Virus record (IMG/VR): IMGVR_UViG_3300046750_000743
Location: 1 to 64,000 of that record
Reading direction: 5' to 3' (one strand)
Source of the DNA: a virus
Length of the DNA: 64,000 bases
Shown here: positions 1 through 64,000 of the stretch, piece after piece
How the letters are laid out: each line of letters opens with the position of its first letter
Numbering within the stretch: the first letter of the stretch is position 1
Translations under genes and position numbers: made by a program
Notes under the pieces: model-generated
The model's database searches: none
Seen by the model: only the letters and a program-made list of their open reading frames with translations
What the model was told of the DNA's origin: nothing

Positions 1-3000
1 AAACAGTTATATCAAGGTAGATACGACAGACGGTTCAGAGCTGATCACATTCGGTAAGGAGGTGGCCTTTGACACAGCTACCTTTACGGGTGACGTATCT
101 TACGACTCCGCCCTGACCGTAGACGGTCTTCTTACCGCGAATGCAGGGATCACTGCTGATAACTTCTCTGTAGCGGATGCTACGGGTAATACCCAAATCG
201 GAGGCACTCTTACTGTCACCTCTACAGTCACGGCTACCGCAGAGGGATCTCGGATTGCAGATTTCACCTTTAATAACGGCGAGATCACTTCTGCAACAGG
301 TACGATTGACTTCAGCAATGAAAGTCTCACTACTACAGGTTCTGTTACCGTTGCTTCTCTCAACGTCTCTGACGGGAATATCACTAATGTAGGTGACATC
401 TCTCTCGACACGATCTCTTCTGACAGCTCTACCATTGTTGTTTCGATGGATGACAATGTTGCGGGATCTTTTGAAGTTAAAGAAGGTCTAAACAGTTATA
501 TCAAGGCAGACACAACAGACGGTTCAGAGCTGATCACATTCGGTAAGGAGACTACCTTCTCAGATGCGGTCAATGCTTCAGCGACTGTGACGGTCGATGG
601 CCTTCTTACTGCAAACGCAGGGATCACTGCTGATAACTTCTCTGTAGCGGATACGTCAGGTAATACTCAGGTCGGAGGCACTCTTACTGTTGACGGTCTT
701 CTTACTGCGAGCGGGGGGATCTCTGCCGATAATTTCACTGTAGCGGATACGTCAGGTAATACAACCATCAGCGGAACTCTTCAAGCAGAGGATGCCGTGA
801 CGGTCGATGGTCTTCTTACCGCGAATGGGGGAATCACTGCTGATAACTTCTCTGTAGCGGACACGTCAGGTAATACTCAGATCGGAGGCACACTCACTGT
901 CACCTCTACGATCACGGCTACCGCAGAGGGAACTCAGATCGCAGATTTCACCTTTAATAACGGCGAGGTTACTTCTGCTACAGGTACGATTGACTTCGCA
1001 AATGAGAATCTCACTACAACAGGTTCTGTTACCGTTGCTTCTCTCAGCGTCGCGGAGGGAGATATCACTAATGTGGGTGATATCTCCCTTGATACGATCT
1101 CTTCTGACAGCTCTACCATTGTTGTTTCGATGGATGATAATGTTGCGGGATCTTTTGAAGTTAAAGAAGGTCTAAACAGTTATATCAAGGTAGACACAAC
1201 AGACGGCTTAGAGCTGATCACGTTCAGTAGAGATGTGATTTTTGCAGGGACTGCGAACTTCACCAGCGGGGCTATCGGGCTAAACGGTGGGAACATCGTG
1301 GTCAACGAAAACGGAAATGCCACAGACTTTAGAGTTGAGACACCTCTCTCTTCAGAAGCTCTTTTTGTGGATGGTACGAATGACCTCGTTGAAGTAAACC
1401 GACCTCTTGATGTTACGGGTGCAACGACAGTGTCGGGATCTTTTGATGTTTCGGGGGCGACTTCTCTAAATGGGGTACTTTCCATCTTGTCCTCTGACCT
1501 CGCAGGAGATGCGAACAATCAATCTGCTTTAGTACTTCTCAACTCAGATGCTACCGCAGTCGGAACTGAGAGAGACGCTAAGATTGAAGTGGAGAGAGGC
1601 ACGGCAACCAACTCCTACATCCAATGGGATGAGTCTGAGGATGAGTGGTCAGTCTCGAACGCCCTACACTCCGTAGGCAACTTCGACGTTAATGGGAACT
1701 TCAGTGTCGCCTCTGCGAGTGGGAATACCTCTGTAGGGGGGACTCTAGCTGTCACCTCTACGATCACGGCTACCGCAGAAGGAACTCAGATCGCAGATTT
1801 CACCTTTAATAACGGCGAGGTCACTTCTGCTACAGGTACGATTGACTTCGCAAATGAGAATCTCACTACAACAGGTTCTGTAACTTGCACCAACCTCACG
1901 GTGAACGGAACTCTCACCACAGTGAACTCGACGGATCTTGAAGTAGTGGATTCAATGATCCGTCTTAACAAAGGAGCGGGATCTGGGGCTAATAACACCA
2001 GAGACATCGGTATCTTCATGGAGAGGGGGAGCGATGAAGACGATGCGGTGTTCTTCTTCGATGAAGACGACTCTATCTTTAAGATGGGTCTCACTCAAAC
2101 GGCAAGTACCGCGACGGACTTCACTGAACCAACTACTTGGGGTGCGTTGAAGATAGGTACGTTGACGACAACCAATGCCGTGACTTCAGCGGGGGTAGTG
2201 AACGCAAATGGTGGTATCGCCATTGACACTAACGGATTCACTGTTGACGGGGCGAATTATAACCTTTCAACAACAGGTGAAGTTCTCGTAACCAAGACCT
2301 CCGCCAATGCTTTGAAGGTGGAGACAGATGCAAACGGTGAGATCTTTAACATTGACACCACCACACCAAAGGTCACTGTTACAACAGCGGTGTTCGAACC
2401 CGATGCAGGAATCAATGTTGGTGCTGATGTCTTTAGCGTAAGTAATACAGGTGTCACTTCGATACTTAATACAGTCAACGTAAAAGCAGATAACACCGCC
2501 GCCCTAGTAGTAGAGAAAGCAAACGGCACTGACGTTGTAAACGTAGACACTACGAACAGCATCACCACCGTAACGGGTCAATTTAAAACCGATGACTTGA
2601 GAGCAAGTTCTACAGGGACGGGGAGCTTTAAGATCAACTTGGTGAACAACATCGCCAACGCTCTTGAAATTAAAGATCTCGGTGCTGGAGGTGACGCGGA
2701 CTCATACATGACCTTCAACACCACCGAGGGATCTGAACTAATCACTTTAGCTCAACCTACTGCCTTTAGTGGTCTAACTACCCTACAGGGGGAGGTGAAC
2801 GTAGAGTCGAACACTAACGGTATCGTCTTCAACTCAGACCTTACAGGAAATGGCGAAGAGAGCGACGCTAAGCTGATAACAGTTGAAAGAGGCACTGAGA
2901 CTAATGCCTTGATTGAATGGGATGAGGACAATGACGAGTTTAACATTAACTCTGTTTCTGGCCTCCACCTTCAAGGCAAAGCAGGAGCAAACGCCTTAAC

Positions 3001-5200
3001 CGTAGGCGATACAACTTCAGCGGGAACTACAACCGCGACTTTAACAACGGCAGGTGCCTTGAGTCTCGCTTCTACTCTTAATGTCACAGGTGTAACGACC
3101 TTGACAGGCTTAGCGATCAATACGCTGTCGGACAACGACGGCGATGGAATTGTGGTTGAACTCGCTGACAATGACACCGATGCTTTCGTTATTAAGCAAG
3201 GTGATGCGGGGGAGGCTTACGTTACTGTAAACACTACCGCCGAGTCTTTGACGCTCAATCAGAGTACCGCGACGAGTTCAGACCTAAGCGTGGGAACAAC
3301 TCTCACGGTCACGGGTCAAAGTACACTCGATGACACTTTAAATATTAAAGCGTCTCCCACCAATAGTGTTGCAATCCTCTTGAACTCAGACAGTGCGGAT
3401 GCCGACGTATCTATCTTCAAAGTGAACGATACGACAGCAAACGTGCAGTTTGATTGGGATGACTCAGAAGGGTCTTTTGTCGTAAAGGGAGGCAAGCTCC
3501 ACTCTGAGACTCAGGTCACAGTCGGCGGAACGATCACAACAGACCCTAACTTCACCGTTGCCACATCAGGTGAGGTAAGCACAGAATCTACGGTCACTGC
3601 TTCTGGTAATGTAAAGACTTCGTCTGGTGCTATCCAGATTGACACCCCTAGCTTGGGTGCGATCACATTCAACTCGGATGACACAGCGGAACTCGACGCA
3701 CATGACTTCGGGATCACCGTATCAAGACCTTCGGCTGGCACGGACGCTGTTTTCTTCTGGGATGAGTCCGAGAATGTTTGGCAGTTCAACAACGCGGGTA
3801 ATGTCCAAGTGGCAAATACTCTCATTGCTGACTCTGACGCAGGCGGTGCGATTTCCATTTCAAGTGGGCTGATCACCTCTGCTTCTGGCACCATCAGCTT
3901 TGACAATGAGAACCTTACGACCACAGGCACGCTGACCGCAGGCGTGGCGACATTAACTTCCGTAAATGTCACAAGTGATGGCTTAAGTACAATCACATTA
4001 AATAGTGATCTAGCAGGGGGTGTAGCTCCTTCACAAAACGTAGGTATCACTGTAAACAGAGGTTCTTCGACAGATGCGACATTGCACTATGATGAGACTG
4101 CAGACACTTGGAAAGCGGATAGGGGAGACGGCAACGCTGAGATTCTGCTTACTGAAGAAGACGTGCTCTACACGTTAACTACAGACTCGGGAGGGGGATC
4201 TACATACAGCTTTGACCAGAAGACAAATAACGCACTCTCCATTCTTGGAACGGCTAATGAGATTGGCGTTACAAACACCGACGGTGCAGTTACAATAGCT
4301 ATCGAAGACAACCCGACCCTCATAGGTTCATCGGCACAAGGTGTTCTTATCTCAGGCAATGTTACCGTTACAGGTAACTTCAGTGGTACAGGTGCGGCAG
4401 TCAAACTAGCTGACCGCATGATCTACTTGGGTCAAAATAACGACTCTGCCACAAGAGATCTCGGTTGGTACTCCAAATACGGCAATAATCTCGCCGCCGC
4501 TCGATATGCAGGCATGATCTACCAACCAGAAGAAACCGATGCAGACGCAAAAGATGGAGTCTACAAAGTATTTCACGGTATCAGTACAGATCTCTCTCTA
4601 GGTACAGACCTGAACATTACCGTAACAGATTCTGAGCTGGCTCCTATTGACACCTCTATGGTAAGAGGCGGTAAAGCATCAGGGGCGGATCTTACAGGTG
4701 CAGATCTTACCTTATCAGGAGGCTTGAGTACGGGTTCTGCTGACGGCGGGTCAATTGTATTTAAGACAGCATCTCCGAGCGGGTCTGGGTCGAGCAGTAA
4801 CTCGGCATCCACTGCCCTTACAATTAATGCAGGTCAAAGAGTGATCACTTCAAGTGATTTGGCTGTAGGCGGGCAAGCTGTCCTAGATACCTCGACAATA
4901 TCTCTTGGTAACGGAGACATTACTTTTGCTGTCACGAAGTCGTACCATAAGGTCACCCCTGACGGTGCGAACAATACCATCTCAACGATCACAGGCGGAG
5001 AGACAGGGTCGATCTTGGTGATCCAAAAGAGTGGTGGAGGTAACCTTATATTAAGTGACGATGGAACTTCAGGCACTGCGGACGGCCTCGCTCTCGCGAC
5101 AGGTAGCAATATTACTCTCAGCAACGATTACTCATCAGCTACTTTCATCTACAATGGGACGAATTGGTCTCTTATCTCTAGCGTCACTGTAGGTGCTTAA
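1..5200 (+). CDS. Repeat-built tail fiber or virion appendage protein (5' partial)
   Basis: The frame is open from base 2 and the translation before the GTG at 62 matches the end of an internal repeat (NSYIKVDTTDG), so the true start lies upstream of the window. More than 1,700 residues are visible, rich in T, S, D, G and V. Two kinds of module recur: blocks like ADNFSVADTSGNTQIGGTL and DFTFNNGEVTSATGTIDF, and about six modules with an ERG...WDE core (for example near residues 520, 660, 960 and 1220). Such modules are typical of phage fibers and beta-structured appendages, from memory especially marine phages. The C-terminal 350 residues are non-repetitive and could be the tip or receptor-binding part. 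No chaperone or enzyme motif is visible. Host-recognition function is inferred from architecture only. Confidence 0.72.
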   Translation, partial: NSYIKVDTTDGSELITFGKEVAFDTATFTGDVSYDSALTVDGLLTANAGITADNFSVADATGNTQIGGTLTVTSTVTATAEGSRIADFTFNNGEITSATGTIDFSNESLTTTGSVTVASLNVSDGNITNVGDISLDTISSDSSTIVVSMDDNVAGSFEVKEGLNSYIKADTTDGSELITFGKETTFSDAVNASATVTVDGLLTANAGITADNFSVADTSGNTQVGGTLTVDGLLTASGGISADNFTVADTSGNTTISGTLQAEDAVTVDGLLTANGGITADNFSVADTSGNTQIGGTLTVTSTITATAEGTQIADFTFNNGEVTSATGTIDFANENLTTTGSVTVASLSVAEGDITNVGDISLDTISSDSSTIVVSMDDNVAGSFEVKEGLNSYIKVDTTDGLELITFSRDVIFAGTANFTSGAIGLNGGNIVVNENGNATDFRVETPLSSEALFVDGTNDLVEVNRPLDVTGATTVSGSFDVSGATSLNGVLSILSSDLAGDANNQSALVLLNSDATAVGTERDAKIEVERGTATNSYIQWDESEDEWSVSNALHSVGNFDVNGNFSVASASGNTSVGGTLAVTSTITATAEGTQIADFTFNNGEVTSATGTIDFANENLTTTGSVTCTNLTVNGTLTTVNSTDLEVVDSMIRLNKGAGSGANNTRDIGIFMERGSDEDDAVFFFDEDDSIFKMGLTQTASTATDFTEPTTWGALKIGTLTTTNAVTSAGVVNANGGIAIDTNGFTVDGANYNLSTTGEVLVTKTSANALKVETDANGEIFNIDTTTPKVTVTTAVFEPDAGINVGADVFSVSNTGVTSILNTVNVKADNTAALVVEKANGTDVVNVDTTNSITTVTGQFKTDDLRASSTGTGSFKINLVNNIANALEIKDLGAGGDADSYMTFNTTEGSELITLAQPTAFSGLTTLQGEVNVESNTNGIVFNSDLTGNGEESDAKLITVERGTETNALIEWDEDNDEFNINSVSGLHLQGKAGANALTVGDTTSAGTTTATLTTAGALSLASTLNVTGVTTLTGLAINTLSDNDGDGIVVELADNDTDAFVIKQGDAGEAYVTVNTTAESLTLNQSTATSSDLSVGTTLTVTGQSTLDDTLNIKASPTNSVAILLNSDSADADVSIFKVNDTTANVQFDWDDSEGSFVVKGGKLHSETQVTVGGTITTDPNFTVATSGEVSTESTVTASGNVKTSSGAIQIDTPSLGAITFNSDDTAELDAHDFGITVSRPSAGTDAVFFWDESENVWQFNNAGNVQVANTLIADSDAGGAISISSGLITSASGTISFDNENLTTTGTLTAGVATLTSVNVTSDGLSTITLNSDLAGGVAPSQNVGITVNRGSSTDATLHYDETADTWKADRGDGNAEILLTEEDVLYTLTTDSGGGSTYSFDQKTNNALSILGTANEIGVTNTDGAVTIAIEDNPTLIGSSAQGVLISGNVTVTGNFSGTGAAVKLADRMIYLGQNNDSATRDLGWYSKYGNNLAAARYAGMIYQPEETDADAKDGVYKVFHGISTDLSLGTDLNITVTDSELAPIDTSMVRGGKASGADLTGADLTLSGGLSTGSADGGSIVFKTASPSGSGSSSNSASTALTINAGQRVITSSDLAVGGQAVLDTSTISLGNGDITFAVTKSYHKVTPDGANNTISTITGGETGSILVIQKSGGGNLILSDDGTSGTADGLALATGSNITLSNDYSSATFIYNGTNWSLISSVTVGA
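113..1224 (+). repeat. Long in-frame direct repeats inside the fiber gene
   Basis: Bases 113-540 and 797-1224 are near-identical direct repeats offset by 684 bp (228 codons). Parts recur again at 1-61, 490-550 and 1174-1234, and at 1753-1882. The offset keeps the reading frame, so the protein carries repeated modules. Many differences are synonymous, which suggests older duplications under protein-level selection. Confidence 0.85.
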
Positions 5201-5219
5201 GAAAAACTATGGTATCTCG

Positions 5220-5265
5220 CCTTTATGTTGGTATAAATAAGGAGAACTTAAAACCAACATAAAGG
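5220..5265 (+). promoter_or_regulatory. Late-type promoter inside an SD-occluding hairpin
   Basis: A perfect 13-bp inverted repeat (5220-5232 with 5253-5265) encloses a 20-nt loop. TATAAATA at 5232-5239 is identical to the T4 late promoter core. The 3' arm ends in AAAGG, which is the start of the SD AAAGGAG (5261-5267) of the gene at 5275. RNA started about 10 nt after the TATA box would lack the 5' arm and keep the SD free, while read-through RNA from the fiber gene would fold and hide it. The pairing is seen directly; the regulatory role is inference by analogy with T4. Confidence 0.6.
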
Positions 5266-5274
5266 AGAATACTC

Positions 5275-6204
5275 ATGAGTTCTCATACCATTTTTAAAAG
5301 AGGCACTTTTGTTAAGCTGAGAGCGAACTCGGTTATCCACTTGGGCAGGCTTGAGAGGAATATCTACGAAGGCGATGTCGTAGAATACGATGGTTTCTCA
5401 CTCAAGTTCGGCGGGCAGGTGACTGAAATGCCCGAGCTGAAAGCTGGAGTAAAGCGTGGTTGGCTCTCAATTGTTTCAGAAAACACAGAGCCTGAGCCTG
5501 AACCCCCGAAGCCTGAGATTAAAACGAAGAAAATGGCTGTCGAGAATGTCTATGACGAGGAGCGTCCCGTCACAAGGCTCAAAGAACCTGAGAAAAAGAA
5601 GGGGTCTAAGTTCCCTGTCGTCATTGAAAATCAAGACGAAGACATCATCACTGTCGCCAAAGTAGACAACAAGTCAGGTGCAGAAGTTGCAGGGTCTATG
5701 AATGACGGCATCTCTGAGATGCAAGAGGCAGAGTCCCTCTCAACTATCAAGTTAAGCACTTCTTCTAGGCAGAAAACTGTGATCTCTGATGGGTCTCAAG
5801 CGAGTGCCGAAATCTCGAAGTTAGAGAACCTTGAAGCACACGTCACCCATGTCAAAACTGCAAGTGTTGACATCGAAGATGATATCTCGCTAGAGGATGC
5901 CCCTCCCCCAGCTCCCGAAAAAGATTCGGAAATCGACGAACAGGCCTTAGAGAATGCACAGATCCTTCAAGCTATCGAAGGAGAGGTAAACCCTACACAG
6001 GGTGCCGTACCTGTAGGCAAAGACAACTCTAAGATCAAGATGCTTCCAAATGGAATCGAGTGGGACACCTCAAAGCATTGGTCTAAGAGGGCAAAGATCG
6101 CTATTGATATGTACGGCGACCAGCCTGATGTACTAGAGTCTATCATCAGTGTTGAGACTAAGGGCGTTAAGGCGGCTATCGAGAAAGAGCTCGGTAACTC
6201 TTAA
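5275..6204 (+). CDS. Hypothetical acidic linker-rich protein
   Basis: 309 residues, not recognised. Residues 1-75 look like a compact beta-rich domain (GTFVKLRAN, VVEYDGFSLKF). A long acidic, Pro/Glu/Lys-rich stretch follows with little predicted order (for example EPEPEPPKPE), then a C-terminal helical segment of about 60 residues. It starts at ATG 5275 behind AAAGGAG, under its own hairpin promoter, just after the fiber gene, so a virion-associated role is possible. It overlaps the opposing gene at 6201 by 4 nt. Confidence 0.7.
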   Translation: MSSHTIFKRGTFVKLRANSVIHLGRLERNIYEGDVVEYDGFSLKFGGQVTEMPELKAGVKRGWLSIVSENTEPEPEPPKPEIKTKKMAVENVYDEERPVTRLKEPEKKKGSKFPVVIENQDEDIITVAKVDNKSGAEVAGSMNDGISEMQEAESLSTIKLSTSSRQKTVISDGSQASAEISKLENLEAHVTHVKTASVDIEDDISLEDAPPPAPEKDSEIDEQALENAQILQAIEGEVNPTQGAVPVGKDNSKIKMLPNGIEWDTSKHWSKRAKIAIDMYGDQPDVLESIISVETKGVKAAIEKELGNS

Positions 6205-6629
6205 GACCTAACTACGCAAAATCCTCTTCTCACATTGTGGAGAACAGGAAACGAGCGGTCGCCTATGACGATCACAGAGCCTAAGAAAGAAGGGTCTTTA
6301 GGGTATACAAGACCCTCCTTAGACTCCACTTCTGTTATCCCAAGAGAGCGAAGTCTTTCTACGGCAGAAGCTAAAGAGGGTTGTTCTATGCCCCAACCTT
6401 CTTTAGCACCTCTCTCTATGACCATAGTGACCATCCGAGCTACCGTTTCTTCTACAGGACACTCTTGACCCCAAGTTAAAACGGTGTCTCTCTTGGAAGG
6501 AGCTTCAACCCACCTAAGGACTGAATCCTTAGAGGGGTTGCCTACCAGAAGTGGCCTACAAAGAGGCGGGACATCAACTTCTAACACAAGTGGTGTCTTA
6601 CTTTTCTTCAGTTTCAGTATTTCTATCAT
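6201..6629 (-). CDS. Hypothetical protein, last gene of the leftward replication operon
   Basis: Not recognised. I choose ATG 6629 over the ATG at 6668 because AGGGGAAG lies just upstream of 6629 and the overlap with the preceding gene (ending at 6598) is then only 32 nt. The 142-residue product has mixed alpha/beta composition and no transmembrane segment. Its 3' end overlaps the 3' end of the opposing gene at 6204. The position suggests co-transcription with the clamp and SbcC genes, but no function can be assigned. Confidence 0.6.
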   Translation of the reverse strand: MIEILKLKKSKTPLVLEVDVPPLCRPLLVGNPSKDSVLRWVEAPSKRDTVLTWGQECPVEETVARMVTMVIERGAKEGWGIEQPSLASAVERLRSLGITEVESKEGLVYPKDPSFLGSVIVIGDRSFPVLHNVRRGFCVVRS

Positions 6630-7005
6630 CTTCTTCCCCTGCGAGAACCCAAAGAAGAGCCGCCACATCTGGATACTGAGAGGCTATGGAGCCAATATCT
6701 TTTTGAGAAAGCAAAGCATCGAAGTCGCGATTGAACTCTTCTATAATCCGATCTTTCTCTCTAAAGGTTTTGAAAAAAGGACAAGTGTTAGGGACGGAAG
6801 GATCACATATCGTACCTTCCCACTCCCTCGGCTTGTCAGAGTCAAGGAGGCACACATGAAACAAAGGCTCGGATGAGTTCCCTCTAACTAGACCCGCGTG
6901 GTCACAGTTGCAAGGCTTCTTACTCAAGCCCGTCCGTATCGCTTTCTGCAATAGCCTATGGCGAACTTGTCGGAGCTTATGCTTAATCTTACCTGCGGTC
7001 TTCAT
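6598..7005 (-). CDS. Hypothetical Cys/His-containing protein
   Basis: 135 residues with a basic N-terminus and a Cys/His cluster (CNCDHAG near residue 33, then FHVC, ICDP and TCPFF), which could bind a metal. The C-terminus is acidic. It starts at ATG 7005, overlapping the stop of the SbcC C-half by 4 nt (ATGA), so it belongs to the same operon. No family recognised. Confidence 0.65.
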   Translation of the reverse strand: MKTAGKIKHKLRQVRHRLLQKAIRTGLSKKPCNCDHAGLVRGNSSEPLFHVCLLDSDKPREWEGTICDPSVPNTCPFFKTFREKDRIIEEFNRDFDALLSQKDIGSIASQYPDVAALLWVLAGEEDDRNTETEEK

Positions 7006-7616
7006 GTGATTCTCTTAATCTTCGCCCCTGTCTTAGAAGCAGTGACTTTGTAACCTATGTCAGCACCATCTGCAATCGTAGAATCGTGACTAATACAGAG
7101 AATGTCCATATTGAGTCTCTGGCAAAGAACCTTTAGAAATCCAACTAAGATCTCAGACCGACCGACATCTACTGAAGGGAAAGTCTCATCAAGTACCAAG
7201 AGCGGTCTGAGGTTTCTCTTCAAGACCAGAGACACCCTCAAGAGAAGGCTCTGGATTGTCGCCACAGCACCGCCAAAGGAATCCAGACCCTCACCCACCA
7301 CTTCTATACCATCCTCGCCTTTAAAGCTGGTTTTGAGTCTTACAGACACCTTACCTCTGAGCTTCAAGACCTCTGCGTGCAAACCTACCTCTTGCTCAGG
7401 GAAGATTGCCTTCAACCCCTCCTCTAAGAGGCACACATAGGCTGAGACACCTTGAGTAACCTCGTCTTCTGCAAGACGGTCAAGGATGAGGTTCGCCTCA
7501 TTAGCGAGATCAAGAGAAACTTCAAGAAGTCCGACCTCCGTCTCTAAAGAACGCACCCGTGAGACTGAGCTCTTGTGTAACACCTCTAGGTAAGAGAGTC
7601 GGGATCGGATGTCCAT
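7002..7616 (-). CDS. SbcC/Rad50-like ATPase, C-terminal half only
   Basis: 204 residues containing only the second half of an ABC/SMC-type ATPase head: a short coiled-coil start (residues 1-50), an ABC signature-like SFGGA (113-117), Walker B LLVLDE (139-144) and an H-loop SHD (176-178). There is no Walker A. In SbcC/Rad50 the two halves normally sit in one chain joined by a long coiled coil. Here the matching N-terminal half, with Walker A and zinc hook, is a separate gene at 58575-59711. I infer that the two chains assemble into one head and work with the SbcD-like nuclease at 50562. It starts immediately after the stop of the clamp gene. Confidence 0.78.
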   Translation of the reverse strand: MDIRSRLSYLEVLHKSSVSRVRSLETEVGLLEVSLDLANEANLILDRLAEDEVTQGVSAYVCLLEEGLKAIFPEQEVGLHAEVLKLRGKVSVRLKTSFKGEDGIEVVGEGLDSFGGAVATIQSLLLRVSLVLKRNLRPLLVLDETFPSVDVGRSEILVGFLKVLCQRLNMDILCISHDSTIADGADIGYKVTASKTGAKIKRIT

Positions 7617-8822
7617 CTAGACCATCCAACCTACGACACTTACGGTTTCTACACCAGAGTCTTGAAGAACCTTAAAGATCATATAGCCCTTGTTGTTCTC
7701 TCGGTTACACCCGATGAAGATGTTGTCAGAAGACATAGACTCTATCGCACGGGTCATATATTGGTAGTTGAAAGAGAATGAGTCAAAAGACTCCTCCGTC
7801 TCTCCTTTACGAGACCTCTCAACAAACATCTTCTCATCAGGTGATGTGAAGAGCTCTATTGCTTGGTCTGGGTTTTCGAGAGAAGCGGGACTCAAGCTGT
7901 AGCTCAGCTCGCCTCTTCCGTTGCTAGGTCGCATTGAGAGCTTTAAGGGAAGCATATCCCCCTCATCAGTAAGGCTAACCTTCAGATCATCCTTATCCGC
8001 ACCTGCTCTCAAGAACTTGATCGCGGTGTTCAAACTCCCCTTCTTGACACCCCATACTCTCTGAGGCACCCAATCGAAGGCTTCCGCGTAGCTGAGGATT
8101 GTTTTAGGATAATTGGAAGGGATATCCATCAAGCCAAAGAGACTTCCGTCCTCTGCCTTAAAGAAAGAAGATTGATCCCCCTTGAGGATCTCTACTTGAT
8201 CCGATTCCTTACTCTTGAGGAACTTTAAGAGTGGTGAAATATCCTTAGTGTGGATCTTCAAAGACAGGTCGTCAAGGCTCTCAGATCGAGCGACAGACAT
8301 CCCAAAGCCATCGCAAGCATAAGCTTTACCTGAGTCAACATACAACTGAGCCAACTCAGACCTGCTCTCTTCTGTAGAGACATAACTCTTCAAAGAGTTG
8401 AATGTGTCGAACAAGATTGAAGCGGAGACCTTCGTATCCTTCATTTGAGAAGCCGTATCTACACGGGACAACCATGAAGGAAATGAGTCAGGGTCTAGGC
8501 TCGTCAACGCAAGCTGTCCATTAGGGAGAGTGAACTTCACATTCTTATCGTCACCCATTTCAATGTTGACCACTCCTGTTACAGCACCCAACATTTGGAT
8601 TAGTCTCTTACCTTCAACGGTGAAAGAACCCTCCCCTGTTACCTGAGCACCTAACAAAGGAACTTTAGAGAAGGTTCGAGGGAGAGAGCAAGACATTACG
8701 CTAGCCCCATTCCCATCCTTCACAAATACGAAGTGGCTAGTGATATCAGAAGCCACGCCTAGTGTGTTAGAAGCTAACGTGACTGCGGACTTTAGGTCTT
8801 GGGTGGATATAGATATTTTCAT
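7617..8822 (-). CDS. dnaN: DnaN-type DNA polymerase sliding clamp
   Basis: 401 residues, close to but longer than bacterial beta clamps (about 370). The N-terminus MKISISTQDLKSAVTLASN, the turn LTSLDPDSFPSW (near residue 107) and the C-terminal FNYQYMTRAIESM match the conserved three-domain clamp layout. A ring clamp tethers the replicative polymerase to DNA. The phage also encodes DnaX-, delta- and delta-prime-like loader subunits elsewhere in the window, which supports the call. The ATG overlaps the stop of the coiled-coil gene upstream. Identification is by family pattern, not by search. Confidence 0.82.
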   Translation of the reverse strand: MKISISTQDLKSAVTLASNTLGVASDITSHFVFVKDGNGASVMSCSLPRTFSKVPLLGAQVTGEGSFTVEGKRLIQMLGAVTGVVNIEMGDDKNVKFTLPNGQLALTSLDPDSFPSWLSRVDTASQMKDTKVSASILFDTFNSLKSYVSTEESRSELAQLYVDSGKAYACDGFGMSVARSESLDDLSLKIHTKDISPLLKFLKSKESDQVEILKGDQSSFFKAEDGSLFGLMDIPSNYPKTILSYAEAFDWVPQRVWGVKKGSLNTAIKFLRAGADKDDLKVSLTDEGDMLPLKLSMRPSNGRGELSYSLSPASLENPDQAIELFTSPDEKMFVERSRKGETEESFDSFSFNYQYMTRAIESMSSDNIFIGCNRENNKGYMIFKVLQDSGVETVSVVGWMV

Positions 8823-9079
8823 CCTCTTACTCTACTTTCTATTTTTTCAATAACCGATTCTGCAAGCTCTAGTGCCTGAGTCAGTTTGGCTTTTTGGGCT
8901 TCGTTTTCTGATCGAAGCCGATTGATTTCGTCTTCAAGGGATTCTGGATCTATACCCTTCTCCCTCAACCTCTCATCTATCTTGGAAAGATTCTCTCTAG
9001 CCGCCTCTAGTTTACCAAGCAGTCTTTCTCTACGAGATAGAAGATCTTGCTTTTTGTGTAATATCGCCTCTGTATTCAT
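8819..9079 (-). CDS. Small coiled-coil protein
   Basis: 86 residues, almost entirely charged heptad-like helix (Leu/Glu/Arg/Lys rich), with one likely break at GIDPESLED near residue 43 that could make a helical hairpin. It is flanked by 4-nt overlaps with the nuclease gene upstream and the clamp gene downstream, so its production is coupled to both. It could be an accessory to the SbcC complex or the clamp, but no specific family is recognised. Confidence 0.75.
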   Translation of the reverse strand: MNTEAILHKKQDLLSRRERLLGKLEAARENLSKIDERLREKGIDPESLEDEINRLRSENEAQKAKLTQALELAESVIEKIESRVRG

Positions 9080-10008
9080 AGCTTCATACTCCCTAATGTA
9101 AGCACCTTGTAATTCTCATATTCTTTCGGCTCTTTTGGCTTACGTTTAGCTGCGTTAAGTTTCTTTTGCTCCTGCCTCGCTTCACAGATATTCTCAAAGT
9201 CACAGAAAGAGCAGTTTTTGGGTACAGGGTTTGCCTCGAAAACTCCCCGCTCAATGAGCCTGTGAGTTTCGATTGCTTCGTTACCTAGTCTCCTGATGTC
9301 ATCCTCAGTTAAAGAAACTTCAACCAGCCCTGTCCACTCAGAACTAGGGCTTGGGTTCTTCTTTGGAGGGTTCGACTTCGGATATCTAAAGTAGAAGAAC
9401 CCCAGCTTATCAGGCAAAACACCATACTCAAGCCTGAAACAGAGAGCGTACCATTTCAATTGGTCTTCATCTTCATACTTCATAGGTGTAGAGGCGTTCT
9501 TACCATCAAGTATCCAAAGTTTCCCGTCTAAGTCTCGGTATACAAGGTCTGCGATACCGCATACTTTCAGGCTTTTATTGATCTGGGGTGTCATACTTAG
9601 CTCAGACTGAGCATAGGTCTTAGAGATCATCTTGTGGTCTTTGACAATCTCTAAGAAGTTCCGAACGCCGTCGAGACAAACCTTCATGGCTTCTTCCCTT
9701 GTGAGATACGTCCACATGATGTGATGAGTCTGCTCCAGCTCTTCAAATTCCCCTTGAGCAATCTCTGTAAGTTTTGACAAGCAATCTTTTGGGTTCTCTA
9801 AGAGTCGATCATTATACATAACCTCCACCACCTTTGATAAGACCGACCCCATGAGCTTAAAATGCTCACTAGGTCTCTCCTCAAAAGCCAAAGGCTTGGG
9901 CTTACCGAAGCCCGCACCAAGATCGTGGTCGGGGTGACCTTTGTACCAAAGATATCTTAGAGGGCATTTCCTCACCATACTAATATGTGACCAATATAAT
10001 CTTTTCAT
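9076..10008 (-). CDS. Cas4/AddB-like Fe-S PD-(D/E)XK nuclease
   Basis: 310 residues. The layout matches RecB-family nucleases with an iron-sulfur cluster: an N-terminal Cys in KCPLRYLW (near residue 15), the catalytic block GIADLVYRD followed by LWILDGKN (D...DxK, about 150-170), and a C-terminal cluster CSFCDFENIC. These four cysteines are the Cas4/AddB pattern for a 4Fe-4S cluster. Such enzymes resect DNA ends. It is the first gene of the leftward operon with the clamp and SbcC half, which points to recombination-dependent replication or end processing. There are no CRISPR genes nearby. Confidence 0.82.
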   Translation of the reverse strand: MKRLYWSHISMVRKCPLRYLWYKGHPDHDLGAGFGKPKPLAFEERPSEHFKLMGSVLSKVVEVMYNDRLLENPKDCLSKLTEIAQGEFEELEQTHHIMWTYLTREEAMKVCLDGVRNFLEIVKDHKMISKTYAQSELSMTPQINKSLKVCGIADLVYRDLDGKLWILDGKNASTPMKYEDEDQLKWYALCFRLEYGVLPDKLGFFYFRYPKSNPPKKNPSPSSEWTGLVEVSLTEDDIRRLGNEAIETHRLIERGVFEANPVPKNCSFCDFENICEARQEQKKLNAAKRKPKEPKEYENYKVLTLGSMKL

Positions 10009-10040
10009 GTTACTCTCCTATCATAGACATTCTACCCTCT

Positions 10041-10050
10041 TATAAGAAAC
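10041..10050 (-). promoter_or_regulatory. Candidate promoter of the leftward replication operon
   Basis: Read leftward, TTATAAGAGGG lies about 35 nt upstream of ATG 10008, with an AGGAGAG SD closer to the start. TATAA elements at this distance precede many genes here on both strands. No clear -35 box is visible. Confidence 0.4.
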
Positions 10051-10083
10051 CACACGCACCCAAACAGAAAAAAAGGAGGAAGT

Positions 10084-10356
10084 GTGTATAGGATAGTGTT
10101 CAAAAGTAAAGGGCAGATAGAAGAGTACCTGTCAACAGACTTTGGAGAAGTAACAGACAAGATATTAGAACTCAAGATGAAGCACTACCTGTGGTTTGTC
10201 AGGGGTATGTGCGAGGAAAAAGAAGGAAGCACGATTTTCTTCGACACTGATTGTCATATGAGATCAGAAATACAGATTAGCAAGGACAATAGACCCTTAG
10301 ACGCAAAAGGATCTCAGTTTCTATGTGTGAACTACCTATTGTGCTTCGTTGGTTAA
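10084..10356 (+). CDS. Hypothetical small protein
   Basis: 90 residues from a GTG start at 10084, preceded by AAAGGAGGA ending 3 nt upstream. Not recognised; mixed alpha/beta composition with a hydrophobic C-terminal stretch (FLCVNYLLCFVG). It is the divergent neighbour of the nuclease gene, sharing a 75-bp intergenic region. Confidence 0.6.
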   Translation: MYRIVFKSKGQIEEYLSTDFGEVTDKILELKMKHYLWFVRGMCEEKEGSTIFFDTDCHMRSEIQISKDNRPLDAKGSQFLCVNYLLCFVG

Positions 10357-10397
10357 TATTCCCTTTATTAATAGGGAGTAAGAAAAGGAGAAAAGTT

Positions 10398-10901
10398 ATG
10401 AACATTTCATTTGCGAACCCATCGAAGACTTCAGGTCTGGATTCTATACTCTCGACCACCATCTCTGACCTGACGGACAGAAAGAGACGGACAGCAACGC
10501 CCTCCTTTGAACAAGGTACTAGGGTGGTAGCCCACACAAACAACGGCATTATACTACCAAGCCAATTACCCTCGTCAGGCACAAAGGGTACCGTTGTCGC
10601 AGTAGACACCCCCGACGGGGAGATAACGAGCTTAGAGGGTGAAATCTTTGTCCGATTCGATAACCGCAACAAGATTGACAGGATACCCTCTGACTTCCTC
10701 AAAGTCGCTAGCATGAAAGTAGCTAACCTCGATGAACACTTTATAGTTTTAAGCGGGCCTTCTCTTATGTGCTTTGCCTCTGAACAACCTGCCCTCATAC
10801 ACAAGTCCTCAGAAGACCTCTGGACTGTTAAAATGGGAGAAGACGGTTCTTATGAAGTAGAAAGGCTCTTTGATGACAAAGGGAATCCACTCAAGCTATG
10901 A
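10398..10901 (+). CDS. Hypothetical protein with SH3-like beta region
   Basis: Start set at ATG 10398, behind AAAAGGAGAAAA, rather than the in-frame ATG at 10323 that would overlap the previous gene. The 167-residue product has a flexible N-terminus and a beta-rich part (FEQGTRVVAHTNNG, GTKGTVVAVDT, GEIFVRFDN) resembling small SH3/KOW-type barrels. Function unknown. The start codon of the next small ORF lies inside its 3' end. Confidence 0.68.
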   Translation: MNISFANPSKTSGLDSILSTTISDLTDRKRRTATPSFEQGTRVVAHTNNGIILPSQLPSSGTKGTVVAVDTPDGEITSLEGEIFVRFDNRNKIDRIPSDFLKVASMKVANLDEHFIVLSGPSLMCFASEQPALIHKSSEDLWTVKMGEDGSYEVERLFDDKGNPLKL

Positions 10902-11115
10902 GGAGAAGACTCTGCCTGTCATACTCATAGGCGTAGACCCCATTGAAGCAAAAGGTTTTAACAAGGTATCGGTTAAGATAGGAGGCAAGGAGCTATTCCT
11001 GCATGAAGGGACTTTTGATGTCCACATGGAAGGAGAAACCCTCGCGATTCAATTCAGAAGTCAGGGTAAAGACTCTCACTTCTTAGAGAAGGGTAAGTCA
11101 CCACATTCATCTTGA
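10873..11115 (+). CDS. Hypothetical small protein
   Basis: About 81 residues; the start is uncertain (TTG 10870 or ATG 10873), overlapping the preceding gene by about 30 nt with a weak SD (AAAGG). Central residues (ILIGVDPIEAKGFNKVSVKIGG) look like a real beta domain. The 3' end runs 62 nt into the opposing gene that ends at 11054, an unusually long tail-to-tail overlap. It could be translationally coupled to the upstream gene. Confidence 0.5.
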   Translation: MTKGIHSSYEEKTLPVILIGVDPIEAKGFNKVSVKIGGKELFLHEGTFDVHMEGETLAIQFRSQGKDSHFLEKGKSPHSS

Positions 11116-11614
11116 GGGTAAATTCCAATTTCCCCGAAGGGGTCTTCCCGATGGAGGTTACCCCAAACCCGTACCTTGTTTCGTCGTCAAAAACCTCATC
11201 CACTACGTAACCTAGTGGCACGCGAATGTCCTCGTGTTCCTCAAAGCCGAGAAGTTCTGCAGTTACTTCCACGGGCAAGGACTTGAGATACTTCTTACCC
11301 GACTTCGTAAGAGCTACCGCTAAGATCTTGAGTTCCTTGGATAGCCAAGGTACGTTAAAAAGGTCTTTTGGGTCTATTGTAATTTTAACAATGGACTCGA
11401 ACCCCGATATTACCTTAATAGGGGTGTTGTATTGTGGCACACCTTCTCTATATGAAGACAAAGACGAACCTAGAACCTCAACCTCTTTCTTCGACACAAT
11501 TTTATGAGAAGCGAGAAAGATCTTCCTACACAAGAAACCGTACACAGACCTCTGATTGTATTTCTTTTTATTAAGAAACCTATTCAACACAATTCGTTCG
11601 ATCATACTTAACAT
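11054..11614 (-). CDS. Hypothetical protein
   Basis: 186 residues, basic at the N-terminus and beta-rich in the second half (SIVKITIDPKDLF, GKLEFTLKMNVV). Not recognised. ATG 11614 lies 6 nt behind an SD AAGGAG that is part of the hairpin at 11616-11643. It is transcribed leftward between two rightward and leftward neighbours, apparently as a single gene. Confidence 0.65.
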   Translation of the reverse strand: MLSMIERIVLNRFLNKKKYNQRSVYGFLCRKIFLASHKIVSKKEVEVLGSSLSSYREGVPQYNTPIKVISGFESIVKITIDPKDLFNVPWLSKELKILAVALTKSGKKYLKSLPVEVTAELLGFEEHEDIRVPLGYVVDEVFDDETRYGFGVTSIGKTPSGKLEFTLKMNVVTYPSLRSESLYPDF

Positions 11615-11615
11615 C

Positions 11616-11643
11616 TAATACTCCTTTTTCAACCAGAGTATTA
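11616..11643 (-). promoter_or_regulatory. SD-occluding hairpin with overlapping TATAAT
   Basis: A perfect 8-bp inverted repeat TAATACTC/GAGTATTA with a 12-nt loop. On the leftward strand, TATAAT overlaps the outer 5' arm and the GGAG of the SD lies at the start of the 3' arm. A transcript initiated from this box would lack most of the 5' arm. It has the same geometry as the hairpin at 5220-5265. Confidence 0.5.
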
Positions 11644-11651
11644 TAGATAAA

Positions 11652-12941
11652 TTACAAAAGATCAGCGGCAATATCGGAGAGGGTTGACCTTTCTGACTTA
11701 TGAAGACTCACACAGCCAAAGATCGACTGACCTCTCATTTTTTCAATGACATAGACAAGGCCGTTAGAGTTTGTGTCCAAGTAAGGGTGGTCAACCTGAT
11801 AAGGGTCTCCAAGAAGAACAACCTTTGTGCCTTCTGCCGCTCTGGTGATTATAGACTTGATCTCATGCTTAGTGAGATTCTGAGCTTCATCTATGATCAT
11901 ATAAGCCTGCTTGAGAGAACGACCCCTTATGGAGTGTATCGGTTGTATCTCAATTTGGTTTTTTTCTAAGAAGGTCTCCTTCGAGCCTGCCTCCAGCCCC
12001 AATGGTGAGGTGTCCCACATAGGGTTAATCTGGTCGAGGTTATCAAAGAAGCTCTGCATCCAAGGCTCCATCTTCTCTGACATAGAACCTGGAAGGAAGC
12101 CTATGCCTTTACCAACATCGACGACAGGCTTAGAGAGCAATATTCGGTGATACCGAGCAGTCTGCTCTAAGGCAGATGCGAGGGCGAGATATGTTTTCCC
12201 CGTACCTGCTTTACCTAGAAGGGCGACCAACTCTACCTCTGAGTCCATCAAAAGATCGAGAGCCGCACGTTGCTCTAGATTCCGTGGCTTCACGCGGTGT
12301 TCTGATTTGTGTATCGGGAAAAGAGTGTCGTCTCTAAATTGGAAGAGATGCGTCTTCTGCCTATTGTCTAAGAACCAGAAGTATTCGTTTTGGAAGGCCT
12401 TGAAGTCAAGGTCAAAAGGAATACGTACTGCACCCTCCCAATAAGACTTCACCAGAGAAGAGGTCAACACATGATCTGGAACAAACTCTTTGAGTCCAAG
12501 ACTGTCGTAGATGTTTGAAGTCGAAGAATCGGAGGTAAAGTCTTCTGAGAGTATTCCGTAAGACTCAGCAATGATCCTCAAGTTAACATCCTTAGACACT
12601 AGCTTTAGGTCGTACTTCTTACTAAAGAAGATAGAGGTTTGCAAGATGAGCAAGTCTACATATCGAATCTGAGAAGCTCGATCTAGAGACTTGATGTTGA
12701 TCTCTTCCTCATGAGAGACGACCTCGAGTGTTCCCTCCTTTATCATAGTAAGAATGATTGAAGATGCCTTTCGAGCGAGAGCACCAACATGAGCTTTCTC
12801 TCTTCGGCTTGTATCTTTCAGTATGTCCAGCTCCATAACCACAAAAATCGGTATCAGCACCTTTACGTCTTCGGCATAAGATCTGATTGATTGAGGGTCG
12901 TGGATAAGAACACTTGTGTCGAGGATCACGGCTTTCTGCAT
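11652..12941 (-). CDS. phoH: PIN-PhoH fusion ATPase (PhoH2/YlaK type)
   Basis: 429 residues in two domains. Residues 1-150 are a PIN-type RNase domain (ILDTSVLIHDP at the start, later acidic residues around LVSKDVNLR). Residues about 215-429 are a PhoH P-loop ATPase with Walker A GKAGTGKT (near 245) and Walker B MIIDEAQN (near 347). PIN-PhoH proteins are implicated in RNA unwinding and cleavage in bacteria. PhoH-family genes are common in large phages, but their role there is not settled. It is apparently a single-gene leftward unit with SD AGGAGA before ATG 12941. Confidence 0.9.
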   Translation of the reverse strand: MQKAVILDTSVLIHDPQSIRSYAEDVKVLIPIFVVMELDILKDTSRREKAHVGALARKASSIILTMIKEGTLEVVSHEEEINIKSLDRASQIRYVDLLILQTSIFFSKKYDLKLVSKDVNLRIIAESYGILSEDFTSDSSTSNIYDSLGLKEFVPDHVLTSSLVKSYWEGAVRIPFDLDFKAFQNEYFWFLDNRQKTHLFQFRDDTLFPIHKSEHRVKPRNLEQRAALDLLMDSEVELVALLGKAGTGKTYLALASALEQTARYHRILLSKPVVDVGKGIGFLPGSMSEKMEPWMQSFFDNLDQINPMWDTSPLGLEAGSKETFLEKNQIEIQPIHSIRGRSLKQAYMIIDEAQNLTKHEIKSIITRAAEGTKVVLLGDPYQVDHPYLDTNSNGLVYVIEKMRGQSIFGCVSLHKSERSTLSDIAADLL

Positions 12942-13083
12942 TTGAGTCTCCTAACAGAATTTAGAGCAACCTATCTCCTCCATATAAGCGGAGCTCATCT
13001 AACACATATTATTGTTCGCCCCAATCAGGTATTTTTATAATATATCTATACTCAACAGAATGGTGACCAAAGGAGAATGAATC

Positions 13084-14040
13084 ATGAAAAAAGAATCAGG
13101 TGCAAACGCACTCACAAATGACCCTGCAGCATTCGCGGCGTGGGGTAAGCTATCAAACCCGACAGGCATGACCGAGTCTGAGGTAAAGTCGTATCTTTCT
13201 TCCCAAGGAGTCTTCATTAACCCAAAGGGATCTATAAAGACCCAAAGGAAAGGAGCACTCGAAGTAGGAGAAGTAGTCAAGGTCGAGGGGAAGAAATGCA
13301 CGCACCCGCAGAATATTAAAAACTGTGGCTTACTTACGCACACGCCTGAAAAACCCATGTACTGCGTGATCCTCGATATCACCAGACCTAGAGACCTAAG
13401 AGAAGATTGCACGATTGAAGTCGCACCGATTGACCTGAGGACGGGTAAGCCTGGTAATAAATTCAAATTCAAGGCAGTCTTGCCTGTAAGGATCAGAGGG
13501 TTGCAAAATAAACTCGAGGCCGCAGAGAAATCTGGCAACCTTGAGAAGCAAGAGAAGGTTCTTGAGCAGATGAGGGAGAAAAGCCTCGCACCACATGACA
13601 AAGTGGGTCTCTACCGTGCATTTAGGAACATTAATTCTTACTTAGGATCTACAGCCACAAAGCCCCTGTTTGCTGTTGTATACGACAGAGGCGGTAAATC
13701 TCCAGCCCCCCAAGCTCGTAGAGATTTGACACAAACGATGCTCGAAAGTAGGGAGAAGAAGACAACTCTACATGGAAACTTCAATGACCTGATGGATAGC
13801 AAGCTCTCTGAATACTCCGTTATATATTACGAAGGGGAGGTCATCTCCGCAGGCTATAACAAGCAGGGTGACTTCTACTTCCTTCTCAATGAAAGAGACG
13901 GCAGAGGATACACTTCAATTAACCCTAGCGTAGGCAAGTTGTACTTCATCTCCTCTTCCAAAGATGTTCCAGCGGAGAAGAGCTGGACTGAAGAGTTTAA
14001 GTCCAGACTTAATGACATCGTAAACACCGAGGTAAAATAG
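13084..14040 (+). CDS. Hypothetical protein
   Basis: 318 residues, soluble and lysine-rich, from ATG 13084 behind AAAGGAGAA. There is a Cys/His segment (KKCTHPQNIKNC near residue 70) and a charged helix near residue 150. Not recognised. It opens the rightward block that leads to the terminase, so a virion or morphogenesis role is possible. The upstream region has the AT-rich promoter-like stretch TTTTATAATATATC. Confidence 0.65.
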   Translation: MKKESGANALTNDPAAFAAWGKLSNPTGMTESEVKSYLSSQGVFINPKGSIKTQRKGALEVGEVVKVEGKKCTHPQNIKNCGLLTHTPEKPMYCVILDITRPRDLREDCTIEVAPIDLRTGKPGNKFKFKAVLPVRIRGLQNKLEAAEKSGNLEKQEKVLEQMREKSLAPHDKVGLYRAFRNINSYLGSTATKPLFAVVYDRGGKSPAPQARRDLTQTMLESREKKTTLHGNFNDLMDSKLSEYSVIYYEGEVISAGYNKQGDFYFLLNERDGRGYTSINPSVGKLYFISSSKDVPAEKSWTEEFKSRLNDIVNTEVK

Positions 14041-14240
14041 TTGAAGGTGTGCCTTCGGGTTTATACTTGACCCCCCCGTTGGTTGCCAAAACATCCTACG
14101 TCGGAATCAGAGTCGAGAATGCGAGGTTGGAGAAGTCAAAGAAAGACAGGTTTCACTCTTTGAGGATCAATAAGGTGCTGATCTTCAATATCTCATTTAT
14201 AAGCCTGCTCTCTCAGTAACAGATATTGAGAGGTAGTCAG

Positions 14241-14801
14241 ATGAGTAAGGCAGACCCAAAAAGCGTAGCTCGGAAATATTCAAGACGAGTTAAGACGGCG
14301 GGCGAAGTCCGCTTTATCAAAGATCACGGAGATGATTCTAATGCTTGGGCTTGGGGGCAACACCCCCCTAGTTCTCGGTTCATGGACCCTGAGCACAAAT
14401 ACAATAAGAAGTGCAATAAGAACCTAGCTAAAGTACTTAGGGCCACATTATCCGCTTTAGGTCACGCCATGAGTGCGTATTCTACCTTCGCTAAGATTAA
14501 GTCTAGGGACATCTCCCCAGACGGAAATCTTGGAGGCAGAGGCTACATTATGGAGATAAAGGCGATGAGGCGGCAATACATGAATATTGTCGAAGCTCTT
14601 TCTGCCTTGTCCGACACCCTATACGATGAAGTCACTGCTGACCATTGGCAACTTGAACAAGAGAAAGTACTAGTTCAAGTTATGGAAGATATTGAAGAAA
14701 TCAAGGGAGACCCAGAAGGCTGGGCTTTGCAGGAACAGGAAGAGGATGACTCTCCAAAAGACCCTAGTAGGGACTTCTTGAGTGAAAGGAAGAAGAAATG
14801 A
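14241..14801 (+). CDS. Hypothetical protein of the head/packaging region
   Basis: Start set at ATG 14241 (SD GAGAGGTAG), not the TTG at 14226. The 186-residue product is helical, with a basic N-terminus containing SVARKYSRR, related to the recurrent VAxRYL-like tag seen in several proteins here, and an acidic C-terminal tail (QEQEEDDSPKD). The stop overlaps the next start (ATGAG). Probably a structural or assembly protein by position; no family recognised. Confidence 0.65.
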   Translation: MSKADPKSVARKYSRRVKTAGEVRFIKDHGDDSNAWAWGQHPPSSRFMDPEHKYNKKCNKNLAKVLRATLSALGHAMSAYSTFAKIKSRDISPDGNLGGRGYIMEIKAMRRQYMNIVEALSALSDTLYDEVTADHWQLEQEKVLVQVMEDIEEIKGDPEGWALQEQEEDDSPKDPSRDFLSERKKK

Positions 14802-17098
14802 GTAGCAAGACACCCAATGGAGGATTCTCCCTTACAAACGGTTCTAACTACATGTTAGACGGCTTCCACTTCGACACCGAATATAATGATGGTGTCCTCG
14901 ACGGAGCACGCCTCCCTGAAGCTAAAGGGATCGCAGGTTTACCTCGAGGTATCGTCCCTCCTGATGGTAATCTACACTCTGATATGCCTGATGGCTTAGC
15001 TGTCGAAGCCGACTTGAATATGGCGGAACTCACAAGAGACGCAGGTCAAGACATTAACCTTGTGGATCACTCTTGGCTTGCTTCACAACCCGAGCCCGAC
15101 CTTAAGGGTGTAAGATCCCTTGAAGAAGTTATTAAGAATATGGAAGAGGGAAACCTCAATGACCCTGAGGCAAGCAACCTCAAAGCCCTTCAAGAGCTAT
15201 GGGGTTCTGCCTCTACTGATGGTACGACTATCATCCCTAACACCAACCATAAGAATGAGCCTTATTTAAACCCATACCGAAAAGAACAAAGCAAGTTACC
15301 AGGTGACTCTTACCGAGAAAAAAAAGAAAAGGCATACAGGAAGCTCGCTTTTGACAACCTAGATCTCAAATCGGTAGAGGACAAGGAGCTAAGGGGGAGG
15401 CTCTCGAAAGATTCAGGTCTATACGGAAAGGTCTACATCAGAGCGAGCCACTTCCCAGGTATCTTCAATGGAAAGTGGGATGCGGAAATTAACAAGAAGT
15501 GTGCTTCATGCATGTACCTGATCGCCAAAGGAACTCCTTTTGACAGGTTCTTGGGGATGGAAGTTGTCGCTAGTGTTAAAGATATATCTTGGAAGAAAGC
15601 CCACTCTTTGCTCAAGCCTAAGTTTGAAGCTTGTGGCATAGAGAAGGAAGCAGGCTCAAGCTACAAAGAGAAGATCAAGAGTCTCTTCTCTCAAATGAGC
15701 AAGCAACCAGAGTCTGTTGCTACACAGACTTGGTTTCCTAACCATGACGGCACTAGTAACCTGAAGAAAACCTCTACTATTGTTGAAAAGGTTGATTCAA
15801 GGGAACACAGAGAAACTTCGACCGCTCAAAGGAGACTTGAGAAGATTGCAGGACAGCTCGTCTCACAAGGGTTTCTCGGCGAGAGCGAGACAACAAAGGC
15901 CCTAAACTCTAAAGGAACTCCTACAGAGAAGATAAACCTTTTGTATAGGATGGCAAGCCGACCGTCGGCGGCATCAGATTATAGCGGGCAAGGTGAGAGT
16001 ACTTCATATTTCAATATGAAGAAAGAGAAGATCTCTAGGGAAGCAAGTGTACCCCGTAAAGAAGAACGAGAATACGCAAAGCGTCAGAAATCCGCTATGT
16101 TAAAGATATCTCAACTCTTAAGGGCGGGTGAGATCTCCTACGAAGAAGTAGGGGAAGCTATCCAAGGAAAGAAGACACCCGAAGACAAGCTTGCCTCTGT
16201 TCTTGAAGTCATAGCCAGACCTGCAGAGCAGAGGTCTTATCAAGAGTATAGCCTAACAGAGCATAGGATGACTAAGGCTCGAAACAAAGCAGTAGAGCCT
16301 CTCCCTAGTAGAGAGAAGAGAGCCAACGCGAATTCTTGGAAGGCCGCCAATGCAAAAGTTGATAAGCTCTTATCGACGGGACTATTGGGCAAAGAGCAAT
16401 ATGAAAAGATAAGCTCTATAGAAGACCCTAACGACTTCGTGAGAAAAGCTTTCGAATTCGCGGCGACACCAAGCGAGTCTAATGTGTATGTGGGAGAAGA
16501 AACTGCTCATGTGCTGGGTCATAAAAAATCTAATGTTGTAAGTGCCACTGAGCAGAAAGTCTCTTCTTGGCTAAAGAGAAAAATGAGTGAAGGAGCGGTC
16601 GGTGAAGAGTTAAATATTCTTCTTACCTCAAGATTCAACGAGAACGTAGTACATGAGTACCAATCTAAGATCGCCTCCCTAAGAGATGAGCACGAAGGTC
16701 TCTCAGGACACGCCTATGTAGACGCAGAGGCATACCTGTCCAATGGGACTGAAGGGTGCGATAAGGGTGCTTTAATACACAGAGCAAACCAGATCCCTAC
16801 CTTGTTAAAAACTAGCAAGTGTGGTTCTTGTGTCTTCAACTCTCAGGGAACTTGCCAGAAATACAATAAGGTGATTGTGGCCTCCGTGTCTGAGGTCGTA
16901 GAGAACCCCGCAGACTATAAGGAAGAAATGATTAGGATCGCGAACTCTACAGACAGTGAGAAAATTGCATCTCTCTTTAGTAACACTTATGACCCTAACC
17001 AATTCAACCTTTCCTCGAGTGAGCATATTCAACTAAACGTAGAAGCCCCAAAAGATAAGGATCTCGGAAACATCCTCTTCGGCGGCTTTGACCTATAG
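14798..17098 (+). CDS. Large helical protein with two Cys modules and internal repeats
   Basis: 766 residues, not recognised. Two related modules, around residues 205-285 (KKCASCMYLIAKG, then MEVVASV) and 640-715 (SKCGSCVFNSQGTC, then KVIVASV), share a CxxC motif and may bind metal. Between them are about three degenerate helical repeats of about 70-110 residues, each starting near an RRLEKI/KSAMLKI/AKVDKLL-like segment and ending near a Ser/Pro-rich ARP/ATP segment. The N-terminal 200 residues are polar. It lies in the operon just before terminase, so it is probably virion-associated. Confidence 0.7.
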   Translation: MSSKTPNGGFSLTNGSNYMLDGFHFDTEYNDGVLDGARLPEAKGIAGLPRGIVPPDGNLHSDMPDGLAVEADLNMAELTRDAGQDINLVDHSWLASQPEPDLKGVRSLEEVIKNMEEGNLNDPEASNLKALQELWGSASTDGTTIIPNTNHKNEPYLNPYRKEQSKLPGDSYREKKEKAYRKLAFDNLDLKSVEDKELRGRLSKDSGLYGKVYIRASHFPGIFNGKWDAEINKKCASCMYLIAKGTPFDRFLGMEVVASVKDISWKKAHSLLKPKFEACGIEKEAGSSYKEKIKSLFSQMSKQPESVATQTWFPNHDGTSNLKKTSTIVEKVDSREHRETSTAQRRLEKIAGQLVSQGFLGESETTKALNSKGTPTEKINLLYRMASRPSAASDYSGQGESTSYFNMKKEKISREASVPRKEEREYAKRQKSAMLKISQLLRAGEISYEEVGEAIQGKKTPEDKLASVLEVIARPAEQRSYQEYSLTEHRMTKARNKAVEPLPSREKRANANSWKAANAKVDKLLSTGLLGKEQYEKISSIEDPNDFVRKAFEFAATPSESNVYVGEETAHVLGHKKSNVVSATEQKVSSWLKRKMSEGAVGEELNILLTSRFNENVVHEYQSKIASLRDEHEGLSGHAYVDAEAYLSNGTEGCDKGALIHRANQIPTLLKTSKCGSCVFNSQGTCQKYNKVIVASVSEVVENPADYKEEMIRIANSTDSEKIASLFSNTYDPNQFNLSSSEHIQLNVEAPKDKDLGNILFGGFDL

Positions 17099-17108
17099 GA
17101 GCTTGTAG

Positions 17109-17768
17109 ATGTATTCTTCCTACCAGAAACGAGTTGTGGCTTCCCCCTCTTTCAAGATGCTTGTTGCACACCATGCTAGGTCTTCAGACCCTTCAAAAGG
17201 AGAGTCAGGCAACCCTGTCCCTTTGAGGCAGGTTTTTGAGACTCAAGTAATTAGCTCAAACACAGGCGATGCTCTCTTAGGTAACACCAAGAGCCGTGAA
17301 GCCTTGTTGAGAATTAAAGTGGAGTCTACCGATTTCGGAAACCCGAACTTAGGTAACGCCCCCCCTTACTACAAATCAGACGAGATTCAGATTATAGGTC
17401 AAAACTCTCAAGATTTAGATAGACTTAGTTCACTCAAAGCAGGATCTTACTTTGGTCAAGCTGAAGGGGAAGGAGCGGGGGATGTCAACGACGTGGCGGA
17501 AGACCTCGCTAACATACTTAATGATATGAAAGTCAACCTGAAAGCTGAGATAGACCCGAATAACTTGAATCATGTTCTTGTCTACAGCAGAGGGGTGTTT
17601 GACGACCTCTTCATTAGAGTCTACTCTTACACGTACCTCCTCTTAGGTGGAGATCCACCTTTCGTCTTAGAGGACTCTGATGGTAACATACTATATGACC
17701 CTGTAAACGAGGGGGCGTATGTTAATATCTTAAGAAAGGGAGGCATGTCCCCTATGGACATCTCCTGA
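17109..17768 (+). CDS. Hypothetical head/neck-region protein
   Basis: 219 residues from ATG 17109, with SD AGGAG overlapping the stop of the previous gene. The product has a polar N-terminus, an acidic Gly-rich middle (GQAEGEGAGDVND) and a hydrophobic aromatic segment near residue 175 (FIRVYSYTYLLLGG). Not recognised. Operon position before the terminase genes suggests morphogenesis. Confidence 0.65.
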   Translation: MYSSYQKRVVASPSFKMLVAHHARSSDPSKGESGNPVPLRQVFETQVISSNTGDALLGNTKSREALLRIKVESTDFGNPNLGNAPPYYKSDEIQIIGQNSQDLDRLSSLKAGSYFGQAEGEGAGDVNDVAEDLANILNDMKVNLKAEIDPNNLNHVLVYSRGVFDDLFIRVYSYTYLLLGGDPPFVLEDSDGNILYDPVNEGAYVNILRKGGMSPMDIS

Positions 17769-17785
17769 GAAAGGAGTGCTGAAAA

Positions 17786-18457
17786 ATGCCTACTAGAATA
17801 CCTATCCCTCATGGGGCTACCAGAGTACAAGTAAAAGATGAATACGGAAAGCTCGTATGGAAGAAGCCCTCGGAGCTAGTAGACAAAGATGACGTGCAGA
17901 TCAACCCTAAGACAGGAGAGCCATATGTTATGTACGGCAAACCAGGATCACCCAGCACATCCTCTCCAATAACAAACCCAGCTTCGCCTAGCTCTTCTTC
18001 TGCGGTTAATCTAAATAGCTTGCAACAAAGGAAGAAGACTAAAGTAAAGTCCGACAAAGTGCTGGGTGAGACTAAAACAAACCCCGACTCTGAACACGTT
18101 CTCACACAAGTTCTTGTGGGTCTCGCAGAAGAGTCCGCTTCTTTGGCTTTCGAGCGAGAAGAGGCGGAAAGGAGAGGCGAGAAGACTTCCCAGATCTCTT
18201 TGCGAAGAGTTAATGCATTAAGGGCTGTCGGAGACACTTGGCTGAAGAAAAAAGAAATCATGTCATCCAAGTCCATAGACTTAGATTCAAAGGCGTTCAA
18301 AAAAGTCTTTGGGCATATCGCAGAGACCTTCAGGAAGTCTTGCGATGAGGCTGGAGTAAGACCTGAATTGGCGGAGAGCATCTTTGCCGTGTTCGGGAAT
18401 ATGGTAGACGACCCCGATTGGATGAATGACGCAAAGAAAGCGATGGGGGAGAAATGA
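17786..18457 (+). CDS. Candidate small terminase subunit (by position)
   Basis: 223 residues directly upstream of terL, overlapping its start by 4 nt (ATGA). A Ser/Pro/Thr-rich linker (about 55-75) separates an N-terminal piece from a helical C-terminal domain of about 130 residues (LRRVNALRAVGDTWLKKK and following). Size, helical content and location fit a DNA-recognition small subunit, but no helix-turn-helix is clear and the protein is not recognised by sequence. The call rests mainly on context. Confidence 0.45.
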   Translation: MPTRIPIPHGATRVQVKDEYGKLVWKKPSELVDKDDVQINPKTGEPYVMYGKPGSPSTSSPITNPASPSSSSAVNLNSLQQRKKTKVKSDKVLGETKTNPDSEHVLTQVLVGLAEESASLAFEREEAERRGEKTSQISLRRVNALRAVGDTWLKKKEIMSSKSIDLDSKAFKKVFGHIAETFRKSCDEAGVRPELAESIFAVFGNMVDDPDWMNDAKKAMGEK

Positions 18458-20307
18458 GTCTTTCCTCAGTTGCAATCAGTGCAAGTGCCAAAGCTGGGAA
18501 GAGATCCGAAAAAGATGCTAATATCATAGAGTTCGTGGAGTCTCCTTGGGGCTTAAAAATGAACCTATTCCCTGTGCAGAGAGTTATTTTGAAAGCTCAC
18601 TACGGGCTGGAGCTTGATGACACAGAGACTTTCGAGATCTCTGATTGGTCAAGGAAGAACGTAGAAGTACACACGGAGAAGAGTTACCTCAAAAAGCTTT
18701 TTGATGAAGGCAGATGCAACATAGGAGAGGTTATACCAGGCAAGCAGAGGCGAGAGATGGTTCTCTCCATAGGCAGGAGGTCTGGGAAGACTACAATATC
18801 CGCGTGCATCGCCGCCTACGAGACATATAAGCTCATCAAAAAAGAGAACCCTCAAAAGTTCTACGGCCTGCCAGCATCCAACAACATACAAATAATCTCT
18901 GTAGCTACAGACAAAGACCAAGCAGGCCTACTCTATCAAGAGGTGTCTGGACACTATCGGAATTGTGCATTCTTTGGGCCTTACACCGCGAATAACACTC
19001 TTAGCTATGCTAGGTTTCAGACACCCGCTGACGTTGAGAAGTATGGGCGTTACATAGAAGACCCTACAGCTAAAGCCACACTGAAGGTCACTTTCAGATC
19101 CTGTGTCGCTAAAGGTCTTCGTGGTGCAGGTAACATATGCGTCATCCTTGATGAGGTAGCCCACTTTACCGAAACGGGACAATCAGGGGCGGAGGAAGTC
19201 TATAACGCGGTTGTACCTTCAACATCAGCCTACTCCGCGAAAGACCCCGATAATCCAACTGTACCTATAGGGGAGGTTGAGGGTAGGGTTATACTTATCT
19301 CTTCTCCCCTTGGCAGACAGGGTCTGTTTTATACTATCTTCCAAATCGGCATGAGAGGAGGACAGGCGGCTGATAATATCCTGTCTGTCCAAGCTCCTAC
19401 ATGGGAGGTCAACCCTACCGTACCAGCTCAAGAGTTTGAGAAACACTACCTCAAGAACCCTGCAGTCTTCTTCACAGAGTACGGAGGCGAGTTCACGGAT
19501 AGAACAAGAGGCTGGATAGAGAAAGAGGAAGACCTACTCGCTTGTGTAGACCCCTCCCTCTCAGCTAACAGGTCTGCACCCGCCAGAAGACCTCACTTTG
19601 TAGGTATTGACCTCGCACTTGTAGGTGACGGCAGTGCTATTGCAATTGGACATATTGAAGAAGACGGACGCATCGTATTAGACCTTGTCGATATGATCAA
19701 AGCGGGAGAAGGTCTTTATGTGGACAAAGAGAGACTAGAGTTTGATGATGTCGCAGATTGGGTGCTGGGGTTCTCTAACAAGTTCTACTTCGCTGAAGGG
19801 ATCTTTGACCAATGGGCGGGCATCCCCTTCCAGCAAGCCCTCGAAAAAAGGGGCTTGAAGCAACTCACCTCGGTTAACATGACGAAGCAAATCACTTCTC
19901 AGATGTACCAGAACTTCAAAGATATGATGTGGGATAAGAAGCTGAGGCTCTATAACAGAAAAGACCCCCTCCAAGATGGAAACGAGCCTTATATTGTTGA
20001 GATGCTAGAACTGCAACAGACAGTACACTCAAAGCACCTGATCACAGTAGAAGCTCCTCAGGTCGCAGGTAAGCACGACGATATGTCAGATGCGATTGTC
20101 AGAATGACATGGCTCGCTTCAAACAGTATCGGGAAGACCCGATACTTCGCGAAAGGCAGGTCAAACTACTCCCACCCGATGGCTGGAGGGAAGACCTTTG
20201 CCACAGCGGGCAGATACTCAGGCAGAGGAGGGAGCGACCCTAGAAGAGTAGCTCCTCGGTCGCCTTCTTCCTACAGCCTCAAAGATAGGATAAATCGGGG
20301 AAAGTGA
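18454..20307 (+). CDS. terL: Terminase large subunit (packaging ATPase/nuclease)
   Basis: 617 residues. The N-terminal ATPase has Walker A SIGRRSGKT (105-113), Walker B ICVILDEVAHF (228-238, catalytic Glu234) and the coupling motif ISSP near 282. The C-terminal RNase H-like nuclease has GIDLALVGDGSA (Asp386), FDQWAG near 460 and KHDDMSDA near 565 as metal-binding acidic sites. It pumps DNA into the prohead and cuts the concatemer. ATG 18454 overlaps the upstream gene. A bidirectional terminator follows at 20329. Confidence 0.95.
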   Translation: MSLSSVAISASAKAGKRSEKDANIIEFVESPWGLKMNLFPVQRVILKAHYGLELDDTETFEISDWSRKNVEVHTEKSYLKKLFDEGRCNIGEVIPGKQRREMVLSIGRRSGKTTISACIAAYETYKLIKKENPQKFYGLPASNNIQIISVATDKDQAGLLYQEVSGHYRNCAFFGPYTANNTLSYARFQTPADVEKYGRYIEDPTAKATLKVTFRSCVAKGLRGAGNICVILDEVAHFTETGQSGAEEVYNAVVPSTSAYSAKDPDNPTVPIGEVEGRVILISSPLGRQGLFYTIFQIGMRGGQAADNILSVQAPTWEVNPTVPAQEFEKHYLKNPAVFFTEYGGEFTDRTRGWIEKEEDLLACVDPSLSANRSAPARRPHFVGIDLALVGDGSAIAIGHIEEDGRIVLDLVDMIKAGEGLYVDKERLEFDDVADWVLGFSNKFYFAEGIFDQWAGIPFQQALEKRGLKQLTSVNMTKQITSQMYQNFKDMMWDKKLRLYNRKDPLQDGNEPYIVEMLELQQTVHSKHLITVEAPQVAGKHDDMSDAIVRMTWLASNSIGKTRYFAKGRSNYSHPMAGGKTFATAGRYSGRGGSDPRRVAPRSPSSYSLKDRINRGK

Positions 20308-20328
20308 CTTGCCAGAAGGCATAAAAAA

Positions 20329-20350
20329 ACCCAGACTATAAAGTCTGGGT
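20329..20350. terminator. Bidirectional rho-independent terminator
   Basis: Perfect stem ACCCAGACT/AGTCTGGGT with a 4-nt ATAA loop. Read leftward it is followed by a run of seven T; read rightward by TCTTCTT. It separates terL from the leftward genes. Confidence 0.8.
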
Positions 20351-20415
20351 CTTCTTAAAACTCCCCCCACAGGAAGTTTGCTCGTTTTCTTTTCTTTTCT
20401 TTTTTTTTATTTTTT

Positions 20416-20496
20416 TTAAGCCGATAAATCCGCATCTGCGAGAGCGATCCCGAGAAGGGTGGCGTAGAAAACGAGGCTGAGAATTCCGATGCTCAT
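20416..20496 (-). CDS. 26-residue hydrophobic small protein
   Basis: A leftward ORF from ATG 20496 to TAA 20416 with a good SD (TTAGGAG, 6-7 nt spacing). The 26-residue product is mostly hydrophobic (ILSLVFYATLLGIALA) with a short acidic tail, so it could be a membrane-inserted micropeptide. Its leader contains five TAAAC repeats. It is short enough to be chance, but the SD, leader repeat and terminator placement support it. Confidence 0.45.
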   Translation of the reverse strand: MSIGILSLVFYATLLGIALADADLSA

Positions 20497-20506
20497 GCTG
20501 TGCTCC

Positions 20507-20539
20507 TAACTAAACTAAACTAAACTAAACTAAACTAAC
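20507..20539. repeat. TAAAC pentanucleotide tandem repeat
   Basis: Five exact TAAAC units (20511-20535) flanked by partial TAAC units, directly upstream of the SD of the 26-residue leftward ORF. An AT-rich TATAAGTATAG (leftward) follows just outside. A repeat in this position could vary in copy number and alter the leader length. Confidence 0.8.
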
Positions 20540-20580
20540 TATACTTATATTATCAATAAGTTTGAGGGTCTCGGTTTTTT

Positions 20581-20599
20581 TTTCTTTACCCTAAAGAAA
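20581..20599. other. AT-rich hairpin
   Basis: Perfect 8-bp stem TTTCTTTA/TAAAGAAA with a CCC loop, next to a run of T (20574-20583). It may act as a weak terminator or an operator between the two small ORFs. Confidence 0.4.
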
Positions 20600-20610
20600 A
20601 AGTCAGGTAT

Positions 20611-20649
20611 ATGCACCTCTTCTCTCAGCCTCCGAAGATTGAGGTGCAT
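20611..20649 (+). promoter_or_regulatory. Hairpin sequestering the SD of a 41-residue ORF
   Basis: Perfect 9-bp stem ATGCACCTC/GAGGTGCAT with a 21-nt loop. GAGGTG is the SD for ATG 20651. TATAT at 20608-20612 sits at the edge of the 5' arm, so RNA started there would lack that arm. Same geometry as the hairpins at 5220, 52815 and 58535. Confidence 0.5.
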
Positions 20650-20650
20650 T

Positions 20651-20776
20651 ATGACCTACCTGTACACGTCCATATTAATCTTGGGGTATGCCCCGTATTT
20701 CTATGGAGCATATAAAGAACTCACCTCACCAGATGAGGGATCAAGGCAACAATGCGACGAGGGTGAGTCCCTCTAA
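20651..20776 (+). CDS. 41-residue small protein
   Basis: ATG 20651 to TAA 20776 with SD GAGGTG 4 nt upstream. The N-terminal half is hydrophobic and aromatic (LYTSILILGYAPYFYGAY), possibly a single membrane segment; the C-terminal half is acidic and polar. No family recognised. A short hairpin (GACCCC-ATA-GGGGTC, 20778-20792) follows as a possible terminator. Confidence 0.5.
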   Translation: MTYLYTSILILGYAPYFYGAYKELTSPDEGSRQQCDEGESL

Positions 20777-20777
20777 A

Positions 20778-20792
20778 GACCCCATAGGGGTC
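20778..20792. terminator. Short hairpin between convergent genes
   Basis: Stem GACCCC/GGGGTC with a 3-nt ATA loop, between the rightward 41-residue ORF and the leftward zinc-ribbon gene; a T-rich stretch follows 10 nt later. Plausible weak terminator. Confidence 0.4.
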
Positions 20793-20801
20793 AAAGCAGA
20801 A

Positions 20802-21332
20802 CTACTTTTTTGCTTTTGCAGTCTTTGAGTTAGTCGCCACGATACCTACACGCTTTCGGCAAGTAGGTCCGAAGAACCACTCGACAGATGTCGGGTTGGT
20901 AAGTGCGAGTCTACACCTCGCACAACGACTCTCCGCCATGACCCGAATGTGATCAGGGCAATCCCAACCCTCGTTCGAGGCATCGACGACCCACTTCAAG
21001 GTTTCAAGCCCCAACTTCTCATGGTCGGTGTATGCCAATTCTGGAGTGAAGGCGTTCTTCCCTACTGTGGCGATCACACGATCATAGTTGGTGCATGAGA
21101 GGCTAACCTTAACAGGGTCACTCTCGTACTCGCCCCTTGCTCGAGTTGCCGTGAAGGTGAGATGCGTGTTGTTCTTTGCGTTGTGCAGTGAGAACGACCA
21201 GCTCTTCTCTCGCTTGCTTGGCAGGGCGTTGCCGTCCTCATCCTGAGGCTTGCCGTAGAACGGAGCCAATAAGTGAGTCATGAACTTGGCCAATTCAACT
21301 TTTACTTCAACAATTTTTCTTTTCATTTTCAA
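20802..21332 (-). CDS. DUF6011-like zinc-ribbon protein
   Basis: 176 residues. The C-terminal 45 residues contain RCARCRLALTNPTSVEWFFG and then TCRKRV, the CxxC...GPxC pattern of DUF6011-type zinc ribbons found in many phage and actinobacterial proteins. The N-terminal 100 residues form a separate beta-rich region (HLTFTATRARGEYESD). Molecular role unknown; nucleic-acid or protein binding is likely for the ribbon. It is the last gene of the leftward group. Confidence 0.7.
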   Translation of the reverse strand: MKMKRKIVEVKVELAKFMTHLLAPFYGKPQDEDGNALPSKREKSWSFSLHNAKNNTHLTFTATRARGEYESDPVKVSLSCTNYDRVIATVGKNAFTPELAYTDHEKLGLETLKWVVDASNEGWDCPDHIRVMAESRCARCRLALTNPTSVEWFFGPTCRKRVGIVATNSKTAKAKK

Positions 21333-21404
21333 CGTGCCTTTTTTAACTAGATTGATTACTTATGTTAAGTATTATCAAAAAAGAGGGCAGTCACGAAAAG
21401 TTTT

Positions 21405-22007
21405 TTAATCTCGGTTAACCCAAGCGTCATCAACAACTTGAGGAACCTTGTGTCTCTTTATGTGTTCGTATGCCTCATGGAGACCATGACTGCTTAATAC
21501 TTTTAAAAGCTGGCCAACTAGCTCCGTGGGGTTGTACTTATTGAAGGCTGTCTTTGAAGGGTTTTTATTGAGTCTTTGCCTGAGCAAGTATAGGTTGGTT
21601 TCATGGTTGTTCGCCATTGACATGATGAAATCATCCATACCCAGCGTTAAAAAACCGCTCTTCTTCAGGTAGTTGTAAGCTGCTTTGAAGAAGATCTGGA
21701 GGGCGTCCTCGACAAACAAAGCTCGCTCAAGCGGACTCTGGTTCGACCTATCTTCTGCAACAGGCATCATGACATTAGCCATAGCTTGGGCTTGTTCTAC
21801 AGGGTTGACAGAATCTGAGCCAAAGTTAGATACGATCTTCTCTGCTAAGGTATCAATTTCATCAACTAAGCCCGCATATAACCTCTCCATGAGTTCATGG
21901 TCTCCATAAAAAGAAGAACCCTTAACTTGCCAATGGCTCGTCCAATGCGACCAATGGGCTGAGCGGAGTGCCACTAAAAGTAACTGCAGTACTTTGAGGT
22001 TGTTCAT
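21405..22007 (-). CDS. Dps/ferritin-like four-helix protein
   Basis: 200 residues. Residues about 8-60 (LRSAHWSHWTSHWQVKG, then HELMERLYAGLVDEIDTLAE) match the first helices of Dps-type mini-ferritins, including the His/Trp pattern and the HxxxE...DE ferroxidase-like spacing. Further helices follow. Dps proteins oxidise iron and protect DNA from oxidative damage; a phage version could protect DNA in the cell or be packaged. The start overlaps the stop of the upstream gene. Enzymatic competence cannot be judged from sequence alone. Confidence 0.7.
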   Translation of the reverse strand: MNNLKVLQLLLVALRSAHWSHWTSHWQVKGSSFYGDHELMERLYAGLVDEIDTLAEKIVSNFGSDSVNPVEQAQAMANVMMPVAEDRSNQSPLERALFVEDALQIFFKAAYNYLKKSGFLTLGMDDFIMSMANNHETNLYLLRQRLNKNPSKTAFNKYNPTELVGQLLKVLSSHGLHEAYEHIKRHKVPQVVDDAWVNRD

Positions 22008-23926
22008 TTTCTTTTCTCCCTTGTTTTTTTGTCTCGGTCTTGAACTTGTTTTTGAGAAGACACTCCCCCTGATGGCATGCGTTTAAAAAGACTAGGTGTT
22101 TTCCTGCGTCTTTCTTGATATCGGATGTGTCTACTAGGGTTTCTTTTGTATCGCCTCTTCGCTTTAAGGGAATCCCTAGCTTTCTCGGCAGTAGTCTTCC
22201 TCTTGTGGTCTATCTTAGTTTTTCTTTTGACCTCGCCCCTTTGCTCTCTTTGCCTCACCCTTGGAGGGAGAACAGACTTAAGACCGACCTTAATAAGGTT
22301 ACCGTCAGCGTCAACGTCCCAAATCTCTTCCACTTCCATCTTAACCTGCTTCATGTGAACACCACGTCTCCTCAGGCCTGTTGAAGCGGACTGATCTATG
22401 TAAGGGTGTCCGTATTGATCTCCTGGAATGCCACTAGATCGAGGTCTTTGATGGAGAGGCTTCTCAGAGATAGAATTAGGGTTCTTGGGAGGTCTATTTG
22501 CCAAACCTTGACCCGATGAGCTAGGGGGTGTGTTCATAACCCCAGGGCCTTGCCGTATCTCGTCCCTTCCTTTCGGGTGTCCGTCTGGGAGGGGCAAGAC
22601 TCGGGCTCGATCAGGAGAGCCATCACCGTAATCTGGTCTTGTCTTCAGAGGTTCGGTGTTTCGGTTAATTTGGTCTTGCCTGTTTTTAGTCACCCAAGTG
22701 CTGACCCCGCCTAAATCTTGTGCGGGTTGCGAACCTGCGGATCTGCGGGTAGGGATATACGCACCTGATGAATCCCTATCATTCCTGTAAAATACAGCGT
22801 TGGCATAATGTTGGTAAAGAGGGGGAGTTGGAATATTCTGCCAACCCACATACCGACCCTTATGTAGGAGTTGAGATACCTCTTCTGCAATACCACGCCA
22901 TTCTTCCCCGTCGGGTATGTAGATGGTGAGGATCTTGCGGTTTTGCGGAGATCGAGCCTCCTCTACCCTTCTGCGAGTCGCCACCTTATGACCAATGCGA
23001 TTTTTTTTAAGATAACCCCCTACAAGACCATATGCCTTGTAGATATCCTCTAGGGTCTTACCTAATACAGACAGCTTCATGCCGTTAGTGGACGTTTTGC
23101 CTTTTACAGGTATATCATACCACCCAAAAAAAGACTCGTAGATCGCGGTTTCCATGTCCCTAGAAAGAGAAGCTTTTCTGTTGGGCGACGAGTTGTTTGA
23201 GAAGCCAGAATTATAAGGTATTACTCTCGCAGAGCCAGACCCGCTATCATGCACGTATCCAAGATCAAGCCCACTCGATGGTTTAGGCTGATCCTGCAGG
23301 TCTCTGTGCTTCAAAGAAGGAGAGTCAGGAGAAGGTCTACCTATATCCCTTGCGAAGTCTCCGTTAGGGAGACTACTACTTTGTGGTCTAGAGTCCTCTG
23401 TTCTATGGGCGGGCGTACCTTGGGATAGGCTTGAAAGCTCGTCTGGGGGAGATACTTGTCTATAGAAGTCCGACCTCAAGTATCTCGAAGCGACCCTCGA
23501 CGCGGATTTCTTAATCTCTTTTGCCTCTTCAGAGAAAGTAGGAGTGTTAACAGGCTTTTTACCTTTGCTCTTATTCTCCTGCTTCCTCTTGTTCTTCGCG
23601 AGTTGAGCTCTGTCTTTTTTGGGCATTTTATGTGCCTTCTCTCTTGGCATACACTTGAGTGGCTTTTTACCTTTTCCTGTAAGGGATGACCACTCTGGTT
23701 CACTAGATATCCCACATGGGCCAACAATGTCACCTGGTTCATAAGTTTTCTTCTTACCGTCTTCTTTCTCGATGGTGTGCTTTACGGGGGTGATCGCCAC
23801 CCAATCGCCCCAAGTGGCTCTCTCATCGGGTTTGCCTCCACCATGACCAGAGAACCAAGTATCTAGACCGCCTTTGCCCGTGTTTTTGAGCTTGGGGTCA
23901 TCTCTTTTAACAGCTTTTCGTGACAT
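22004..23926 (-). CDS. Large basic, mostly disordered protein
   Basis: 640 residues. The N-terminal 110 residues form a conserved-looking domain (GLDTWFSGHGGG, DWVAITPVKHTIEKEDG, PLKCMPREKAHKM) of a type I associate with phage and giant-virus proteins of unknown function. Near residue 140 is the tag-like SASRVASRYLRS. Much of the rest is Pro/Ser/Gly/Asn-rich and probably disordered, with one folded region about residues 255-370. The C-terminus is strongly basic. Possible virion nucleoid or scaffold-associated protein. Confidence 0.65.
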   Translation of the reverse strand: MSRKAVKRDDPKLKNTGKGGLDTWFSGHGGGKPDERATWGDWVAITPVKHTIEKEDGKKKTYEPGDIVGPCGISSEPEWSSLTGKGKKPLKCMPREKAHKMPKKDRAQLAKNKRKQENKSKGKKPVNTPTFSEEAKEIKKSASRVASRYLRSDFYRQVSPPDELSSLSQGTPAHRTEDSRPQSSSLPNGDFARDIGRPSPDSPSLKHRDLQDQPKPSSGLDLGYVHDSGSGSARVIPYNSGFSNNSSPNRKASLSRDMETAIYESFFGWYDIPVKGKTSTNGMKLSVLGKTLEDIYKAYGLVGGYLKKNRIGHKVATRRRVEEARSPQNRKILTIYIPDGEEWRGIAEEVSQLLHKGRYVGWQNIPTPPLYQHYANAVFYRNDRDSSGAYIPTRRSAGSQPAQDLGGVSTWVTKNRQDQINRNTEPLKTRPDYGDGSPDRARVLPLPDGHPKGRDEIRQGPGVMNTPPSSSGQGLANRPPKNPNSISEKPLHQRPRSSGIPGDQYGHPYIDQSASTGLRRRGVHMKQVKMEVEEIWDVDADGNLIKVGLKSVLPPRVRQREQRGEVKRKTKIDHKRKTTAEKARDSLKAKRRYKRNPSRHIRYQERRRKTPSLFKRMPSGGVSSQKQVQDRDKKTREKRK

Positions 23927-23977
23927 GACTACCTCCTATGTTTGAAGTAAGCCATTAAAAAACTATAAGGGAGCGAA

Positions 23978-25327
23978 CTAGTTAAAGCTTTTCTGATCTC
24001 TGGTATGTAACTTCTCAGCTAACTGAACCCCCGCCTCGTTATCCGAGAAAAAGTGAACCCCCCGATCAACTCGAGACTCCGCCACCATCTTAGCGACGGA
24101 GAAAAACTCAGACTTGAGGTGAGGGTATCTGTCAGACAACTTGTGAGCTATGTAATACGCTTGGGTCGTATGCCCAGAGGGATAAGAAGGTGTTTGTGCT
24201 GTTTCTAGGTAATCGCATTTAAAAGGAACTCCATTCAACTTGGCAAACTGCTCTGGTCTTAAGAGGTTGAAGTGTTCTTTTAAAGATGAGATCAAGGGGG
24301 CTAGACTCTCGCCCAGACCCTTGATCTCAGGTGCTTGGCTCGGGTATCCACGACTTGTTAATACGCCGTCAAAAACCATCCAATAACAGCGGTCAAGGTA
24401 GGGTTGAATTCCCTTATTATTGTACCTGTTTTCATATTGATAGGAAATCTTAGGGAGTTGAGACATGAGATCGCGAGTACGGGGAGGTGGGGGTATCATA
24501 CCAGATGCGTTTTTCCGATAACAATCCTTATAGGGTTTGCAAGACGCCTTTTCAGAGAAGCCCATCTCGCCACAAGTCTTAGATTTACAATGCCTCTCAT
24601 CCCACTTACGAGGCTTCCCGTGAGAAGCTTTCTTACCTTCTTGCACTTCTTTCTTCACCTGTATGGCTTTCTTAAGGTCGTAGTAGACTTTGGACTGACT
24701 TCCTATGTCCGCATTAGACTTGAGATCTTGTAGCACCTCTGAAACAGGCACAACTTCTACGTCTCTTAGCTTCACGGGCTTATCCCAAATTACTTCTTCC
24801 ACAAAGCCGTACTTAGGGAGAGTCCTAGTCTTGAATTTAATAGCAACGATATTGCCCATATGGTGTTTGCGTGTCCCGCTCAATTGCACGCGAGTCACCT
24901 CTTGACCATATGTCCCAGATATTGCAAATACTCCAACAGCCCCTGCTTGGTCGGTATAGAAATTTGGTCGAAGGTATCCATCTTCTAAGATTTCTTCAGC
25001 TCTATCTTTGTAAGTGTAATGATAGAAGTAGTCTTGTGAGAGACGGAGGAAGTAGAAAGAGTACACCATAGCTCCCGAGTCTCTCCCTAGAAGAACTAGC
25101 TTGCCTTTGGAAGACGCCTCTTTCTTCCATTTGCCTCCAAGCCTCTTATACTGAGCAAGAGCCCAACCGTTAGCGTAAGCAGACGGAAAGACCTTAAAGC
25201 CCGCACCCCCATTAACAGGGTTTGCAGTCTCTCCACCTTTGGTAACTGGTGACTTTCTCTCACCTTTAGCTAGAGATTGAATCTGACTCCAGAGTTTTTT
25301 GTCAACAGGCACGTTTTTACTAGCCAC
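23978..25327 (-). CDS. DUF5872-like / ADP-ribosyltransferase-like / PAP2 phosphatase fusion
   Basis: 449 residues in four parts. Residues 1-70: DUF5872-like (VDKKLWSQIQSLAKGE, FKVFPSAYANGWALAQYK). Residues about 98-205: HYT (103-105) plus a YLRP...FAIS pattern reminiscent of ADP-ribosyltransferase or RNA 2'-phosphotransferase folds. Residues 247-269: a Cys-rich knot. Residues about 300-445: PAP2 phosphatase with all three motifs, K350-(x6)-R357-P358, PSGH (383-386) and SR(x5)H(x3)D (418-429). PAP2 enzymes remove phosphates from lipids or small molecules; with no membrane segment this is the soluble type. GTG start 25327 with SD TAGGAGG. The PAP2 call is strong; the ART-like call is tentative. 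Confidence 0.75.
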   Translation of the reverse strand: MASKNVPVDKKLWSQIQSLAKGERKSPVTKGGETANPVNGGAGFKVFPSAYANGWALAQYKRLGGKWKKEASSKGKLVLLGRDSGAMVYSFYFLRLSQDYFYHYTYKDRAEEILEDGYLRPNFYTDQAGAVGVFAISGTYGQEVTRVQLSGTRKHHMGNIVAIKFKTRTLPKYGFVEEVIWDKPVKLRDVEVVPVSEVLQDLKSNADIGSQSKVYYDLKKAIQVKKEVQEGKKASHGKPRKWDERHCKSKTCGEMGFSEKASCKPYKDCYRKNASGMIPPPPRTRDLMSQLPKISYQYENRYNNKGIQPYLDRCYWMVFDGVLTSRGYPSQAPEIKGLGESLAPLISSLKEHFNLLRPEQFAKLNGVPFKCDYLETAQTPSYPSGHTTQAYYIAHKLSDRYPHLKSEFFSVAKMVAESRVDRGVHFFSDNEAGVQLAEKLHTRDQKSFN

Positions 25328-25480
25328 GAAAGCCTCCTAATATAATACTGCTTCATCTGGCGAGATGTATAAAAGGGATATCAGGATGTATATCGTACAT
25401 TACAATAATAAAGACGCGACTACTTAGAAGCCCTTATACCCCATCGAAATAGTGTGGGGAAACCGCCTGAGGAGGCATTA

Positions 25481-25990
25481 GTGAAAAGATCCGAAAGAAT
25501 TAAGGAGAAGGTCTCTATATTCTCTGTTTTACACTCCTACAACTACGATGTTGTAGACTCTCCGAGAGAACAACAATTCAGATGTAACCTGCACGGCGAC
25601 GGGTCAGATAATTCACCTTCCGCAAGAGCCTACCCCGATTCAAACTCATGGTACTGCTTCGCTTGCGGTAAAACAAGAGATGCTATCTCCACTGTCATGG
25701 AAATTGAAGGAGTGCGTTTCAGCCAAGCCTGCAAAGCTTTAGAGGTAAAGTACGACCTCCCCGTGTGGGTTTACTCTAAAGCATCAAGTGAAGACCATTT
25801 TAAAGACGAACCTGTTGTAGATAGCCTATCCATTATAACGACAAGGACTGAGAGGCTTCTCAGATCCAAGACCAAAGACATTGATCTCGACAATTCTCTC
25901 AGATTATGGGAAGCTTTCAATATGCTTTCTTCCATTGACTCAAAAGAAAGTCAATGGCTCAAACTATACAATAGGATACACGATGCTTAG
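25481..25990 (+). CDS. DnaG-type primase zinc-binding domain protein
   Basis: Start set at GTG 25481, behind GAGGAGG (25469-25475), instead of GTG 25454. The 169-residue product carries a CHC2-type zinc ribbon (FRCNLHGDG, then WYCFACGKTRDA) as in bacterial and phage DNA primases, where it reads template DNA. No TOPRIM catalytic core is present, so this is a stand-alone template-binding module or one half of a split primase. It is co-transcribed with two small genes and the portal gene. Confidence 0.75.
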   Translation: MKRSERIKEKVSIFSVLHSYNYDVVDSPREQQFRCNLHGDGSDNSPSARAYPDSNSWYCFACGKTRDAISTVMEIEGVRFSQACKALEVKYDLPVWVYSKASSEDHFKDEPVVDSLSIITTRTERLLRSKTKDIDLDNSLRLWEAFNMLSSIDSKESQWLKLYNRIHDA

Positions 25991-26246
25991 TCGCCCCTCT
26001 ATAAGAGAAGCCTTGTTGACTTTCCTAAAAGAGCAAGCGACCATAGAAGATTGCCTAAACCACGTCATAAGCGTATATGGTCTCGGTGAAGAGTATTCAC
26101 TAACAAGGGGGGAAGTGACCACCTCCATTGAGTTAAGCTCAAATGAAAGAGTCAAGCTCAAAACTGCTGTTAGGCAGGAGCTTGCGACGATGAAAAGGCT
26201 TGATATCTTGAGCAAAATCAGGCATGGGGTTTATATCAAGCGATAG
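25983..26246 (+). CDS. Small winged-helix-like protein
   Basis: 87 residues from ATG 25983, overlapping the stop of the primase-domain gene. The C-terminal part (LKTAVRQELATMKRLDILSK followed by GVYIK) has the spacing of a winged-helix domain, with the last strands forming the wing. Function unknown; DNA binding is possible. The upstream in-frame ATG at 25881 is rejected because it would overlap the neighbour by more than 100 nt. Confidence 0.6.
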   Translation: MLSRPSIREALLTFLKEQATIEDCLNHVISVYGLGEEYSLTRGEVTTSIELSSNERVKLKTAVRQELATMKRLDILSKIRHGVYIKR

Positions 26247-26283
26247 CTTATCTATAGCACCTCACCAAAAAAGGAGAAAGTAG

Positions 26284-26508
26284 ATGAGTCACTTCAGAGA
26301 TAATGAAAGAGCAGACCTTAGGGTCATCTCCTATATCCTAGCGAGACACCATAAGCTTAGTAAGCCTTCTAGGAAGATGATGGAACATATCAGCTCAGTT
26401 TTCTCCCATATGGGGGGGTCGTGGGTATTATTCTTTGACGGCGACCCGAAGAACATCGCCTTACTGAAGAAGGTTGCCAAAGCCGTCGTCAAGAGGAGTA
26501 CGAAATGA
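26284..26508 (+). CDS. Hypothetical small protein upstream of portal
   Basis: 74 residues, helical and basic, from ATG 26284 behind AAAGGAG. The stop overlaps the portal start (ATGA). No family recognised. Confidence 0.6.
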   Translation: MSHFRDNERADLRVISYILARHHKLSKPSRKMMEHISSVFSHMGGSWVLFFDGDPKNIALLKKVAKAVVKRSTK

Positions 26509-28181
26509 GTGAAGAGGATCTCGGCACAGAAATAGGGAAAGTCAAGAGTAGGTCTAAAGCGATCACAAAGAAGCTCGACCCAAGCGATATGCGGTCTAGG
26601 GTTAAAGTCGCAATGACCACCTCTGGTTCTATGATGGGTTCAGGAGGAAACTTCTACTCACCTGAACTGTCTACAGACTTCTTAGAGTTACCCCAATCCC
26701 AAGATGAGCAGCGTAACTATTTCAGATTCTTCTACAGAACCGACCCTTTTGTAGGACAGGCGGTAGACCTACACACAGAGTTGCCTCTCTCTAAGATCAG
26801 ACTTGGGTTGCCCCGATCTCGTAATAGAGACATGGCTAATGAAGCTCTACGCTTCTGTGAAAAGTGGTCTAGGAGGACAGGACTGCTTCATAGGCTCATA
26901 GAAATACTGCACGAATACAACCTCCTCGGTGAGGTCTTCGTGTTCTGTGAGGACAGCAACCCAGATATGCCCAAGTCAGTAACCCACCGAGAACGAAACG
27001 TCCTAAAAGAATCAGGTGAGGCGGTGATCGAGTGGGAAGAATATCCAGACTCAAATGAAAGGGCGTACCGCTGGCTCAAAAAGAACTATAAAGGCTGGAC
27101 GGGAATCAGAGTCCTACCTCCAGAGCAAGTTCACATGGAAAGCTTTCCCTTCACAAGTGAGAAGATCATTGAGCTTATCCCAGATAGCAAGACAAAAGAC
27201 ATTGTTGAGAGAGCGTCCTTACAAGACCCCTCCGCTACAAGGATTGTAGACTCTATGCCCGATGATGTGGTTGAAGCCATACGAGAGGGCAGGAACATCA
27301 GGCTTAACACAGACCCTGACGAAGGCTCATTTGTCTACTACATGGCGAGGAAGAAATCACAATATGAACCCAGAGGACACTCTATGCTTGAAAGGTGTCT
27401 CCGCATTCTTGTCTATAGGGACAAGCTAAGGCAAGCTCAGACCTCCATTGCCTCTAGGCATATGACACCTATCCGCCTTGTGTATGCAGAGGATATGGAT
27501 GCAAATGACGTTGAAGCTCTCAGAGAGCAGGTCGATCTTGCACTCCAAGACCCCGATTATTCTATCATCGCTAACTTCCAAGTTAGTTGGGAAGAGATGG
27601 GAGCAGACTCTCGCCTGCTCGAACTCTCAGGTGAATATGACATGACCGACAGACAGATGTATGCAGGGTTAGGTGTAACTGAGTCTCTCTTGTCTGGTGA
27701 GTCCAGCTACTCAGGAGATAGAATCAATCTAGAGGTCATCAATACTCGCTATATGCTTATGAGGGAAGTTCTCCAAGAGATGGTCGAGGAGAACATCCTC
27801 AAACCTATGTGTAGACGTATGGGTTTCATTGAGGAAGATGAAGATGGGGAAGAGGTCGTACTCCACCCCACCCTGAGCTTCACCCGTCTTGGACTCAGAG
27901 ACAATCAAGACACATTCGATGCTCTCTTCAACCTCTACCAAAAGGGATCGCTTGATATAGATGTGATCCTAGAACTGCTCAATGTTGACCCCGTAACTAC
28001 AAAAGCGAAGCTGGAGCGTGATATGTGGACATTGAACGATTCTCAATTCAACGAAGTTCTACGAGGCGTCTATGGTGAAGCGGGTAGAGCTATGGCTGAG
28101 AACACAGATGTTTTAGAGAAAATTGCCTCAAACCTCGACCTGAAGTACTCGAAACCGAAGGAAGACGGCGGTAGGTTCTAA
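26505..28181 (+). CDS. Portal protein
   Basis: 558 residues. The N-terminal region contains RNYFRFFYRTDPFVGQAVDL, a pattern of portal proteins in which a conserved aromatic/acidic stretch precedes a helix. Mid-protein segments (RGHSMLERCLRILVYRDKLR, then ASRHMTPIRLV, GLGVTESLLSGESSYSGDR) match the stem/clip organisation of phage portals. Portals form the 12-subunit ring through which terminase threads DNA. The location, a few genes from terL although interrupted by leftward genes, agrees. Confidence 0.85.
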   Translation: MSEEDLGTEIGKVKSRSKAITKKLDPSDMRSRVKVAMTTSGSMMGSGGNFYSPELSTDFLELPQSQDEQRNYFRFFYRTDPFVGQAVDLHTELPLSKIRLGLPRSRNRDMANEALRFCEKWSRRTGLLHRLIEILHEYNLLGEVFVFCEDSNPDMPKSVTHRERNVLKESGEAVIEWEEYPDSNERAYRWLKKNYKGWTGIRVLPPEQVHMESFPFTSEKIIELIPDSKTKDIVERASLQDPSATRIVDSMPDDVVEAIREGRNIRLNTDPDEGSFVYYMARKKSQYEPRGHSMLERCLRILVYRDKLRQAQTSIASRHMTPIRLVYAEDMDANDVEALREQVDLALQDPDYSIIANFQVSWEEMGADSRLLELSGEYDMTDRQMYAGLGVTESLLSGESSYSGDRINLEVINTRYMLMREVLQEMVEENILKPMCRRMGFIEEDEDGEEVVLHPTLSFTRLGLRDNQDTFDALFNLYQKGSLDIDVILELLNVDPVTTKAKLERDMWTLNDSQFNEVLRGVYGEAGRAMAENTDVLEKIASNLDLKYSKPKEDGGRF

Positions 28182-28183
28182 CC

Positions 28184-29071
28184 TCACCACTCATTAGATA
28201 CGTCTAGGTAGCCCTTCATCTGAGTGACGTAATTACCTCGCCCGTCAAGCTTAACCTGACCTTTTAGCATTTGGAAGTAACGGGATTTGTCTCCCAGACT
28301 ACCCTTTATCCGTAGACCACCACCATCCTCTTTGACGAAAAGAGTTATCTCTCGTGACGAAGGACGGGACTTTTCAGAGGTTGGTTTAAAGACCGCTTCC
28401 CATGAGAAATCATCTCGATCTTCAGGATTTAGAAGCTCTGGTTTTGTCGGAAGGACTTTGATGGTATCTGAGGCTTCATCTACACTTACCACCATCAAGA
28501 AGTGGGAGAAATTCCATCTACTATAGGGGACAAGGAAGTCTCCCACTTTTGGGTAGTTAGGGCTGTCTGAGAGACGAGGTGTAGATAGACCCATTCTTTT
28601 CAGGTCGGTTCTTAGGTAGCCACCTATTGAATCACCTTCTCGAAGTCTCTTATTCGCCTCTAGTACACTATTAAACTCATACATGGTACTAGCTACTTCT
28701 ACATCATAATCTCCGCTGAAGTCAATCTGACGACAGATACTCTTAATTGACTGCACTGCTAGGTAGTAGATCCTTCTTCTAGCAGAAGAAGTGGTGTTGA
28801 ACATAGCAGGTTCGAGAACATCCCCTGTTGCGGCTGAGACGTTCTTGTATCTATAGAGTTGGGCATCCACCCGACCCTTGAGTAAAAAGTGAATGGTATG
28901 CTGAGGGCCAATCTTCGAAAACCTTGAGTTTTTTGTCCGTATGAGCTGGTATGCGATGATACTCCGCCCCTCGAAAACAGGCTTGAGGAAATAGACACCC
29001 ATGAAGGCTCCGCCTTGAGTCTCTAGCCCATAGAAGGTGGTCTTCCCTAATTTTTTTGATGTAACTTTCAT
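28184..29071 (-). CDS. Hypothetical protein
   Basis: 295 residues, beta-rich (FYGLETQGGAFMGVYFLKP, HTIHFLLKGRVDAQLYRYK), soluble, no motif recognised. It runs leftward, ending 3 nt from the portal stop. A TATAAG element and SD AAGGAG lie upstream of ATG 29071 on the leftward strand. Confidence 0.62.
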   Translation of the reverse strand: MKVTSKKLGKTTFYGLETQGGAFMGVYFLKPVFEGRSIIAYQLIRTKNSRFSKIGPQHTIHFLLKGRVDAQLYRYKNVSAATGDVLEPAMFNTTSSARRRIYYLAVQSIKSICRQIDFSGDYDVEVASTMYEFNSVLEANKRLREGDSIGGYLRTDLKRMGLSTPRLSDSPNYPKVGDFLVPYSRWNFSHFLMVVSVDEASDTIKVLPTKPELLNPEDRDDFSWEAVFKPTSEKSRPSSREITLFVKEDGGGLRIKGSLGDKSRYFQMLKGQVKLDGRGNYVTQMKGYLDVSNEW

Positions 29072-29177
29072 ATTTCGTATCTCCTTATAGTTAACTTATA
29101 TGATTAATAAGGGAGATATTGGAAAAGCGACTTGTTTTAGTTTCTTTATACATCAGATATAGAAAAAGGAGTGAGCC

Positions 29178-29870
29178 ATGCCACAGGCAGAAAAATCTTT
29201 AGTCCTCTTGAAGTCTCTCAAAGCGGGGGAAATGCTTTTCACCCAACACGACTTCTCTGAAATACGGAGAGGTATCTTTGAAGAAATACTTCAAAAAGCA
29301 AATCCAAGAAGCCTAGTCTTCAAAGGATGCATCTTTCACAAGAGCGTACACAAATCCATACTGACAAGTGCAGGCAGGGAAGCCTTCCCCGCTGACACTA
29401 AATTCATCGACAGCGACCTGTCAGGCTATAAGATAGAAGAAGAAGACATCCCCTACCTTGAAAAAAAAGGCTTCTACTTCAAGTACTCTACACTCAAATG
29501 GCCTGACGGAATGGTCACGACAACTGAGAGAAGGGAAGAGATTTCAAATAAAGCTTTGCAATCACTCATTAATGAAATTAAAGAGTTAGTGCGATCTGCG
29601 AAAGAGGCTCAAGAGGATGAAATAACCCAGCTTCTCACCGACCTCAAGAGGCTGAAAAAAACCGACCCCTTTTTAAGGAGGAAGCTTTACATCACAGCAA
29701 TTGACGGCTGGCCAACTAACATAGGCTTGACGGTAAATGAGTTCTTCATAGAAGCTAAGGCCGCAATCATAGACCAAAGAGGAATATTTGGGTCAGTTAA
29801 GAACTTCTTTAGGGATAGAAGCTCCTCCGCCGAAAGAGTAGCTCAAAGGTTCTTAGACAGTCAGCCCTGA
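29178..29870 (+). CDS. Hypothetical protein with C-terminal SAxxVAxRFL tag
   Basis: 230 residues from ATG 29178 (SD AAAAGGAG). The middle has a few pentapeptide-like turns (LVFKGCIF, TKFIDSDLSGYKI) followed by a charged helical region. The last 16 residues, SSSAERVAQRFLDSQP, carry the tag also seen in the proteins at 22004 and 46309. Function unknown. The 3' end overlaps nrdA (opposite strand) by 10 nt. Confidence 0.65.
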   Translation: MPQAEKSLVLLKSLKAGEMLFTQHDFSEIRRGIFEEILQKANPRSLVFKGCIFHKSVHKSILTSAGREAFPADTKFIDSDLSGYKIEEEDIPYLEKKGFYFKYSTLKWPDGMVTTTERREEISNKALQSLINEIKELVRSAKEAQEDEITQLLTDLKRLKKTDPFLRRKLYITAIDGWPTNIGLTVNEFFIEAKAAIIDQRGIFGSVKNFFRDRSSSAERVAQRFLDSQP

Positions 29871-31585
29871 CAGCTAATACACTCGTCTATGTCATAGTCC
29901 TTCAAAGCCTTACGCTCAATCTTCTCGCTCACCTTGTCTGCCACAACACCAGCAGAGGTGCGAAGATAATACAACCCCTTCAGTTGCTTCTTCCACGCAC
30001 TCAAGTGGACAGCATTAACATAGTTCTTGTCTGAACCCGCAGGGAAGAAGAGGTTCACGCTCTGGCCTTGGCAGATCCACTCCTGACGCACACCTGCATG
30101 TTCAACAACCCACATCTGATCAAGCTCAAAAGCGGTCTTGAAAGTGTCCCTCTCAGAGACGGTCAGGTAATCCAAGTGTTGAACTGAGCCCTGAGCTAAG
30201 ATGATAGATTGAACTTGATCGTCTATCCACTCTTCTCTGTCTTCTTCAGGTAGTCTCTCCTGATGAGACTCTAACACCGCTCTAAGATACTTGTTGAACT
30301 GCAAAAAAGACCCCGCTCTAGTACGGTGGGTGAAAGCGTTAGACTTCCAAGGCTCAATGCTAGGACTTGTATCAAGTATAATAGCCGAATTCGCATTCGG
30401 GGCGATGGCCAGCAAGTGACTGTTCCTCATGCCCGAACCAACCCCATCAAGATATTCCCCCTTGAGTTCTGCGAGCCTCCTAGAAGAAGCAACAGCCCGT
30501 TCTTTGATCGTCGAGTAAATCTTTCGGTTCGCAGAGACCGCAAACACTGACTCGAAAGGAAGACCCTTCTTTTGTAGGTATGCATGGAAGCCCATCGTAC
30601 CCAAGCCAAGTGAACGCTCAGATTGAGCACTGCGGACAGCTTTCCCCAATTGAGCAGGTGCGTTCTCAATGAAGAACTGAAGTACGTCGTCAAGGAACTC
30701 AATCAAGTCCTCAACGATAGATGTGTCCTTCCACTCATCAAACATCTCAACATTGAGGCTAGATAGACAGCAGACCGCTGAACGACCCACACCTGTGGGA
30801 AGGTGGATTTCGTTACAGAGATTAGACCCGTGAATCTTAAGACCCTTGTCCTTTAAAGGCTGAGGTAAGTGCCTGTTTGCCTCATCAATAAAGTTAAGGT
30901 ATGGCTCTCCTGTACGAAAACGAACCTCAAGAATTCTCTGCCAAAGCTCTCTTGCGTCAACAGTGTCCCTGACAGTTTTATCCGCTGGGTCAACCAGATC
31001 CCATTTACTACCACTCATCACAGCGGTCATGAACTCGTCCGTCAAGTTCACCGCGTTGTTGATGTTGAAACACTTGCGTGCGGGGTCACCCCCTGTAGGC
31101 ATACGGACGTTGAGGAACTCAATGAGATCTGGGTGAGAGACATCCAAATACGCCGCGTAAGATCCTTTGCGTGTTTGACCCTGCCTGTAAGCTACCATAT
31201 CAGAGTCCACCGTTTTCAAGAAAGGAATTGGGCCAGGTGATTTTTTACTTACTGATCGAACGTGATCCCAATGACCACCGACACCGCCACCCATAACGCT
31301 CATCCAACGCAACTCCTCCGTGTGTTCGATGAGTCCTTCGACTGTGTCCTCCACATATGTGAGAAAACAAGAGATGGGCATACCATTCCCATTCGCGTTG
31401 GAGAGGATGGGGCTTGAGAACATAAACCAGCCCTTACATGCGTACTCGTAAATTCTCTGAGCCAGCTCGGGTGTCGAAGCATAGGCATATGCGGCTCTGT
31501 GGAATGCTTCTTCGGTGGAGCCGTCCTCGTCCTTCATGTAATAAGTCCCAAGTAGAGCCTTTGCGTGATCAGAAAAAGAGTACAT
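29861..31585 (-). CDS. nrdA: Class I ribonucleotide reductase, alpha subunit
   Basis: 574 residues, clearly shorter than bacterial NrdA (about 760) because the N-terminal ATP-cone allosteric domain is absent. It contains the redox Cys in ISCFLTYV, the Asn-Cys-Glu catalytic trio in SNLCNEIHLP, the second redox Cys in CCLSSLN, the alpha/beta barrel signature TSPSIEPW and the C-terminal shuttle pair CISC. It reduces ribonucleotides with the radical from NrdB (36337). Without an ATP cone it may escape dATP feedback. It is the third gene of a leftward unit after delta-prime and delta. Confidence 0.93.
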   Translation of the reverse strand: MYSFSDHAKALLGTYYMKDEDGSTEEAFHRAAYAYASTPELAQRIYEYACKGWFMFSSPILSNANGNGMPISCFLTYVEDTVEGLIEHTEELRWMSVMGGGVGGHWDHVRSVSKKSPGPIPFLKTVDSDMVAYRQGQTRKGSYAAYLDVSHPDLIEFLNVRMPTGGDPARKCFNINNAVNLTDEFMTAVMSGSKWDLVDPADKTVRDTVDARELWQRILEVRFRTGEPYLNFIDEANRHLPQPLKDKGLKIHGSNLCNEIHLPTGVGRSAVCCLSSLNVEMFDEWKDTSIVEDLIEFLDDVLQFFIENAPAQLGKAVRSAQSERSLGLGTMGFHAYLQKKGLPFESVFAVSANRKIYSTIKERAVASSRRLAELKGEYLDGVGSGMRNSHLLAIAPNANSAIILDTSPSIEPWKSNAFTHRTRAGSFLQFNKYLRAVLESHQERLPEEDREEWIDDQVQSIILAQGSVQHLDYLTVSERDTFKTAFELDQMWVVEHAGVRQEWICQGQSVNLFFPAGSDKNYVNAVHLSAWKKQLKGLYYLRTSAGVVADKVSEKIERKALKDYDIDECISCQG

Positions 31586-31606
31586 ATTTATTTCCTTACG
31601 GTGTCT

Positions 31607-32527
31607 CTATAAGACACTCACCATCTTCGTTTTAAACTTGACCCAAGGATTACGAGAGCCCTTAAGAACGGAGTCTTCACATTCATATAGAACTCCTATC
31701 AAAAGGATAATCTTACCGAGACCCAAAGAAAGGGCTTGAGGTCTTAAAATATTTTCTACCAACCAAGGATTCTTCCCAAGCTCTGCCGAGATAGTTTCCG
31801 AAGATTTCTTGTCTTCAAGGCGGACAGACACATCGAGGAGTTGCTTCAGTGTATAAAACAACAGACCATTACATACAGACATCGTCTGATCTTGTGAAGA
31901 GCTTTTTTCTATGCGACCACAAACCTTCAAGAACCCCTTTCGATCTTGTCTTATAACCGCATCAATCAAGTCCGAAGATTCAGGACCCTGAAGGTCACAG
32001 AACACCCCCGCAACCATACGCGGTGAAATCTCCTCTTCATCCCCAGCTAAAGTCACATACTTTAATACCTCATATCTAAGTAAACCCAGATCTCTCCCGA
32101 CCTTGCTGACAATAGCGACACAAAGATCCGTAGAAATAGTCTTGCCACTCTTCTTCGCGTACTCCTTCACGAAATTAGAGTACCACTCCCTCTTCTCGTT
32201 ATCGTACTTCGGCTCATTCAAGGTCTGAGTCATGAAGCCCTTCAACAGCTTCGGTAAAGAACTCTTGTCGTAAACAACAAGAACCTCTCTGTCTTTAGGG
32301 TCTTTCAAGTACGTAGCTAGACCCTTCACCTTAGTAGGGTTGTGGATCAAAACCAAGACAGGGTTGAGTTCAAACATACTTGAGCTGAAAGCCTCATGTA
32401 CTGAGTTCTTACTCTTGTAGTCCACCTCACGAACGTCATAACCATTCGCCCGATACTCTTGAAGGATCTCTGTAGAGCGAAGCTGTAAGTAACCTTTGTT
32501 GTTCCCATGTAAAACCATTACGGACAA
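31607..32527 (-). CDS. Clamp-loader delta-like subunit (HolA family)
   Basis: 306 residues. The N-terminal HGNNKGYLQLRSTEIL resembles the delta start (in HolA, HG(D/N)...YL). The middle (WYSNFVKEYAKKSGKTIS, VSKVGRDLGLLRYEVLKYV, EISPRMVAGVFC, SDLIDAVIRQDRKGFLKV) follows the conserved HolA layout closely, including the AELL...L.NEL...L-type helical bundle. Delta opens the sliding clamp. It overlaps the delta-prime-like gene upstream by 10 nt. Together with DnaX and DnaN it completes a phage-encoded loader. Identification by pattern only. Confidence 0.68.
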   Translation of the reverse strand: MSVMVLHGNNKGYLQLRSTEILQEYRANGYDVREVDYKSKNSVHEAFSSSMFELNPVLVLIHNPTKVKGLATYLKDPKDREVLVVYDKSSLPKLLKGFMTQTLNEPKYDNEKREWYSNFVKEYAKKSGKTISTDLCVAIVSKVGRDLGLLRYEVLKYVTLAGDEEEISPRMVAGVFCDLQGPESSDLIDAVIRQDRKGFLKVCGRIEKSSSQDQTMSVCNGLLFYTLKQLLDVSVRLEDKKSSETISAELGKNPWLVENILRPQALSLGLGKIILLIGVLYECEDSVLKGSRNPWVKFKTKMVSVL

Positions 32528-33108
32528 GATACACCCCCTAAAAAATAACCATATAGGGCTACTTGACTCACACGCTTCCTGCGAAGCACTCTTTTAAGAC
32601 GAGCTTCATAGACCTGAAGCTCACCTTTCTCTAAGACCACTTCCACATACGCATCCAAAAAGTCACGAGATTGCTTCCCCTCGACACTTCTCAGTATATC
32701 TGTAATACCTACTAGGTTATTGCTTAAAACGGCTTCTAGCATACTCTCAGCGTGCTCATACAGGGTGTGCTGACCTACAGGCTGATAATGATACTGCTCT
32801 CCGCATCGAGATCTAATGGTATGAGGCACTGTGCCATAGTCTCTAGCCCAGAGAACCAACTCAGGAGATCCCTGTAAGGGTTCTTCAATCCTCTTCAGCA
32901 AAATATCCAGCACTGAAGGGTCTGCCTCATCAAGAGGCCCCGCTACAAGCACAGGGTTACTAATTGGCCAAATCTTCGAGAACGTATCCACAAGATCTCG
33001 CACATTGTCTGTCTTTAGGTTTTCATAAGGGGGCTTTACGAGGTTCTTGTCCTCAAGAACCTCCGCTAAACCGCTTTCTACCCCTGTCCCATGATGAATG
33101 ATTATCAT
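32518..33108 (-). CDS. Clamp-loader delta-prime-like subunit (truncated)
   Basis: 196 residues, shorter than HolB (about 330). Residues about 45-105 (NPVLVAGPLDEADPSVLDIL, LLKRIEEPLQGSPELVLW, HTIRSRCGEQY) match the delta-prime/DnaX AAA+ segment around the sensor region and SRC motif, with a non-acidic Walker B-like position and no P-loop, as expected for delta-prime. A helical C-terminal region follows. The adjacent delta-like gene supports the call. The N-terminal nucleotide-binding part is missing or very divergent. Confidence 0.62.
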   Translation of the reverse strand: MIIIHHGTGVESGLAEVLEDKNLVKPPYENLKTDNVRDLVDTFSKIWPISNPVLVAGPLDEADPSVLDILLKRIEEPLQGSPELVLWARDYGTVPHTIRSRCGEQYHYQPVGQHTLYEHAESMLEAVLSNNLVGITDILRSVEGKQSRDFLDAYVEVVLEKGELQVYEARLKRVLRRKRVSQVALYGYFLGGVSCP

Positions 33109-33656
33109 ATCTCACCTCACTTTCTACAGCTCTTATAGATTCCCCCACACGCCTGAGCTGAAATATTTTTCTTGCTCTGCCTCTGATTTGTTGTATAAGG
33201 GGAGTCAGTCCCCCAGCCTCTTACAGGGCAGGGAGGTAGGTAACGCCTACTAGGTGGGATAAGCTACGTCGTAGTACGCACCTAGCCTAAAAAAAACTGT
33301 TCGTTCGTAAGGAGGCTCATAAATACCCTCTCTTCCCTCTGGGAAAAGGGTATGCCTTCAGGGAGAGGACTAGGTCTCATAACTCCGTTGGGATCAGGAT
33401 AGGAAACTAACCCTAGTAACTCTCTTGCTATGTATCAGGCACTAACCTAACTTTCATATAAGTTACTAGAGATGTAAGACTCTAGTATAGATAGTACAGG
33501 TTAAGATACGTAGTATCGGAAGGTGTAATATCTAGAACAAAAAGACTAACAATACTAACAAGAACACTTCTACTAATACTAAGAAGACTTATAAGAACAA
33601 CTATAGGAATAACAACACTACAAGTAACACGACTTCGAAGAATAAAGTTAATAACT
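33109..33656. other. Long intergenic region with structured and A-rich parts
   Basis: 548 nt without a convincing gene. The left part (33109-33190) holds the leftward promoter of the delta-prime gene and a rightward CTTATAGATTCCCCC element. The middle (33194-33490) is full of stems and is listed as a candidate ncRNA. The right part (33530-33656) is strikingly A-rich and poor in G, with many AAC/ACT/AAG triplets and no SD before ATG 33657. Confidence 0.7.
33194..33490 (+). ncRNA. Candidate structured non-coding RNA
   Basis: Just after TATAAG (33194-33199) come consecutive stems: GGGGA/TCCCC (199-203 with 209-213 of 33xxx), GTAGG/CCTAC (33236-33250), and CTAGGTG/CACCTAG (33250-33256 with 33279-33285) enclosing CTAC/GTAG. 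Further on, CTAGTAACT (33413-33421) can pair perfectly with AGTTACTAG (33461-33469), while ACTAGAG (33465-33471) can alternatively pair with CTCTAGT (33480-33486). The two pairings are mutually exclusive. I do not recognise the RNA family. Exact ends unknown. Confidence 0.45.
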
Positions 33657-34061
33657 ATGATTACAAGAAAAGTACCTAGAGAAAGTTTCCTGAGTAGAGT
33701 GGAGTATGACCCTCTTGTTCTTGGTAACTACAAAGGCATAATCAAGGGGACTAGAGAATCAGGCGTCTCGGAATACAAGAACACTCTACTTGATAGGGTC
33801 GATGAAGTTGAAGCAAGAACCTTACATAACAGAGTTTTAGCTCTCATAGATCATCCAATCAAGGAAGAACTAGAGCAAGATAAAGAACTCATTAAGAAAA
33901 CTGTAGACCAACTCAAAGTTTATGTGGGAGAGGAAAGCTACACGATAGTGAGTAAAAGTAAGCAGGACAAGTTTGGGGGGCTGATTTACAAAGAACGCTA
34001 CAGAATGGCTACTAAGGTGGATGGTATAGACCCTGTCTTGACAGTAAAGAAGTTCACTTAA
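33657..34061 (+). CDS. Hypothetical protein with A-rich leader and no SD
   Basis: 134 residues, charged and mostly helical, no family recognised. The ATG has no visible SD; its leader is about 120 nt of A-rich, apparently unstructured sequence, which can itself promote ribosome loading. The frame is also open upstream to a TAG near 33488 but has no good start codon there. The stop overlaps the next small ORF (TAATG). Confidence 0.6.
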   Translation: MITRKVPRESFLSRVEYDPLVLGNYKGIIKGTRESGVSEYKNTLLDRVDEVEARTLHNRVLALIDHPIKEELEQDKELIKKTVDQLKVYVGEESYTIVSKSKQDKFGGLIYKERYRMATKVDGIDPVLTVKKFT

Positions 34062-34192
34062 TGATAATTCTAATGTACATCTGTCTCCTCGCTTTTTCAG
34101 TATCTGCCCTCTCATTCTCCGTGATCTGTTTCTATGTGTTGTATACTCACCACAAGTACATCTCAGGTAAGTATAACAATACGGACAAATAA
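34061..34192 (+). CDS. 43-residue single-pass membrane microprotein
   Basis: ATG 34061 overlaps the stop of the previous gene (TAATG), a typical coupling junction. Residues 1-30 are strongly hydrophobic (MYICLLAFSVSALSFSVICF), followed by a polar tail (HHKYISGKYNNTDK). It looks like a signal-anchor or small inner-membrane protein; lysis or superinfection functions are possible but unsupported. Confidence 0.6.
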   Translation: MIILMYICLLAFSVSALSFSVICFYVLYTHHKYISGKYNNTDK

Positions 34193-34215
34193 ACGCCGAT
34201 GGCTCTCGCCACTTT

Positions 34216-34250
34216 CTATAAGTGATGTGACAACAAATCACATAGGGAGA
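34216..34250 (+). promoter_or_regulatory. Promoter-like element followed by hairpin and SD
   Basis: CTATAAG at 34216-34222, then an ATGTGA/TCACAT inverted repeat (34225-34230 with 34238-34243, 7-nt loop), then SD AGGGAGA directly after the 3' arm. The palindrome could be an operator or mRNA hairpin. Confidence 0.4.
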
Positions 34251-34255
34251 ATAAA

Positions 34256-34576
34256 ATGAGTAGTCTTAAAAGCAAGATAGAGATGATTAAGAGTAAAGAG
34301 AAAGTGTCCTCCATCGCCTGTTCGCGAATAATCAAGACCAGAGAGGGGGATGTTTTTATGTCCTTGACTTCCTCTTACGGGGATCTTCCCTCTGAGGGTT
34401 TAACCGTAGAAGAGTCAAGAGTTGCGGCTCTCCTATTGTCTCTTCAAGTAAACCAGCTCGCACTCAAACAAGCCGCTGCGAATCATCTGATCACGGCGGA
34501 TCAGATGAATAACGAGATGAGAGAGATCAGCAACAACTACAAGATCTTATTGGAAGGTGAGAAAGATGAGCATTGA
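34256..34576 (+). CDS. Hypothetical small helical protein
   Basis: 106 residues from ATG 34256 behind AGGGAGA. The C-terminal half is a long amphipathic helix (VNQLALKQAAANHLITADQM...). Not recognised. Its end overlaps the next gene's start region, suggesting a small operon 34256-36198. Confidence 0.62.
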   Translation: MSSLKSKIEMIKSKEKVSSIACSRIIKTREGDVFMSLTSSYGDLPSEGLTVEESRVAALLLSLQVNQLALKQAAANHLITADQMNNEMREISNNYKILLEGEKDEH

Positions 34577-35264
34577 CCAAGAGTATATCGACAGAGTATA
34601 CAGCCAACTAACAAGTATGGATCTGCAACTAGATGCCGATCCTATTGAGTTCGGCCCTTCAAAACTCAACAGGAAGACTTCCGAAGTACGAGGTCATCTA
34701 TCAAAGACCGAGAGGATATTCATGGAGGTGTCTCACAACCTCCAGAAGATCAAGAGGGGCTTGTTGATCAGACAGACGGAATACAACATCGAGCAGACAC
34801 AGTTGATTGCCCACGACCCACATGTCCGCTCGGGTCGAAGCCAAAAAGAGCGAGAAGCCCTAGCTGGAACTCGGCTTGTACACATTCAGTCTAAGATTAA
34901 CGATCTCACTCTCAAGTCTCACGACCTCGAAGATCTCATTACAGTGATCAAAGCCAAGAGAACAGACCTCAAAGACCTGCAAGGCAGGCTTCGAGATCAG
35001 CTCAAGCTCTGTCAGGAACAGATCGCTTTAGGGCAGAGGTGGGGTACGAAGACGATGATCTCTTCAGACTTCGACAACTCAACAGGGAAGAAGTCCGAAG
35101 ATACTCTAGGGGATTTGTTGGAGACAACCGCAAAAGCACCTGCAAAAACTCTCCCTCAGATGGATCTGCAACCTGTTCAAGTTGAGAATATCTCTCTAGA
35201 GGATGTCGGAACTAACACCGATGATATAAACCTCGATTCCCTTTTGGAGGATTGGTCAAATTGA
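34566..35264 (+). CDS. Coiled-coil protein of conserved phage appearance
   Basis: Start set at ATG 34566 (SD GGAAGGTGA), not GTG 34557. The 232-residue product is almost entirely helical up to residue 165 (DRVYSQLTSMDLQLDADP, RERLRDQLKLC-like segment) and ends in an acidic tail (DVGTNTDDINLDSLLEDW). Such acidic tails often mediate contacts with DNA-replication proteins. I recall similar proteins in large marine phages but cannot assign a role; a recombination mediator is one possibility. Confidence 0.62.
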   Translation: MSIDQEYIDRVYSQLTSMDLQLDADPIEFGPSKLNRKTSEVRGHLSKTERIFMEVSHNLQKIKRGLLIRQTEYNIEQTQLIAHDPHVRSGRSQKEREALAGTRLVHIQSKINDLTLKSHDLEDLITVIKAKRTDLKDLQGRLRDQLKLCQEQIALGQRWGTKTMISSDFDNSTGKKSEDTLGDLLETTAKAPAKTLPQMDLQPVQVENISLEDVGTNTDDINLDSLLEDWSN

Positions 35265-35545
35265 AGATTGTAGTCTACGATACTCGCAAGCACGGTATGC
35301 CCGCATATCGCTTAGTGGGCAAAGAACACAATTGGACTCTTGACGAGCTTCTTGCCGAGATAAAAAAAGCCAACTGCAAGAAGACCTACTACGCAGAGAT
35401 GGTTGAGGGAAGAGACAAGGTCACTTTCCTTGTAGGTGATGGGGAAGACCTATTTTTTGAAGCCGATGTGTCACTTGAAGAATTATTCAAGGAGATCTGT
35501 CGAGTCTTAGACGTGTCATATTATAGAAGAAAGAGCAAGTTATGA
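35261..35545 (+). CDS. Hypothetical small protein (TTG start)
   Basis: 94 residues. TTG 35261 overlaps the previous stop (TTGA) and has GGAGG 10 nt upstream; TTG 35252 is too close to that SD. The product is alpha/beta with no recognised motif. The stop overlaps the next ATG (ATGA). Confidence 0.58.
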   Translation: MKIVVYDTRKHGMPAYRLVGKEHNWTLDELLAEIKKANCKKTYYAEMVEGRDKVTFLVGDGEDLFFEADVSLEELFKEICRVLDVSYYRRKSKL

Positions 35546-36198
35546 AGAAGACGAAAGTACTTTTCTCTCAAGCAGTCGTACTCAACCCACAAGCCCTCCT
35601 CATGTGGCTCGGAGGACAAGGTATCTCCGTCCCAAGCGATTGGACGACACACGCTCACCACATGACGATTGAATTCTACAAGAAGAGCGTCGCCAATAAC
35701 TTGCTTCCTCTTGAGGGTCTGATTGGGTCTTCAATTGAGCTGAAGATCAAGGGTTATGTGTTAGATGACAAGGCTCTCGCGATCTTGCTTGACGTGCCTT
35801 CAAAGCTCTCCGCGTATGTGACGAATCGGTATCCTCACATCACGATTGCGACTGCTCCAAGCATCAAGCCCAAGTATAGCAATGAGTTGTTGGCTAATGA
35901 ACCGATCCTCCCCTTCTCTTCAAACCGCAAGGTGAAGACTGTAATTGGATGGAAGAGTCCTAAGGGAGATGACATGTTCGAACTTCCGTGGGAGTTTTCT
36001 GTACCCATGCCCAGCTATGACTATACAGAAGGTGTGAGCGGTGCAGGGAGCTGGAACTCTACTCCTCAGAGAGTTCGAGTCTATGCAAACGAACTCATGG
36101 AAGCGGGTTTCATGAATGAGATCTCAGCACGTTCTGCTTGGAAGAACGACGATAAGCTAGAGGCTCTGATTAGAACGATCAACCCGAAACTTCCCTAG
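35542..36198 (+). CDS. 2H phosphoesterase-like protein
   Basis: 218 residues. Two H-x-T motifs, HHMTIEF (near residue 39) and RYPHITIATAP (near 98), have the spacing and hydrophobic context of the 2H phosphoesterase/RNA ligase superfamily, with a beta-rich core between them. Family members act on 2',3'-cyclic or 2'-5' phosphodiesters in RNA; the phage anti-CBASS enzyme Acb1 is one. HHMTI also resembles RNA-repair proteins. The substrate cannot be told. Start overlaps the previous gene. Confidence 0.65.
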   Translation: MKKTKVLFSQAVVLNPQALLMWLGGQGISVPSDWTTHAHHMTIEFYKKSVANNLLPLEGLIGSSIELKIKGYVLDDKALAILLDVPSKLSAYVTNRYPHITIATAPSIKPKYSNELLANEPILPFSSNRKVKTVIGWKSPKGDDMFELPWEFSVPMPSYDYTEGVSGAGSWNSTPQRVRVYANELMEAGFMNEISARSAWKNDDKLEALIRTINPKLP

Positions 36199-36220
36199 TC
36201 GCCCGATAGTTCTTATATTG

Positions 36221-36245
36221 AAAGCTGTATACTAGACACAGCTTT
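36221..36245 (+). promoter_or_regulatory. Inverted repeat near a TATA element
   Basis: Perfect 8-bp AAAGCTGT/ACAGCTTT with a 9-nt loop, preceded by TTCTTATATTG. Possible operator or leader hairpin upstream of the strong terminator and nrdB. Confidence 0.35.
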
Positions 36246-36260
36246 GATATCCTGTCGCTC

Positions 36261-36300
36261 AAAATCGACACCTGTGAAATCAAACGCAGGTGTCGATTTT
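36261..36300. terminator. Strong rho-independent terminator
   Basis: 14-bp perfect stem AAAATCGACACCTG/CAGGTGTCGATTTT with a 12-nt loop, followed rightward by TGTTTG and with its own T run. It separates the 34256-36198 operon from nrdB. Confidence 0.85.
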
Positions 36301-36336
36301 TGTTTGGGGCGACTTCAATAACAGATAGAGGTAACA

Positions 36337-37308
36337 ATGAGCCTTACTGAATACAGCACTACATTTAAGCCCTTCAAATACCCTTGGGCTATGATCACAA
36401 CAGAACAACATGAGAAGATCCATTGGGGGAGTTGGGAGGCAAAGCTCCAAGAAGACGTAAACCAATGGAAGGGTGGGAAACTCACTGCTGAAGAGAAAGA
36501 CTTCATCACGCAGATTCTCCGTATATTCACTCAGTCTGACGTAGCTGTCGGAGGAAACTATTGTGACCTCTTCATCAGCTCATTCAGAAACAATGAGATC
36601 CGCAATATGCTGCTCTCCTTCGCCAACCGTGAAGGAACACACCAGAGAGCATATGCTCTCCTCAATGATACACTCGGACTTGCAGAGAAGGAATACTCTG
36701 CTTTTCTTGAGTTTGAGGCTATGCGTGAGAAGATTGAGTTTATGACCAATGCCCCAGAGGGGCTAGGGAAAGCAACACATCTCGCATTCGAGCTAGCGAG
36801 ATCTGTATGTAACGAAGGCATGAGCCTATTCTCTGCTTTTGTCATGCTTCTCAACTTCCAAAGGTTTGGGAAGATGAAGGGGATGTGCGAGATCGTTGAA
36901 TGGTCGATTCGTGACGAAAGCATCCACGTTGAGGGGATGACGAAGCTCTTCCAAGAGTATTGCAAAGAACACCCGCGAGTAGTGACAGATAAACTCAAGA
37001 GTTATATCTACACCAACTATGAAAAGGCTGTAGAACTCGAAGATGCTCTGGTGGACTTGATATTCGGAGGCGTTCAACTTGAGGGGCTCACTTCACATGA
37101 GGTTAAGACCTATGTTCGTTACCTTGCTGACCGTAGACTTCTACAACTCGGACTCAAGCCTATCTTTGGTCAAAAGACCAACCCTCTCAAGTGGCTTGAT
37201 TGGGTCGTAAGTGGCGATGACCACTCTAATTTCTTTGAGTCGGTGGTTACACAATATTCGGCTGATGGTTTAGTTGGCGAATGGGATTGGTCAAATATCT
37301 CGGCATAA
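36337..37308 (+). CDS. nrdB: Class I ribonucleotide reductase, beta subunit
   Basis: 323 residues. The metal-site pattern is present: an acidic ligand in FTQSDVAVGG, ExxH with the radical-type Tyr in REGTHQRAY, Glu in CNEGMSLFSAF and ExxH in RDESIHVEG. It holds the di-metal-tyrosyl cofactor that feeds the radical to NrdA, encoded 5 kb away on the opposite strand. Preceded by a terminator, so it has its own transcription start. Confidence 0.93.
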   Translation: MSLTEYSTTFKPFKYPWAMITTEQHEKIHWGSWEAKLQEDVNQWKGGKLTAEEKDFITQILRIFTQSDVAVGGNYCDLFISSFRNNEIRNMLLSFANREGTHQRAYALLNDTLGLAEKEYSAFLEFEAMREKIEFMTNAPEGLGKATHLAFELARSVCNEGMSLFSAFVMLLNFQRFGKMKGMCEIVEWSIRDESIHVEGMTKLFQEYCKEHPRVVTDKLKSYIYTNYEKAVELEDALVDLIFGGVQLEGLTSHEVKTYVRYLADRRLLQLGLKPIFGQKTNPLKWLDWVVSGDDHSNFFESVVTQYSADGLVGEWDWSNISA

Positions 37309-37317
37309 TGGGCGTTT

Positions 37318-37332
37318 GAGATAACTTATCTC
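37318..37332. other. Palindrome after nrdB
   Basis: GAGATAA-C-TTATCTC, a perfect 7-bp palindrome around one base. It could be an operator or, as RNA, a short hairpin with an ACT loop. Function unknown. Confidence 0.35.
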
Positions 37333-37397
37333 TCAGATATACCTTTCTATAACTACTTTAAAGTCGGCATCAGCTTGTGAGTGCGAAGCCCCTCTGA

Positions 37398-37418
37398 CTC
37401 GATAGTTTCTCTATCGAG
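37398..37418 (+). promoter_or_regulatory. Leader hairpin of the pentapeptide genes
   Basis: Perfect 8-bp CTCGATAG/CTATCGAG with a 5-nt loop. The sequence from here through the start codon region (about 37400-37485) is duplicated at 38188-38273 in front of the second pentapeptide gene, where the 5' arm is shortened. Confidence 0.5.
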
Positions 37419-37455
37419 CCTCTCTTTGTGAACACAAGTAACAAGGAGCATAATT

Positions 37456-38193
37456 ATGGCTAATAAAAATGACGTAAAAAGAGCACTTGCGGGTGATAGG
37501 AATCTATCAGGTGCGGATCTCAGAAATGCGGATCTAACTGAAGCGAATCTTGAAGGTGTGGATCTTGACGGTGCGAAGCTCTCAGGTGCGGATCTAACAG
37601 GAGCGAATCTTTTTGGTGCGAAACTTATAGGAGCGAAGCTCTCAGGTGCGGATCTAACAGGAGCGAATCTTTTTGGTGCGAAACTTATAGGAGCGGTTCT
37701 CATAGATGCGGATCTCAAGGGTGCGAATCTTGAGGACGCGAATCTTGAGGGTGCGGATCTCACAAATGCGGATCTCAGAAATGCGTATCTCTGGAATGCT
37801 AAACTCGCAGGTGCGAAACTTGGCGGTGGGAATCTCACAGATGCGAATCTTAAGGATGCTAAACTCACAGGTGCGGATCTAACAGGTGCGAAGCTAGTAA
37901 GAGCGGATCTCAGAGGTGCGAAGCTCCTAGGTGCGGATCTCATTGAGGCGGATCTCAGAAAAGCTAAACTCAGAGGTGCGGATCTATCAGGTGCGGGTCT
38001 ATCAGATGCGAAAGGCATACCTCTGTCTATCTCTGATAAATTCCCCCACAAGGGAGAGACGGTCGAAGAAAAAGCCCGCAGAGAGAAAGAGGAAAAGGGA
38101 GGTCGCAAAGCTTCTCAGATCCGCGTAGCTTCTCGGATGAATAGAGAGCTTCAAAGAGAGATCAAAGCCTTGAAGAAGGATCTCAACCGATAG
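37456..38193 (+). CDS. Pentapeptide-repeat protein A
   Basis: 245 residues. Residues about 13-185 are unbroken A(D/N/K)LxGA pentapeptide repeats, which fold into a right-handed quadrilateral beta-helix. The C-terminus (GIPLSISDKFPHKGETVEEK) and a basic helix with ASQIRVASRMNREL follow. Some pentapeptide proteins mimic DNA and inhibit gyrase; many have unknown roles. A 60-bp unit is exactly duplicated at 37573-37695. The stop codon lies inside the duplicated leader of protein B. Confidence 0.88.
   Translation: MANKNDVKRALAGDRNLSGADLRNADLTEANLEGVDLDGAKLSGADLTGANLFGAKLIGAKLSGADLTGANLFGAKLIGAVLIDADLKGANLEDANLEGADLTNADLRNAYLWNAKLAGAKLGGGNLTDANLKDAKLTGADLTGAKLVRADLRGAKLLGADLIEADLRKAKLRGADLSGAGLSDAKGIPLSISDKFPHKGETVEEKARREKEEKGGRKASQIRVASRMNRELQREIKALKKDLNR
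37573..37695 (+). repeat. 60-bp exact tandem duplication
   Basis: Bases 37573-37635 are identical to 37633-37695, an exact in-frame copy of four pentapeptides. The absence of any substitution suggests a very recent expansion. Confidence 0.9.
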
Positions 38194-38273
38194 TTTCTCT
38201 ATCGAGCCTCTCTTTGTGAACACAAGTAACAAGGAGCATAATCATGGCTAATCCAAATGACGTAAAAAGAGCA
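38188..38273 (+). repeat. Duplicated leader and start region
   Basis: Near-identical to about 37400-37485: leader hairpin remnant, the stretch CCTCTCTTTGTGAACACAAG, SD AAGGAG and the first codons MANxNDVKRALxG. It records duplication of the pentapeptide gene. Confidence 0.85.
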
Positions 38274-39317
38274 CTTGAAGGTGCGAAACTTGGAGATGCA
38301 GATCTGACAGGAACTCATCTCAAGAATGCAGGAGGGATACCTCTGTCTATTTCTGACCAATTCTCCCACAAGGGTGAGACGGTAGAGGAGAGAACCCGAA
38401 AAGAGGTAAAAAGAGCGAGCAAGGTTGGTCTTCCGCAACACGCTACAACAGAAGACATCGCAATCTTCATTGCCGATAGGAGCGAGGTAGACGAGAATTG
38501 GGCTGATTTAGATGATCGTATTGATGACGCTTTGCGTAGCTTAAAACTTCAAATAAATACTCTCGATATAAAGATGGTTACTCAGCGTTTTGATTACATT
38601 GAGATCATCGGGTCTCCAGGTCCTCGAAAAAGAAAGATAGTGATCACTTATGATTGGAAAGGGAAGACCCTTTCTGTTGAAAGGGTCGGAGGAAAGAGGA
38701 AGCCTAAAAATCCTGTTAAGAGAGGGAGTGACGCATCTAAGATGCTCAACCAGCTCCAGAGAGAGACCCTACAAGAACTTGAGTTAAGAGTCGCTTCCCT
38801 TGAGAGGGAAGCGGGGGTCATTGATCGTGTAAAAAGGATGTTTTCAAGCTGGGAGACTTTAGCCCGATCTGGGGAAAAAGACCTTGAGGGTGCTAACCTC
38901 AGTGGTGCTAACCTCAGTGGTGCTGACCTTGAGGGTGCGAACCTCACGGGAGCTGACCTCAGTAGGGCGAACCTCCAGCGGGCTGACCTCATAAAGGCGA
39001 AGCTCAGGGGGGCTGATCTCACAGGGGCTTACCTCGAAGGAACAGACCTCGAAGGTGCTAACCTCATAGAGGCTGATCTCAGAGAGGCAAAGTTCATAGG
39101 GGCTGACCTCAGAGGGGTATACCTCAGACGGGCTGACCTTCGTGGGGCTGACCTCACAAAGGCTGACCTCAGAGACGCGAAGCTCACAGGAGCTGACCTT
39201 GAGGGTGCGAACCTCAAAGGGGCTAGAAATCTGACCCTAGAGCAGCTCCTCTTAACCAAAAACTACCATCTAGCCAATAGTCTCCCACCCGACCTCACCC
39301 ACCTCCTTTCTCGTTAG
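38244..39317 (+). CDS. Pentapeptide-repeat protein B
   Basis: 357 residues. It begins like protein A (MANPNDVKRALEGAK) with only a few repeats, then the shared GIPLSISDQFSHKGETVEE block, a unique folded region about residues 60-145, a coiled-coil segment ETLQELELRVASLEREAG (near 175), and a long pentapeptide array about 212-335. So it is a mosaic: protein A pieces with an inserted domain. Its function is unknown. It follows protein A with an SD AAGGAG. Confidence 0.88.
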   Translation: MANPNDVKRALEGAKLGDADLTGTHLKNAGGIPLSISDQFSHKGETVEERTRKEVKRASKVGLPQHATTEDIAIFIADRSEVDENWADLDDRIDDALRSLKLQINTLDIKMVTQRFDYIEIIGSPGPRKRKIVITYDWKGKTLSVERVGGKRKPKNPVKRGSDASKMLNQLQRETLQELELRVASLEREAGVIDRVKRMFSSWETLARSGEKDLEGANLSGANLSGADLEGANLTGADLSRANLQRADLIKAKLRGADLTGAYLEGTDLEGANLIEADLREAKFIGADLRGVYLRRADLRGADLTKADLRDAKLTGADLEGANLKGARNLTLEQLLLTKNYHLANSLPPDLTHLLSR

Positions 39318-39333
39318 TTTATTTATCTAACCC

Positions 39334-39357
39334 CTCTCCCTACTACTAAGAGGAGAG
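39334..39357 (+). promoter_or_regulatory. Short hairpin over the SD of pentapeptide gene C
   Basis: CTCTCC/GGAGAG (6 bp, 12-nt loop); GAGGAGAG is the SD of ATG 39362. Weaker than the hairpins at 5220 or 58535 and without a TATA box in the loop. Confidence 0.35.
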
Positions 39358-39361
39358 AACC

Positions 39362-39616
39362 ATGAGAAAGACAGCGAGAGAGACCCTGCAAGAACTTGAT
39401 TTAAGAATAGCTTCCCTTGAGAAGGAAGCTCTCTTTGGTCTGTTTGAGTCTCCTCTGGAGAAGATAAGGGCAGGGGAAAGAGACCTCAAAGGATCGAACC
39501 TTAAGGGGGCTGACCTCACAGGGATGGTACTCAGCAGGCATGACCTACTCACAAGAAGAGTCCGAGCGAGGATCATCCGTGATGAGGACGGCAGCACGAT
39601 AGCAATCGGAAGATAG
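39362..39616 (+). CDS. Short pentapeptide paralogue C (probably truncated)
   Basis: 84 residues. The N-terminus ARETLQELDLRIASLEKEA repeats the coiled-coil of protein B, and only three or four pentapeptides remain (ERDLKGSNLKGADLTG) before a divergent tail (RRVRARIIRDEDGSTIAIGR). It looks like a shortened duplicate of the C-terminal half of protein B. A decayed leader copy follows at 39633. Confidence 0.7.
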   Translation: MRKTARETLQELDLRIASLEKEALFGLFESPLEKIRAGERDLKGSNLKGADLTGMVLSRHDLLTRRVRARIIRDEDGSTIAIGR

Positions 39617-39632
39617 CATGGGACATAAAAAA

Positions 39633-39665
39633 AGCTAATCCAAATAATTAAAAAGGCCACTCCTA
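39633..39665 (+). pseudogene. Decayed remnant of a pentapeptide gene start
   Basis: GCTAATCCAAAT (12 bases identical to codons 2-5 of protein B) followed by TTAAAAAGGCCACT, which resembles its next codons, but with the ATG lost and the frame broken. It appears to be a relic of a fourth duplicate. Confidence 0.45.
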
Positions 39666-39708
39666 GGTTCGAGGCGTTGGAGGTCGTGTTGGAATTCTTT
39701 TGAGATGG

Positions 39709-39714
39709 TATAAA
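39709..39714 (+). promoter_or_regulatory. Promoter-like TATAAA of the methyltransferase locus
   Basis: GGTATAAAG, 30 nt upstream of the shared start region at 39744/39746. It matches the TATAA elements in front of many other genes here. Confidence 0.4.
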
Positions 39715-39743
39715 GAAATACACTAATCGCCATTGGAGAAACA

Positions 39744-41345
39744 ATGTGGGTGATACCAAAGAACTTAAACATCTCTCCCTCTGTGCAGGCTACGGAGGGA
39801 TTGATCTTGGACTCAAAAGAACTCTCGGATCTATCAGAACAGTCACTTTTGTGGAGATCGAAGCCTTCGCAGTCTGCAACTTGGTCTCGAAGATGGAAAA
39901 AGGGCTTATTGAGGCAGCACCTGTATGGACGAATCTTAAAACCCTCGATTGGGAAATCTTCCGTGGAAGAGTGGATCTCATCTCAGGAGGCTTCCCTTGT
40001 CAGCCCTTTTCTGCCGCAGGACGAAGACAAGCAGACTCCGACCCTAGACACCTCTTCCCACACATCCTCAGAGGAGTCAAAGTTTGCCAACCTTCCGTTG
40101 TTTTCCTTGAAAATGTCGAAGGAATCCTCTCCGCAAAACTCAGCTCTGAAGGATGGTCAGACCCAAAAGGGGCATCGGTTCTGCTCCATGTGCTTCGAGA
40201 ATTGGAAAGGGTGGGTTATGAGGCGACGGCAGGGGTATTCTCAGCGAGAGAAGTCGGTGCTCCACATAGGAGGAAACGAGTCTTCATACTTGGTATTAAA
40301 AGAGGTACCGAAAGAGAAAGCTTGGAATGGGTCAATGAGCTCATTGAACGAAACCGAGACACAAGTGGCTCTGTATACCCCTCCTCAAGAGGAAGAGAGC
40401 AATACTCATGGGAGCCTCCAAGAGTCACTATGGAGAAGCCCAGCTACGACAGAAGTAGGGGTGGAGGAAGTATATACGAAGGCGGGGGAAACATGGAAAG
40501 GGGAGGGGAGAGCCTATCGGAAGAACGGGGTACTCAAACAGGTGACATTAGGGGTGCAGATCCAAGCGACAATGCAAGAAAAGAATTGGCCAACTCCAAC
40601 AACGCAGGAAATACATCACAAAGAGATAACTCTGACGAAGACGGTTCGAAGAAAAGCGAAGGGTTCACATCCAGCCGTAATGAAGTTGAATCCGAGATGG
40701 GTAGAGACGTTGATGGGGCTTCCGATAGGATGGGTGCAGCCAAGCTGTACGAGTCCTTTGACAATAGAACGGACGAGCTCAGAATGCTTGGAAATGGAGT
40801 TGTCCCAGATACTGCAAGAAGAGCATTCACCGACCTGTGGGCAGAATTGGTCAACTCCCCCAGCTTCACAGAGGGGTGAGAACCTACGGCACTACATATC
40901 AAGAATGAGAAGTCGCTTAGAGCAGGGCAAGGAGACCTTTGCACCTACTCTTCAAGTACAAGCCGAAGCTGAAGAGAGAGGTGTCGATATAGGGGACTCT
41001 ATATGGGCAACTCCGCGAGCCCTGCAAAATGGGGTGACTTTAGAAGCCCACCTTAAGAGACAAAAGAGCCTAATAGAGCAAGGCAAAGAGACCTTCAGAC
41101 CTCCGCTTCAAGTACAAGCTGAAGCTGAGGAGAGAGGCGTAGATATAGAGGACTCTATATGGGCAACTCCAAATACAATGGACAGCTTGCCCCTGAGGTC
41201 AGAAGAGGCACTAAGAAGACAAGCAACTACAATCCGCAAGGGTCGAACCTCCCCCGCTAACTTGAGGGAACAGGTAGACCCTAAGAGCTGTGCTATTTAC
41301 GCCTCTGAAAACAACAAGTTCAAAGGTCAAGTCTCCCTTATTTAA
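39744..41345 (+). CDS. Long ORF overlapping the methyltransferase (WxTP-repeat protein)
   Basis: 533 codons open without interruption; ATG 39744 shares the SD TTGGAGA with the methyltransferase GTG two bases later, in another frame. It has recognisable conserved-looking parts: LPLFSLKMSKESSPQ and ENWKGWVMRRR (about 120-160), five W(A/P/S)TP or WRSP motifs, and MKLNPRWVETLMGLPIGWV (about 313-331), which I remember from proteins encoded at phage C5-methylase loci. Codons 379 onward lie beyond the methyltransferase and include a 52-residue-offset repeat of GKETFxPxLQVQAEAEERGV. It could be a second protein of the modification system. No enzyme fold recognised. Confidence 0.62.
   Translation: MWVIPKNLNISPSVQATEGLILDSKELSDLSEQSLLWRSKPSQSATWSRRWKKGLLRQHLYGRILKPSIGKSSVEEWISSQEASLVSPFLPQDEDKQTPTLDTSSHTSSEESKFANLPLFSLKMSKESSPQNSALKDGQTQKGHRFCSMCFENWKGWVMRRRQGYSQREKSVLHIGGNESSYLVLKEVPKEKAWNGSMSSLNETETQVALYTPPQEEESNTHGSLQESLWRSPATTEVGVEEVYTKAGETWKGEGRAYRKNGVLKQVTLGVQIQATMQEKNWPTPTTQEIHHKEITLTKTVRRKAKGSHPAVMKLNPRWVETLMGLPIGWVQPSCTSPLTIERTSSECLEMELSQILQEEHSPTCGQNWSTPPASQRGENLRHYISRMRSRLEQGKETFAPTLQVQAEAEERGVDIGDSIWATPRALQNGVTLEAHLKRQKSLIEQGKETFRPPLQVQAEAEERGVDIEDSIWATPNTMDSLPLRSEEALRRQATTIRKGRTSPANLREQVDPKSCAIYASENNKFKGQVSLI
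39746..40879 (+). CDS. DNA cytosine-C5 methyltransferase
   Basis: 377 residues from GTG 39746. Motif I LSLCAGYGGIDLGL (10-23), motif IV GGFPCQPFS with catalytic Cys85, motif VI LENVEG (121-126), motif VIII GAPHRRKRVFI (about 174-184) and the last motif RMLGNGVVPDTA (about 349-360) are all present. The target-recognition region (about 190-340) is oddly low in complexity and rich in S, G, E, R and N; this is exactly where the overlapping frame is most conserved-looking. It may protect phage DNA from restriction. Base specificity cannot be predicted. Confidence 0.9.
   Translation: MGDTKELKHLSLCAGYGGIDLGLKRTLGSIRTVTFVEIEAFAVCNLVSKMEKGLIEAAPVWTNLKTLDWEIFRGRVDLISGGFPCQPFSAAGRRQADSDPRHLFPHILRGVKVCQPSVVFLENVEGILSAKLSSEGWSDPKGASVLLHVLRELERVGYEATAGVFSAREVGAPHRRKRVFILGIKRGTERESLEWVNELIERNRDTSGSVYPSSRGREQYSWEPPRVTMEKPSYDRSRGGGSIYEGGGNMERGGESLSEERGTQTGDIRGADPSDNARKELANSNNAGNTSQRDNSDEDGSKKSEGFTSSRNEVESEMGRDVDGASDRMGAAKLYESFDNRTDELRMLGNGVVPDTARRAFTDLWAELVNSPSFTEG
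40920..41180 (+). repeat. 156-bp-offset repeat in the overlapping ORF
   Basis: A block beginning GAGCAGGGCAAGGAGACC (40920) recurs at 41076, 52 codons later, and continues through ACTCTATATGGGCAACTCC. The repeat preserves only the 39744 frame, which supports that frame being translated beyond the methyltransferase stop. Confidence 0.75.
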
Positions 41346-41370
41346 CTCGTCCCCTTGTAGTTTTTTGATA

Positions 41371-41390
41371 ATAGGTAATACCTATAAAAT
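41371..41390 (+). promoter_or_regulatory. Promoter with overlapping operator-like palindrome
   Basis: ATAGGT-AAT-ACCTAT (41371-41385) overlaps TATAAAAT (41383-41390), 25-30 nt upstream of ATG 41413. A protein binding the palindrome would block the -10 element. No regulator is identified. Confidence 0.4.
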
Positions 41391-41412
41391 CAATACCAGA
41401 AAAGAGGAGAAC

Positions 41413-42129
41413 ATGGGATCAACAGATTTCGTAGATGAGGGTCGAGGGTCAAACGCGAGTGTGGTCTTCAAGGAGCTAGTAAGGGACGCAAAAAGTTACT
41501 ATGGCAATAGTCCCTATGGAGGTCACATCGGCCTAAAAGATGGCTTCGTAATGCATACCAAAGAAGTCGTCACACAAAGACAAGCTCACAACATGGCTAA
41601 TGAAGCGATGAGCCGACCGCCGTATAAATATGGCAAATGGGATTACGCAGGGGCAATTGCCTACGGCGAAGAGAAGGTTGTGGCTTCAAAGGAGTTTGAA
41701 GTCACAGTAAAAGCAAGAGATAGAGGCGAAGCCACAGATCTCATACTTGCGAAGATGAGGGGCGGGCGAAAGAGGCAAGGTACGACCGTCGAGGTCAAGA
41801 TTAACTCGATTAATAAAACTGCTGAAGCAGGTAAGAGGAATCTAACTCGCACAAAGTCAAAAGGTTCTTTTTACTACACTTTCCCTAACGGCGAAAAGTA
41901 CCCCACGTTGAAGGAAGCGACGGAGGCTCTCAGTGTCTACCTCTCTAACCCCAACAGCCGAAACACTGTGCCAGGGAAAGAGTATAATATCAAAAAAGTA
42001 CAAGAATTTGGGTCGATCTCTTATCAGGAATCGTCGAAGTTGCCTACATACACTGTAAAAGGTGTTCGCAATCAAGTTAAGGTTGGGAAAGTCAAAGGCT
42101 ACCTGTTCTTCGGGTCGGCACCCAACTAA
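41413..42129 (+). CDS. Hypothetical protein
   Basis: Start set at ATG 41413 (SD AGAGGAGAAC), within a longer open frame beginning at 41290. 238 residues; basic, with a possible small beta domain (KEFEVTVKARDRGEATDLIL, like a crossover strand-helix) followed by a region with FYYTFPNGEKYPTLKEATEA. Not recognised. Confidence 0.62.
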   Translation: MGSTDFVDEGRGSNASVVFKELVRDAKSYYGNSPYGGHIGLKDGFVMHTKEVVTQRQAHNMANEAMSRPPYKYGKWDYAGAIAYGEEKVVASKEFEVTVKARDRGEATDLILAKMRGGRKRQGTTVEVKINSINKTAEAGKRNLTRTKSKGSFYYTFPNGEKYPTLKEATEALSVYLSNPNSRNTVPGKEYNIKKVQEFGSISYQESSKLPTYTVKGVRNQVKVGKVKGYLFFGSAPN

Positions 42130-42136
42130 GGGAAAT

Positions 42137-42661
42137 ATGAAAAATACAGCAAAAAGAACGAGATACACAGAACATGGGGAACTAGACCCAAGGGTAGAAG
42201 ATCAACTTCACGAAAAGTACGGTTGGGACGGCGAGATCGAGTGGCAGGAGGACATTGTTTTTGCAGGAGATCACTACGTCTTGTTGACAGTCAACCCCTC
42301 AAAATTAATCGTCATCAAAGAAGATGACGGATCGAGTTCTTTCGTACACACCGTTAACGACAAGAATACAAACGCTTTTTGGTCTGCCCTTGTCGTGGCG
42401 AGTCTAGTAGAAGGCACCTACCCATCTAGCGTGAAAACCATTGTGAAGCCGAGTCGTGATGGAGTTACCTTGAAGGTAATCGGAGGGTGGTCTAACGAGC
42501 CTGCACAGCTTCAAAAAAGGCTTAATGCTCTGCCTGACACTTCAGCGGAACTTTCTCGAAACGGAGCTTCTTTCTTGGACATTCGTAACCCGAAGCTATG
42601 GGAAAGTTCAAGACCCTCTACCCATCGTGAAGATGGCGTAAGTATCCTTACTTTCAAATAG
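42137..42661 (+). CDS. Hypothetical protein
   Basis: Start set at ATG 42137 (SD AGGGAAAT), 8 nt after the previous stop; the frame-open region from 42062 overlaps the neighbour. 174 residues with a beta-rich core (HYVLLTVNPSKLIVIKED). Not recognised. The 3' end overlaps the opposing kinase gene by 8 nt. Confidence 0.6.
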   Translation: MKNTAKRTRYTEHGELDPRVEDQLHEKYGWDGEIEWQEDIVFAGDHYVLLTVNPSKLIVIKEDDGSSSFVHTVNDKNTNAFWSALVVASLVEGTYPSSVKTIVKPSRDGVTLKVIGGWSNEPAQLQKRLNALPDTSAELSRNGASFLDIRNPKLWESSRPSTHREDGVSILTFK

Positions 42662-43223
42662 GGATTGATTCAATCTTCTTCCTCATCTCAGGGAGAGTCA
42701 TATCTTCCCAATCAACTCTAATATATTGAGTACTCTTGGGTAGCCAAGAGGGTAACTGATCGAGTTGATCCTGTAACTTATGTAAATAGTCAGCAGTGAT
42801 CCCAGACTCAAAGTCACGACCCCTCTTGGCTATTCTTTTTTGTGCTTCTTCAACTTCAATATGAAGATGTATGCAATAATCTACATGAGGCACAAACGCC
42901 TGAGCGATCTGAAAATGCTTGATATAGGATTGATGCTCATCTTCGGTAAGTATTCCATCTTGAAACAGGATATTGGCGAAACAGAGATCTCCCCAGATAG
43001 ATCTGTCTAATATCATGTCCTTAGTCATGTGCTTATCTAGTCTGTCATATAAGAAGTGCATCTGAAGAGTGTAGCCCCATCTGTGGGTGTCTTCATAGAA
43101 CTTGCTTAAGAAAGGATTATCATCCACAGACTCATATTGAGCTTGAAGCTGGAGAATCCTACTCGCTTCTGTTGTAAACGTGGACTTACCTACACCAATC
43201 AACCCCTCAACAACAACTCTCAC
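42654..43223 (-). CDS. Deoxynucleoside kinase
   Basis: Start set at GTG 43223, behind AAGGAG, rather than ATG 43280. 189 residues with P-loop VVEGLIGVGKST at the N-terminus, DRSIWGDLCFANIL (the DR motif near residue 75) and a lid-like KRIAKRGRDFE (near 130). This is the dNK/dGK-dAK family that phosphorylates deoxynucleosides to dNMPs. It complements NrdA/B, ThyX and the MazG-like enzyme in dNTP supply. Confidence 0.85.
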   Translation of the reverse strand: MRVVVEGLIGVGKSTFTTEASRILQLQAQYESVDDNPFLSKFYEDTHRWGYTLQMHFLYDRLDKHMTKDMILDRSIWGDLCFANILFQDGILTEDEHQSYIKHFQIAQAFVPHVDYCIHLHIEVEEAQKRIAKRGRDFESGITADYLHKLQDQLDQLPSWLPKSTQYIRVDWEDMTLPEMRKKIESIPI

Positions 43224-43282
43224 ATTAGACTCCTTATAGTTAGTTAATATTAATTCATACCAACGATGAAAGGCAACCACCT

Positions 43283-43825
43283 ATGAAGTACATAAGAAAC
43301 TTGTTCGGCAAATCGAAGCGAGTTGCGGACAGCATATCTGAGACTCTTATAACAAGTATCGAAGAAGGATTCCAAGATTGGCTTGACGAACAAGCGGAAC
43401 CTTACGAAAGAGATTTCGAAGAGACTTTTGATGACCCTACAGATCAGGTAGGAGACACGTTTTCTACCCATTTGATGAAGTATTACTCTGTGATCTCTAA
43501 CTTCGCAGGTCGCAGAAAAGGGTCTAGGGTAGAGATCTTTGATTATGTGGTAGACTTCAGACACAATAAATTCTGTCTCTCCATAATCTTCAGGAAAATC
43601 CCAGAGACCCCAAAGAACCCCGTTATCTTGATCTCTCTGCGAAAGCAAGGAGACAAGCTTGACGTTAAAAAACTTAAAGCTTACTTGGACGCAGGTCGCA
43701 TTAAAAGTAATCTGGGCTGGAAACTCTTCTCTTCATCTCCTGACGGCCGCCGTCTCTTAAAGACCTTTGGAAAGGACATTGAAGACTGGGCTGATGACTT
43801 CAGGCAAGAGATCGAAGAAATGTAA
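43283..43825 (+). CDS. Hypothetical protein
   Basis: 180 residues from ATG 43283, with a weak SD (AAAGG). Acidic middle (ERDFEETFDDPTD) and a beta-strand-containing second half (KFCLSIIFRKIP, PVILISLRKQ). Not recognised. The opposite-strand ORF in this stretch is a shadow. Confidence 0.6.
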   Translation: MKYIRNLFGKSKRVADSISETLITSIEEGFQDWLDEQAEPYERDFEETFDDPTDQVGDTFSTHLMKYYSVISNFAGRRKGSRVEIFDYVVDFRHNKFCLSIIFRKIPETPKNPVILISLRKQGDKLDVKKLKAYLDAGRIKSNLGWKLFSSSPDGRRLLKTFGKDIEDWADDFRQEIEEM

Positions 43826-43831
43826 TCGTTC

Positions 43832-43846
43832 TTTTATACCCCCCCC
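43832..43846 (+). promoter_or_regulatory. TATA element followed by an eight-C run
   Basis: TTTTATA (43832-43838) is directly followed by eight C (43839-43846), 31 nt before ATG 43877. TATA plus a C run also occurs at 14063, 25434, 33133, 52386 and 63752. A C run at or near the start site could allow reiterative transcription. Confidence 0.4.
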
Positions 43847-43876
43847 TCTCATGTGAACCTAAGAAAGGGTAACAGC

Positions 43877-44464
43877 ATGAGACAACTAACAGCATCACAG
43901 AAAATCGCCGTTCTTGAAAATAGGATCGCTCAACTTGAGAGGCAAGCATTTCTCTCCGATGTGAAAGAGAAGATCAAAGAGAAGATCGAAATCTTCAAGC
44001 GTGTGCAACGGGATGTCGCCTCAACGTTCAAAAGAGCAGGGTCTCCTAAAAAAATAGCCCAGAGTTACATAAAGGTGTCAAAGACACGCGAATACGAGCA
44101 GGCTATGAAAGAGCTCAGTGCTCAGGTAGGCCCTAATCCTATCAAGCAGGTGGAGTTCTTGATCAAAGCAAAGAAGAATCCAGAGATCGTCCTCGACAAC
44201 CCTCTTGTCCGTAGAGCCTCTCTCCGCAAAAATGCAGGACTTATTTTCTTCCTTGGAAAAAATATCATTCGCCTAGCGACCTTCATACTAGGCTGTGTAC
44301 TCAAATACCTGTTTAAGGTGATAGGGGTTAGAAAATCTGCATCGCACGATAAGGAAGCTGGCCTACTCGGAAGTCTCCTCTATGGAGTAGTGATGTTTGT
44401 TATTGGCTGGTTTGTAGGCAAGGAATATGACCTTAATATTAGCCTAGACAAGAAAGTAAGGTAG
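43877..44464 (+). CDS. Membrane protein with coiled-coil N-terminus
   Basis: Start set at ATG 43877. 195 residues: N-terminal coiled coil ASQKIAVLENRIAQLERQA (similar to the pentapeptide paralogues' RVASLEREA segment), a basic helical middle with SPKKIAQSYIK, and two hydrophobic segments near residues 125-150 and 168-185 (LLYGVVMFVIGWFVGK), predicted to span the membrane. Function unknown. Confidence 0.65.
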   Translation: MRQLTASQKIAVLENRIAQLERQAFLSDVKEKIKEKIEIFKRVQRDVASTFKRAGSPKKIAQSYIKVSKTREYEQAMKELSAQVGPNPIKQVEFLIKAKKNPEIVLDNPLVRRASLRKNAGLIFFLGKNIIRLATFILGCVLKYLFKVIGVRKSASHDKEAGLLGSLLYGVVMFVIGWFVGKEYDLNISLDKKVR

Positions 44465-44467
44465 ACT

Positions 44468-44752
44468 GTGACTATTCCAGAGGCATTCGATATTGTTAAA
44501 AGTTTGTTTGCCTCTGACATAGGTACAATCCCTAGAGGTAGCATCGAAACTTCCCTACGAGTCAAGGTGTCTAGATCACCCACTAAGATTTCTATTAGAA
44601 CTCACGGTGGTCAAGACCTATACTTGAAGAAACAGGGAGACCTGTGGTTTTTGAACGAGGTCGTCAAGTACCCCACTCTTAAGGATGTTCTGATTGAGGT
44701 GCTGGCTCTCATATGTGAAGAAGAGATAAGTTTTCGGCTAGGTGGAAAATAA
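44468..44752 (+). CDS. Hypothetical small protein (GTG start)
   Basis: 94 residues from GTG 44468, 3 nt after the previous stop, with SD AAGGTAG. Alpha/beta composition, not recognised. Co-transcribed with the membrane protein. Confidence 0.58.
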   Translation: MTIPEAFDIVKSLFASDIGTIPRGSIETSLRVKVSRSPTKISIRTHGGQDLYLKKQGDLWFLNEVVKYPTLKDVLIEVLALICEEEISFRLGGK

Positions 44753-44775
44753 TTTGTGGGAACGGTCTTCTTTTG

Positions 44776-44815
44776 TATAAGTAACTTGAGCGACATGGAA
44801 GTCAGAATGGTCTGA
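44776..44815 (+). promoter_or_regulatory. Promoter-like element and hairpin before the SSB-like gene
   Basis: TATAAG (44776-44781), followed by TCAGA-ATGG-TCTGA (44802-44815). SD AAGGAG lies nearer the start at 44859. Confidence 0.38.
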
Positions 44816-44858
44816 ACATCACTGAGCTCATTTCTATCATATACAAGGAGAATTTCTG

Positions 44859-45617
44859 ATGTCAGAATTCACAGAGTTTACACTCGGCAAAGAAACGCCC
44901 CCCGCACTAGACACCGAAGGAACAGAGCTTAAGCCCAAGAAGGGTGATCAGTACCGAGTTTCTTTCATCTCACTCCCAGGCCTCAAAGAGGGATCTCTTC
45001 AATTTGAGAATGATGAAGTTCCCACAAATCCAAATATGACTGCACTCACTTCAATGTGGGGTGGTCGTGGGGTTGGGAAGTTCCTCGTCAAAGAGCCACG
45101 CTTCGCTTCAATTCCGGGGATTCCCGCTAATCGCGACGGATCACCCGCGAAGGCTCAAACCAAGGCATACACCACACTTGTGTTGTGGCCTTTGGACCAC
45201 AAGGGTCAGGTTGATAAGAACCGCCTCTCAAACGGAGAATTCCAAGTCAAGACCTACGGCTTTACGAAGTCAAAGCTCCAGCAACTTCAAGCACTCGTCC
45301 ATGACTACCCCTTCTCTCAGCATGATCTTCAGATCAGCGTGACGAATGACATGCATCAGATGACATTCACCCCACGCAAGGAGAGTCTCTTGAGGGTTCT
45401 ATCGCAGACCAAGCCTGAAGTATTTAACGAGATCGTGAGACGAGGGCAATTCGCTGAGGAATCTATCAACAGCCTCGTCAATGTCTTCACATATGATGAG
45501 CTTGTTGAGAAGTTCGCACAGAGTTCTAGCAACTCTGTCGGGTCACCTACTGCTTCAGCAAGTGGTTTTACAGCTAACTTCGAAGCCGAAGACCTCTTGG
45601 ACGACCTCATCAAGTAA
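44859..45617 (+). CDS. Possible single-stranded DNA-binding protein
   Basis: 252 residues. It has a beta-rich body (YRVSFISLPGLKEGSLQF, AYTTLVLWPLDHKG, FQVKTYGFTKSKLQQLQ), a Ser/Thr-rich flexible linker near residue 230 and a short acidic tip EAEDLLDDLIK. Separate body, linker and acidic tip are the usual SSB layout, and the phage encodes a full recombination set. The family is not recognised by sequence, so this is an inference. It is followed by two strong hairpins, consistent with a highly expressed single gene. Confidence 0.45.
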   Translation: MSEFTEFTLGKETPPALDTEGTELKPKKGDQYRVSFISLPGLKEGSLQFENDEVPTNPNMTALTSMWGGRGVGKFLVKEPRFASIPGIPANRDGSPAKAQTKAYTTLVLWPLDHKGQVDKNRLSNGEFQVKTYGFTKSKLQQLQALVHDYPFSQHDLQISVTNDMHQMTFTPRKESLLRVLSQTKPEVFNEIVRRGQFAEESINSLVNVFTYDELVEKFAQSSSNSVGSPTASASGFTANFEAEDLLDDLIK

Positions 45618-45620
45618 GAT

Positions 45621-45652
45621 GAGTCTCCTGTCCGAAGGACAGTCCTAGACTC
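45621..45652 (+). terminator. Hairpin after the SSB-like gene
   Basis: Nested stems GAGTCT/AGACTC (outer) and CTGTCC/GGACAG (inner, GAA loop), beginning 3 nt after the stop. It has no T run and may protect the 3' end or work with the next terminator. Confidence 0.5.
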
Positions 45653-45667
45653 CTTCAGATGATACTT

Positions 45668-45711
45668 AAGACCCCCCTTCACCTTTTGTGGTGTTGGGGG
45701 GTCTTCTTTTT
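45668..45711 (+). terminator. Rho-independent terminator
   Basis: 10-bp stem AAGACCCCCC/GGGGGGTCTT with an inner CACC/GGTG stem, followed by CTTTTTT. Strong terminator of the SSB-like transcript. Confidence 0.88.
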
Positions 45712-45725
45712 TAAGGACTTGTAAA

Positions 45726-46259
45726 ATGAGTTATTACGCAGGTATCGGAAATAGGAACACACCCGACACCTGCCTCAAGATGATGCAGAAGATTGGGAGG
45801 GCTTGCTCTCGTCAAGGACTCGTCTTGAGGTCTGGGGGAGCTAAAGGAGCAGACTCCGCTTTTGAGGCAGGGTGTGATATTGAAAAAGGTTCAAAGCAGA
45901 TATGGCTCTCAAGATCCAGAGACATACTAGAACATGAATGGGCTGTCGAAAAGGCTAAAGAGGTATGCTGGGAGTATCCTCTTAACAGGATGAAGCCTTA
46001 CACCCGATCTCTGATCATAAGGAATATGTACCAGATCTTCGGGGACGACCCTGACAGGTTAGACCCTGTTAAGTTTGTTGTCTTCTACTGTGAGGGAGAT
46101 CCTCTGATGGTAGGGAAAGAGTCAGGAGGCACAAGGTATGCGGTTCGTGCCGCACATCTATGTAATATCCCTATATTCAATCTTAGAGTGTCACAAGTCC
46201 ACTTTGCACGCTTCTTAAAAAGCTACCCAGATCCTGTGTTGAGCCATACGCCTTTCTAA
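45726..46259 (+). CDS. SLOG/DprA-like Rossmann-fold protein
   Basis: 177 residues. YAGIGNRNTP at the N-terminus and LRSGGAKGADSAFEAGCD near residue 34 match the nucleotide-binding loops of the SLOG superfamily (DprA/LOG-like) common in phages. SLOG proteins bind nucleotide-derived ligands or, like DprA, DNA; a phage role is not established. Lies between a terminator and the C39-like peptidase gene. Confidence 0.72.
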   Translation: MSYYAGIGNRNTPDTCLKMMQKIGRACSRQGLVLRSGGAKGADSAFEAGCDIEKGSKQIWLSRSRDILEHEWAVEKAKEVCWEYPLNRMKPYTRSLIIRNMYQIFGDDPDRLDPVKFVVFYCEGDPLMVGKESGGTRYAVRAAHLCNIPIFNLRVSQVHFARFLKSYPDPVLSHTPF

Positions 46260-46308
46260 TAATTTACTTATAGTCGCCTCTTCGTAATAAATAAAAAGGG
46301 AGCGTATT

Positions 46309-47787
46309 ATGAGAAGATCCGCGAGAGCGAACGTAACACCAATCCGACAGATGACTCAATTCACTTGTGTCTCGACCTCTACTTGCATGGCACTGAACGC
46401 ACTCGGTGTTAAATGTACAGAAGAGCAGGTCAATGAAATCATAGGTGCAAAACCGATGCAAGGGTCTAGGTGGGAAGAAGTATTAGCTTGTGCTCAATAC
46501 TTTGGGTGCAGAGCTACGCTCACTACCCCTGCGACACTCACCCAAGTTAAAGAATGGACAGACCAAGGAAAGCCTGTTCTTATCGCATGGAATCCTGAAG
46601 GAAGGGATTGGAGTCACGCTAGTCTCATCTTTGATGTGACAGGTGAAAAAGGCAATTACATCGTACATATCGCAGATCCTAATATCCCTAATCCAGACAA
46701 GACGATAAGGGAGGTGTGTGAGGACGAGTTCTATTCGAAATGGTTTGAGAAGTGGCCTAACTTTCTTGTACGCCGACCAGCACTTATGATTGATCGAGAA
46801 ATAACTCCCGAAGGGAGACAGGTCATGGCCTCCTCTATTGTGGGTAATGCGGGTGCGGATAAAGTTCGATTTCAAGGGCGAAAGCTTTCTCTGTCTACGG
46901 TAAAGAGTTACGCCTCTGATCCTGATAGCCCCTTTCATGACAAAGCAAAGTCTTTCCTGAAGAAGCGGGATAAAGAAGAGAAAAACAAAACGACTGAGAC
47001 TTGGCTCGACAAAAAAATGGACATGAACGATAAAAAGTACCGCAAGGTCTTCGATACTCGTAAGAACTTGGTCGGGAAGGTTATCCATTTTCCGTTAGAC
47101 ATACTGAAAGATGTGACCAAAAATCTCTCAAGAAAGATACCTAAGCCCTCAGTAGCATTCTCTAAAGGTTTCAGTGAGTTTGCCAACCCCACGGAAGAAA
47201 ATACTAATAGTATGAAGGAGAATATTTCTTACGCGGTCGGAGAGATGTTCAAAGGGCGGTTGAAGAAGGGGGAGGAGCATAAGGTGTCGGAATGTCTAGT
47301 CAAAGCCAAAAAGGGGGCTATGGAAGCATTAGGGGAGGCTTCTAAATCTCTTTTAGATCAGACGGCTAGGTTTGGAGTAAGTACCATGACAGGCTTAATG
47401 TATGCAGGTCTCTCGGCTTCAGGGAAAGCGGTGGCGGGCGGAGCTTGGGCTGTACTCACAGTCCCCGAAATATTCGCTAACCTATTCCAGCTTAATGAAC
47501 TCGACCGAGTTAGGGTGGGGGCTAAGGTAGACCCTGAGAAAGTTCTTGAAGAAGCTCTCAGTTCGGTATTTAACGTATTCGGTAAAGATGAAGCTAAAGC
47601 CATAGGTAAGTTCATAGACGAAAAAGGGGTGTTTGATCAAAAAGGCTATATGAAAGAGGTGAAAAATATGATCCGCGACATCGAACGTAACTCAAAGGAC
47701 TTCGTCCGTAAACTAAATGAAGAAGCTAAGAAAAAGTCAGCCTCCCAAATCACTAGAAGATACCTTAGTGGACAATATCTTCGGTAG
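46309..47787 (+). CDS. C39-like cysteine peptidase fused to a helical virion-like region
   Basis: 492 residues. Residues 1-150 form a papain-like C39-type domain: Cys in MTQFTCVSTSTCMALNALG (near 20) and His in GRDWSHASLIFDVTG (near 103), followed by ADPN. Such peptidases occur in ABC exporters and in phage virion proteins. The rest is a helical region with a glycine/alanine-rich hydrophobic stretch near residues 370-390, possibly membrane-active, and the C-terminal tag SASQITRRYLSGQYL. It may be a virion-borne protease delivered with DNA. Confidence 0.72.
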   Translation: MRRSARANVTPIRQMTQFTCVSTSTCMALNALGVKCTEEQVNEIIGAKPMQGSRWEEVLACAQYFGCRATLTTPATLTQVKEWTDQGKPVLIAWNPEGRDWSHASLIFDVTGEKGNYIVHIADPNIPNPDKTIREVCEDEFYSKWFEKWPNFLVRRPALMIDREITPEGRQVMASSIVGNAGADKVRFQGRKLSLSTVKSYASDPDSPFHDKAKSFLKKRDKEEKNKTTETWLDKKMDMNDKKYRKVFDTRKNLVGKVIHFPLDILKDVTKNLSRKIPKPSVAFSKGFSEFANPTEENTNSMKENISYAVGEMFKGRLKKGEEHKVSECLVKAKKGAMEALGEASKSLLDQTARFGVSTMTGLMYAGLSASGKAVAGGAWAVLTVPEIFANLFQLNELDRVRVGAKVDPEKVLEEALSSVFNVFGKDEAKAIGKFIDEKGVFDQKGYMKEVKNMIRDIERNSKDFVRKLNEEAKKKSASQITRRYLSGQYLR

Positions 47788-48223
47788 AGAAGTCTACCTC
47801 CATTAATTCTGGGAATGCTTGGAACACATCAAGAGACCCTAGCTCAGCCATATCAAAATCATAAAGACTACCGTAAAAGGAATCTTTGTCTGCCAGATAC
47901 AGTATAAGGAAGAAGTACTCTGACTCGGGGTCTAGTCTGCCTTCGAGATCGCCTTCGGGAGCCTGACAGACCCCGAAAAACGCAAGGTTCTCTCCTTCGG
48001 TGCTTTCGTGAAGTGCAGACTTTAAAGTCGGAGCCAAGAATTCAGGCTCGACGCCACAAAGGTCTTTGACGGGCAAGAAATGATATGCCCACTCTTCTTC
48101 GTCTTTCGTATAAAGATTGAAGAGGGTAAATGAAGGCGGAGTTTCATCAACACTCCAATCTTCCATATCAAAGTATTCTTTCAAAAAATGGGCTGTCGAG
48201 TTGAGTATGTCGTCAGTGTTCAT
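47765..48223 (-). CDS. Hypothetical acidic protein
   Basis: Start set at ATG 48223 (SD GAGG), not TTG 48235. 152 residues, very acidic (pI low by composition), with DSFYGSLYDFDMAELGSL. Not recognised; strongly acidic phage proteins sometimes mimic DNA or block host enzymes, but nothing specific is seen. Its 3' end overlaps the peptidase gene by 23 nt. Confidence 0.6.
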   Translation of the reverse strand: MNTDDILNSTAHFLKEYFDMEDWSVDETPPSFTLFNLYTKDEEEWAYHFLPVKDLCGVEPEFLAPTLKSALHESTEGENLAFFGVCQAPEGDLEGRLDPESEYFFLILYLADKDSFYGSLYDFDMAELGSLDVFQAFPELMEVDFSTEDIVH

Positions 48224-48246
48224 GTCAGACCTCAAAAGGAGTAAAT

Positions 48247-48618
48247 ATGTATTGGGTGTATGTTATACAGAGCGAGAATGTTAGGGTGGGTAAGAAAGGC
48301 AAGCCTTTACCAGGCTTTTTCTACGTCGGTATGACCACAGATCCCGCACGAAGGCTTCGAGAACATAACGGACTCTACGCTAATGGTAAACAAGGAAATC
48401 CCAAAGGTGGTAAATATACCTCTAAACATCGTCCTTGGGTCGCCCGTGCTTGTTATGGCCCTTACACATCTCGATCTGAAGCCTTGAAAGCAGAACATGC
48501 ACTCAAGAAGGGCAAGAGAAGTAAAGCTAGGTGTCATTGGTCGGTTAAAGACTCTCCCTTATGTAGGGGAGAAGGAGTCAACCATCCTTGGGTAGTAGAC
48601 CCAAAGTGGAAGGTTTAG
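48247..48618 (+). CDS. GIY-YIG endonuclease-domain protein
   Basis: 123 residues. VYVIQSEN (strand 1, GIY-like) and FFYVGMTTDPARRLREHNG (YIG-like strand with catalytic Arg and His) are followed by SEALKAEHALKKGKRSKARC, as in SLX1/UvrC-type GIY-YIG domains. No extra DNA-binding domain is present, so it is either a repair-type nuclease or a free-standing mobile endonuclease relative. SD AAAAGGAG. Confidence 0.82.
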   Translation: MYWVYVIQSENVRVGKKGKPLPGFFYVGMTTDPARRLREHNGLYANGKQGNPKGGKYTSKHRPWVARACYGPYTSRSEALKAEHALKKGKRSKARCHWSVKDSPLCRGEGVNHPWVVDPKWKV

Positions 48619-48653
48619 TTTTTGTTTCTTTATGAGTGACGTATACCAAAAAC
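48618..48653 (+). promoter_or_regulatory. Inverted repeat around TATA-like sequence
   Basis: GTTTTTG/CAAAAAC (7 bp, 22-nt loop) encloses TATGAGTGACGTATAC; the SD AGAAAGG of the next gene lies just after the 3' arm. Weaker relative of the hairpins at 5220 and 58535. Confidence 0.35.
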
Positions 48654-48669
48654 CAGAAAGGCTACTGCT

Positions 48670-50118
48670 ATGATCGTGAATCTAACAAAAAAAGAATGGG
48701 CACCCTTTGACGACGCCATGAAATCTTGGAGGGGTCCTCACCCTTATAGAAAAGGCGAGACAATAGGGTATTGGGTTCTTCGAGGCTGGTTTGAAATAGA
48801 AGAGGAGAGAGCCGAGAAGGAATACCCACTGCTCCAGAAGAAGAGGTATGCCCAGCAAAAGATAGGTTCGTGGTATCCAAAGTTTAAAGCGGGAGAGATC
48901 ACCAAGGAGACGATAGAACTCAAAGAGGCCGAGGACTTTTACGAACTACAGATATTGATCTATGATGAAGACCGTATCCGTGCTCCTTCAAGTGAGATAG
49001 AGCTCTACGAGGCAGATGTGATTCAAATCGCAGAGGGTGTTCGTAGTGCGTTCAAGACCCCTGGTTATGAACGAAGCTGGCACAAAGCACTCTTTCTTGG
49101 CATTACTAGGGGTATTGTCTCAAAATTCGTCTTTGTCGGTCTGAATGCTCTTAAGAGCGTCCCTCTCGCCTTGAAGAGTTTTGTTGATGATTGGAGAGCT
49201 AGTGATCAGAAGTTGAGTCCAAGCAAAAATTTCGAACTCTTCAAGACCAGTTTCTTGAAAGCGTTCGATCAATCTGTCGAGGTTCTTTCTATTGCCGCTG
49301 TTTGGGCTCAAGATATGCTGTTAAGGGTGATATTACCCTTTGGCATTTTCCTTATAATAAGTCACTTCGGAATCATCCCCGGATTAGGGGGTAGTCTCAA
49401 TGGATTTATTGCAAAACTTTTTATCGGCCAGAGCGAAGGTTTGTTAGCTAAAGGGACAGGATTTTTGATATCTACCGTGATAGCTATAGTGTTTGGGACG
49501 GCGTTGAAAAAGTTTTTTGATGGTCGAAGTACAAATCAATTCAAGCTCGTAACTCAAGACATCTTTGCGGGTGCCGTAACACCCGAAAAAATGGAGTCTC
49601 GGTATAACGAGAAGATTCAGGACATCATGGACAACCCAGATCTGAGTTGGAAAGAGATGAAAGATCAGATGCTAGAGGTGCATAAGGAGTTTCAGCTAGA
49701 AGTACGACCCGCTATTGAGAAAGGTCTCTATCTATCTGGAACTATGTCAGACCAAGCAGGCAAGAAATTCTTCGACGAGGCTGAAGTGTGGTATGACAAA
49801 GCGACTGAAGGCATGGCGAACATGTTCACCGCTATAAAGAACAAGTTTTCAGGAGGAGGCAAAAAAGGGTCATCTGCTTCACTTCCTATATCCCTAAAGA
49901 TAGTACAAGCTAAAGCCATGCTCACATTAAAGGCTGATCTTGAAGACTATATGAAGAACGGAGAAGGAGCCACCTTGATATACAAGATTCTCTCAGGTGA
50001 AGAACCTATTGATGAGGAGATCAAGGAACACGTTCAAATGAACTCTGCTTTAGTCGCATCCGTCCAAAAAGAGCTTGAGGCGAATGTTGACCTCTCCCAA
50101 TTTAGCGTCGCTAACTAA
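48670..50118 (+). CDS. Large protein with two hydrophobic segments
   Basis: 482 residues, not recognised. Helical, with two likely membrane segments near residues 218-243 (VILPFGIFLIISHFGIIPG) and 260-280 (GFLISTVIAIVFGTAL) and amphipathic helices around them. An ejected virion protein or a membrane-associated factor is possible. Its 3' end overlaps the opposing gene by 69 nt. Confidence 0.65.
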   Translation: MIVNLTKKEWAPFDDAMKSWRGPHPYRKGETIGYWVLRGWFEIEEERAEKEYPLLQKKRYAQQKIGSWYPKFKAGEITKETIELKEAEDFYELQILIYDEDRIRAPSSEIELYEADVIQIAEGVRSAFKTPGYERSWHKALFLGITRGIVSKFVFVGLNALKSVPLALKSFVDDWRASDQKLSPSKNFELFKTSFLKAFDQSVEVLSIAAVWAQDMLLRVILPFGIFLIISHFGIIPGLGGSLNGFIAKLFIGQSEGLLAKGTGFLISTVIAIVFGTALKKFFDGRSTNQFKLVTQDIFAGAVTPEKMESRYNEKIQDIMDNPDLSWKEMKDQMLEVHKEFQLEVRPAIEKGLYLSGTMSDQAGKKFFDEAEVWYDKATEGMANMFTAIKNKFSGGGKKGSSASLPISLKIVQAKAMLTLKADLEDYMKNGEGATLIYKILSGEEPIDEEIKEHVQMNSALVASVQKELEANVDLSQFSVAN

Positions 50119-50559
50119 GTGAATGTTCTTAATCTGAGGGTAGTTCTCTTTAAGCTCAGAGAGATCGCTGAGCTTGACGGTTATGTCTGAGAGTACAGGG
50201 GCGAAGGTGATTTCATTAGACTTCATCTCTTCTACTTCCCACTTCTCTCCTGTACTCAAAGAGCCTTCATACACACCTATGTTATAGGTTACTGTTTCAA
50301 TGATCTCCTCTACAGAAGCTCCTGTCTCAACCCAGCCTCCTTTCGCCTCACGGAACTTCTCGTAATCCCACTCTAGAGACTTGCCCGACAAAGACTTTTG
50401 TGTCAGGACATCGAGAATCGTGCTTGCATACTCGTTCAAGTCCGCCCTGTCGGACTTGTTTCCGTTGAACGAGATCTTCTGTGAGAGGCTCAGGTACTCT
50501 TGAAGGTACTTTCCGAGATCCTCTAATAACCCTTCTTTGTTTCTTTCACTTACAATCAT
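50050..50559 (-). CDS. Hypothetical protein downstream of SbcD
   Basis: 169 residues, acidic, helical at the N-terminus then beta-rich (EVNIRLKLFLDGCD). Not recognised. It starts 3 nt after the SbcD-like stop, so it is co-translated with it and may belong to the same complex. The 69-nt tail-to-tail overlap with 48670-50118 is unusual. Confidence 0.6.
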   Translation of the reverse strand: MIVSERNKEGLLEDLGKYLQEYLSLSQKISFNGNKSDRADLNEYASTILDVLTQKSLSGKSLEWDYEKFREAKGGWVETGASVEEIIETVTYNIGVYEGSLSTGEKWEVEEMKSNEITFAPVLSDITVKLSDLSELKENYPQIKNIHLVSDAKLGEVNIRLKLFLDGCD

Positions 50560-50561
50560 AT

Positions 50562-51536
50562 TTAAGTTACCTTGTCTAAATAAGAGTTAGCAAGCTCCTT
50601 CGCACCATTAGATGCCGTGCTAATGGACATTACTCGCTCTTTTAATGTTAATTCTGTCCAGCCTTGTGTCGCGATCTTCTTCATTCGATCCACTATGTCA
50701 GTCATTCTCTGGCTGTCGTCTTTTTCTCTTACTGCCTCTTCTATCTTGAAGCACTCAGATGCGGGTCTCACAGGCACATTGTGCCTAACGAACTCGATAC
50801 TCTCTTTGGTCATCTTGACCTCTACCACACAGGGCTTCCGATCAAGGTCGTCTAGGTGTAGAGAGCCTCTTGTGAGCGAACCTACATTTACTACGGTAGC
50901 TCCGTTAGGAAGCTTCACGACTCCCTGATCTTTATGCCAATGCCCGAAGAACCATCCATCTACCTGAGAGACCGTGTCTAGGAAGTCATATCCTACTATA
51001 TCTTCCCCTTCAAACATCGTCCCTGTCTTACCTTTTCGAGCCAAGAGGTGACAAGCAACTAAGAGGTAGTCTTCATCTCCTCTTTCCACAGAGGATAGTC
51101 TTTCAAAGTCATACAAAGTTCCGTGATATGGTATCCCAACTACTCTGACTTTTACTCCGTCTTCTTCAAAGACAATCTCCTTGTTATCGCCAAACTCCTT
51201 AAAGACACCAGAGGAGAACAAGACCCCTAGCGGTTGCTCAGGCAGGTATTCGTACTTACCGTACTTAACATCGTGATTGCCCACTAATCCATAGACAGGG
51301 CAAGGGTAATCGCTGTGGGCGTTAAATGCCTCTCTAACGAGAGAGTGTGAGTTCTTGGAGGGTGACTTAACATCAAAGAAGTCACCGCCGTCTAAGACAG
51401 CATTTGCCCCTGTTTCTTTTGCTAGTTCACCGACCCACTTAAGTTTTCTCACGACATCTGTTGTCCAAGAGCCTAATCTCCTTCTTGGAGTCTTGTCGGC
51501 CATGTGTACATCTGTCCTCCAGATAAGATTAATCAT
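50562..51536 (-). CDS. SbcD/Mre11-like metallophosphoesterase nuclease
   Basis: 324 residues. All calcineurin-type motifs are present: DxH (Asp9, His11), LDGGDFFD (Asp52), GLVGNHDV (near 84-91), ACHLLA (near 161) and GHWH (198-201). SbcD/Mre11 is the nuclease partner of SbcC/Rad50; here the ATPase is split between 58575 and 7002. It processes DNA ends in recombination-dependent replication. Leftward, between ThyX and the small unknown gene. Confidence 0.9.
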   Translation of the reverse strand: MINLIWRTDVHMADKTPRRRLGSWTTDVVRKLKWVGELAKETGANAVLDGGDFFDVKSPSKNSHSLVREAFNAHSDYPCPVYGLVGNHDVKYGKYEYLPEQPLGVLFSSGVFKEFGDNKEIVFEEDGVKVRVVGIPYHGTLYDFERLSSVERGDEDYLLVACHLLARKGKTGTMFEGEDIVGYDFLDTVSQVDGWFFGHWHKDQGVVKLPNGATVVNVGSLTRGSLHLDDLDRKPCVVEVKMTKESIEFVRHNVPVRPASECFKIEEAVREKDDSQRMTDIVDRMKKIATQGWTELTLKERVMSISTASNGAKELANSYLDKVT

Positions 51537-51617
51537 CTTGGTGGCTTCTCCTCTTTCTGTGTTTGCATTATTTGTTTATATGATACAGGAAGAGGGGGAG
51601 GTATAAAAGGGGGGAAT

Positions 51618-52352
51618 TCAACCCTCTTGTACTGCGGGGATCTTCCCATGCTTAACAAAGTTCTCATGTGATTTAGGCCATATTGATTGTATCTGCCTAC
51701 TGATCTCTCTGGCCAAGAGCTTGATCTCCCATTGTGCATCTTCATGGTCTCTCTTCGCAATGAAGCTGTTCACCCAATTGTGAAGAGATCCCGTAGCCCA
51801 ATAAGTTGTGTATATGTTCTGAGGTAAGACCATCCTCGCTTGCTCTCGGGCTACACCTTGATCAATCATCTTATTATAGAGTATCACGGCGTCAGCGGTG
51901 TGGTTCTTGATTGCAGAAGAGGAATCCACTTTGAGGGAAGGCTCGAACTCAATCACGGGATTGAACGTCTCATCAAGACTCGTCTGACGGTTCTTAGTAT
52001 CCTGCATCCTCATCTCTTTTGGAAAGTAGAACTCAAGGTTCTCTGAGGTGTACCTTCTTGAGATCTCATTGTAGGAGAATGTCCTGTGTCTCATCTGTTG
52101 CCTTGCGACGAACATCGGCACTTTGATCCAAAAAGTGATGACGTTGTGTTCGACTGTTGATGTGTGACCCTCTCTCACAAGAAAGCTGGAGAGCCTTGCC
52201 TCTCTTTCAGACCACTCGGTGCTCACTTTGTCTAGAGAGGCTCTAGCCGCGTTAACGACTGTGAGGTCATCTCCCATGTGTTGAATCAGGGCGACCCCGC
52301 CAACACCGTCGTTGTAAATGTCTACTCTTCGGTCTTGAAAATCCGTACTCAT
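51618..52352 (-). CDS. thyX: FAD-dependent thymidylate synthase
   Basis: 244 residues. RHRTFSYNEISRRY (88-101) is the ThyX signature RHRxxSxNExSxRY. It makes dTMP from dUMP using methylene-tetrahydrofolate and NADPH/FAD, unlike ThyA. It fits the dNTP supply set. Leftward; it ends 82 nt before the SbcD-like start. Confidence 0.95.
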   Translation of the reverse strand: MSTDFQDRRVDIYNDGVGGVALIQHMGDDLTVVNAARASLDKVSTEWSEREARLSSFLVREGHTSTVEHNVITFWIKVPMFVARQQMRHRTFSYNEISRRYTSENLEFYFPKEMRMQDTKNRQTSLDETFNPVIEFEPSLKVDSSSAIKNHTADAVILYNKMIDQGVAREQARMVLPQNIYTTYWATGSLHNWVNSFIAKRDHEDAQWEIKLLAREISRQIQSIWPKSHENFVKHGKIPAVQEG

Positions 52353-52385
52353 CTTTAGTATGCTCCCTTTCTTGATTGTGGTTAC

Positions 52386-52395
52386 TTATACCCCC
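52386..52395 (+). promoter_or_regulatory. Rightward TATA element with C run
   Basis: TTATA directly followed by five C (52391-52395), upstream of a second element TATAAC at 52431. Possible promoters of the 52476-55391 rightward operon. Confidence 0.35.
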
Positions 52396-52475
52396 AATGA
52401 CATATTTGAAAGACATTTTTTTGAGGCTGGTATAACACCTCTACAGAAACAACTAGGTGGATAAGGTTTTTTTAA

Positions 52476-52814
52476 ATGGATGAGATAGAAGTAACGCCTC
52501 TCAGGAAAAGTAAGTGCAATGTGTTATGGTACGAAGATGGGTTGGAGGTGCGGAGGTGGAGATGTCGTACTCAACTCAATTCGTATGGCTTCAAAGAAGA
52601 GAAAACCCAATGCTGGTATCACAATTGTCCAGGGAGAAGAGAAGAAGTCAGACATGAAGTTGTAATAATTGAGTCAACCCGCTCTTGCGAGAATTATGGC
52701 TGTTCTAACAAGGTAGCGTCTGATAGAAAAAAATACTGCTCCGACAAGTGCAGGAAGCAAAAGGCTAGGGTAGACTACGAAGCTCGCAATCCTAAAAGAA
52801 AGAGGAGGCGTTAA
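52476..52814 (+). CDS. Small zinc-finger protein
   Basis: 112 residues. The C-terminal half has CENYGCSNKVASDRKKYCSD then KCRKQK, a four-Cys zinc finger of the type seen in many small viral and bacterial proteins, followed by a very basic tail (NPKRKRRR). More Cys/His in the N-terminal half (CRTQLNS, CWYHNC) may form a second site. Likely nucleic-acid binding. Upstream of dnaX. Confidence 0.65.
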   Translation: MDEIEVTPLRKSKCNVLWYEDGLEVRRWRCRTQLNSYGFKEEKTQCWYHNCPGRREEVRHEVVIIESTRSCENYGCSNKVASDRKKYCSDKCRKQKARVDYEARNPKRKRRR

Positions 52815-52846
52815 ATCTCCGATTCTATAAAAGAATGAAAGGAGAT
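52815..52846 (+). promoter_or_regulatory. dnaX promoter inside an SD-occluding hairpin
   Basis: ATCTCC/GGAGAT (6 bp) encloses a 20-nt loop that contains CTATAAAA (52825-52832) and an inner ATTC/GAAT. GGAG in the 3' arm is the SD for ATG 52851. RNA initiated from the box would lack the 5' arm. Confidence 0.5.
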
Positions 52847-52850
52847 ATGT

Positions 52851-54023
52851 ATGTCATTAGATACGAAATACCGACCGAGAACATATGAAGACGTTCTCGG
52901 TCAAAAAGACACGATAAAGACCCTCAAAGGGTTCATTTCAAGTGAAGCTGGGTGGAGGCAGTCCTATTTGTTCGCTGGCCCTTACGGGTCAGGGAAAACA
53001 ACACTCGGTCGCATTATGGCAAGAGCCTTATTATGTGAGAATCCTGTAAAGGGAGACCCTTGCGACCAATGCAACTCTTGTAAAGCAATGCTAGACGGCA
53101 GTCACGATTCCTTCATTGAAGTGGACGCGGCTACGAACTCAGGTAAAGCTGACGTGAAGAAGCTACTTGAGAACCTGAACTACACCTCTTTTTCAGGGTC
53201 GAAAAAACTGTACCTGTTCGATGAGGCTCACCAGCTATCGAAGGATGCTCTTGACGCTCTCCTCAAGCCAATGGAGGAGAATGACAAGGGATCTTTCGAT
53301 AAGAGGCTTGTCTGCATATTCGCAACAACAGAACCTGAAAAGATGAGACAAACTGTCCTGTCTCGATGTGCTCCTGCATTCATCATCAAGCATGTTAACT
53401 CTGAAGAGATAGCAGACCGTCTCGAAATGGTGTGTACTGAAGAGGGGTTTGAGAGCGAGAGGGAAGCTCTTGTACTCATTGCAGACTTTACCGAAGGACA
53501 CATTCGCGATGCACTGAAGGCGATTGAAGGCGTTGCCTCTAAAGAGGGTAAAGTGTCAGTGCAAGGAGTGCGTGAGTATCTGCATGTAGACCGTAACGAT
53601 CAAATCTGCAAGCTTCTCATTAGCGACGTGAGTCAGTCCCTAATCATTCTTGAAGACTTGTTGATGTCCACGCCCGTTGGTGTTGTCTATGATAGGTTGC
53701 TGACCGCAGCCACATGGTCAATCTCTATAGGGTATGGTTCGGGCAAACCTCCCCCTTTTTGGAAGAAGGACATACTCACGAAAGCATGGGATCTGCATCA
53801 GGATGGACTCCTTGCCCTTGCAGATGATCTTGCCTCTGCCCCATACAGACCCACAAGTGCAATGTTAAAAGTGAGTGTTCTGAAATGGAAGAAGGGGGGC
53901 ATACCCAAAAATAATGCTCCTTTACCCGCCTTCACAGAGCCACAAGGTCAAATCCGAGAAGAAATGAGAACTCTTTCATTGTCTAAGTTCGCGACAATGG
54001 TAAAAAGTAAGTTAGATATTTAA
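52851..54023 (+). CDS. dnaX: DNA polymerase III gamma/tau-like clamp-loader ATPase
   Basis: 390 residues. Walker A GPYGSGKTT (43-51), the four-Cys zinc module Cys62, Cys71, Cys74, Cys77 (CDQCNSC), Walker B LYLFDEAHQ (about 120-128) and LSRCAP with the arginine finger (near 170) are all present. This is bacterial DnaX and not the T4 gp44 type. The C-terminal domain is short, so it is the gamma-like form without tau extension. Works with the delta, delta-prime and DnaN genes in this window. Confidence 0.93.
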   Translation: MSLDTKYRPRTYEDVLGQKDTIKTLKGFISSEAGWRQSYLFAGPYGSGKTTLGRIMARALLCENPVKGDPCDQCNSCKAMLDGSHDSFIEVDAATNSGKADVKKLLENLNYTSFSGSKKLYLFDEAHQLSKDALDALLKPMEENDKGSFDKRLVCIFATTEPEKMRQTVLSRCAPAFIIKHVNSEEIADRLEMVCTEEGFESEREALVLIADFTEGHIRDALKAIEGVASKEGKVSVQGVREYLHVDRNDQICKLLISDVSQSLIILEDLLMSTPVGVVYDRLLTAATWSISIGYGSGKPPPFWKKDILTKAWDLHQDGLLALADDLASAPYRPTSAMLKVSVLKWKKGGIPKNNAPLPAFTEPQGQIREEMRTLSLSKFATMVKSKLDI

Positions 54024-54035
54024 CAAATCTAACTT
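54009..54035 (+). terminator. Hairpin spanning the dnaX stop
   Basis: Perfect 9-bp stem AAGTTAGAT/ATCTAACTT with a 9-nt loop that contains the dnaX stop codon TAA (54021-54023), followed by CTTCTT. A partial terminator or mRNA-stability element between dnaX and the NusG-like gene. Confidence 0.55.
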
Positions 54036-54050
54036 CTTAGTGAGTCTTAT

Positions 54051-54566
54051 ATGAGATCAGAGTCTTGGGTTATCTTAGAAATAACCAGCAAGGGTGAAGA
54101 GGCAGTAGAGCAAGGCACTTTAAAAAGGTCTTTGCTTGAAGTGTCTCCTTTTAAAGAAGGGGACATCTTCATACCGATAGTCAAGCACGGAGGAAAACCC
54201 GTCTGGGTGATGGAGGGTTATATCTTCATCAAGTCAGGGTACGGTGCTTCTGACTACTTCGATCTTAGAAGAACGTACCTAATTCGGAATGTGGTTAGTC
54301 AGATAGATGAGTCAACGGGTTTGATCTCAAAAGGAGTTATCAGTACCAGAGACCTCAACTCGATGCTGAAAAGAGCTGATGAACTAGGTGCTAGGTTTGA
54401 TTTTGGAGACAAGGTTGCGATCAAGGACGGCGAATTCAAGGGTTTTGAAGCCACCGTCCTTGATCTCTTTGAGAAAGACAGTCTCAGGATGTACTCACTC
54501 CTTATAGACATGAGGAGTGTTGAAATAATAATAAGTGCAGACTGTCTGTCTGTAGAGAGTGTGTGA
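54051..54566 (+). CDS. NusG-like transcription elongation factor
   Basis: 171 residues. The N-terminal WVILEITSKG...GDIFIPIV...VMEGYIFIKSG follows the NGN domain of NusG (aromatic residue, then GYxFxx near residue 57). The C-terminal FDFGDKVAIKDGEFKGFEAT is a classical KOW segment. NusG binds RNA polymerase and alters pausing and termination; a phage-encoded relative could act as an antiterminator. It precedes a sigma-like gene by an 8-nt overlap region. Weak SD after a hairpin, suggesting low expression. Confidence 0.75.
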   Translation: MRSESWVILEITSKGEEAVEQGTLKRSLLEVSPFKEGDIFIPIVKHGGKPVWVMEGYIFIKSGYGASDYFDLRRTYLIRNVVSQIDESTGLISKGVISTRDLNSMLKRADELGARFDFGDKVAIKDGEFKGFEATVLDLFEKDSLRMYSLLIDMRSVEIIISADCLSVESV

Positions 54567-54567
54567 T

Positions 54568-55134
54568 ATGGACGCGAAGCTAATGGAAGAGATCTTCTCT
54601 AATGGACAAGGTCTTGACAGTCTGCCTTCTGCAAGCTTTGTAGCCCCCCATAAGGCATTACAGGTTCAGGAGATATTAGACCACATGAGCCACATATCTC
54701 CTATTGAGGCCGATATGGTAGAGCTTCATCTCTTAAAAGGGGTGAGTCAGGCACTATTAGGCAAGATCTTCGGGTACACCCAGCCTAACATACACTACAG
54801 AATTAATCGGGGTATAGACAGACTTAAAGTCTACTTGAAAATATCTTTATATACTGAGGAGGAACTCAGATCCCGACTGTCTGGGTTCTTTACAGAGAAG
54901 AAAGACATAGACGTGTTGGTCTATCTGTACCTGCACTCTAGTCAAAGCCATGTGGCTAGAATGCTAGGAGATACTCAAGGGAAGGTCAGGTATCGGTTCT
55001 TGAAGTGCATGGAGTCCTTATCTCAAGCTCCTAGCCTTGAAGACATTTACTTATCTATGAAGACCGTAGGGGACAACTTAACTTTGTTAAGGTGCGACTC
55101 AGATAAGGAACCGAGAAAAAGAGTTATACTATGA
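54568..55134 (+). CDS. HTH protein resembling sigma-70 region 4
   Basis: Start set at ATG 54568; GTG 54559 is possible. 188 residues with two helix-turn-helix units: EADMVELHLLKGVSQALLGK followed by IFGYTQPNIHYRINRGIDRL (about 50-95), and a second, shorter unit near 130-150 (SSQSHVARMLGDTQGKVRYR). The first matches sigma region 4.2 or a sigma-like transcription factor. No region 2 core-binding part is visible, so it may assist a host or phage polymerase. Follows the NusG-like gene. Confidence 0.55.
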   Translation: MDAKLMEEIFSNGQGLDSLPSASFVAPHKALQVQEILDHMSHISPIEADMVELHLLKGVSQALLGKIFGYTQPNIHYRINRGIDRLKVYLKISLYTEEELRSRLSGFFTEKKDIDVLVYLYLHSSQSHVARMLGDTQGKVRYRFLKCMESLSQAPSLEDIYLSMKTVGDNLTLLRCDSDKEPRKRVIL

Positions 55135-55391
55135 CGGGAAACAAGGCAATCCTACCCAAGAACATCGTAGACAAATGGATACTAGAGGTGATGAAACATC
55201 AATATGACATCACGATCCACGCCAACGAATCTCCTTTCCCTGAGATGTATGTGAGGTCTGTCTCTTCTATTGCAGGCTGTTCTTCTCAGTTAGTAAACGA
55301 CAACAAGATTGTCGTCAGCTCTCACGACCCCGTAGCTCTTGCCCATGTAGCATTGTTAGCTAAAAGGAGAGGCTACTTAGTCGAAGAATAG
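55131..55391 (+). CDS. Hypothetical small protein
   Basis: 86 residues, ATG overlapping the previous stop (ATGA). Alpha/beta, with a hydrophobic Ala/Leu C-terminal helix (PVALAHVALLAKRRG). Not recognised. Last gene of this transcription unit. Confidence 0.58.
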   Translation: MTGNKAILPKNIVDKWILEVMKHQYDITIHANESPFPEMYVRSVSSIAGCSSQLVNDNKIVVSSHDPVALAHVALLAKRRGYLVEE

Positions 55392-55437
55392 TTCTTAAAT
55401 GGAACTTGGATTATAGGTAGGGAGGCTTAGTAATGTA

Positions 55438-55767
55438 GTGTCTTTGTCTAGAATTGAAAATGGCCAGAGGGTGTGTAACTCATATGAGGGCAATCTCTCT
55501 TATGAGGCATACTTGACCCATCTTCTCACAGAGGTCGGGTACTCTCTCATATATCTATCTCCTTTTGAGAAGATGCTTGAGTTCATACATGAAGAAGACC
55601 CAAAGATGAAGGTACTCCTTACTTTAGAAGAGGGTTCTGGGTGGTATCATTTCGTCATATACGGCAAAGTACAATGGTGTGTGAAATCCTCTGGGGATCG
55701 ACCTTTTCATGAGACAGGGAATAGAGTCCTTCATGCCATAAGGGAAAGTTACAGATTAGGTGAATGA
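55438..55767 (+). CDS. Hypothetical small protein (GTG start)
   Basis: 109 residues from GTG 55438, GGAGG 12 nt upstream. Contains YSLIYLSPFEKMLEFIHEED. Not recognised. Overlaps the next ATG. Confidence 0.52.
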   Translation: MSLSRIENGQRVCNSYEGNLSYEAYLTHLLTEVGYSLIYLSPFEKMLEFIHEEDPKMKVLLTLEEGSGWYHFVIYGKVQWCVKSSGDRPFHETGNRVLHAIRESYRLGE

Positions 55768-56003
55768 TGGACGAAAATAAACATAGCTTTTCACTGAATG
55801 ACGTGGTAATCATCCTGCACGAAGATGGGGACACATCCTTCATATTTAATGAAGAAACCAAGCTCAATCCTGACCAGATGGAGCTTTTTATAAGGTTTTA
55901 TATGTGTGTCAAGCCAAGCCTTATGTTGAGAGTTTTCCTTATTTTAGAAGGGTTCTTGACTACCCTCACTTCCTCGGTCAAGAGTGCAATTCACAAAAAG
56001 TAG
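55764..56003 (+). CDS. Hypothetical small protein
   Basis: 79 residues, ATG 55764 overlapping the previous stop (ATGA). Polar N-terminus, hydrophobic C-terminus (LMLRVFLILEGFLTTLT). Function unknown. Confidence 0.5.
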   Translation: MMDENKHSFSLNDVVIILHEDGDTSFIFNEETKLNPDQMELFIRFYMCVKPSLMLRVFLILEGFLTTLTSSVKSAIHKK

Positions 56004-56020
56004 TCTTGCAAAAAATAGAC

Positions 56021-56028
56021 TCTATAAG
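56021..56028 (+). promoter_or_regulatory. Promoter-like TCTATAAG
   Basis: TCTATAAG, about 40 nt upstream of ATG 56066 (SD GGAGG). One of the recurring TATAA elements. Confidence 0.38.
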
Positions 56029-56065
56029 AGACACACTTTACAACACATTAAAACATGGAGGAACT

Positions 56066-56539
56066 ATGAGCCAAAGATGGAAAGCATCGTCTTCAACTCA
56101 CGAGATCATTCGCGATCTCACAGCCAATCACCACCCTCACCTCGTCGATATCGTAGATGACATCGTTGTCGTCTTCAAAGACAAGGCAAACAGGAAGGGT
56201 GATCGCCCTATCTTGGGTACAACCGCAAAAGCACCTGCAATTCTCTCAGTGCTTGGTGAGCGAGAGTATCAGTTCGTACTCACCATCGGTAATGATTGCT
56301 GGGTCAAGCTCAACGAAGCTCAGCGTACCGCACTCATCGACCACCTTCTTTGCTTCATTGGGGGCAAAGAAGATGAGAAGACAGGCGAGATGAAGTACTT
56401 CATGCAGACTCCTGATGTCTTCTACTTCTCCGAAGAAGAGAGCAGACATGGCAATTGGAGAACTGATGTCGAGTACCCTTCAAACAAGAAGGAAGAGAAA
56501 GATAAAGGCTCAAGTGACTCTAACGTGGGGGTTCCCTGA
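56066..56539 (+). CDS. Phage metallopeptidase-like protein with altered zinc site
   Basis: Start set at ATG 56066 (SD GGAGG), within a longer frame from 55904. 157 residues. QFVLTIGNDCWVKLNEAQRT then ALIDHLLCF, and VFYFSEEESRHGNWRTDV, follow a known phage family of putative metallopeptidases in which the equivalent of DHLLCF is normally (D)HELCH. Here the catalytic Glu and second zinc-ligand His are replaced by Leu and Phe, so the enzyme is probably inactive. It may retain a binding role. Overlaps the MazG-like gene by 1 nt. Confidence 0.62.
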   Translation: MSQRWKASSSTHEIIRDLTANHHPHLVDIVDDIVVVFKDKANRKGDRPILGTTAKAPAILSVLGEREYQFVLTIGNDCWVKLNEAQRTALIDHLLCFIGGKEDEKTGEMKYFMQTPDVFYFSEEESRHGNWRTDVEYPSNKKEEKDKGSSDSNVGVP

Positions 56540-57024
56540 TGAAGTATCTACTCAGAGGAGACGACAGCCAACTTTACACAGTCACCCGTGATGATATCTA
56601 CAGGCTGGTCTGTACTTCAGATATGTCTGAAGAAGATCAAGAACTTACGATCTTAAATTGGATCGAATCTGAAGACGCACAGGCTTTTTCAGATGAGACC
56701 TTCAACGATTACCAAGAGGCTACTCTTGAAACGGCGAAGTACCCTCCTAATAAAGCCTTAGAGTATCTTTCATTAGGTATCGCTTCTGAGGCAGGAGAGG
56801 TCGCGGGCAAGATGAAGAAGTGGATTCGAGACGGCGACAGTAAGATGACAGACGCAGAGTGGAAGCAAGCTATGGCTTCAGAGATCGGTGACGTTCTCTG
56901 GTACTGTGCTCGCTTAGCCGCAGAGCTGGATCTTAGTCTCTCTCAGATCGCGGAAGACAACATGGAGAAGCTCTTAGGTAGAAAAGAGCGTGGTGTTATT
57001 GGAGGTAGCGGAGACAACCGCTAA
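56539..57024 (+). CDS. MazG-like nucleotide pyrophosphohydrolase
   Basis: 161 residues. LGIASEAGEVAGKMKKW (EAGE motif near 86) and SEIGDVLWYCARLA (EIGD motif near 117) are the MazG-type metal-binding helices. It hydrolyses NTPs or dNTPs to NMP/dNMP and pyrophosphate; phages use such enzymes to reshape nucleotide pools or alarmones. The first 60 residues are an extra N-terminal region. Starts at the stop of the metallopeptidase-like gene. Confidence 0.85.
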   Translation: MKYLLRGDDSQLYTVTRDDIYRLVCTSDMSEEDQELTILNWIESEDAQAFSDETFNDYQEATLETAKYPPNKALEYLSLGIASEAGEVAGKMKKWIRDGDSKMTDAEWKQAMASEIGDVLWYCARLAAELDLSLSQIAEDNMEKLLGRKERGVIGGSGDNR

Positions 57025-57227
57025 TCCTTGATCGCCTTGAAGGAGACAGATCCGTTGGATTCTGTCATCTCAAACTTACCAGGGAACTTAAAACGCTTCC
57101 CTTTAAGGTCAATGATATTTACTTCATTGACCTTTTTTGTTTGAGGCGTTGAGGACTGAAATCCCGAATACCTGTCTGGGGTAGAGTTTAAGATCTCTCT
57201 TATAATATCATCTATTTCACAACTCAT
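57021..57227 (-). CDS. Hypothetical small protein
   Basis: 68 residues, leftward, SD AGAAGGA before ATG 57227. N-terminal helix then a beta segment (GKRFKFPGKFEMTES). Not recognised. 3' end overlaps the MazG-like gene by 4 nt. Confidence 0.55.
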   Translation of the reverse strand: MSCEIDDIIREILNSTPDRYSGFQSSTPQTKKVNEVNIIDLKGKRFKFPGKFEMTESNGSVSFKAIKD

Positions 57228-57336
57228 TGTAATCCTTCTCTATTTCAACAGAGTTCTCTAGCCTACCGAAAAAACAAGTTGGTTTATGGGCTAGATCATA
57301 TAACGGTGTATATCACATAACTTAAGGAGAAGAAAG

Positions 57337-58521
57337 ATGCCTAAGAAGAAGGTAGCGGAAACCAAGAAAAAGACACCTGACCTAACTGCAATACTCGGAG
57401 AAGCCGAGAAAGATCAAAAAGGTTCGGCTCTAGTAGAGCTTGACACTGAGAGTCTCACAAAATCAATCCCTCACATCTCAACAGGTAGCCTTGCAATCGA
57501 CTACCTTATCGGAGGCAAAGAAAACACCAAAGGTGTGAGACCTTGTCCAGGTATCCCCAGAGGGAAGATTACAAACATCTATGGCCTTGCAGGGTCGGGT
57601 AAGACAACCATAGCTCTACAAACAGCCGCGACTGCTTGTGAAGAGGGAACTTGCGTGTACATCGACTTTGAGAACGAAGTTGAACCACGTTACGCTCAAG
57701 CATTGGGCGTACCTGTCACAGATAAGAGTCGGTTCATGTTGCTTCAGCCTGAGACTCTTGAGCAAGGCATGAAGCTCATGGTCAAGTTTGCTTCTGCTGG
57801 TGTTGACCTCATCGTGGTTGATAGCGTCGGTGCGGGCGTTCCTCTGAAGTTCTTTGCTGATCCTGGCGGGCAACAGCAGGTCGGCCTTCTCGCTCAAAAA
57901 TGGAGTCAGTTCCTCCCGATCTTCAAGCAGAAGATTTCAGACAGCAAGACCGCTGTGATCGGCATATCACAGCTTCGTGAGAAGATGGGCGGTATGGGTG
58001 GTTTCGGGTCAGGGCCTACCCGTGACGCTCAAGGCGGTAATGCTTGGAAGTACTACTCATGTCTTCGCATGATGCTCCGAGTTATAGGCAAAGACAAGGG
58101 CAAGGATTGGGATGGAATGCAACAGAAGGTCGTTGAGACTGTGAAAGGTAATATTGCAAGGGCTAGTCTCGACAAGTGCAAGGTATCAGACTCAGTGCAT
58201 CACCAGCAAGACTACTATCTCACATCAGGTGTCGGTGTAGACAACGAGAGAACGATACTTGAATTGGCTATGAAGGCAAGCGTCGTTAAGAAAGCGGGTG
58301 CTTGGTACTCTTGGTCTGACCCCTCAAACGCTCAAGAGTACAAAGGTCAAGGTCTAGAGGGTTTCCGAAACCTCCTTCCCGAAGGCTGGCTCGCGACGAT
58401 GTTCAATCAAGTAAAGCCCTATCTCTCAGACAAACGTGATGGTGGATCTGGAGGACTTGCCGAAGTTGAATCCGACGCAGGCGATCTTGATGACTTTGGT
58501 GGCATTCTCGGAGATAGCTAA
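57337..58521 (+). CDS. recA: RecA/UvsX-type recombinase
   Basis: 394 residues. Walker A GLAGSGKTT (83-91), DLIVVDSVGAGVP (Walker B region near 160), GISQLREKMG and DAQGGNAWKYYSCLRMML (L2/DNA-binding region) match bacterial RecA closely. The C-terminus is acidic (DAGDLDDFGG) as in RecA. It makes presynaptic filaments for strand exchange, which drives recombination-dependent replication together with SbcCD and the helicase. Confidence 0.95.
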   Translation: MPKKKVAETKKKTPDLTAILGEAEKDQKGSALVELDTESLTKSIPHISTGSLAIDYLIGGKENTKGVRPCPGIPRGKITNIYGLAGSGKTTIALQTAATACEEGTCVYIDFENEVEPRYAQALGVPVTDKSRFMLLQPETLEQGMKLMVKFASAGVDLIVVDSVGAGVPLKFFADPGGQQQVGLLAQKWSQFLPIFKQKISDSKTAVIGISQLREKMGGMGGFGSGPTRDAQGGNAWKYYSCLRMMLRVIGKDKGKDWDGMQQKVVETVKGNIARASLDKCKVSDSVHHQQDYYLTSGVGVDNERTILELAMKASVVKKAGAWYSWSDPSNAQEYKGQGLEGFRNLLPEGWLATMFNQVKPYLSDKRDGGSGGLAEVESDAGDLDDFGGILGDS

Positions 58522-58534
58522 CCTGTATGGAGGT

Positions 58535-58569
58535 CTCCTCCTTCTAGGTATAATAAGGCAAAGGAGGAG
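58535..58569 (+). promoter_or_regulatory. SbcC N-half promoter inside an SD-occluding hairpin
   Basis: Perfect 9-bp CTCCTCCTT/AAGGAGGAG with a 17-nt loop containing TATAAT (58549-58554). The 3' arm is the SD AAGGAGG. RNA from this promoter begins inside the loop and lacks the 5' arm; read-through RNA from recA would fold. The clearest example of this arrangement with a TATAAT box. Confidence 0.6.
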
Positions 58570-58574
58570 TTTCT

Positions 58575-59711
58575 ATGAAAGTCCACATACAAAATTACCA
58601 ATCTCTAAAAGATGTTGAGTTCGAGGTTAAAGGACTCACCGTCATCACGGGTCAGAACAACACAGGAAAATCCGCCTGTGCAAGAGCCTTATGTGGTGTG
58701 TTCTCCAATGCCAGAGGGCATTCTCATGTAAGGGTCGGGGAGAAGCATTCTACCGTAAAAGTCACCTTTGATGATAATGGTGTCGTAGAGTGGAAGAAGG
58801 GCAAAGGCATCAATTCTTACTCTGTCAACGGGACGCTCATAGACAAGGTGGGATCATCTGTGCCAGATGAGGTCAAGGAACTTGGAGTAGTGGGCGTAGA
58901 CGTGTCGGGAAAAGAGGTCTGGCCACAAGTCTCGAAGCAATTCGAGCAAGTATTCCTTTTAGACCTCCCTCCAAATGTTCTCTCTTCCGCTCTTTCGGAT
59001 GTGGACAAGATCCAGACCCTAGAAAAAGCTTCTGGCTTAGCTCGCTCTGATATTAAATCCCTAAAGTCAAAGATAAAATTCAAGAGGGAAGATCTTGAAT
59101 TTGAGAGGGGTGTGGTGAAAGGGTTTGATGGGTTAGGGGAGGCTTCAGATCTTATCCTTGAGATAGGTCAGATAGAATCTGATATCCAAGACAGACAGGC
59201 TGAGATAGAGTCTTTAGAGAAAGTGGAGCGGTATAGAAGCCAATGGCTCTCTGAGATACAAGAATTATCTAAATGCTCTCAAGTGTATATCCCTGAGCTA
59301 AACCTCGACGGCTTTCAAAGACTCGATTTCTTGATTGGTCAGTTGAAGAAGAGGAGTGACGTGTCTGTCAAGATCATGGTTATTGGCGTAGGTTTAGAGA
59401 GCTACCCTGAAATCCCGAGCGACCTGCCTAACGAAGATCACGAGAAATATCAAAAAGTTCTCGACCACATGAGGGGGCTGAGAGCCTCTGTCTCTTTGCT
59501 AGAACCCCTTGAGCAGGTTGAGATACCCTCTCTCTCTGTCCCTGAAGACACGCTCCTCTCAGAAGCAGAAGAGAGGAGAGCACTAAACTCTGAAGTAGAG
59601 GCTATGGTTGAAGGAATCTTTGAGATCACAAAAGAGGTTGAAGACTTAAAGTCTAACCTCACGGGAACTTGCCCTCTTTGCGACTCAGACCTTCTCAAAC
59701 ACTCTCATTAG
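58575..59711 (+). CDS. SbcC/Rad50-like ATPase, N-terminal half with zinc hook
   Basis: 378 residues. The N-terminal head half has Walker A GQNNTGKS (26-33), a Q-loop region near 130, then coiled-coil stretches (about 150-250 and 320-360), ending in a zinc-hook motif CPLC (366-369) just 9 residues before the stop. The signature, Walker B and H-loop are absent; they are in the separate gene at 7002-7616. I infer a two-chain Rad50, with the chain break at the hook. Tail-to-tail overlap of 17 nt with the helicase gene. Confidence 0.82.
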   Translation: MKVHIQNYQSLKDVEFEVKGLTVITGQNNTGKSACARALCGVFSNARGHSHVRVGEKHSTVKVTFDDNGVVEWKKGKGINSYSVNGTLIDKVGSSVPDEVKELGVVGVDVSGKEVWPQVSKQFEQVFLLDLPPNVLSSALSDVDKIQTLEKASGLARSDIKSLKSKIKFKREDLEFERGVVKGFDGLGEASDLILEIGQIESDIQDRQAEIESLEKVERYRSQWLSEIQELSKCSQVYIPELNLDGFQRLDFLIGQLKKRSDVSVKIMVIGVGLESYPEIPSDLPNEDHEKYQKVLDHMRGLRASVSLLEPLEQVEIPSLSVPEDTLLSEAEERRALNSEVEAMVEGIFEITKEVEDLKSNLTGTCPLCDSDLLKHSH

Positions 59712-62700
59712 AAGATAGCCACTTAATCATACTGTCAACAGAACTCTCTTTCGTGAGTGTAGGCTTAGACTCCTTAGATTGAGCCATGAACTCTTCTTTC
59801 GAGAGCACACATGCCTTTTTGACGAAAGAAGAGGGGTAGTCTCCGCAAAGGATATGTACCTTCTCTTGAGCTCTAGTCAAAGCAAGGTAAGCAAGTGTCT
59901 CTTCTTCCCTTATATCTTCTCCCATTCTAGGGAAGTACGTGGGGCTCATTGCCACATAGAGATCTCTACACTCTCTGCCTTTCCAATCCTTACACAAGCG
60001 GATAAGAACCCTGTCTTTATTCTTGTCTTTAGAATACATCTTAGACACTTTCTGCAAGCTCTCGATCTTCCTAAAGCTCTTCTCAAGGTCAAAGTCACAA
60101 TACTCGAAGATCCTATAAATGACATCAAAACCAGACTGTGAGAATTCTGCTTTATTATAGGCACTAACAGTACCTCCTCCTATTTCCTCCTTAAGCATAA
60201 AGAGTTCAGTGGGGGTTAAGAAGCTAACTCTCAACTCCATTAGGGTCTTACCTTCTGATGCCTTAAGAGACTTTGTTACAAAGTTCAACAAAGAGAGGGT
60301 ATCCCCCTCGAAGTCTAGGACGCTCTTGATCATAGAAACATACTCTGTTTCCTTGTCACTCAGAACCCCCTCATCTAATTCTTGAACTAGGAGCCAAGAT
60401 AGAAGACTCTCACCTCCCGCCTCTCGGGTTAGCTTATTGTTAAAGTCTCCGCCTAGATCCAACTGCAAGTACTTGTGTAAGTTAAGTATCGACTCTTGAA
60501 CGTGAGTTGGGTTGGGAGATCTGAGTCCTATTGCAGAGAGTACGGCCTTAATTGGAGTCTCATCTAGGAAGTCTCTGTTAGCGTAATATGGGACATTCTC
60601 AAGCATGAGTTCAACCGCGTATGCGACCATCTCTTTGCTAGACCTGACCGCAATTCCAAACTTGTGGTTCTCTCCACCTTCGTGATCCCACCCTTCAACC
60701 TCAACCAGCTCCTTGACTTCCTTTGCTAGGAAGTCTGCACCAGGGCTTCTAAGGTCTTTGTGGATCGAATAACTGATTTCACCGCCTTCTTTCATCGGGT
60801 TGGGGCGACAAGCGGATTCCTCTTCGGAGATAATCTTGTTCGCGGCCTCTATGATATTTGACCGAGACCTCATGTTCGTTGACAAAACCTTGTTCTTAGA
60901 TGCGTTCCTAGATGCGTTCTTAGTCCTCTGGTTACGGTCACCTATCGTAAAGAAGTTAGAAGAGGTCATTTGCTTTGGTTCAAGAGTCTTAGTGTCCACT
61001 GAACCTGAAATGAGACGGAACATCATCTTATCCGCCCCGCTCAAATCTTGAGCCTCATCTATGAGGATGTGGGTGTACTTACTATTCATCTCTTTTAGAA
61101 GAGCTGGCCTGTCTACTAGAGCACGACAAGCCAAGATAGAGAAGTCTTCTTGGTCAATCGCACCTTGTTTCTCTTTCGCATACTCATATGCACCATAAAC
61201 CGCGACCTTCATATCATAATCTACCATGTCTTTGAGCGAGGTGAGATCGAGAGGTGCTGACTTTTTCCTCTTCTCCCAGAGAGAAGACGCAGAGACCATC
61301 TTCTTCTTGTTCTCTTTTATGAATATAGTAAATTGACTCAGGTTTGCCTCATGGGTGTTATGGAGAGGGTCCATACCCAAGTTAAACCATTGGTTGCTCA
61401 CCTTAATAGGCTTAGGTTTGGCACTCTCTGAAGCAAACCTTTGAAATCCCTCATATGGAGAAGATTGACTTAGGTCTTCTTTACCGCCAGAGCTTTTTAT
61501 ATGCTGGTTTATAGAAGACCTAAAGTCCTTATCTAGCCACACCTCACTAGATCTAGGGGCAAGCTTGATTTTCCCTTTAGAGTATGTCGAAATAGCGGGG
61601 GCTACTAGCGAGAGCAGTTCTTTAGAATTTTCTTTAACCGCCTTCCTAGCAATTGTAGACACCACCCTAATCAGTAGAGGTGTTAGTCTAGGGTCTTCAC
61701 TACTTTCGGGGTCGAGTTCAACACCCTTTAGAAGAGGTTGATTGGGTGAGTCTTTGGAACCGTCACCTTGAATGACGAGATCTACAGCCAGCTTTACCCA
61801 CTCCTCCAATGTTTCATCTTTAATGATCTCTTTATCTGCAATGATCCCTAAATCCTTAACAATACTGAAGGCGACTGCTTCGGTTGAGACTCCTACGAAT
61901 CTGCCCATGCTTTCTTCCCCGCCATACTTAACAATCCTCTGTCTCAAATTGTCGGCTGTGTCTTTGCTCGTAGAGACAACAATCATGTTCTCAGGGGAGA
62001 CATCGAGTTCTTTAACCGTATAGGCAACCTTGCTCGCTACGACCTTGGTTTTACCTACCCCTGCACCTGCTTGCACAGAAGTCTCTCCTTTAGAGAGGAT
62101 GATATCTTCTTGGGTGGGAGTCAGTTTTTGCTCTTGACCTACTTTGGTCTTATGCTCTTCAGGGCTGTTAATAATACTGCTCGCGACCGCGATGGCTGGA
62201 GACTCACTCGATATCTCTTCAGAAGTCTTCTGGAGAGACTTCATCTTTTTCTCTCTCAAAGATATAAGTACAGCTCTCTCTTGGTCGGTGATGGTATCTG
62301 AGTTAATCTTGAGATTCAGGCTTCTGATCTCTTCAGATATAACTTGAACCTCTTTAAGTTCATTGAGGTGTATCTCTACCTGAGATACCTCTTCTAACTG
62401 AAGAGAGGCTTTCTTAATCCAGCGGTTAGGTAACTTTAGCCTAGAAGGGGGTGCTGTCAAGAGCATAGATAAGGATACTTGTTCGTCATAGCAAGCATAA
62501 ACACAAGTGCTGAGTATATCCCTGCTCTTCCTATCTGATATTTCTCGGATCAAGTTGCTTCTGCTCTTGTAAAATACACAAACGTCATAGAAGATGGAAC
62601 CTAATGCTAAGACTTGATCTGGGTTCGTCACTGCCCCTTTAAGAGCTCTCGATAGCTTATTAGGGAGAGTGTTAAATGCGGGGTATCCTCTTTCAGCTAA

Positions 62701-62868
62701 GGGGGATAAAAAATCTCTGATTACCCCGTTCCTGAGTTCCACATATCTCTTAAGAGTAGAAGCTCCAGCAAGAAAGGTCTTTTCAGACCCTCCTTTATTG
62801 TGGAATCCATATAGAGCTAGGTAGAATTTAAAAACCTCTAATTGGGTTCTGGTTTCTGAATTGGTCAT
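59695..62868 (-). CDS. UvrD/Rep-like superfamily 1A helicase
   Basis: 1,057 residues. The first 250 residues are an extra helical region. Then Walker A AGAGVGKTK (267-275), motif Ia VVSTSKDTADNLRQR, motif II ILIDEAQDLSG (about 630), motif III TIGDRNQRTKN, motif IV NMRSRSNIIEAANK, and motif VI YLALTRAQEKVHI near 1000 follow in order. It unwinds DNA 3' to 5', as UvrD/Rep/RecB do. No nuclease domain is seen, but SbcCD and the Cas4-like nuclease could supply one. Leftward single gene. Confidence 0.92.
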   Translation of the reverse strand: MTNSETRTQLEVFKFYLALYGFHNKGGSEKTFLAGASTLKRYVELRNGVIRDFLSPLAERGYPAFNTLPNKLSRALKGAVTNPDQVLALGSIFYDVCVFYKSRSNLIREISDRKSRDILSTCVYACYDEQVSLSMLLTAPPSRLKLPNRWIKKASLQLEEVSQVEIHLNELKEVQVISEEIRSLNLKINSDTITDQERAVLISLREKKMKSLQKTSEEISSESPAIAVASSIINSPEEHKTKVGQEQKLTPTQEDIILSKGETSVQAGAGVGKTKVVASKVAYTVKELDVSPENMIVVSTSKDTADNLRQRIVKYGGEESMGRFVGVSTEAVAFSIVKDLGIIADKEIIKDETLEEWVKLAVDLVIQGDGSKDSPNQPLLKGVELDPESSEDPRLTPLLIRVVSTIARKAVKENSKELLSLVAPAISTYSKGKIKLAPRSSEVWLDKDFRSSINQHIKSSGGKEDLSQSSPYEGFQRFASESAKPKPIKVSNQWFNLGMDPLHNTHEANLSQFTIFIKENKKKMVSASSLWEKRKKSAPLDLTSLKDMVDYDMKVAVYGAYEYAKEKQGAIDQEDFSILACRALVDRPALLKEMNSKYTHILIDEAQDLSGADKMMFRLISGSVDTKTLEPKQMTSSNFFTIGDRNQRTKNASRNASKNKVLSTNMRSRSNIIEAANKIISEEESACRPNPMKEGGEISYSIHKDLRSPGADFLAKEVKELVEVEGWDHEGGENHKFGIAVRSSKEMVAYAVELMLENVPYYANRDFLDETPIKAVLSAIGLRSPNPTHVQESILNLHKYLQLDLGGDFNNKLTREAGGESLLSWLLVQELDEGVLSDKETEYVSMIKSVLDFEGDTLSLLNFVTKSLKASEGKTLMELRVSFLTPTELFMLKEEIGGGTVSAYNKAEFSQSGFDVIYRIFEYCDFDLEKSFRKIESLQKVSKMYSKDKNKDRVLIRLCKDWKGRECRDLYVAMSPTYFPRMGEDIREEETLAYLALTRAQEKVHILCGDYPSSFVKKACVLSKEEFMAQSKESKPTLTKESSVDSMIKWLSSNESV

Positions 62869-62922
62869 TCTCTTCTCCGTTCCTTAAACTTAACCTCTGC
62901 CGATGATAGAAAGACTAATAAG

Positions 62923-63744
62923 ATGATTGTCATTGTATCTCCAAATGCAAAAAGTGCGGCTCTCTCCGTTGACCTTAAACACCCTCCCGTGTTGACAGTC
63001 AAGGCTCAATACGGGTCTTACACCTGCAAGGGCACCCAATACACTTCTCCGACAGAGAATAAGCCCTCTCCCTGCTTAGATAAGGACATCCCTTCCGTTG
63101 GAAGTAACGATGTCGTCTTAGTCAAGTCTCTAGACCTCGAAACATTGGGAGGTCTATTAAGGGCGAGTGGCGATTTCCCTCAAGAAGATGCCTTTTGGCA
63201 AGAAGTCTCTAAAGTTAAAGCGGGTCAGACTTCAAGCGACGAAGAGGTTCATGAGAAGATCCAAGGAATCTTACAGTGGCTTGAAGAGAATGACCCCATC
63301 TCTGAAGATGATGTTGACTTTATAGATGTCACGGATTTTTGTCGGTTGGCCTTTGCCTTTATTCGAGAAGCTGTTCTCGATGGGTTTATTGCAAAGAGAA
63401 TGGGGAAAGCGAGGATCTACCTTCGGGAGAAGTTAGATCAGGCCACTTTTTACAAAGAGTACTCGACAGGGCTTCTCTGTCGAAAGACAGAAGGGCATTT
63501 CGTGAATGACCTCTTTAGGGAATCGAGAGTCATTTGTGCCTATAACTCAAAAGATCGCACCATTACTGTGTCTTCTAGGGAGAAGATTAAAGGCTTTTCC
63601 TGTAGGGATGTCTGTACCTCTTTTTGGGGCGGTGATGTTTGGGGTGATGCCCTCTTAGCTGGAAGCCCCAACTACAGAGCTCTGGGGGAAGGTGAATACT
63701 TGAAAATTGTAATGAGAATTGTGGAGCTTCTCTCCAAGGTTTAA
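62923..63744 (+). CDS. Hypothetical protein
   Basis: 273 residues from ATG 62923, with no good SD visible. A region near residues 68-95 (VLVKSLDLETLGGLLRASG) reminds me of phage DHH-type or deaminase-associated proteins, too weakly to name. It has an N-terminal Cys pair (YTCKG, PCLDK) and a C-terminal Trp/Gly-rich part (SFWGGDVWGDALL). Function unknown. Confidence 0.6.
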   Translation: MIVIVSPNAKSAALSVDLKHPPVLTVKAQYGSYTCKGTQYTSPTENKPSPCLDKDIPSVGSNDVVLVKSLDLETLGGLLRASGDFPQEDAFWQEVSKVKAGQTSSDEEVHEKIQGILQWLEENDPISEDDVDFIDVTDFCRLAFAFIREAVLDGFIAKRMGKARIYLREKLDQATFYKEYSTGLLCRKTEGHFVNDLFRESRVICAYNSKDRTITVSSREKIKGFSCRDVCTSFWGGDVWGDALLAGSPNYRALGEGEYLKIVMRIVELLSKV

Positions 63745-63751
63745 TAAATGT

Positions 63752-63766
63752 TCTATCTTGCCCCCC
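63752..63766 (+). promoter_or_regulatory. TATA-like element followed by six C
   Basis: TCTATCTTG then six C (63761-63766), 27 nt before ATG 63793. One of the C-run promoters. Confidence 0.35.
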
Positions 63767-63792
63767 TTGAGCATATCACAGGGAGACAGAAC

Positions 63793-64000
63793 ATGAGAAA
63801 AACCTCCGCACCTCTAAAAGACATATTAGACAATCTTGACCCAGATGTCATAGAGAAGGGCAAAGTCGTCAAGGGTATTGTTCAACAATTTAAGAGTAAG
63901 CTTGAAGACGAACCTAAGAAATACAAGGTAGCCGACTACAATGTTACTGTAGAGGCCAACGGGGATGACCTGAGAGTCTCTTGCACCTGTAAATATTGGG
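63793..64000 (+). CDS. SWIM zinc-finger protein (3' partial)
   Basis: ATG 63793 with SD AGGGAGA; the frame is open to the window end (69 complete codons). Residues near the end, SCTCKYW, are the CxC start of a SWIM zinc finger, typical of a phage family that carries this motif near the N-terminus. The rest is outside the window. Confidence 0.6.
   Translation, partial: MRKTSAPLKDILDNLDPDVIEKGKVVKGIVQQFKSKLEDEPKKYKVADYNVTVEANGDDLRVSCTCKYW

Follow-up and report, generated by a model that had tools for sequence, protein, structure and literature searches.

A hairpin over a Shine-Dalgarno sequence as a probable silencer of read-through RNA, and its counterparts at co-directional genes in a lineage of huge phages

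Genes and hairpin at the locus

The window, a 64,000-nucleotide stretch of viral DNA, belongs to a longer virus record of 105,415 bp which is 99.97 % identical to a stretch of the 177,493-bp genome G004. Two co-directional genes lie on its plus strand, the first (62–5200) encoding 1712 aa in the window and 2528 aa in the longer record, and the second (5275–6204) encoding a 309-aa protein without PHROG or Pfam match, while the region 7617–8822 has its match in a family of DNA polymerase processivity factors. Between the two genes, CCTTTATGTTGGT (5220–5232, +) pairs perfectly over 13 bp with ACCAACATAAAGG (5253–5265, +), enclosing TATAAATA (5232–5239, +), the first T of which is the last base of the stem. 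This confirms the preliminary description, in which a perfect stem had been reported around TATAAATA and its 3' arm was held to mask the Shine-Dalgarno sequence (SD), as this arm overlays the AAGG of AAGGAG (5262–5267, +), the SD of the 309-aa gene. Past one mismatch the fold adds two paired bases, up to G5267 of the SD. When mismatches are included, the hairpin has 21-nt arms (86 %) and ranks first among 41 inverted repeats found within a distance limit of 60, one other of which has longer, poorer arms (22 nt, 77 %). The fold of 5195–5300 has a z-score of -4.56, with 0/200 shuffles equally stable. A second AAGGAG occurs in the hairpin loop (5239–5244, +) without a start codon at a useful distance, and could be a ribosome standby site or a chance occurrence.

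Pairing between upstream DNA and the own SD was evaluated for forty window genes, with 1000 shuffles each and thus a minimum p of 0.001. The 309-aa gene reaches this minimum and is the best of the forty, followed by the genes at 20802 (-; p = 0.026), 34256 (+; 0.034) and 44859 (+; 0.055), while those at 58575 (+; E -15.4) and 14241 (+; E -13.6) have p values of 0.134 and 0.154, respectively. No second window gene survives correction for forty tests. As the 309-aa gene alone is individually significant, the earlier statement that at least four more genes in the window share this geometry is not supported; it is frequent in relatives, but not demonstrably in the window. The stem is not terminator-like, with AGAATACTCATG and no T run following its 3' arm, and lies outside the reach of the intrinsic-terminator scan, which was limited to loops of 3–8. 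Strong stems followed by T-rich stretches at 36261–36300 (a perfect stem of 14 bp) and 45668–45705 are probable intrinsic terminators, and terminators thus seem to coexist with the hairpin device. Neighbouring genes elsewhere in the window have near-identical leaders of ~50 nt (gatagtttctctatcgagcctc...caaggagcataat; 37396–37455 and 38184–38243), probably reflecting a duplication which included the promoter. An Rfam search of the window yielded nothing at gathering score, and a near-identity DNA search of positions 1–12000 against phage records gave no match.

Homologues of the 309-aa gene occur at eleven loci, one of which (L011) is the near-identical longer record, and the encoded proteins share 59–65 % identity with that of the window, except in L011 (100 %). 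L002 (65 % protein identity) retains both the hairpin and TATAAATA, and of the fourteen consensus pairs compared with the window ten are unchanged, two have one-sided and two compensatory changes, and none is broken. Where neighbour orientation was compared (window/L011, L002, L004, L006, L010, L007 and L012), window/L011 and L002 have a co-directional upstream neighbour, while a 152–155-aa gene lies divergently upstream in the other five loci. The best duplexes between leader and SD score -17.1 in the window and -20.8 in L002, with co-directional neighbours, and -11.1 (L004), -5.3 (L006 and L010) and -3.2 (L007 and L012) with divergent neighbours. Scores of -5.3 (L005), -4.7 (L003; 59 nt only) and -3.2 (L008 and L009) were obtained for the remaining leaders. 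In the folds of L004, L006 and L007/L012, the SD is found in short local or downstream pairings. A 155-aa gene downstream of the 309-aa gene shows no detectable similarity to the divergent gene of L007.

Promoter candidates and the family motif

De novo motif analysis upstream of genes distinguished one dominant element, approximately TAATAGTTnTTTATA, in the genomes G001–G004, with log-likelihood gains of 134–641. The gain in the window's record is 123, compared to 42–47 in five shuffles. The motif ends mostly 30–50 nt before the start codon, and ATAGTTNNTTTATA occurs 47 times in 8/10 records, with zero occurrences of the reversed pattern. This motif is the putative promoter of the family. The heptamers CCTTTAT and ATAAAGG are complementary to each other. 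Two small families of sigma-like proteins, each present in 8/9 genomes, are encoded alongside it. A protein resembling sigma region 4 is encoded in the window at 54559–55134 (+), matching PF04545 (E 3.3e-5; 23.8 bits against a cut-off of 24.1) and PHROG sigma families (E 4e-4 and 8e-4). Of the other eight genomes, seven encode a relative, with none seen in G018. The second sigma-like family (L065: 1403–2029, -) is represented in G004 at 164049–164498 (-) or longer, outside the 105-kb record. In 4/4 scanned genomes this second, region-2-like family has E values of 1.8e-6 to 1.2e-5 against PHROG_1740 ('RNA polymerase sigma factor'), with Pfam Sigma70_r2 falling below the cut-off in two of the same four. 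Either sigma-like family may read the family motif. No beta-subunit RNA polymerase domain was detected in four genomes (0/4).

For the 309-aa gene itself, the candidate family promoter is a weak site, GTATCTCGCCTTTAT (5212–5226, +), which extends into the 5' arm of the hairpin and has TTTATG (5222–5227) as its core. Its score is 8.6 when the matrix comes from its own genome, this site included, 5.8 with that of G001 and at most 1.3 with that of G002, while its counterpart in L002 scores 11.0 with the matrix of its own genome and 8.2 with that of G002. A better match to the family motif occurs inside the upstream gene (5162–5176, +; 10.3 with the matrix of G002, 9.6 with that of G004). This match is at a greater distance from the start codon than is typical, and equally good sites number 18 in the window (both strands) versus 10 in a reversed control. 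If this were a real promoter, the RNA begun there would retain the hairpin.

In the preliminary description, TATAAATA in the loop had been taken for a T4-late-like promoter. The same masking mechanism would then operate with a T4-late-like factor and a transcription start near 5245–5250, which we regard as an unlikely, if serious, alternative to the family promoter. It draws on the presence of GTATAAATAA somewhere in 12/12 leaders of the 309-aa gene, although in four of these (L003, L005, L006 and L010) it directly precedes the start codon, and on GTATAAT, which is found upstream of genes twenty times as opposed to six for its reverse complement. Furthermore, a comparable layout exists at I-TevII of T4. 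The distribution of TATAAATA argues against it, as there are only two occurrences in the 64 kb of the window (1.45 expected) and 32 in the nine genomes, scattered and not positioned, while its reverse complement TATTTATA occurs 53 times in the nine genomes, 40 of these at 40–59 nt before a start codon. Within the examined parts of G001 and G003, TATAAATA upstream of genes is more often antisense than sense (10 versus 7 and 11 versus 4, respectively). In L004 and L007/L012 the leader TATAAATA corresponds, read antisense, to the core of a strong family motif (scores of 10.7 and 13.2, respectively), which would serve the divergent gene, and a gp55 query gave no match in seven genomes, in a search run without a positive control. 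On counts and orientation, TATAAATA is thus rejected as a general promoter, and in the window it may represent either an alternative T4-late-like promoter or the relic of an antisense promoter. In favour of the T4-late-like proposal, GTATAAATAA occurs in every leader and may have a role of its own. A second class of sense element, GGTATAA, is not established, with 37 sense and 38 antisense occurrences upstream of genes.

The TTTATG element appears, with some uncertainty, to be the likelier promoter of the 309-aa gene, although neither it nor TATAAATA makes a strong case. Judged from the motif matches, transcription from either would begin beyond the greater part or the whole of the 5' arm. The earlier idea that read-through RNA is masked agrees with the predicted folds, in which the probability of an unpaired SD is 0.01–0.16 for RNAs starting at 5000–5221 and 0.56 for starts at 5228–5240; for starts at 5244–5250, as expected from TATAAATA, it is 0.42–0.45.

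Distribution of hairpins by neighbour orientation

The wider occurrence of such hairpins was evaluated in nine genomes, comprising the window's longer record and eight relatives, with genes called by a simple custom script, so that many start codons may be wrong. Pairing of promoter-proximal DNA with the gene's own SD was compared by permutation to pairing with the SDs of other genes in the same genome. The discovery set includes 259 motif sites from G001–G004 with a score of at least 8, an SD and at least 45 nt of intergenic DNA. Perfect stems of at least 8 bp over the SD core are found at 32/259 sites, against a mean of 5.5 and a maximum of 9 in thirty permutations. Duplexes scoring -13 or lower occur at 40/154 co-directional sites (mean 8.5, maximum 14 in sixty permutations) and at 5/105 divergent sites (mean 3.95, maximum 8), a difference with a Fisher p of 3.9e-6. 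In a held-out set of five further genomes, scanned with the G002 matrix fixed, they occur at 38/105 co-directional sites (mean 6.8, maximum 12) and 3/66 divergent sites (mean 2.0, maximum 7; Fisher p = 7.7e-7). One held-out genome, G017, closely resembles G003 (86 % in alignments spanning 181 kb), and without it the counts are 34/88 and 3/48 (Fisher p = 3.4e-5). Hairpins are thus present at 26 % and 36 % of the co-directional promoters examined in the two sets, where permutation expects 5.5 % and 6.5 %, respectively.

The co-directional bias is observed in both sets where 60–80 nt (discovery: 11/28 co-directional versus 1/24 divergent) or 80–130 nt (4/26 versus 0/39) separate the genes. No bias exists at 45–60 nt in the discovery set (22/77 co-directional, 4/12 divergent), where the four divergent cases constitute two pairs, each with one common palindrome. 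Palindromes which incorporate the promoter of one gene and the SD of the other, on both strands, are located between the divergent genes 246635-/247230+ (L065) and 75691-/76584+ (L056) of G002, and likewise between 8355-/9039+ (L016) of G001. When the promoter motif was disregarded and duplexes of -16 or lower were counted per genome, a clear co-directional excess was found in G001, G002, G003, G007, G009 and G017. The excess is slight in G004, the window's own genome (5/63 against a mean of 1.6 and a maximum of 4), and absent in G013 and G018; in the held-out motif test, G013 has one hairpin among 14 co-directional sites. Divergent genes also show an excess in G001 (6/77; mean 1.5, maximum 4) and G009 (7/48; mean 1.3, maximum 3). 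The hairpins are thus concentrated at co-directional genes, as expected of a device against read-through RNA, with exceptions in G001, G009 and the short intergenic spaces. LR745208 (485 kb; 64 % terminase identity), which served as negative control, contains hardly any motif and no excess (co-directional 19/144, 24.0 expected; divergent 19/96, 17.6 expected).

The duplex score was also applied to the first 50 kb of T4. It detected I-TevII (-10.7), where the stem around TATAAATA covers the SD, and missed soc (-5.2) and 49 (-7.4; internal start -9.1), while gene 55 scored -11.5 without TATAAATA and 0/3 called genes with upstream TATAAAT[AG] reached -9. As known T4 cases are missed, a single score proves little, and the argument is based on permutation and orientation.

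Orthologues were compared as reciprocal-best pairs. Among 316 pairs in which one gene is co-directional and the other divergent, which are not independent and exclude those between G003 and G017, a duplex of -13 or lower is found only at the co-directional gene in 91, only at the divergent gene in 27, at both in 24 and at neither in 174; at -15 or lower these counts are 57, 18, 9 and 232, respectively. In 443 pairs of co-directional orthologues, both members have a hairpin in 49 (42.4 expected) at -13 or lower and in 25 (16.9 expected) at -15 or lower. Conservation between co-directional orthologues is thus modest, and the hairpins turn over. The stems of 25 genes compared between G003 and G017 contain 240 identical pairs, 27 with one-sided and four with compensatory changes, 66 broken and three gapped pairs, so that covariation is mixed. 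Compensatory changes inside the SD and its mask distinguish G003 34916 from G017 154841, and others are found between the stems at 14939 and 136842. Similar leaders precede the paralogous MRRSAS genes in L029 (G003 95435 and 95923), L045 (191203) and L048 (280933), each with the motif, the anti-SD CTCCAT and the SD ATGGAG, and their pairs are partly broken in G017. Co-directional stems incorporate 49 G.U and 21 A.C combinations, as opposed to 35 and 35 just outside the stems; since divergent stems are also rich in G.U (13 versus 6 A.C), this ratio does not discriminate RNA pairing.

These sequence differences also bear on a DNA-level or processing function, namely that the stems are operator palindromes, terminators or RNase processing sites between co-directional genes, which we consider highly unlikely. 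Inverted repeats do occur at intergenic promoters, a preference for co-directional genes would also result from processing or termination, and at least one stem, that at G001 30544, runs into eight T and may be a terminator. However, stem sequences vary between genes and orthologues, the permutation excess concerns the gene's own SD, and most of the stems inspected, like that in the window, lack a T run after the 3' arm. For example, the hairpins of the baseplate gene in G001 (30544), G002 (71472), G003 (249403) and G007 (238856) are of unrelated sequence, the baseplate PHROG match having been obtained with the G002 and G003 proteins and those of G001 and G007 linked by reciprocal best match.

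The position of the anti-SD relative to the promoter motif differs between the two orientations. Among the co-directional perfect stems of at least 8 bp, the anti-SD is centred between -3 and +11 after the end of the -10-like element in 20/26 stems of the discovery set (154 sites) and 12/14 of the held-out set (103 sites, two further sites being out of range), with one and zero, respectively, beyond +11. Divergent perfect stems number 6/105 in the discovery set (permutation mean 3.0, maximum 7) and 5/65 in the held-out set, above permutation (mean 1.07, maximum 4); 0/6 and 1/5 of these have the anti-SD between -3 and +11, nearly all others being farther upstream. An RNA started at the motif would be predicted to lose the region between -3 and +11, partly or wholly. 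The mean probability of an unpaired SD for 45 hairpin genes is 0.06 in long RNAs, 0.37 with a start at +6 and 0.52 at +10, with values of 0.37–0.53 for starts from +6 to +12, while sixty sampled genes without hairpin have values of 0.33, 0.42 (+6) and 0.45 (+10). With a sigma70-like start at +6, the probability exceeds 0.5 in 27 % of the hairpin genes and 35 % of those without hairpin, and with a start at +10 in 53 % and 37 %, respectively. A hairpin within the promoter-started mRNA might instead regulate this mRNA, as a thermosensor, by autoregulation or as a ligand or protein switch. Some stems, such as those at G001 171055 and G002 86479, which mask the SD unless transcription starts at +8 to +12, and the better motif match at 5162–5176, from which a hairpin-bearing RNA would start, are in keeping with such regulation. 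It would leave two features unaccounted for and is given little credence here: the anti-SD cores end at about +11 despite, by our reckoning, room further downstream, and they are scarce at divergent genes, where they would be equally useful. Least probable is a by-product of compact divergent promoters, with one palindrome serving as the SD of one gene and the promoter of the other, as at the three divergent pairs in G001 and G002 named above and as the complementarity of CCTTTAT to ATAAAGG would allow, since the main excess concerns co-directional genes, which have no need of a second promoter.

A PHROG scan of twenty of the 57 co-directional genes with duplexes of -15 or lower gave matches for nine, including baseplate proteins (two), the small subunit of ribonucleotide reductase (two), a helicase (one) and PhoH (one), while five of ten genes without hairpin had matches, including ribonucleotide reductase and tail proteins. 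With baseplate functions next to ribonucleotide reductase, a helicase and PhoH, the genes that have the device do not establish an early or late timing.

Proposed function and comparison with known systems

The hairpin in the window is probably a silencer of read-through RNA, made from the gene's own promoter DNA. The promoter would be situated within, or just after, the 5' arm, and the upstream gene (62–5200) would be the source of read-through RNA carrying this arm. In such RNA, the 5' arm would pair with the SD and ribosomes would be blocked, while RNA from the gene's own promoter would be devoid of all or a critical part of the arm and could be translated. The 309-aa gene would then be one member of a lineage-wide device, in which the anti-SD coincides with the -10-like element or follows it by no more than about 11 nt. 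On balance, and with more reserve, we favour the view that promoter and anti-SD have become one element in these huge phages, at some 25–33 % of the co-directional promoters of the lineage. Each such promoter would be a self-cancelling translational insulator against transcription arriving from upstream, a trait that comes and goes with neighbour orientation and does not depend on the T4 late system. The device would add translational insulation between genes that is partly predictable from gene order, and represents a compact design principle in which the promoter is itself the anti-SD. It may further allow promoters and start regions of uncultured phages to be recognised from sequence alone. 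Full-text searches of a literature collection lacking most subscription papers listed no report of genome-wide use of such a device.

The closest known parallels come from T4 and its relatives. In T4, long early RNAs of e (lysozyme) and I-TevI sequester the SD, while RNAs from the promoter immediately upstream, which are without the 5' strand of the structure, are translated (PMC3014915; PMC2988022). Late promoters with SD-sequestering RNA structures also belong to soc and 49. In Aeromonas phage Aeh1, an RNA hairpin likewise sequesters the ribosome binding site of mobE, and the promoter is arranged similarly (PMC2988022). The device proposed here would work by the same principle as e and I-TevI, which have TATAAATA promoters. 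It is set apart by its motif and scale, as the reported T4 cases are limited to a few genes, all with TATAAATA/gp55 promoters, while the hairpins of the present lineage accompany a different motif at the above proportions of co-directional promoters and have the appearance of a widespread rule. The T4 late system includes the sigma factor gp55, with gp33 and gp45; in the present lineage the gp55 query found no match in the seven genomes searched, again without a positive control. As TATAAATA is not a positioned sense promoter genome-wide, these phages fall outside the T4 late system as far as the promoter is concerned. Similarly, mobE is a single endonuclease gene in a T4 relative, unlike a lineage-wide device. 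The layout closest to that of the window is the I-TevII leader of T4 found in our own control, although I-TevII is an intron endonuclease and its promoter class probably differs from that of the window. Compared with these systems, the novelty lies in which motif and which phages are involved, in how widely the device is used and in its dependence on the orientation of genes.

Follow-up and report, generated by a model that had tools for sequence, protein, structure and literature searches.

What is encoded by a 533-codon reading frame that encloses, in another frame, the whole of a phage cytosine-C5 methyltransferase gene? The locus lies in a stretch of 64,000 nucleotides (the window) belonging to a 105-kb virus record which, judging from its terminase, ribonucleotide reductase, clamp loader, and UvsX-like genes, is a large tailed phage. 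A reading made from the letters of this DNA alone (here called the sequence-only reading) had drawn attention to the two overlapping frames and to the single Shine-Dalgarno sequence that serves them, and both the coordinates and the shared signal proved correct. We call the longer frame A and the enclosed methyltransferase frame M; A is in the +1 frame relative to M, and the two overlap for 1.1 kb.

Two frames with a fused start

The features that define the locus and its start are the following.

39735..39738, plus strand: GGAG, a Shine-Dalgarno-like sequence common to both start codons (from sequence)
39744..39748, plus strand: ATGTG, the overlapping dual start formed by A's ATG (39744) and M's GTG (39746) (from sequence and conservation)
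39744..41345, plus strand: frame A, ATG start, 533 amino acids, proposed overprinted beta subunit (+1-frame homologues, dual-frame constraint, dN/dS)
39746..40879, plus strand: frame M, GTG start, 377 amino acids, proposed alpha subunit (PF00145 at 1e-36, TIGR00675, PDB profile matches to M.HhaI and M.HaeIII, AF2 model)

The ATGTG overlap is kept in 102 of 104 related loci, and Shine-Dalgarno-like motifs occur within 16 nt upstream of the start in 82 of the 104. For M, the GTG is the sole possible upstream start in 57 loci; the next start lies a median of 35 codons downstream of it, beyond motif I. Loci of the type found in Escherichia coli phage N15 have the start of A inside M, with its own GGGAGG Shine-Dalgarno sequence upstream.

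The flanking DNA has features of its own. Immediately upstream of the methyltransferase (window 37456-39616) are three consecutive plus-strand open reading frames (ORFs) rich in A(D/N)LxxA pentapeptide-like repeats, whose antisense frames are open for up to 251 codons, probably as a by-product of the repeats. The ORF downstream of A (window 41290-42129) has its first start, GTG 41290, inside the end of A, and an ATG near 41413 looks better.

Relatives were gathered first with A as query, and A was in the +1 frame at all 84 loci so obtained. A later search used the motifs of M only and recovered 161 distinct loci, a set that includes the window's own copy and the same phage's second methyltransferase. 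A match to A, always in +1, was present in 160 of the 161, so the association is not an artefact of A-based searching; the one locus without it is that second methyltransferase, which is built differently and has a closed +1 frame. Homologues that retain M while carrying stops in the long frame, which the sequence-only reading had named as the observation to look for, were absent, A being open in these same 160 of 161 M homologues. In bacterial genomes A occupies the +1 frame in 78 of 80 relatives, which span several phyla including Bacillota, Bacteroidota, Pseudomonadota, and Nitrospirota, and among phage records a related nested frame occurs in E. coli phage N15, for example. In no locus examined was A found apart from M. 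The arrangement is common in phages and bacteria and is rarely annotated. At one locus (L013, 3000-6201) A runs about 1.8 kb past the stop of M, reaching 1067 codons, another case of a beta frame growing outside the overlap.

Selection on both frames

The openness of A was compared with a null model in which the codons of M were shuffled synonymously and stops were counted in the +1 and +2 frames. For the window gene, 5000 shuffles gave an expectation of 7.1 ± 1.8 stops in +1; none of the 5000 was free of stops, and the observed number is zero. Across 70 loci, 0 stops were observed in +1 against 459 expected, the +2 control frame fitted the null (1496 stops versus 1582 expected), and at 63 of the 70 no synonymous shuffle reproduced a stop-free +1 frame. 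The translation of A is also conserved: over 346 pairs of relatives its identity is 36% (22% shuffled) and its BLOSUM score 1.33 (0.19 shuffled). The +2 frame is raised less (30% versus 22% identity, BLOSUM 0.59 versus -0.02), an effect expected from nucleotides frozen by A.

Most relatives carry an internal control, in that the stop of A precedes that of M by about 50 nt. Synonymous codon identity in M is 0.618 under open A (0.371 shuffled) and 0.312 just downstream of the stop of A (0.310 shuffled). It is highest, at 0.85-0.91, opposite the modules and motif IX of A described below; these overlap M residues 227-339, the low-complexity region that the sequence-only reading had suspected of being constrained by the other frame, and the suspicion is borne out. 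Constraint is also evident at the opposite end of the gene, with an A-frame identity of 0.45-0.50 (null 0.24-0.27) across M residues 1-80. In the 466 nt of A past the stop of M, comparison of the window with a related locus (L007) gave dN 0.14 and dS 1.39, a dN/dS of about 0.1; within the overlap dS drops to 0.35 in both frames.

Both frames are real and under selection. This follows directly from the shuffle test, codon identity, and dN/dS, on which the earlier claim that the second frame is functional now stands; the interval 39744-40879, where a lack of purifying selection on A was to count against that claim, is under purifying selection in A.

Motif IX and the W-x-T-P modules of the second frame

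M matches PF00145 and C5 methyltransferase structures in the PDB (M.HaeIII, M.HhaI) as far as motif VIII, with a further PF00145 match at motif X. The PF00145 hallmarks I, IV (PCQ), VI (ENV), VIII, and X are all present, and the invariant columns of the M alignment are PCQPFS, ENV (VI), H-R-R, and GN-V-P. The AF2 model has a confident catalytic core (residues 1-205) and a motif X helix (340-369), separated in part by a disordered stretch at residues 227-339, where a recognition domain would be expected. Pattern search and the AF2 model revealed neither motif IX nor a folded recognition domain within the M chain. The description of M as a methyltransferase with all its motifs therefore has to be corrected: M has I-VIII and X, and the missing IX is LNPRWVETLMGLPIGW of A. 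The layout of A comprises an N-terminal domain, W-x-T-P modules, motif IX, and a tail past the stop of M, and the elements of the two frames are placed as follows.

39744..40283, plus strand: N-terminal part of proposed beta, residues 1-180, opposite alpha motifs I-VIII (A-frame identity above null; confident helix)
40424..40762, plus strand: low-complexity stretch of proposed alpha, residues 227-339, predicted disordered, opposite the beta modules and motif IX (pLDDT below 50)
40431..40586, plus strand: beta module 1, W-R-S-P ... LGVQI (alignment; W230 and P233 invariant)
40587..40685, plus strand: beta module 2, WPTPTTQE... (clusters with modules of other loci)
40686..40736, plus strand: motif IX in beta, LNPRWVETLMGLPIGWV (alignment, predicted helix, position relative to X)
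40787..40807, plus strand: motif X in alpha, LGNGVVP (G-N, V, and P invariant; IX lies 34 codons upstream in the DNA)
40848..41003, plus strand: beta module 3, WSTP..., straddling the stop of M, with the first repeat copy from 40918 (repeat, dN/dS)
41004..41159, plus strand: beta module 4, WATPRALQ..., with the second repeat copy from 41074 (88% identical 97-nt repeat)
41160..41345, plus strand: beta module 5, WATPNTMD...NLREQVDP, and the C-terminus, outside the overlap (module type match)

In ordinary C5 enzymes motif IX follows the pattern L-T-P-R-E...L-Q/M-G-F/Y-P, and the resemblance of LNPRWVETLMGLPIGW to this pattern is one of four grounds for its assignment. The second is a helix predicted by AF2 at A residues 317-324 (pLDDT about 86). 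The third is its spacing to motif X, which is canonical and collinear (34 codons in the window, median 21 in relatives). The fourth is provided by Streptomyces relatives, whose M frame itself contains IX, 31 residues before X. An alignment of 37 sequences has L, E, and LMG invariant and N, P, and WV nearly so. A recognizable motif IX was present in A at 139 of the 161 loci of the M-only search, and a pattern search found it in the M frame at 0 of the 161. The partition of motifs between the frames is thus observed directly.

The boundary between frames has moved in a few relatives. In two Streptomyces loci (L316 and L318) the +1 frame retains only the N-terminal part and LPTP modules, and with IX in the M frame the frame boundary is shifted relative to motif IX. 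At L048 motifs IX and X stand together in the A frame, and at L289 the M motifs run straight into the A modules and IX, in frame; these joined frames may be natural fusions or sequencing indels. Motif IX, being in the M frame in Streptomyces, in the A frame at most loci, and with X at L048, can occupy either frame.

Searches with A as a whole gave a match to PHROG 1008, labelled DNA methyltransferase. Pfam and NCBIfam contain no family for A-type proteins, and a PDB sequence search with an A profile returned chance matches only. AF2 modelling of A alone gave a confident helix at residues 151-175 and mostly low confidence elsewhere (mean pLDDT 49.6), and a fold search found no PDB match; with a model that is mostly disordered and an empty fold search, no structure is assigned to the modules.

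Related loci carry 0 to 8 W-x-T-P modules in A, with a median length of 44 residues; nearly all follow the N-terminal domain and precede motif IX. Three modules of the window lie downstream of motif IX, either across the stop of M or past it; the type of module 5 precedes motif IX in most other loci. The repeat that had been noticed past the methyltransferase stop is confirmed (97 nt at 40918 and 41074), and its copies diverge with dN 0.08 and dS 0.73. Loci with catalytic backbones 31-44% identical share modules at 85-89% identity, the two identities are nearly uncorrelated (Spearman 0.11), and about half of the modules shared by diverged loci sit at a different position. On these direct sequence comparisons, modules move between phages with almost no dependence on the catalytic backbone. 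They most likely choose the target DNA sequence, like exchangeable recognition domains; this analogy draws on their swapping between phages and on their location, which is that of the target-recognition domains in ordinary and multispecific C5 enzymes. Given the low confidence of the A model and the lack of a PDB match, the modules may not be folded recognition domains at all but linear motifs.

A proposed split enzyme, its rivals and its relatives

The locus very probably encodes a split, two-subunit C5 methyltransferase of the M.EcoHK31I kind, with M as catalytic alpha subunit and A as an overprinted beta subunit that supplies motif IX and probably target recognition. Frame M would give an alpha chain with the AdoMet-binding and catalytic motifs I-VIII plus X and a disordered linker replacing the small DNA-recognition domain. 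Frame A, initiated two bases earlier at the common ribosome-binding site, would give a beta chain contributing the N-terminal domain, the W-x-T-P array, and motif IX, which in ordinary C5 enzymes positions the recognition domain. From the sequence we infer that both proteins are translated and assemble into one active enzyme, in which the beta modules would pick the DNA sequence; in this phage the extra modules would follow IX, past the alpha stop. Its likely purpose would be self-methylation of phage DNA against host restriction. The proposal of a functional second frame in the sequence-only reading is supported; that A supplies the missing motif IX had been overlooked, and with it the split enzyme.

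That reading had left open whether both proteins are made or frameshifting joins them. Programmed +1 ribosomal frameshifting would fuse M and A into a single chain with motifs I-VIII followed by modules and IX, and since both frames are open throughout, a shift anywhere would yield a long fusion; the in-frame join at L289 is a natural example of such a chain, and L048 holds IX and X together in the A frame. We nevertheless consider frameshifting unlikely. A has its own start, conserved in 102 of 104 loci, and the constraint on its N-terminal sequence over M residues 1-80 would serve no purpose were A translated solely through a shift downstream of motif VIII; this conserved start and N-terminal sequence favour separate initiation. 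An M-A fusion would moreover miss motif X, which remains in M, and A of the N15 type starts within M with its own Shine-Dalgarno sequence. Of the two outcomes proposed earlier, separate initiation is the one that fits better.

It is similarly improbable that A is an independent protein, merely overprinted, with a function unrelated to methylation. The absence of a Pfam or NCBIfam match and the uninformative AF2 model would suit such a protein, but in most loci the motif IX missing from M is present in A, IX is back in the M frame in Streptomyces relatives, the PHROG match is to a DNA methyltransferase label, and no locus examined had A without M. That the second frame is no gene at all, its openness being a by-product of codon usage or of conservation of the M protein, is exceedingly improbable. 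A+G-rich coding DNA can reduce stops in a shifted frame, but the synonymous-shuffle null fails in the window and finds no match in 63 of 70 loci, which rejects pure codon bias as the cause; constraint on M ends at the stop of A, and A continues for 466 nt without M at a dN/dS of about 0.1.

The two-subunit reading has a close parallel in M.EcoHK31I of E. coli (YGGCCR), whose small subunit, said to be 176 amino acids long, is reportedly encoded in another frame within the gene for the large one, according to work by Lee et al. in 1995. The alternate-frame beta overlapping alpha would be one likeness. In M.EcoHK31I the large subunit has motifs I-VIII and X and the small subunit IX, and the title of the original paper, as cited there, states that two proteins are required (PMC3404938). 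The likeness drawn here is in motif partition (large chain I-VIII and X without IX, small chain with IX). The predicted recognition domain of M.EcoHK31I was placed in the large subunit, not the small (PMC3404938), which counts against a recognition role for beta. The present locus differs in the placing of beta, which begins two bases upstream of alpha, spans it completely, and runs on for another 466 nt; in the length of beta (533 amino acids against the 176 given above); and in its shuffled module array.

M.AquI, which has IX and X together in its small subunit (PMC3404938), is alike, as are similar split C5 methyltransferases, in placing catalytic and recognition parts on separate chains. 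It differs in being split at the end of the large subunit and not overprinted; here X stays in M, the variant L048 alone having both motifs in the A frame. The same phage record holds a second C5 methyltransferase in two slightly overlapping genes (101958-102728 and 102718-103137; L326 1492-2262 and 2252-2671), with I-VIII in the first and IX and X in the second, as in M.AquI; with this pair besides the A/M locus, the phage carries two enzymes split in different ways.

Multispecific C5 methyltransferases of Bacillus temperate phages carry several target-recognition domains in one enzyme and so protect against several restriction systems (PMC12707154). The modules of A likewise form an array that falls between motif positions VIII and IX, but it belongs to a separate, overprinted subunit and its role in recognition is putative. 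Among phages, homologous overlapping pairs are found in Paenibacillus larvae phage Diva (gp49/gp50), where the annotation treats gp50 as internal to gp49, and at gene 58 of E. coli phage N15, whose nested +1 frame carries a LNPHHSRWLMGLP motif and has a Shine-Dalgarno sequence of its own inside the gene. In both, unlike the window, beta is shorter and starts inside alpha; the N15 beta is unannotated. The N15 nested frame (L331 1555-2280) has a GGYQGGRIRNGKLSTDRLDV module resembling one in the environmental phage contig L194. A second frame is also hidden in a phage methylase gene in the ShiLan element, where it encodes an HNH endonuclease (PMC11855218). A hidden homing endonuclease of this type was rejected here: that of ShiLan is inserted, whereas A extends over the entire methylase gene and gives no Pfam match to HNH.

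The partition of motifs is thus known from the 1995 precedent. The breadth of the phage family, the fused start, the near-complete overlap, and the module shuffling appear to be unreported in the openly searchable literature. Two papers on Paenibacillus phages do not discuss the overlap, and term searches of the GeneTack and recoding papers did not turn up the arrangement.

A wider generalization, possible although we would stop short of calling it probable, is that phages and bacteria share a large class of C5 enzymes whose specificity resides in an overprinted subunit built from a common, shuffled library of W-x-T-P modules of about 44 residues. A module swap would alter the target in one frame and a tolerated disordered linker in the other, and ATGTG would set the subunit ratio. 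As a natural instance of dual coding the locus is a strong one: the overlap exceeds 1 kb, and the stop of the second frame supplies an internal control. Annotation treats many phage and prophage cytosine methyltransferases as single, complete proteins; the relatives of M, however, lack motif IX and appear to need an unannotated partner from the same DNA. This could help to explain orphan enzymes that are inactive when cloned alone or codon-optimized, since recoding would destroy beta. If the modules set specificity, they would provide a readable code for phage methylation and counter-restriction.
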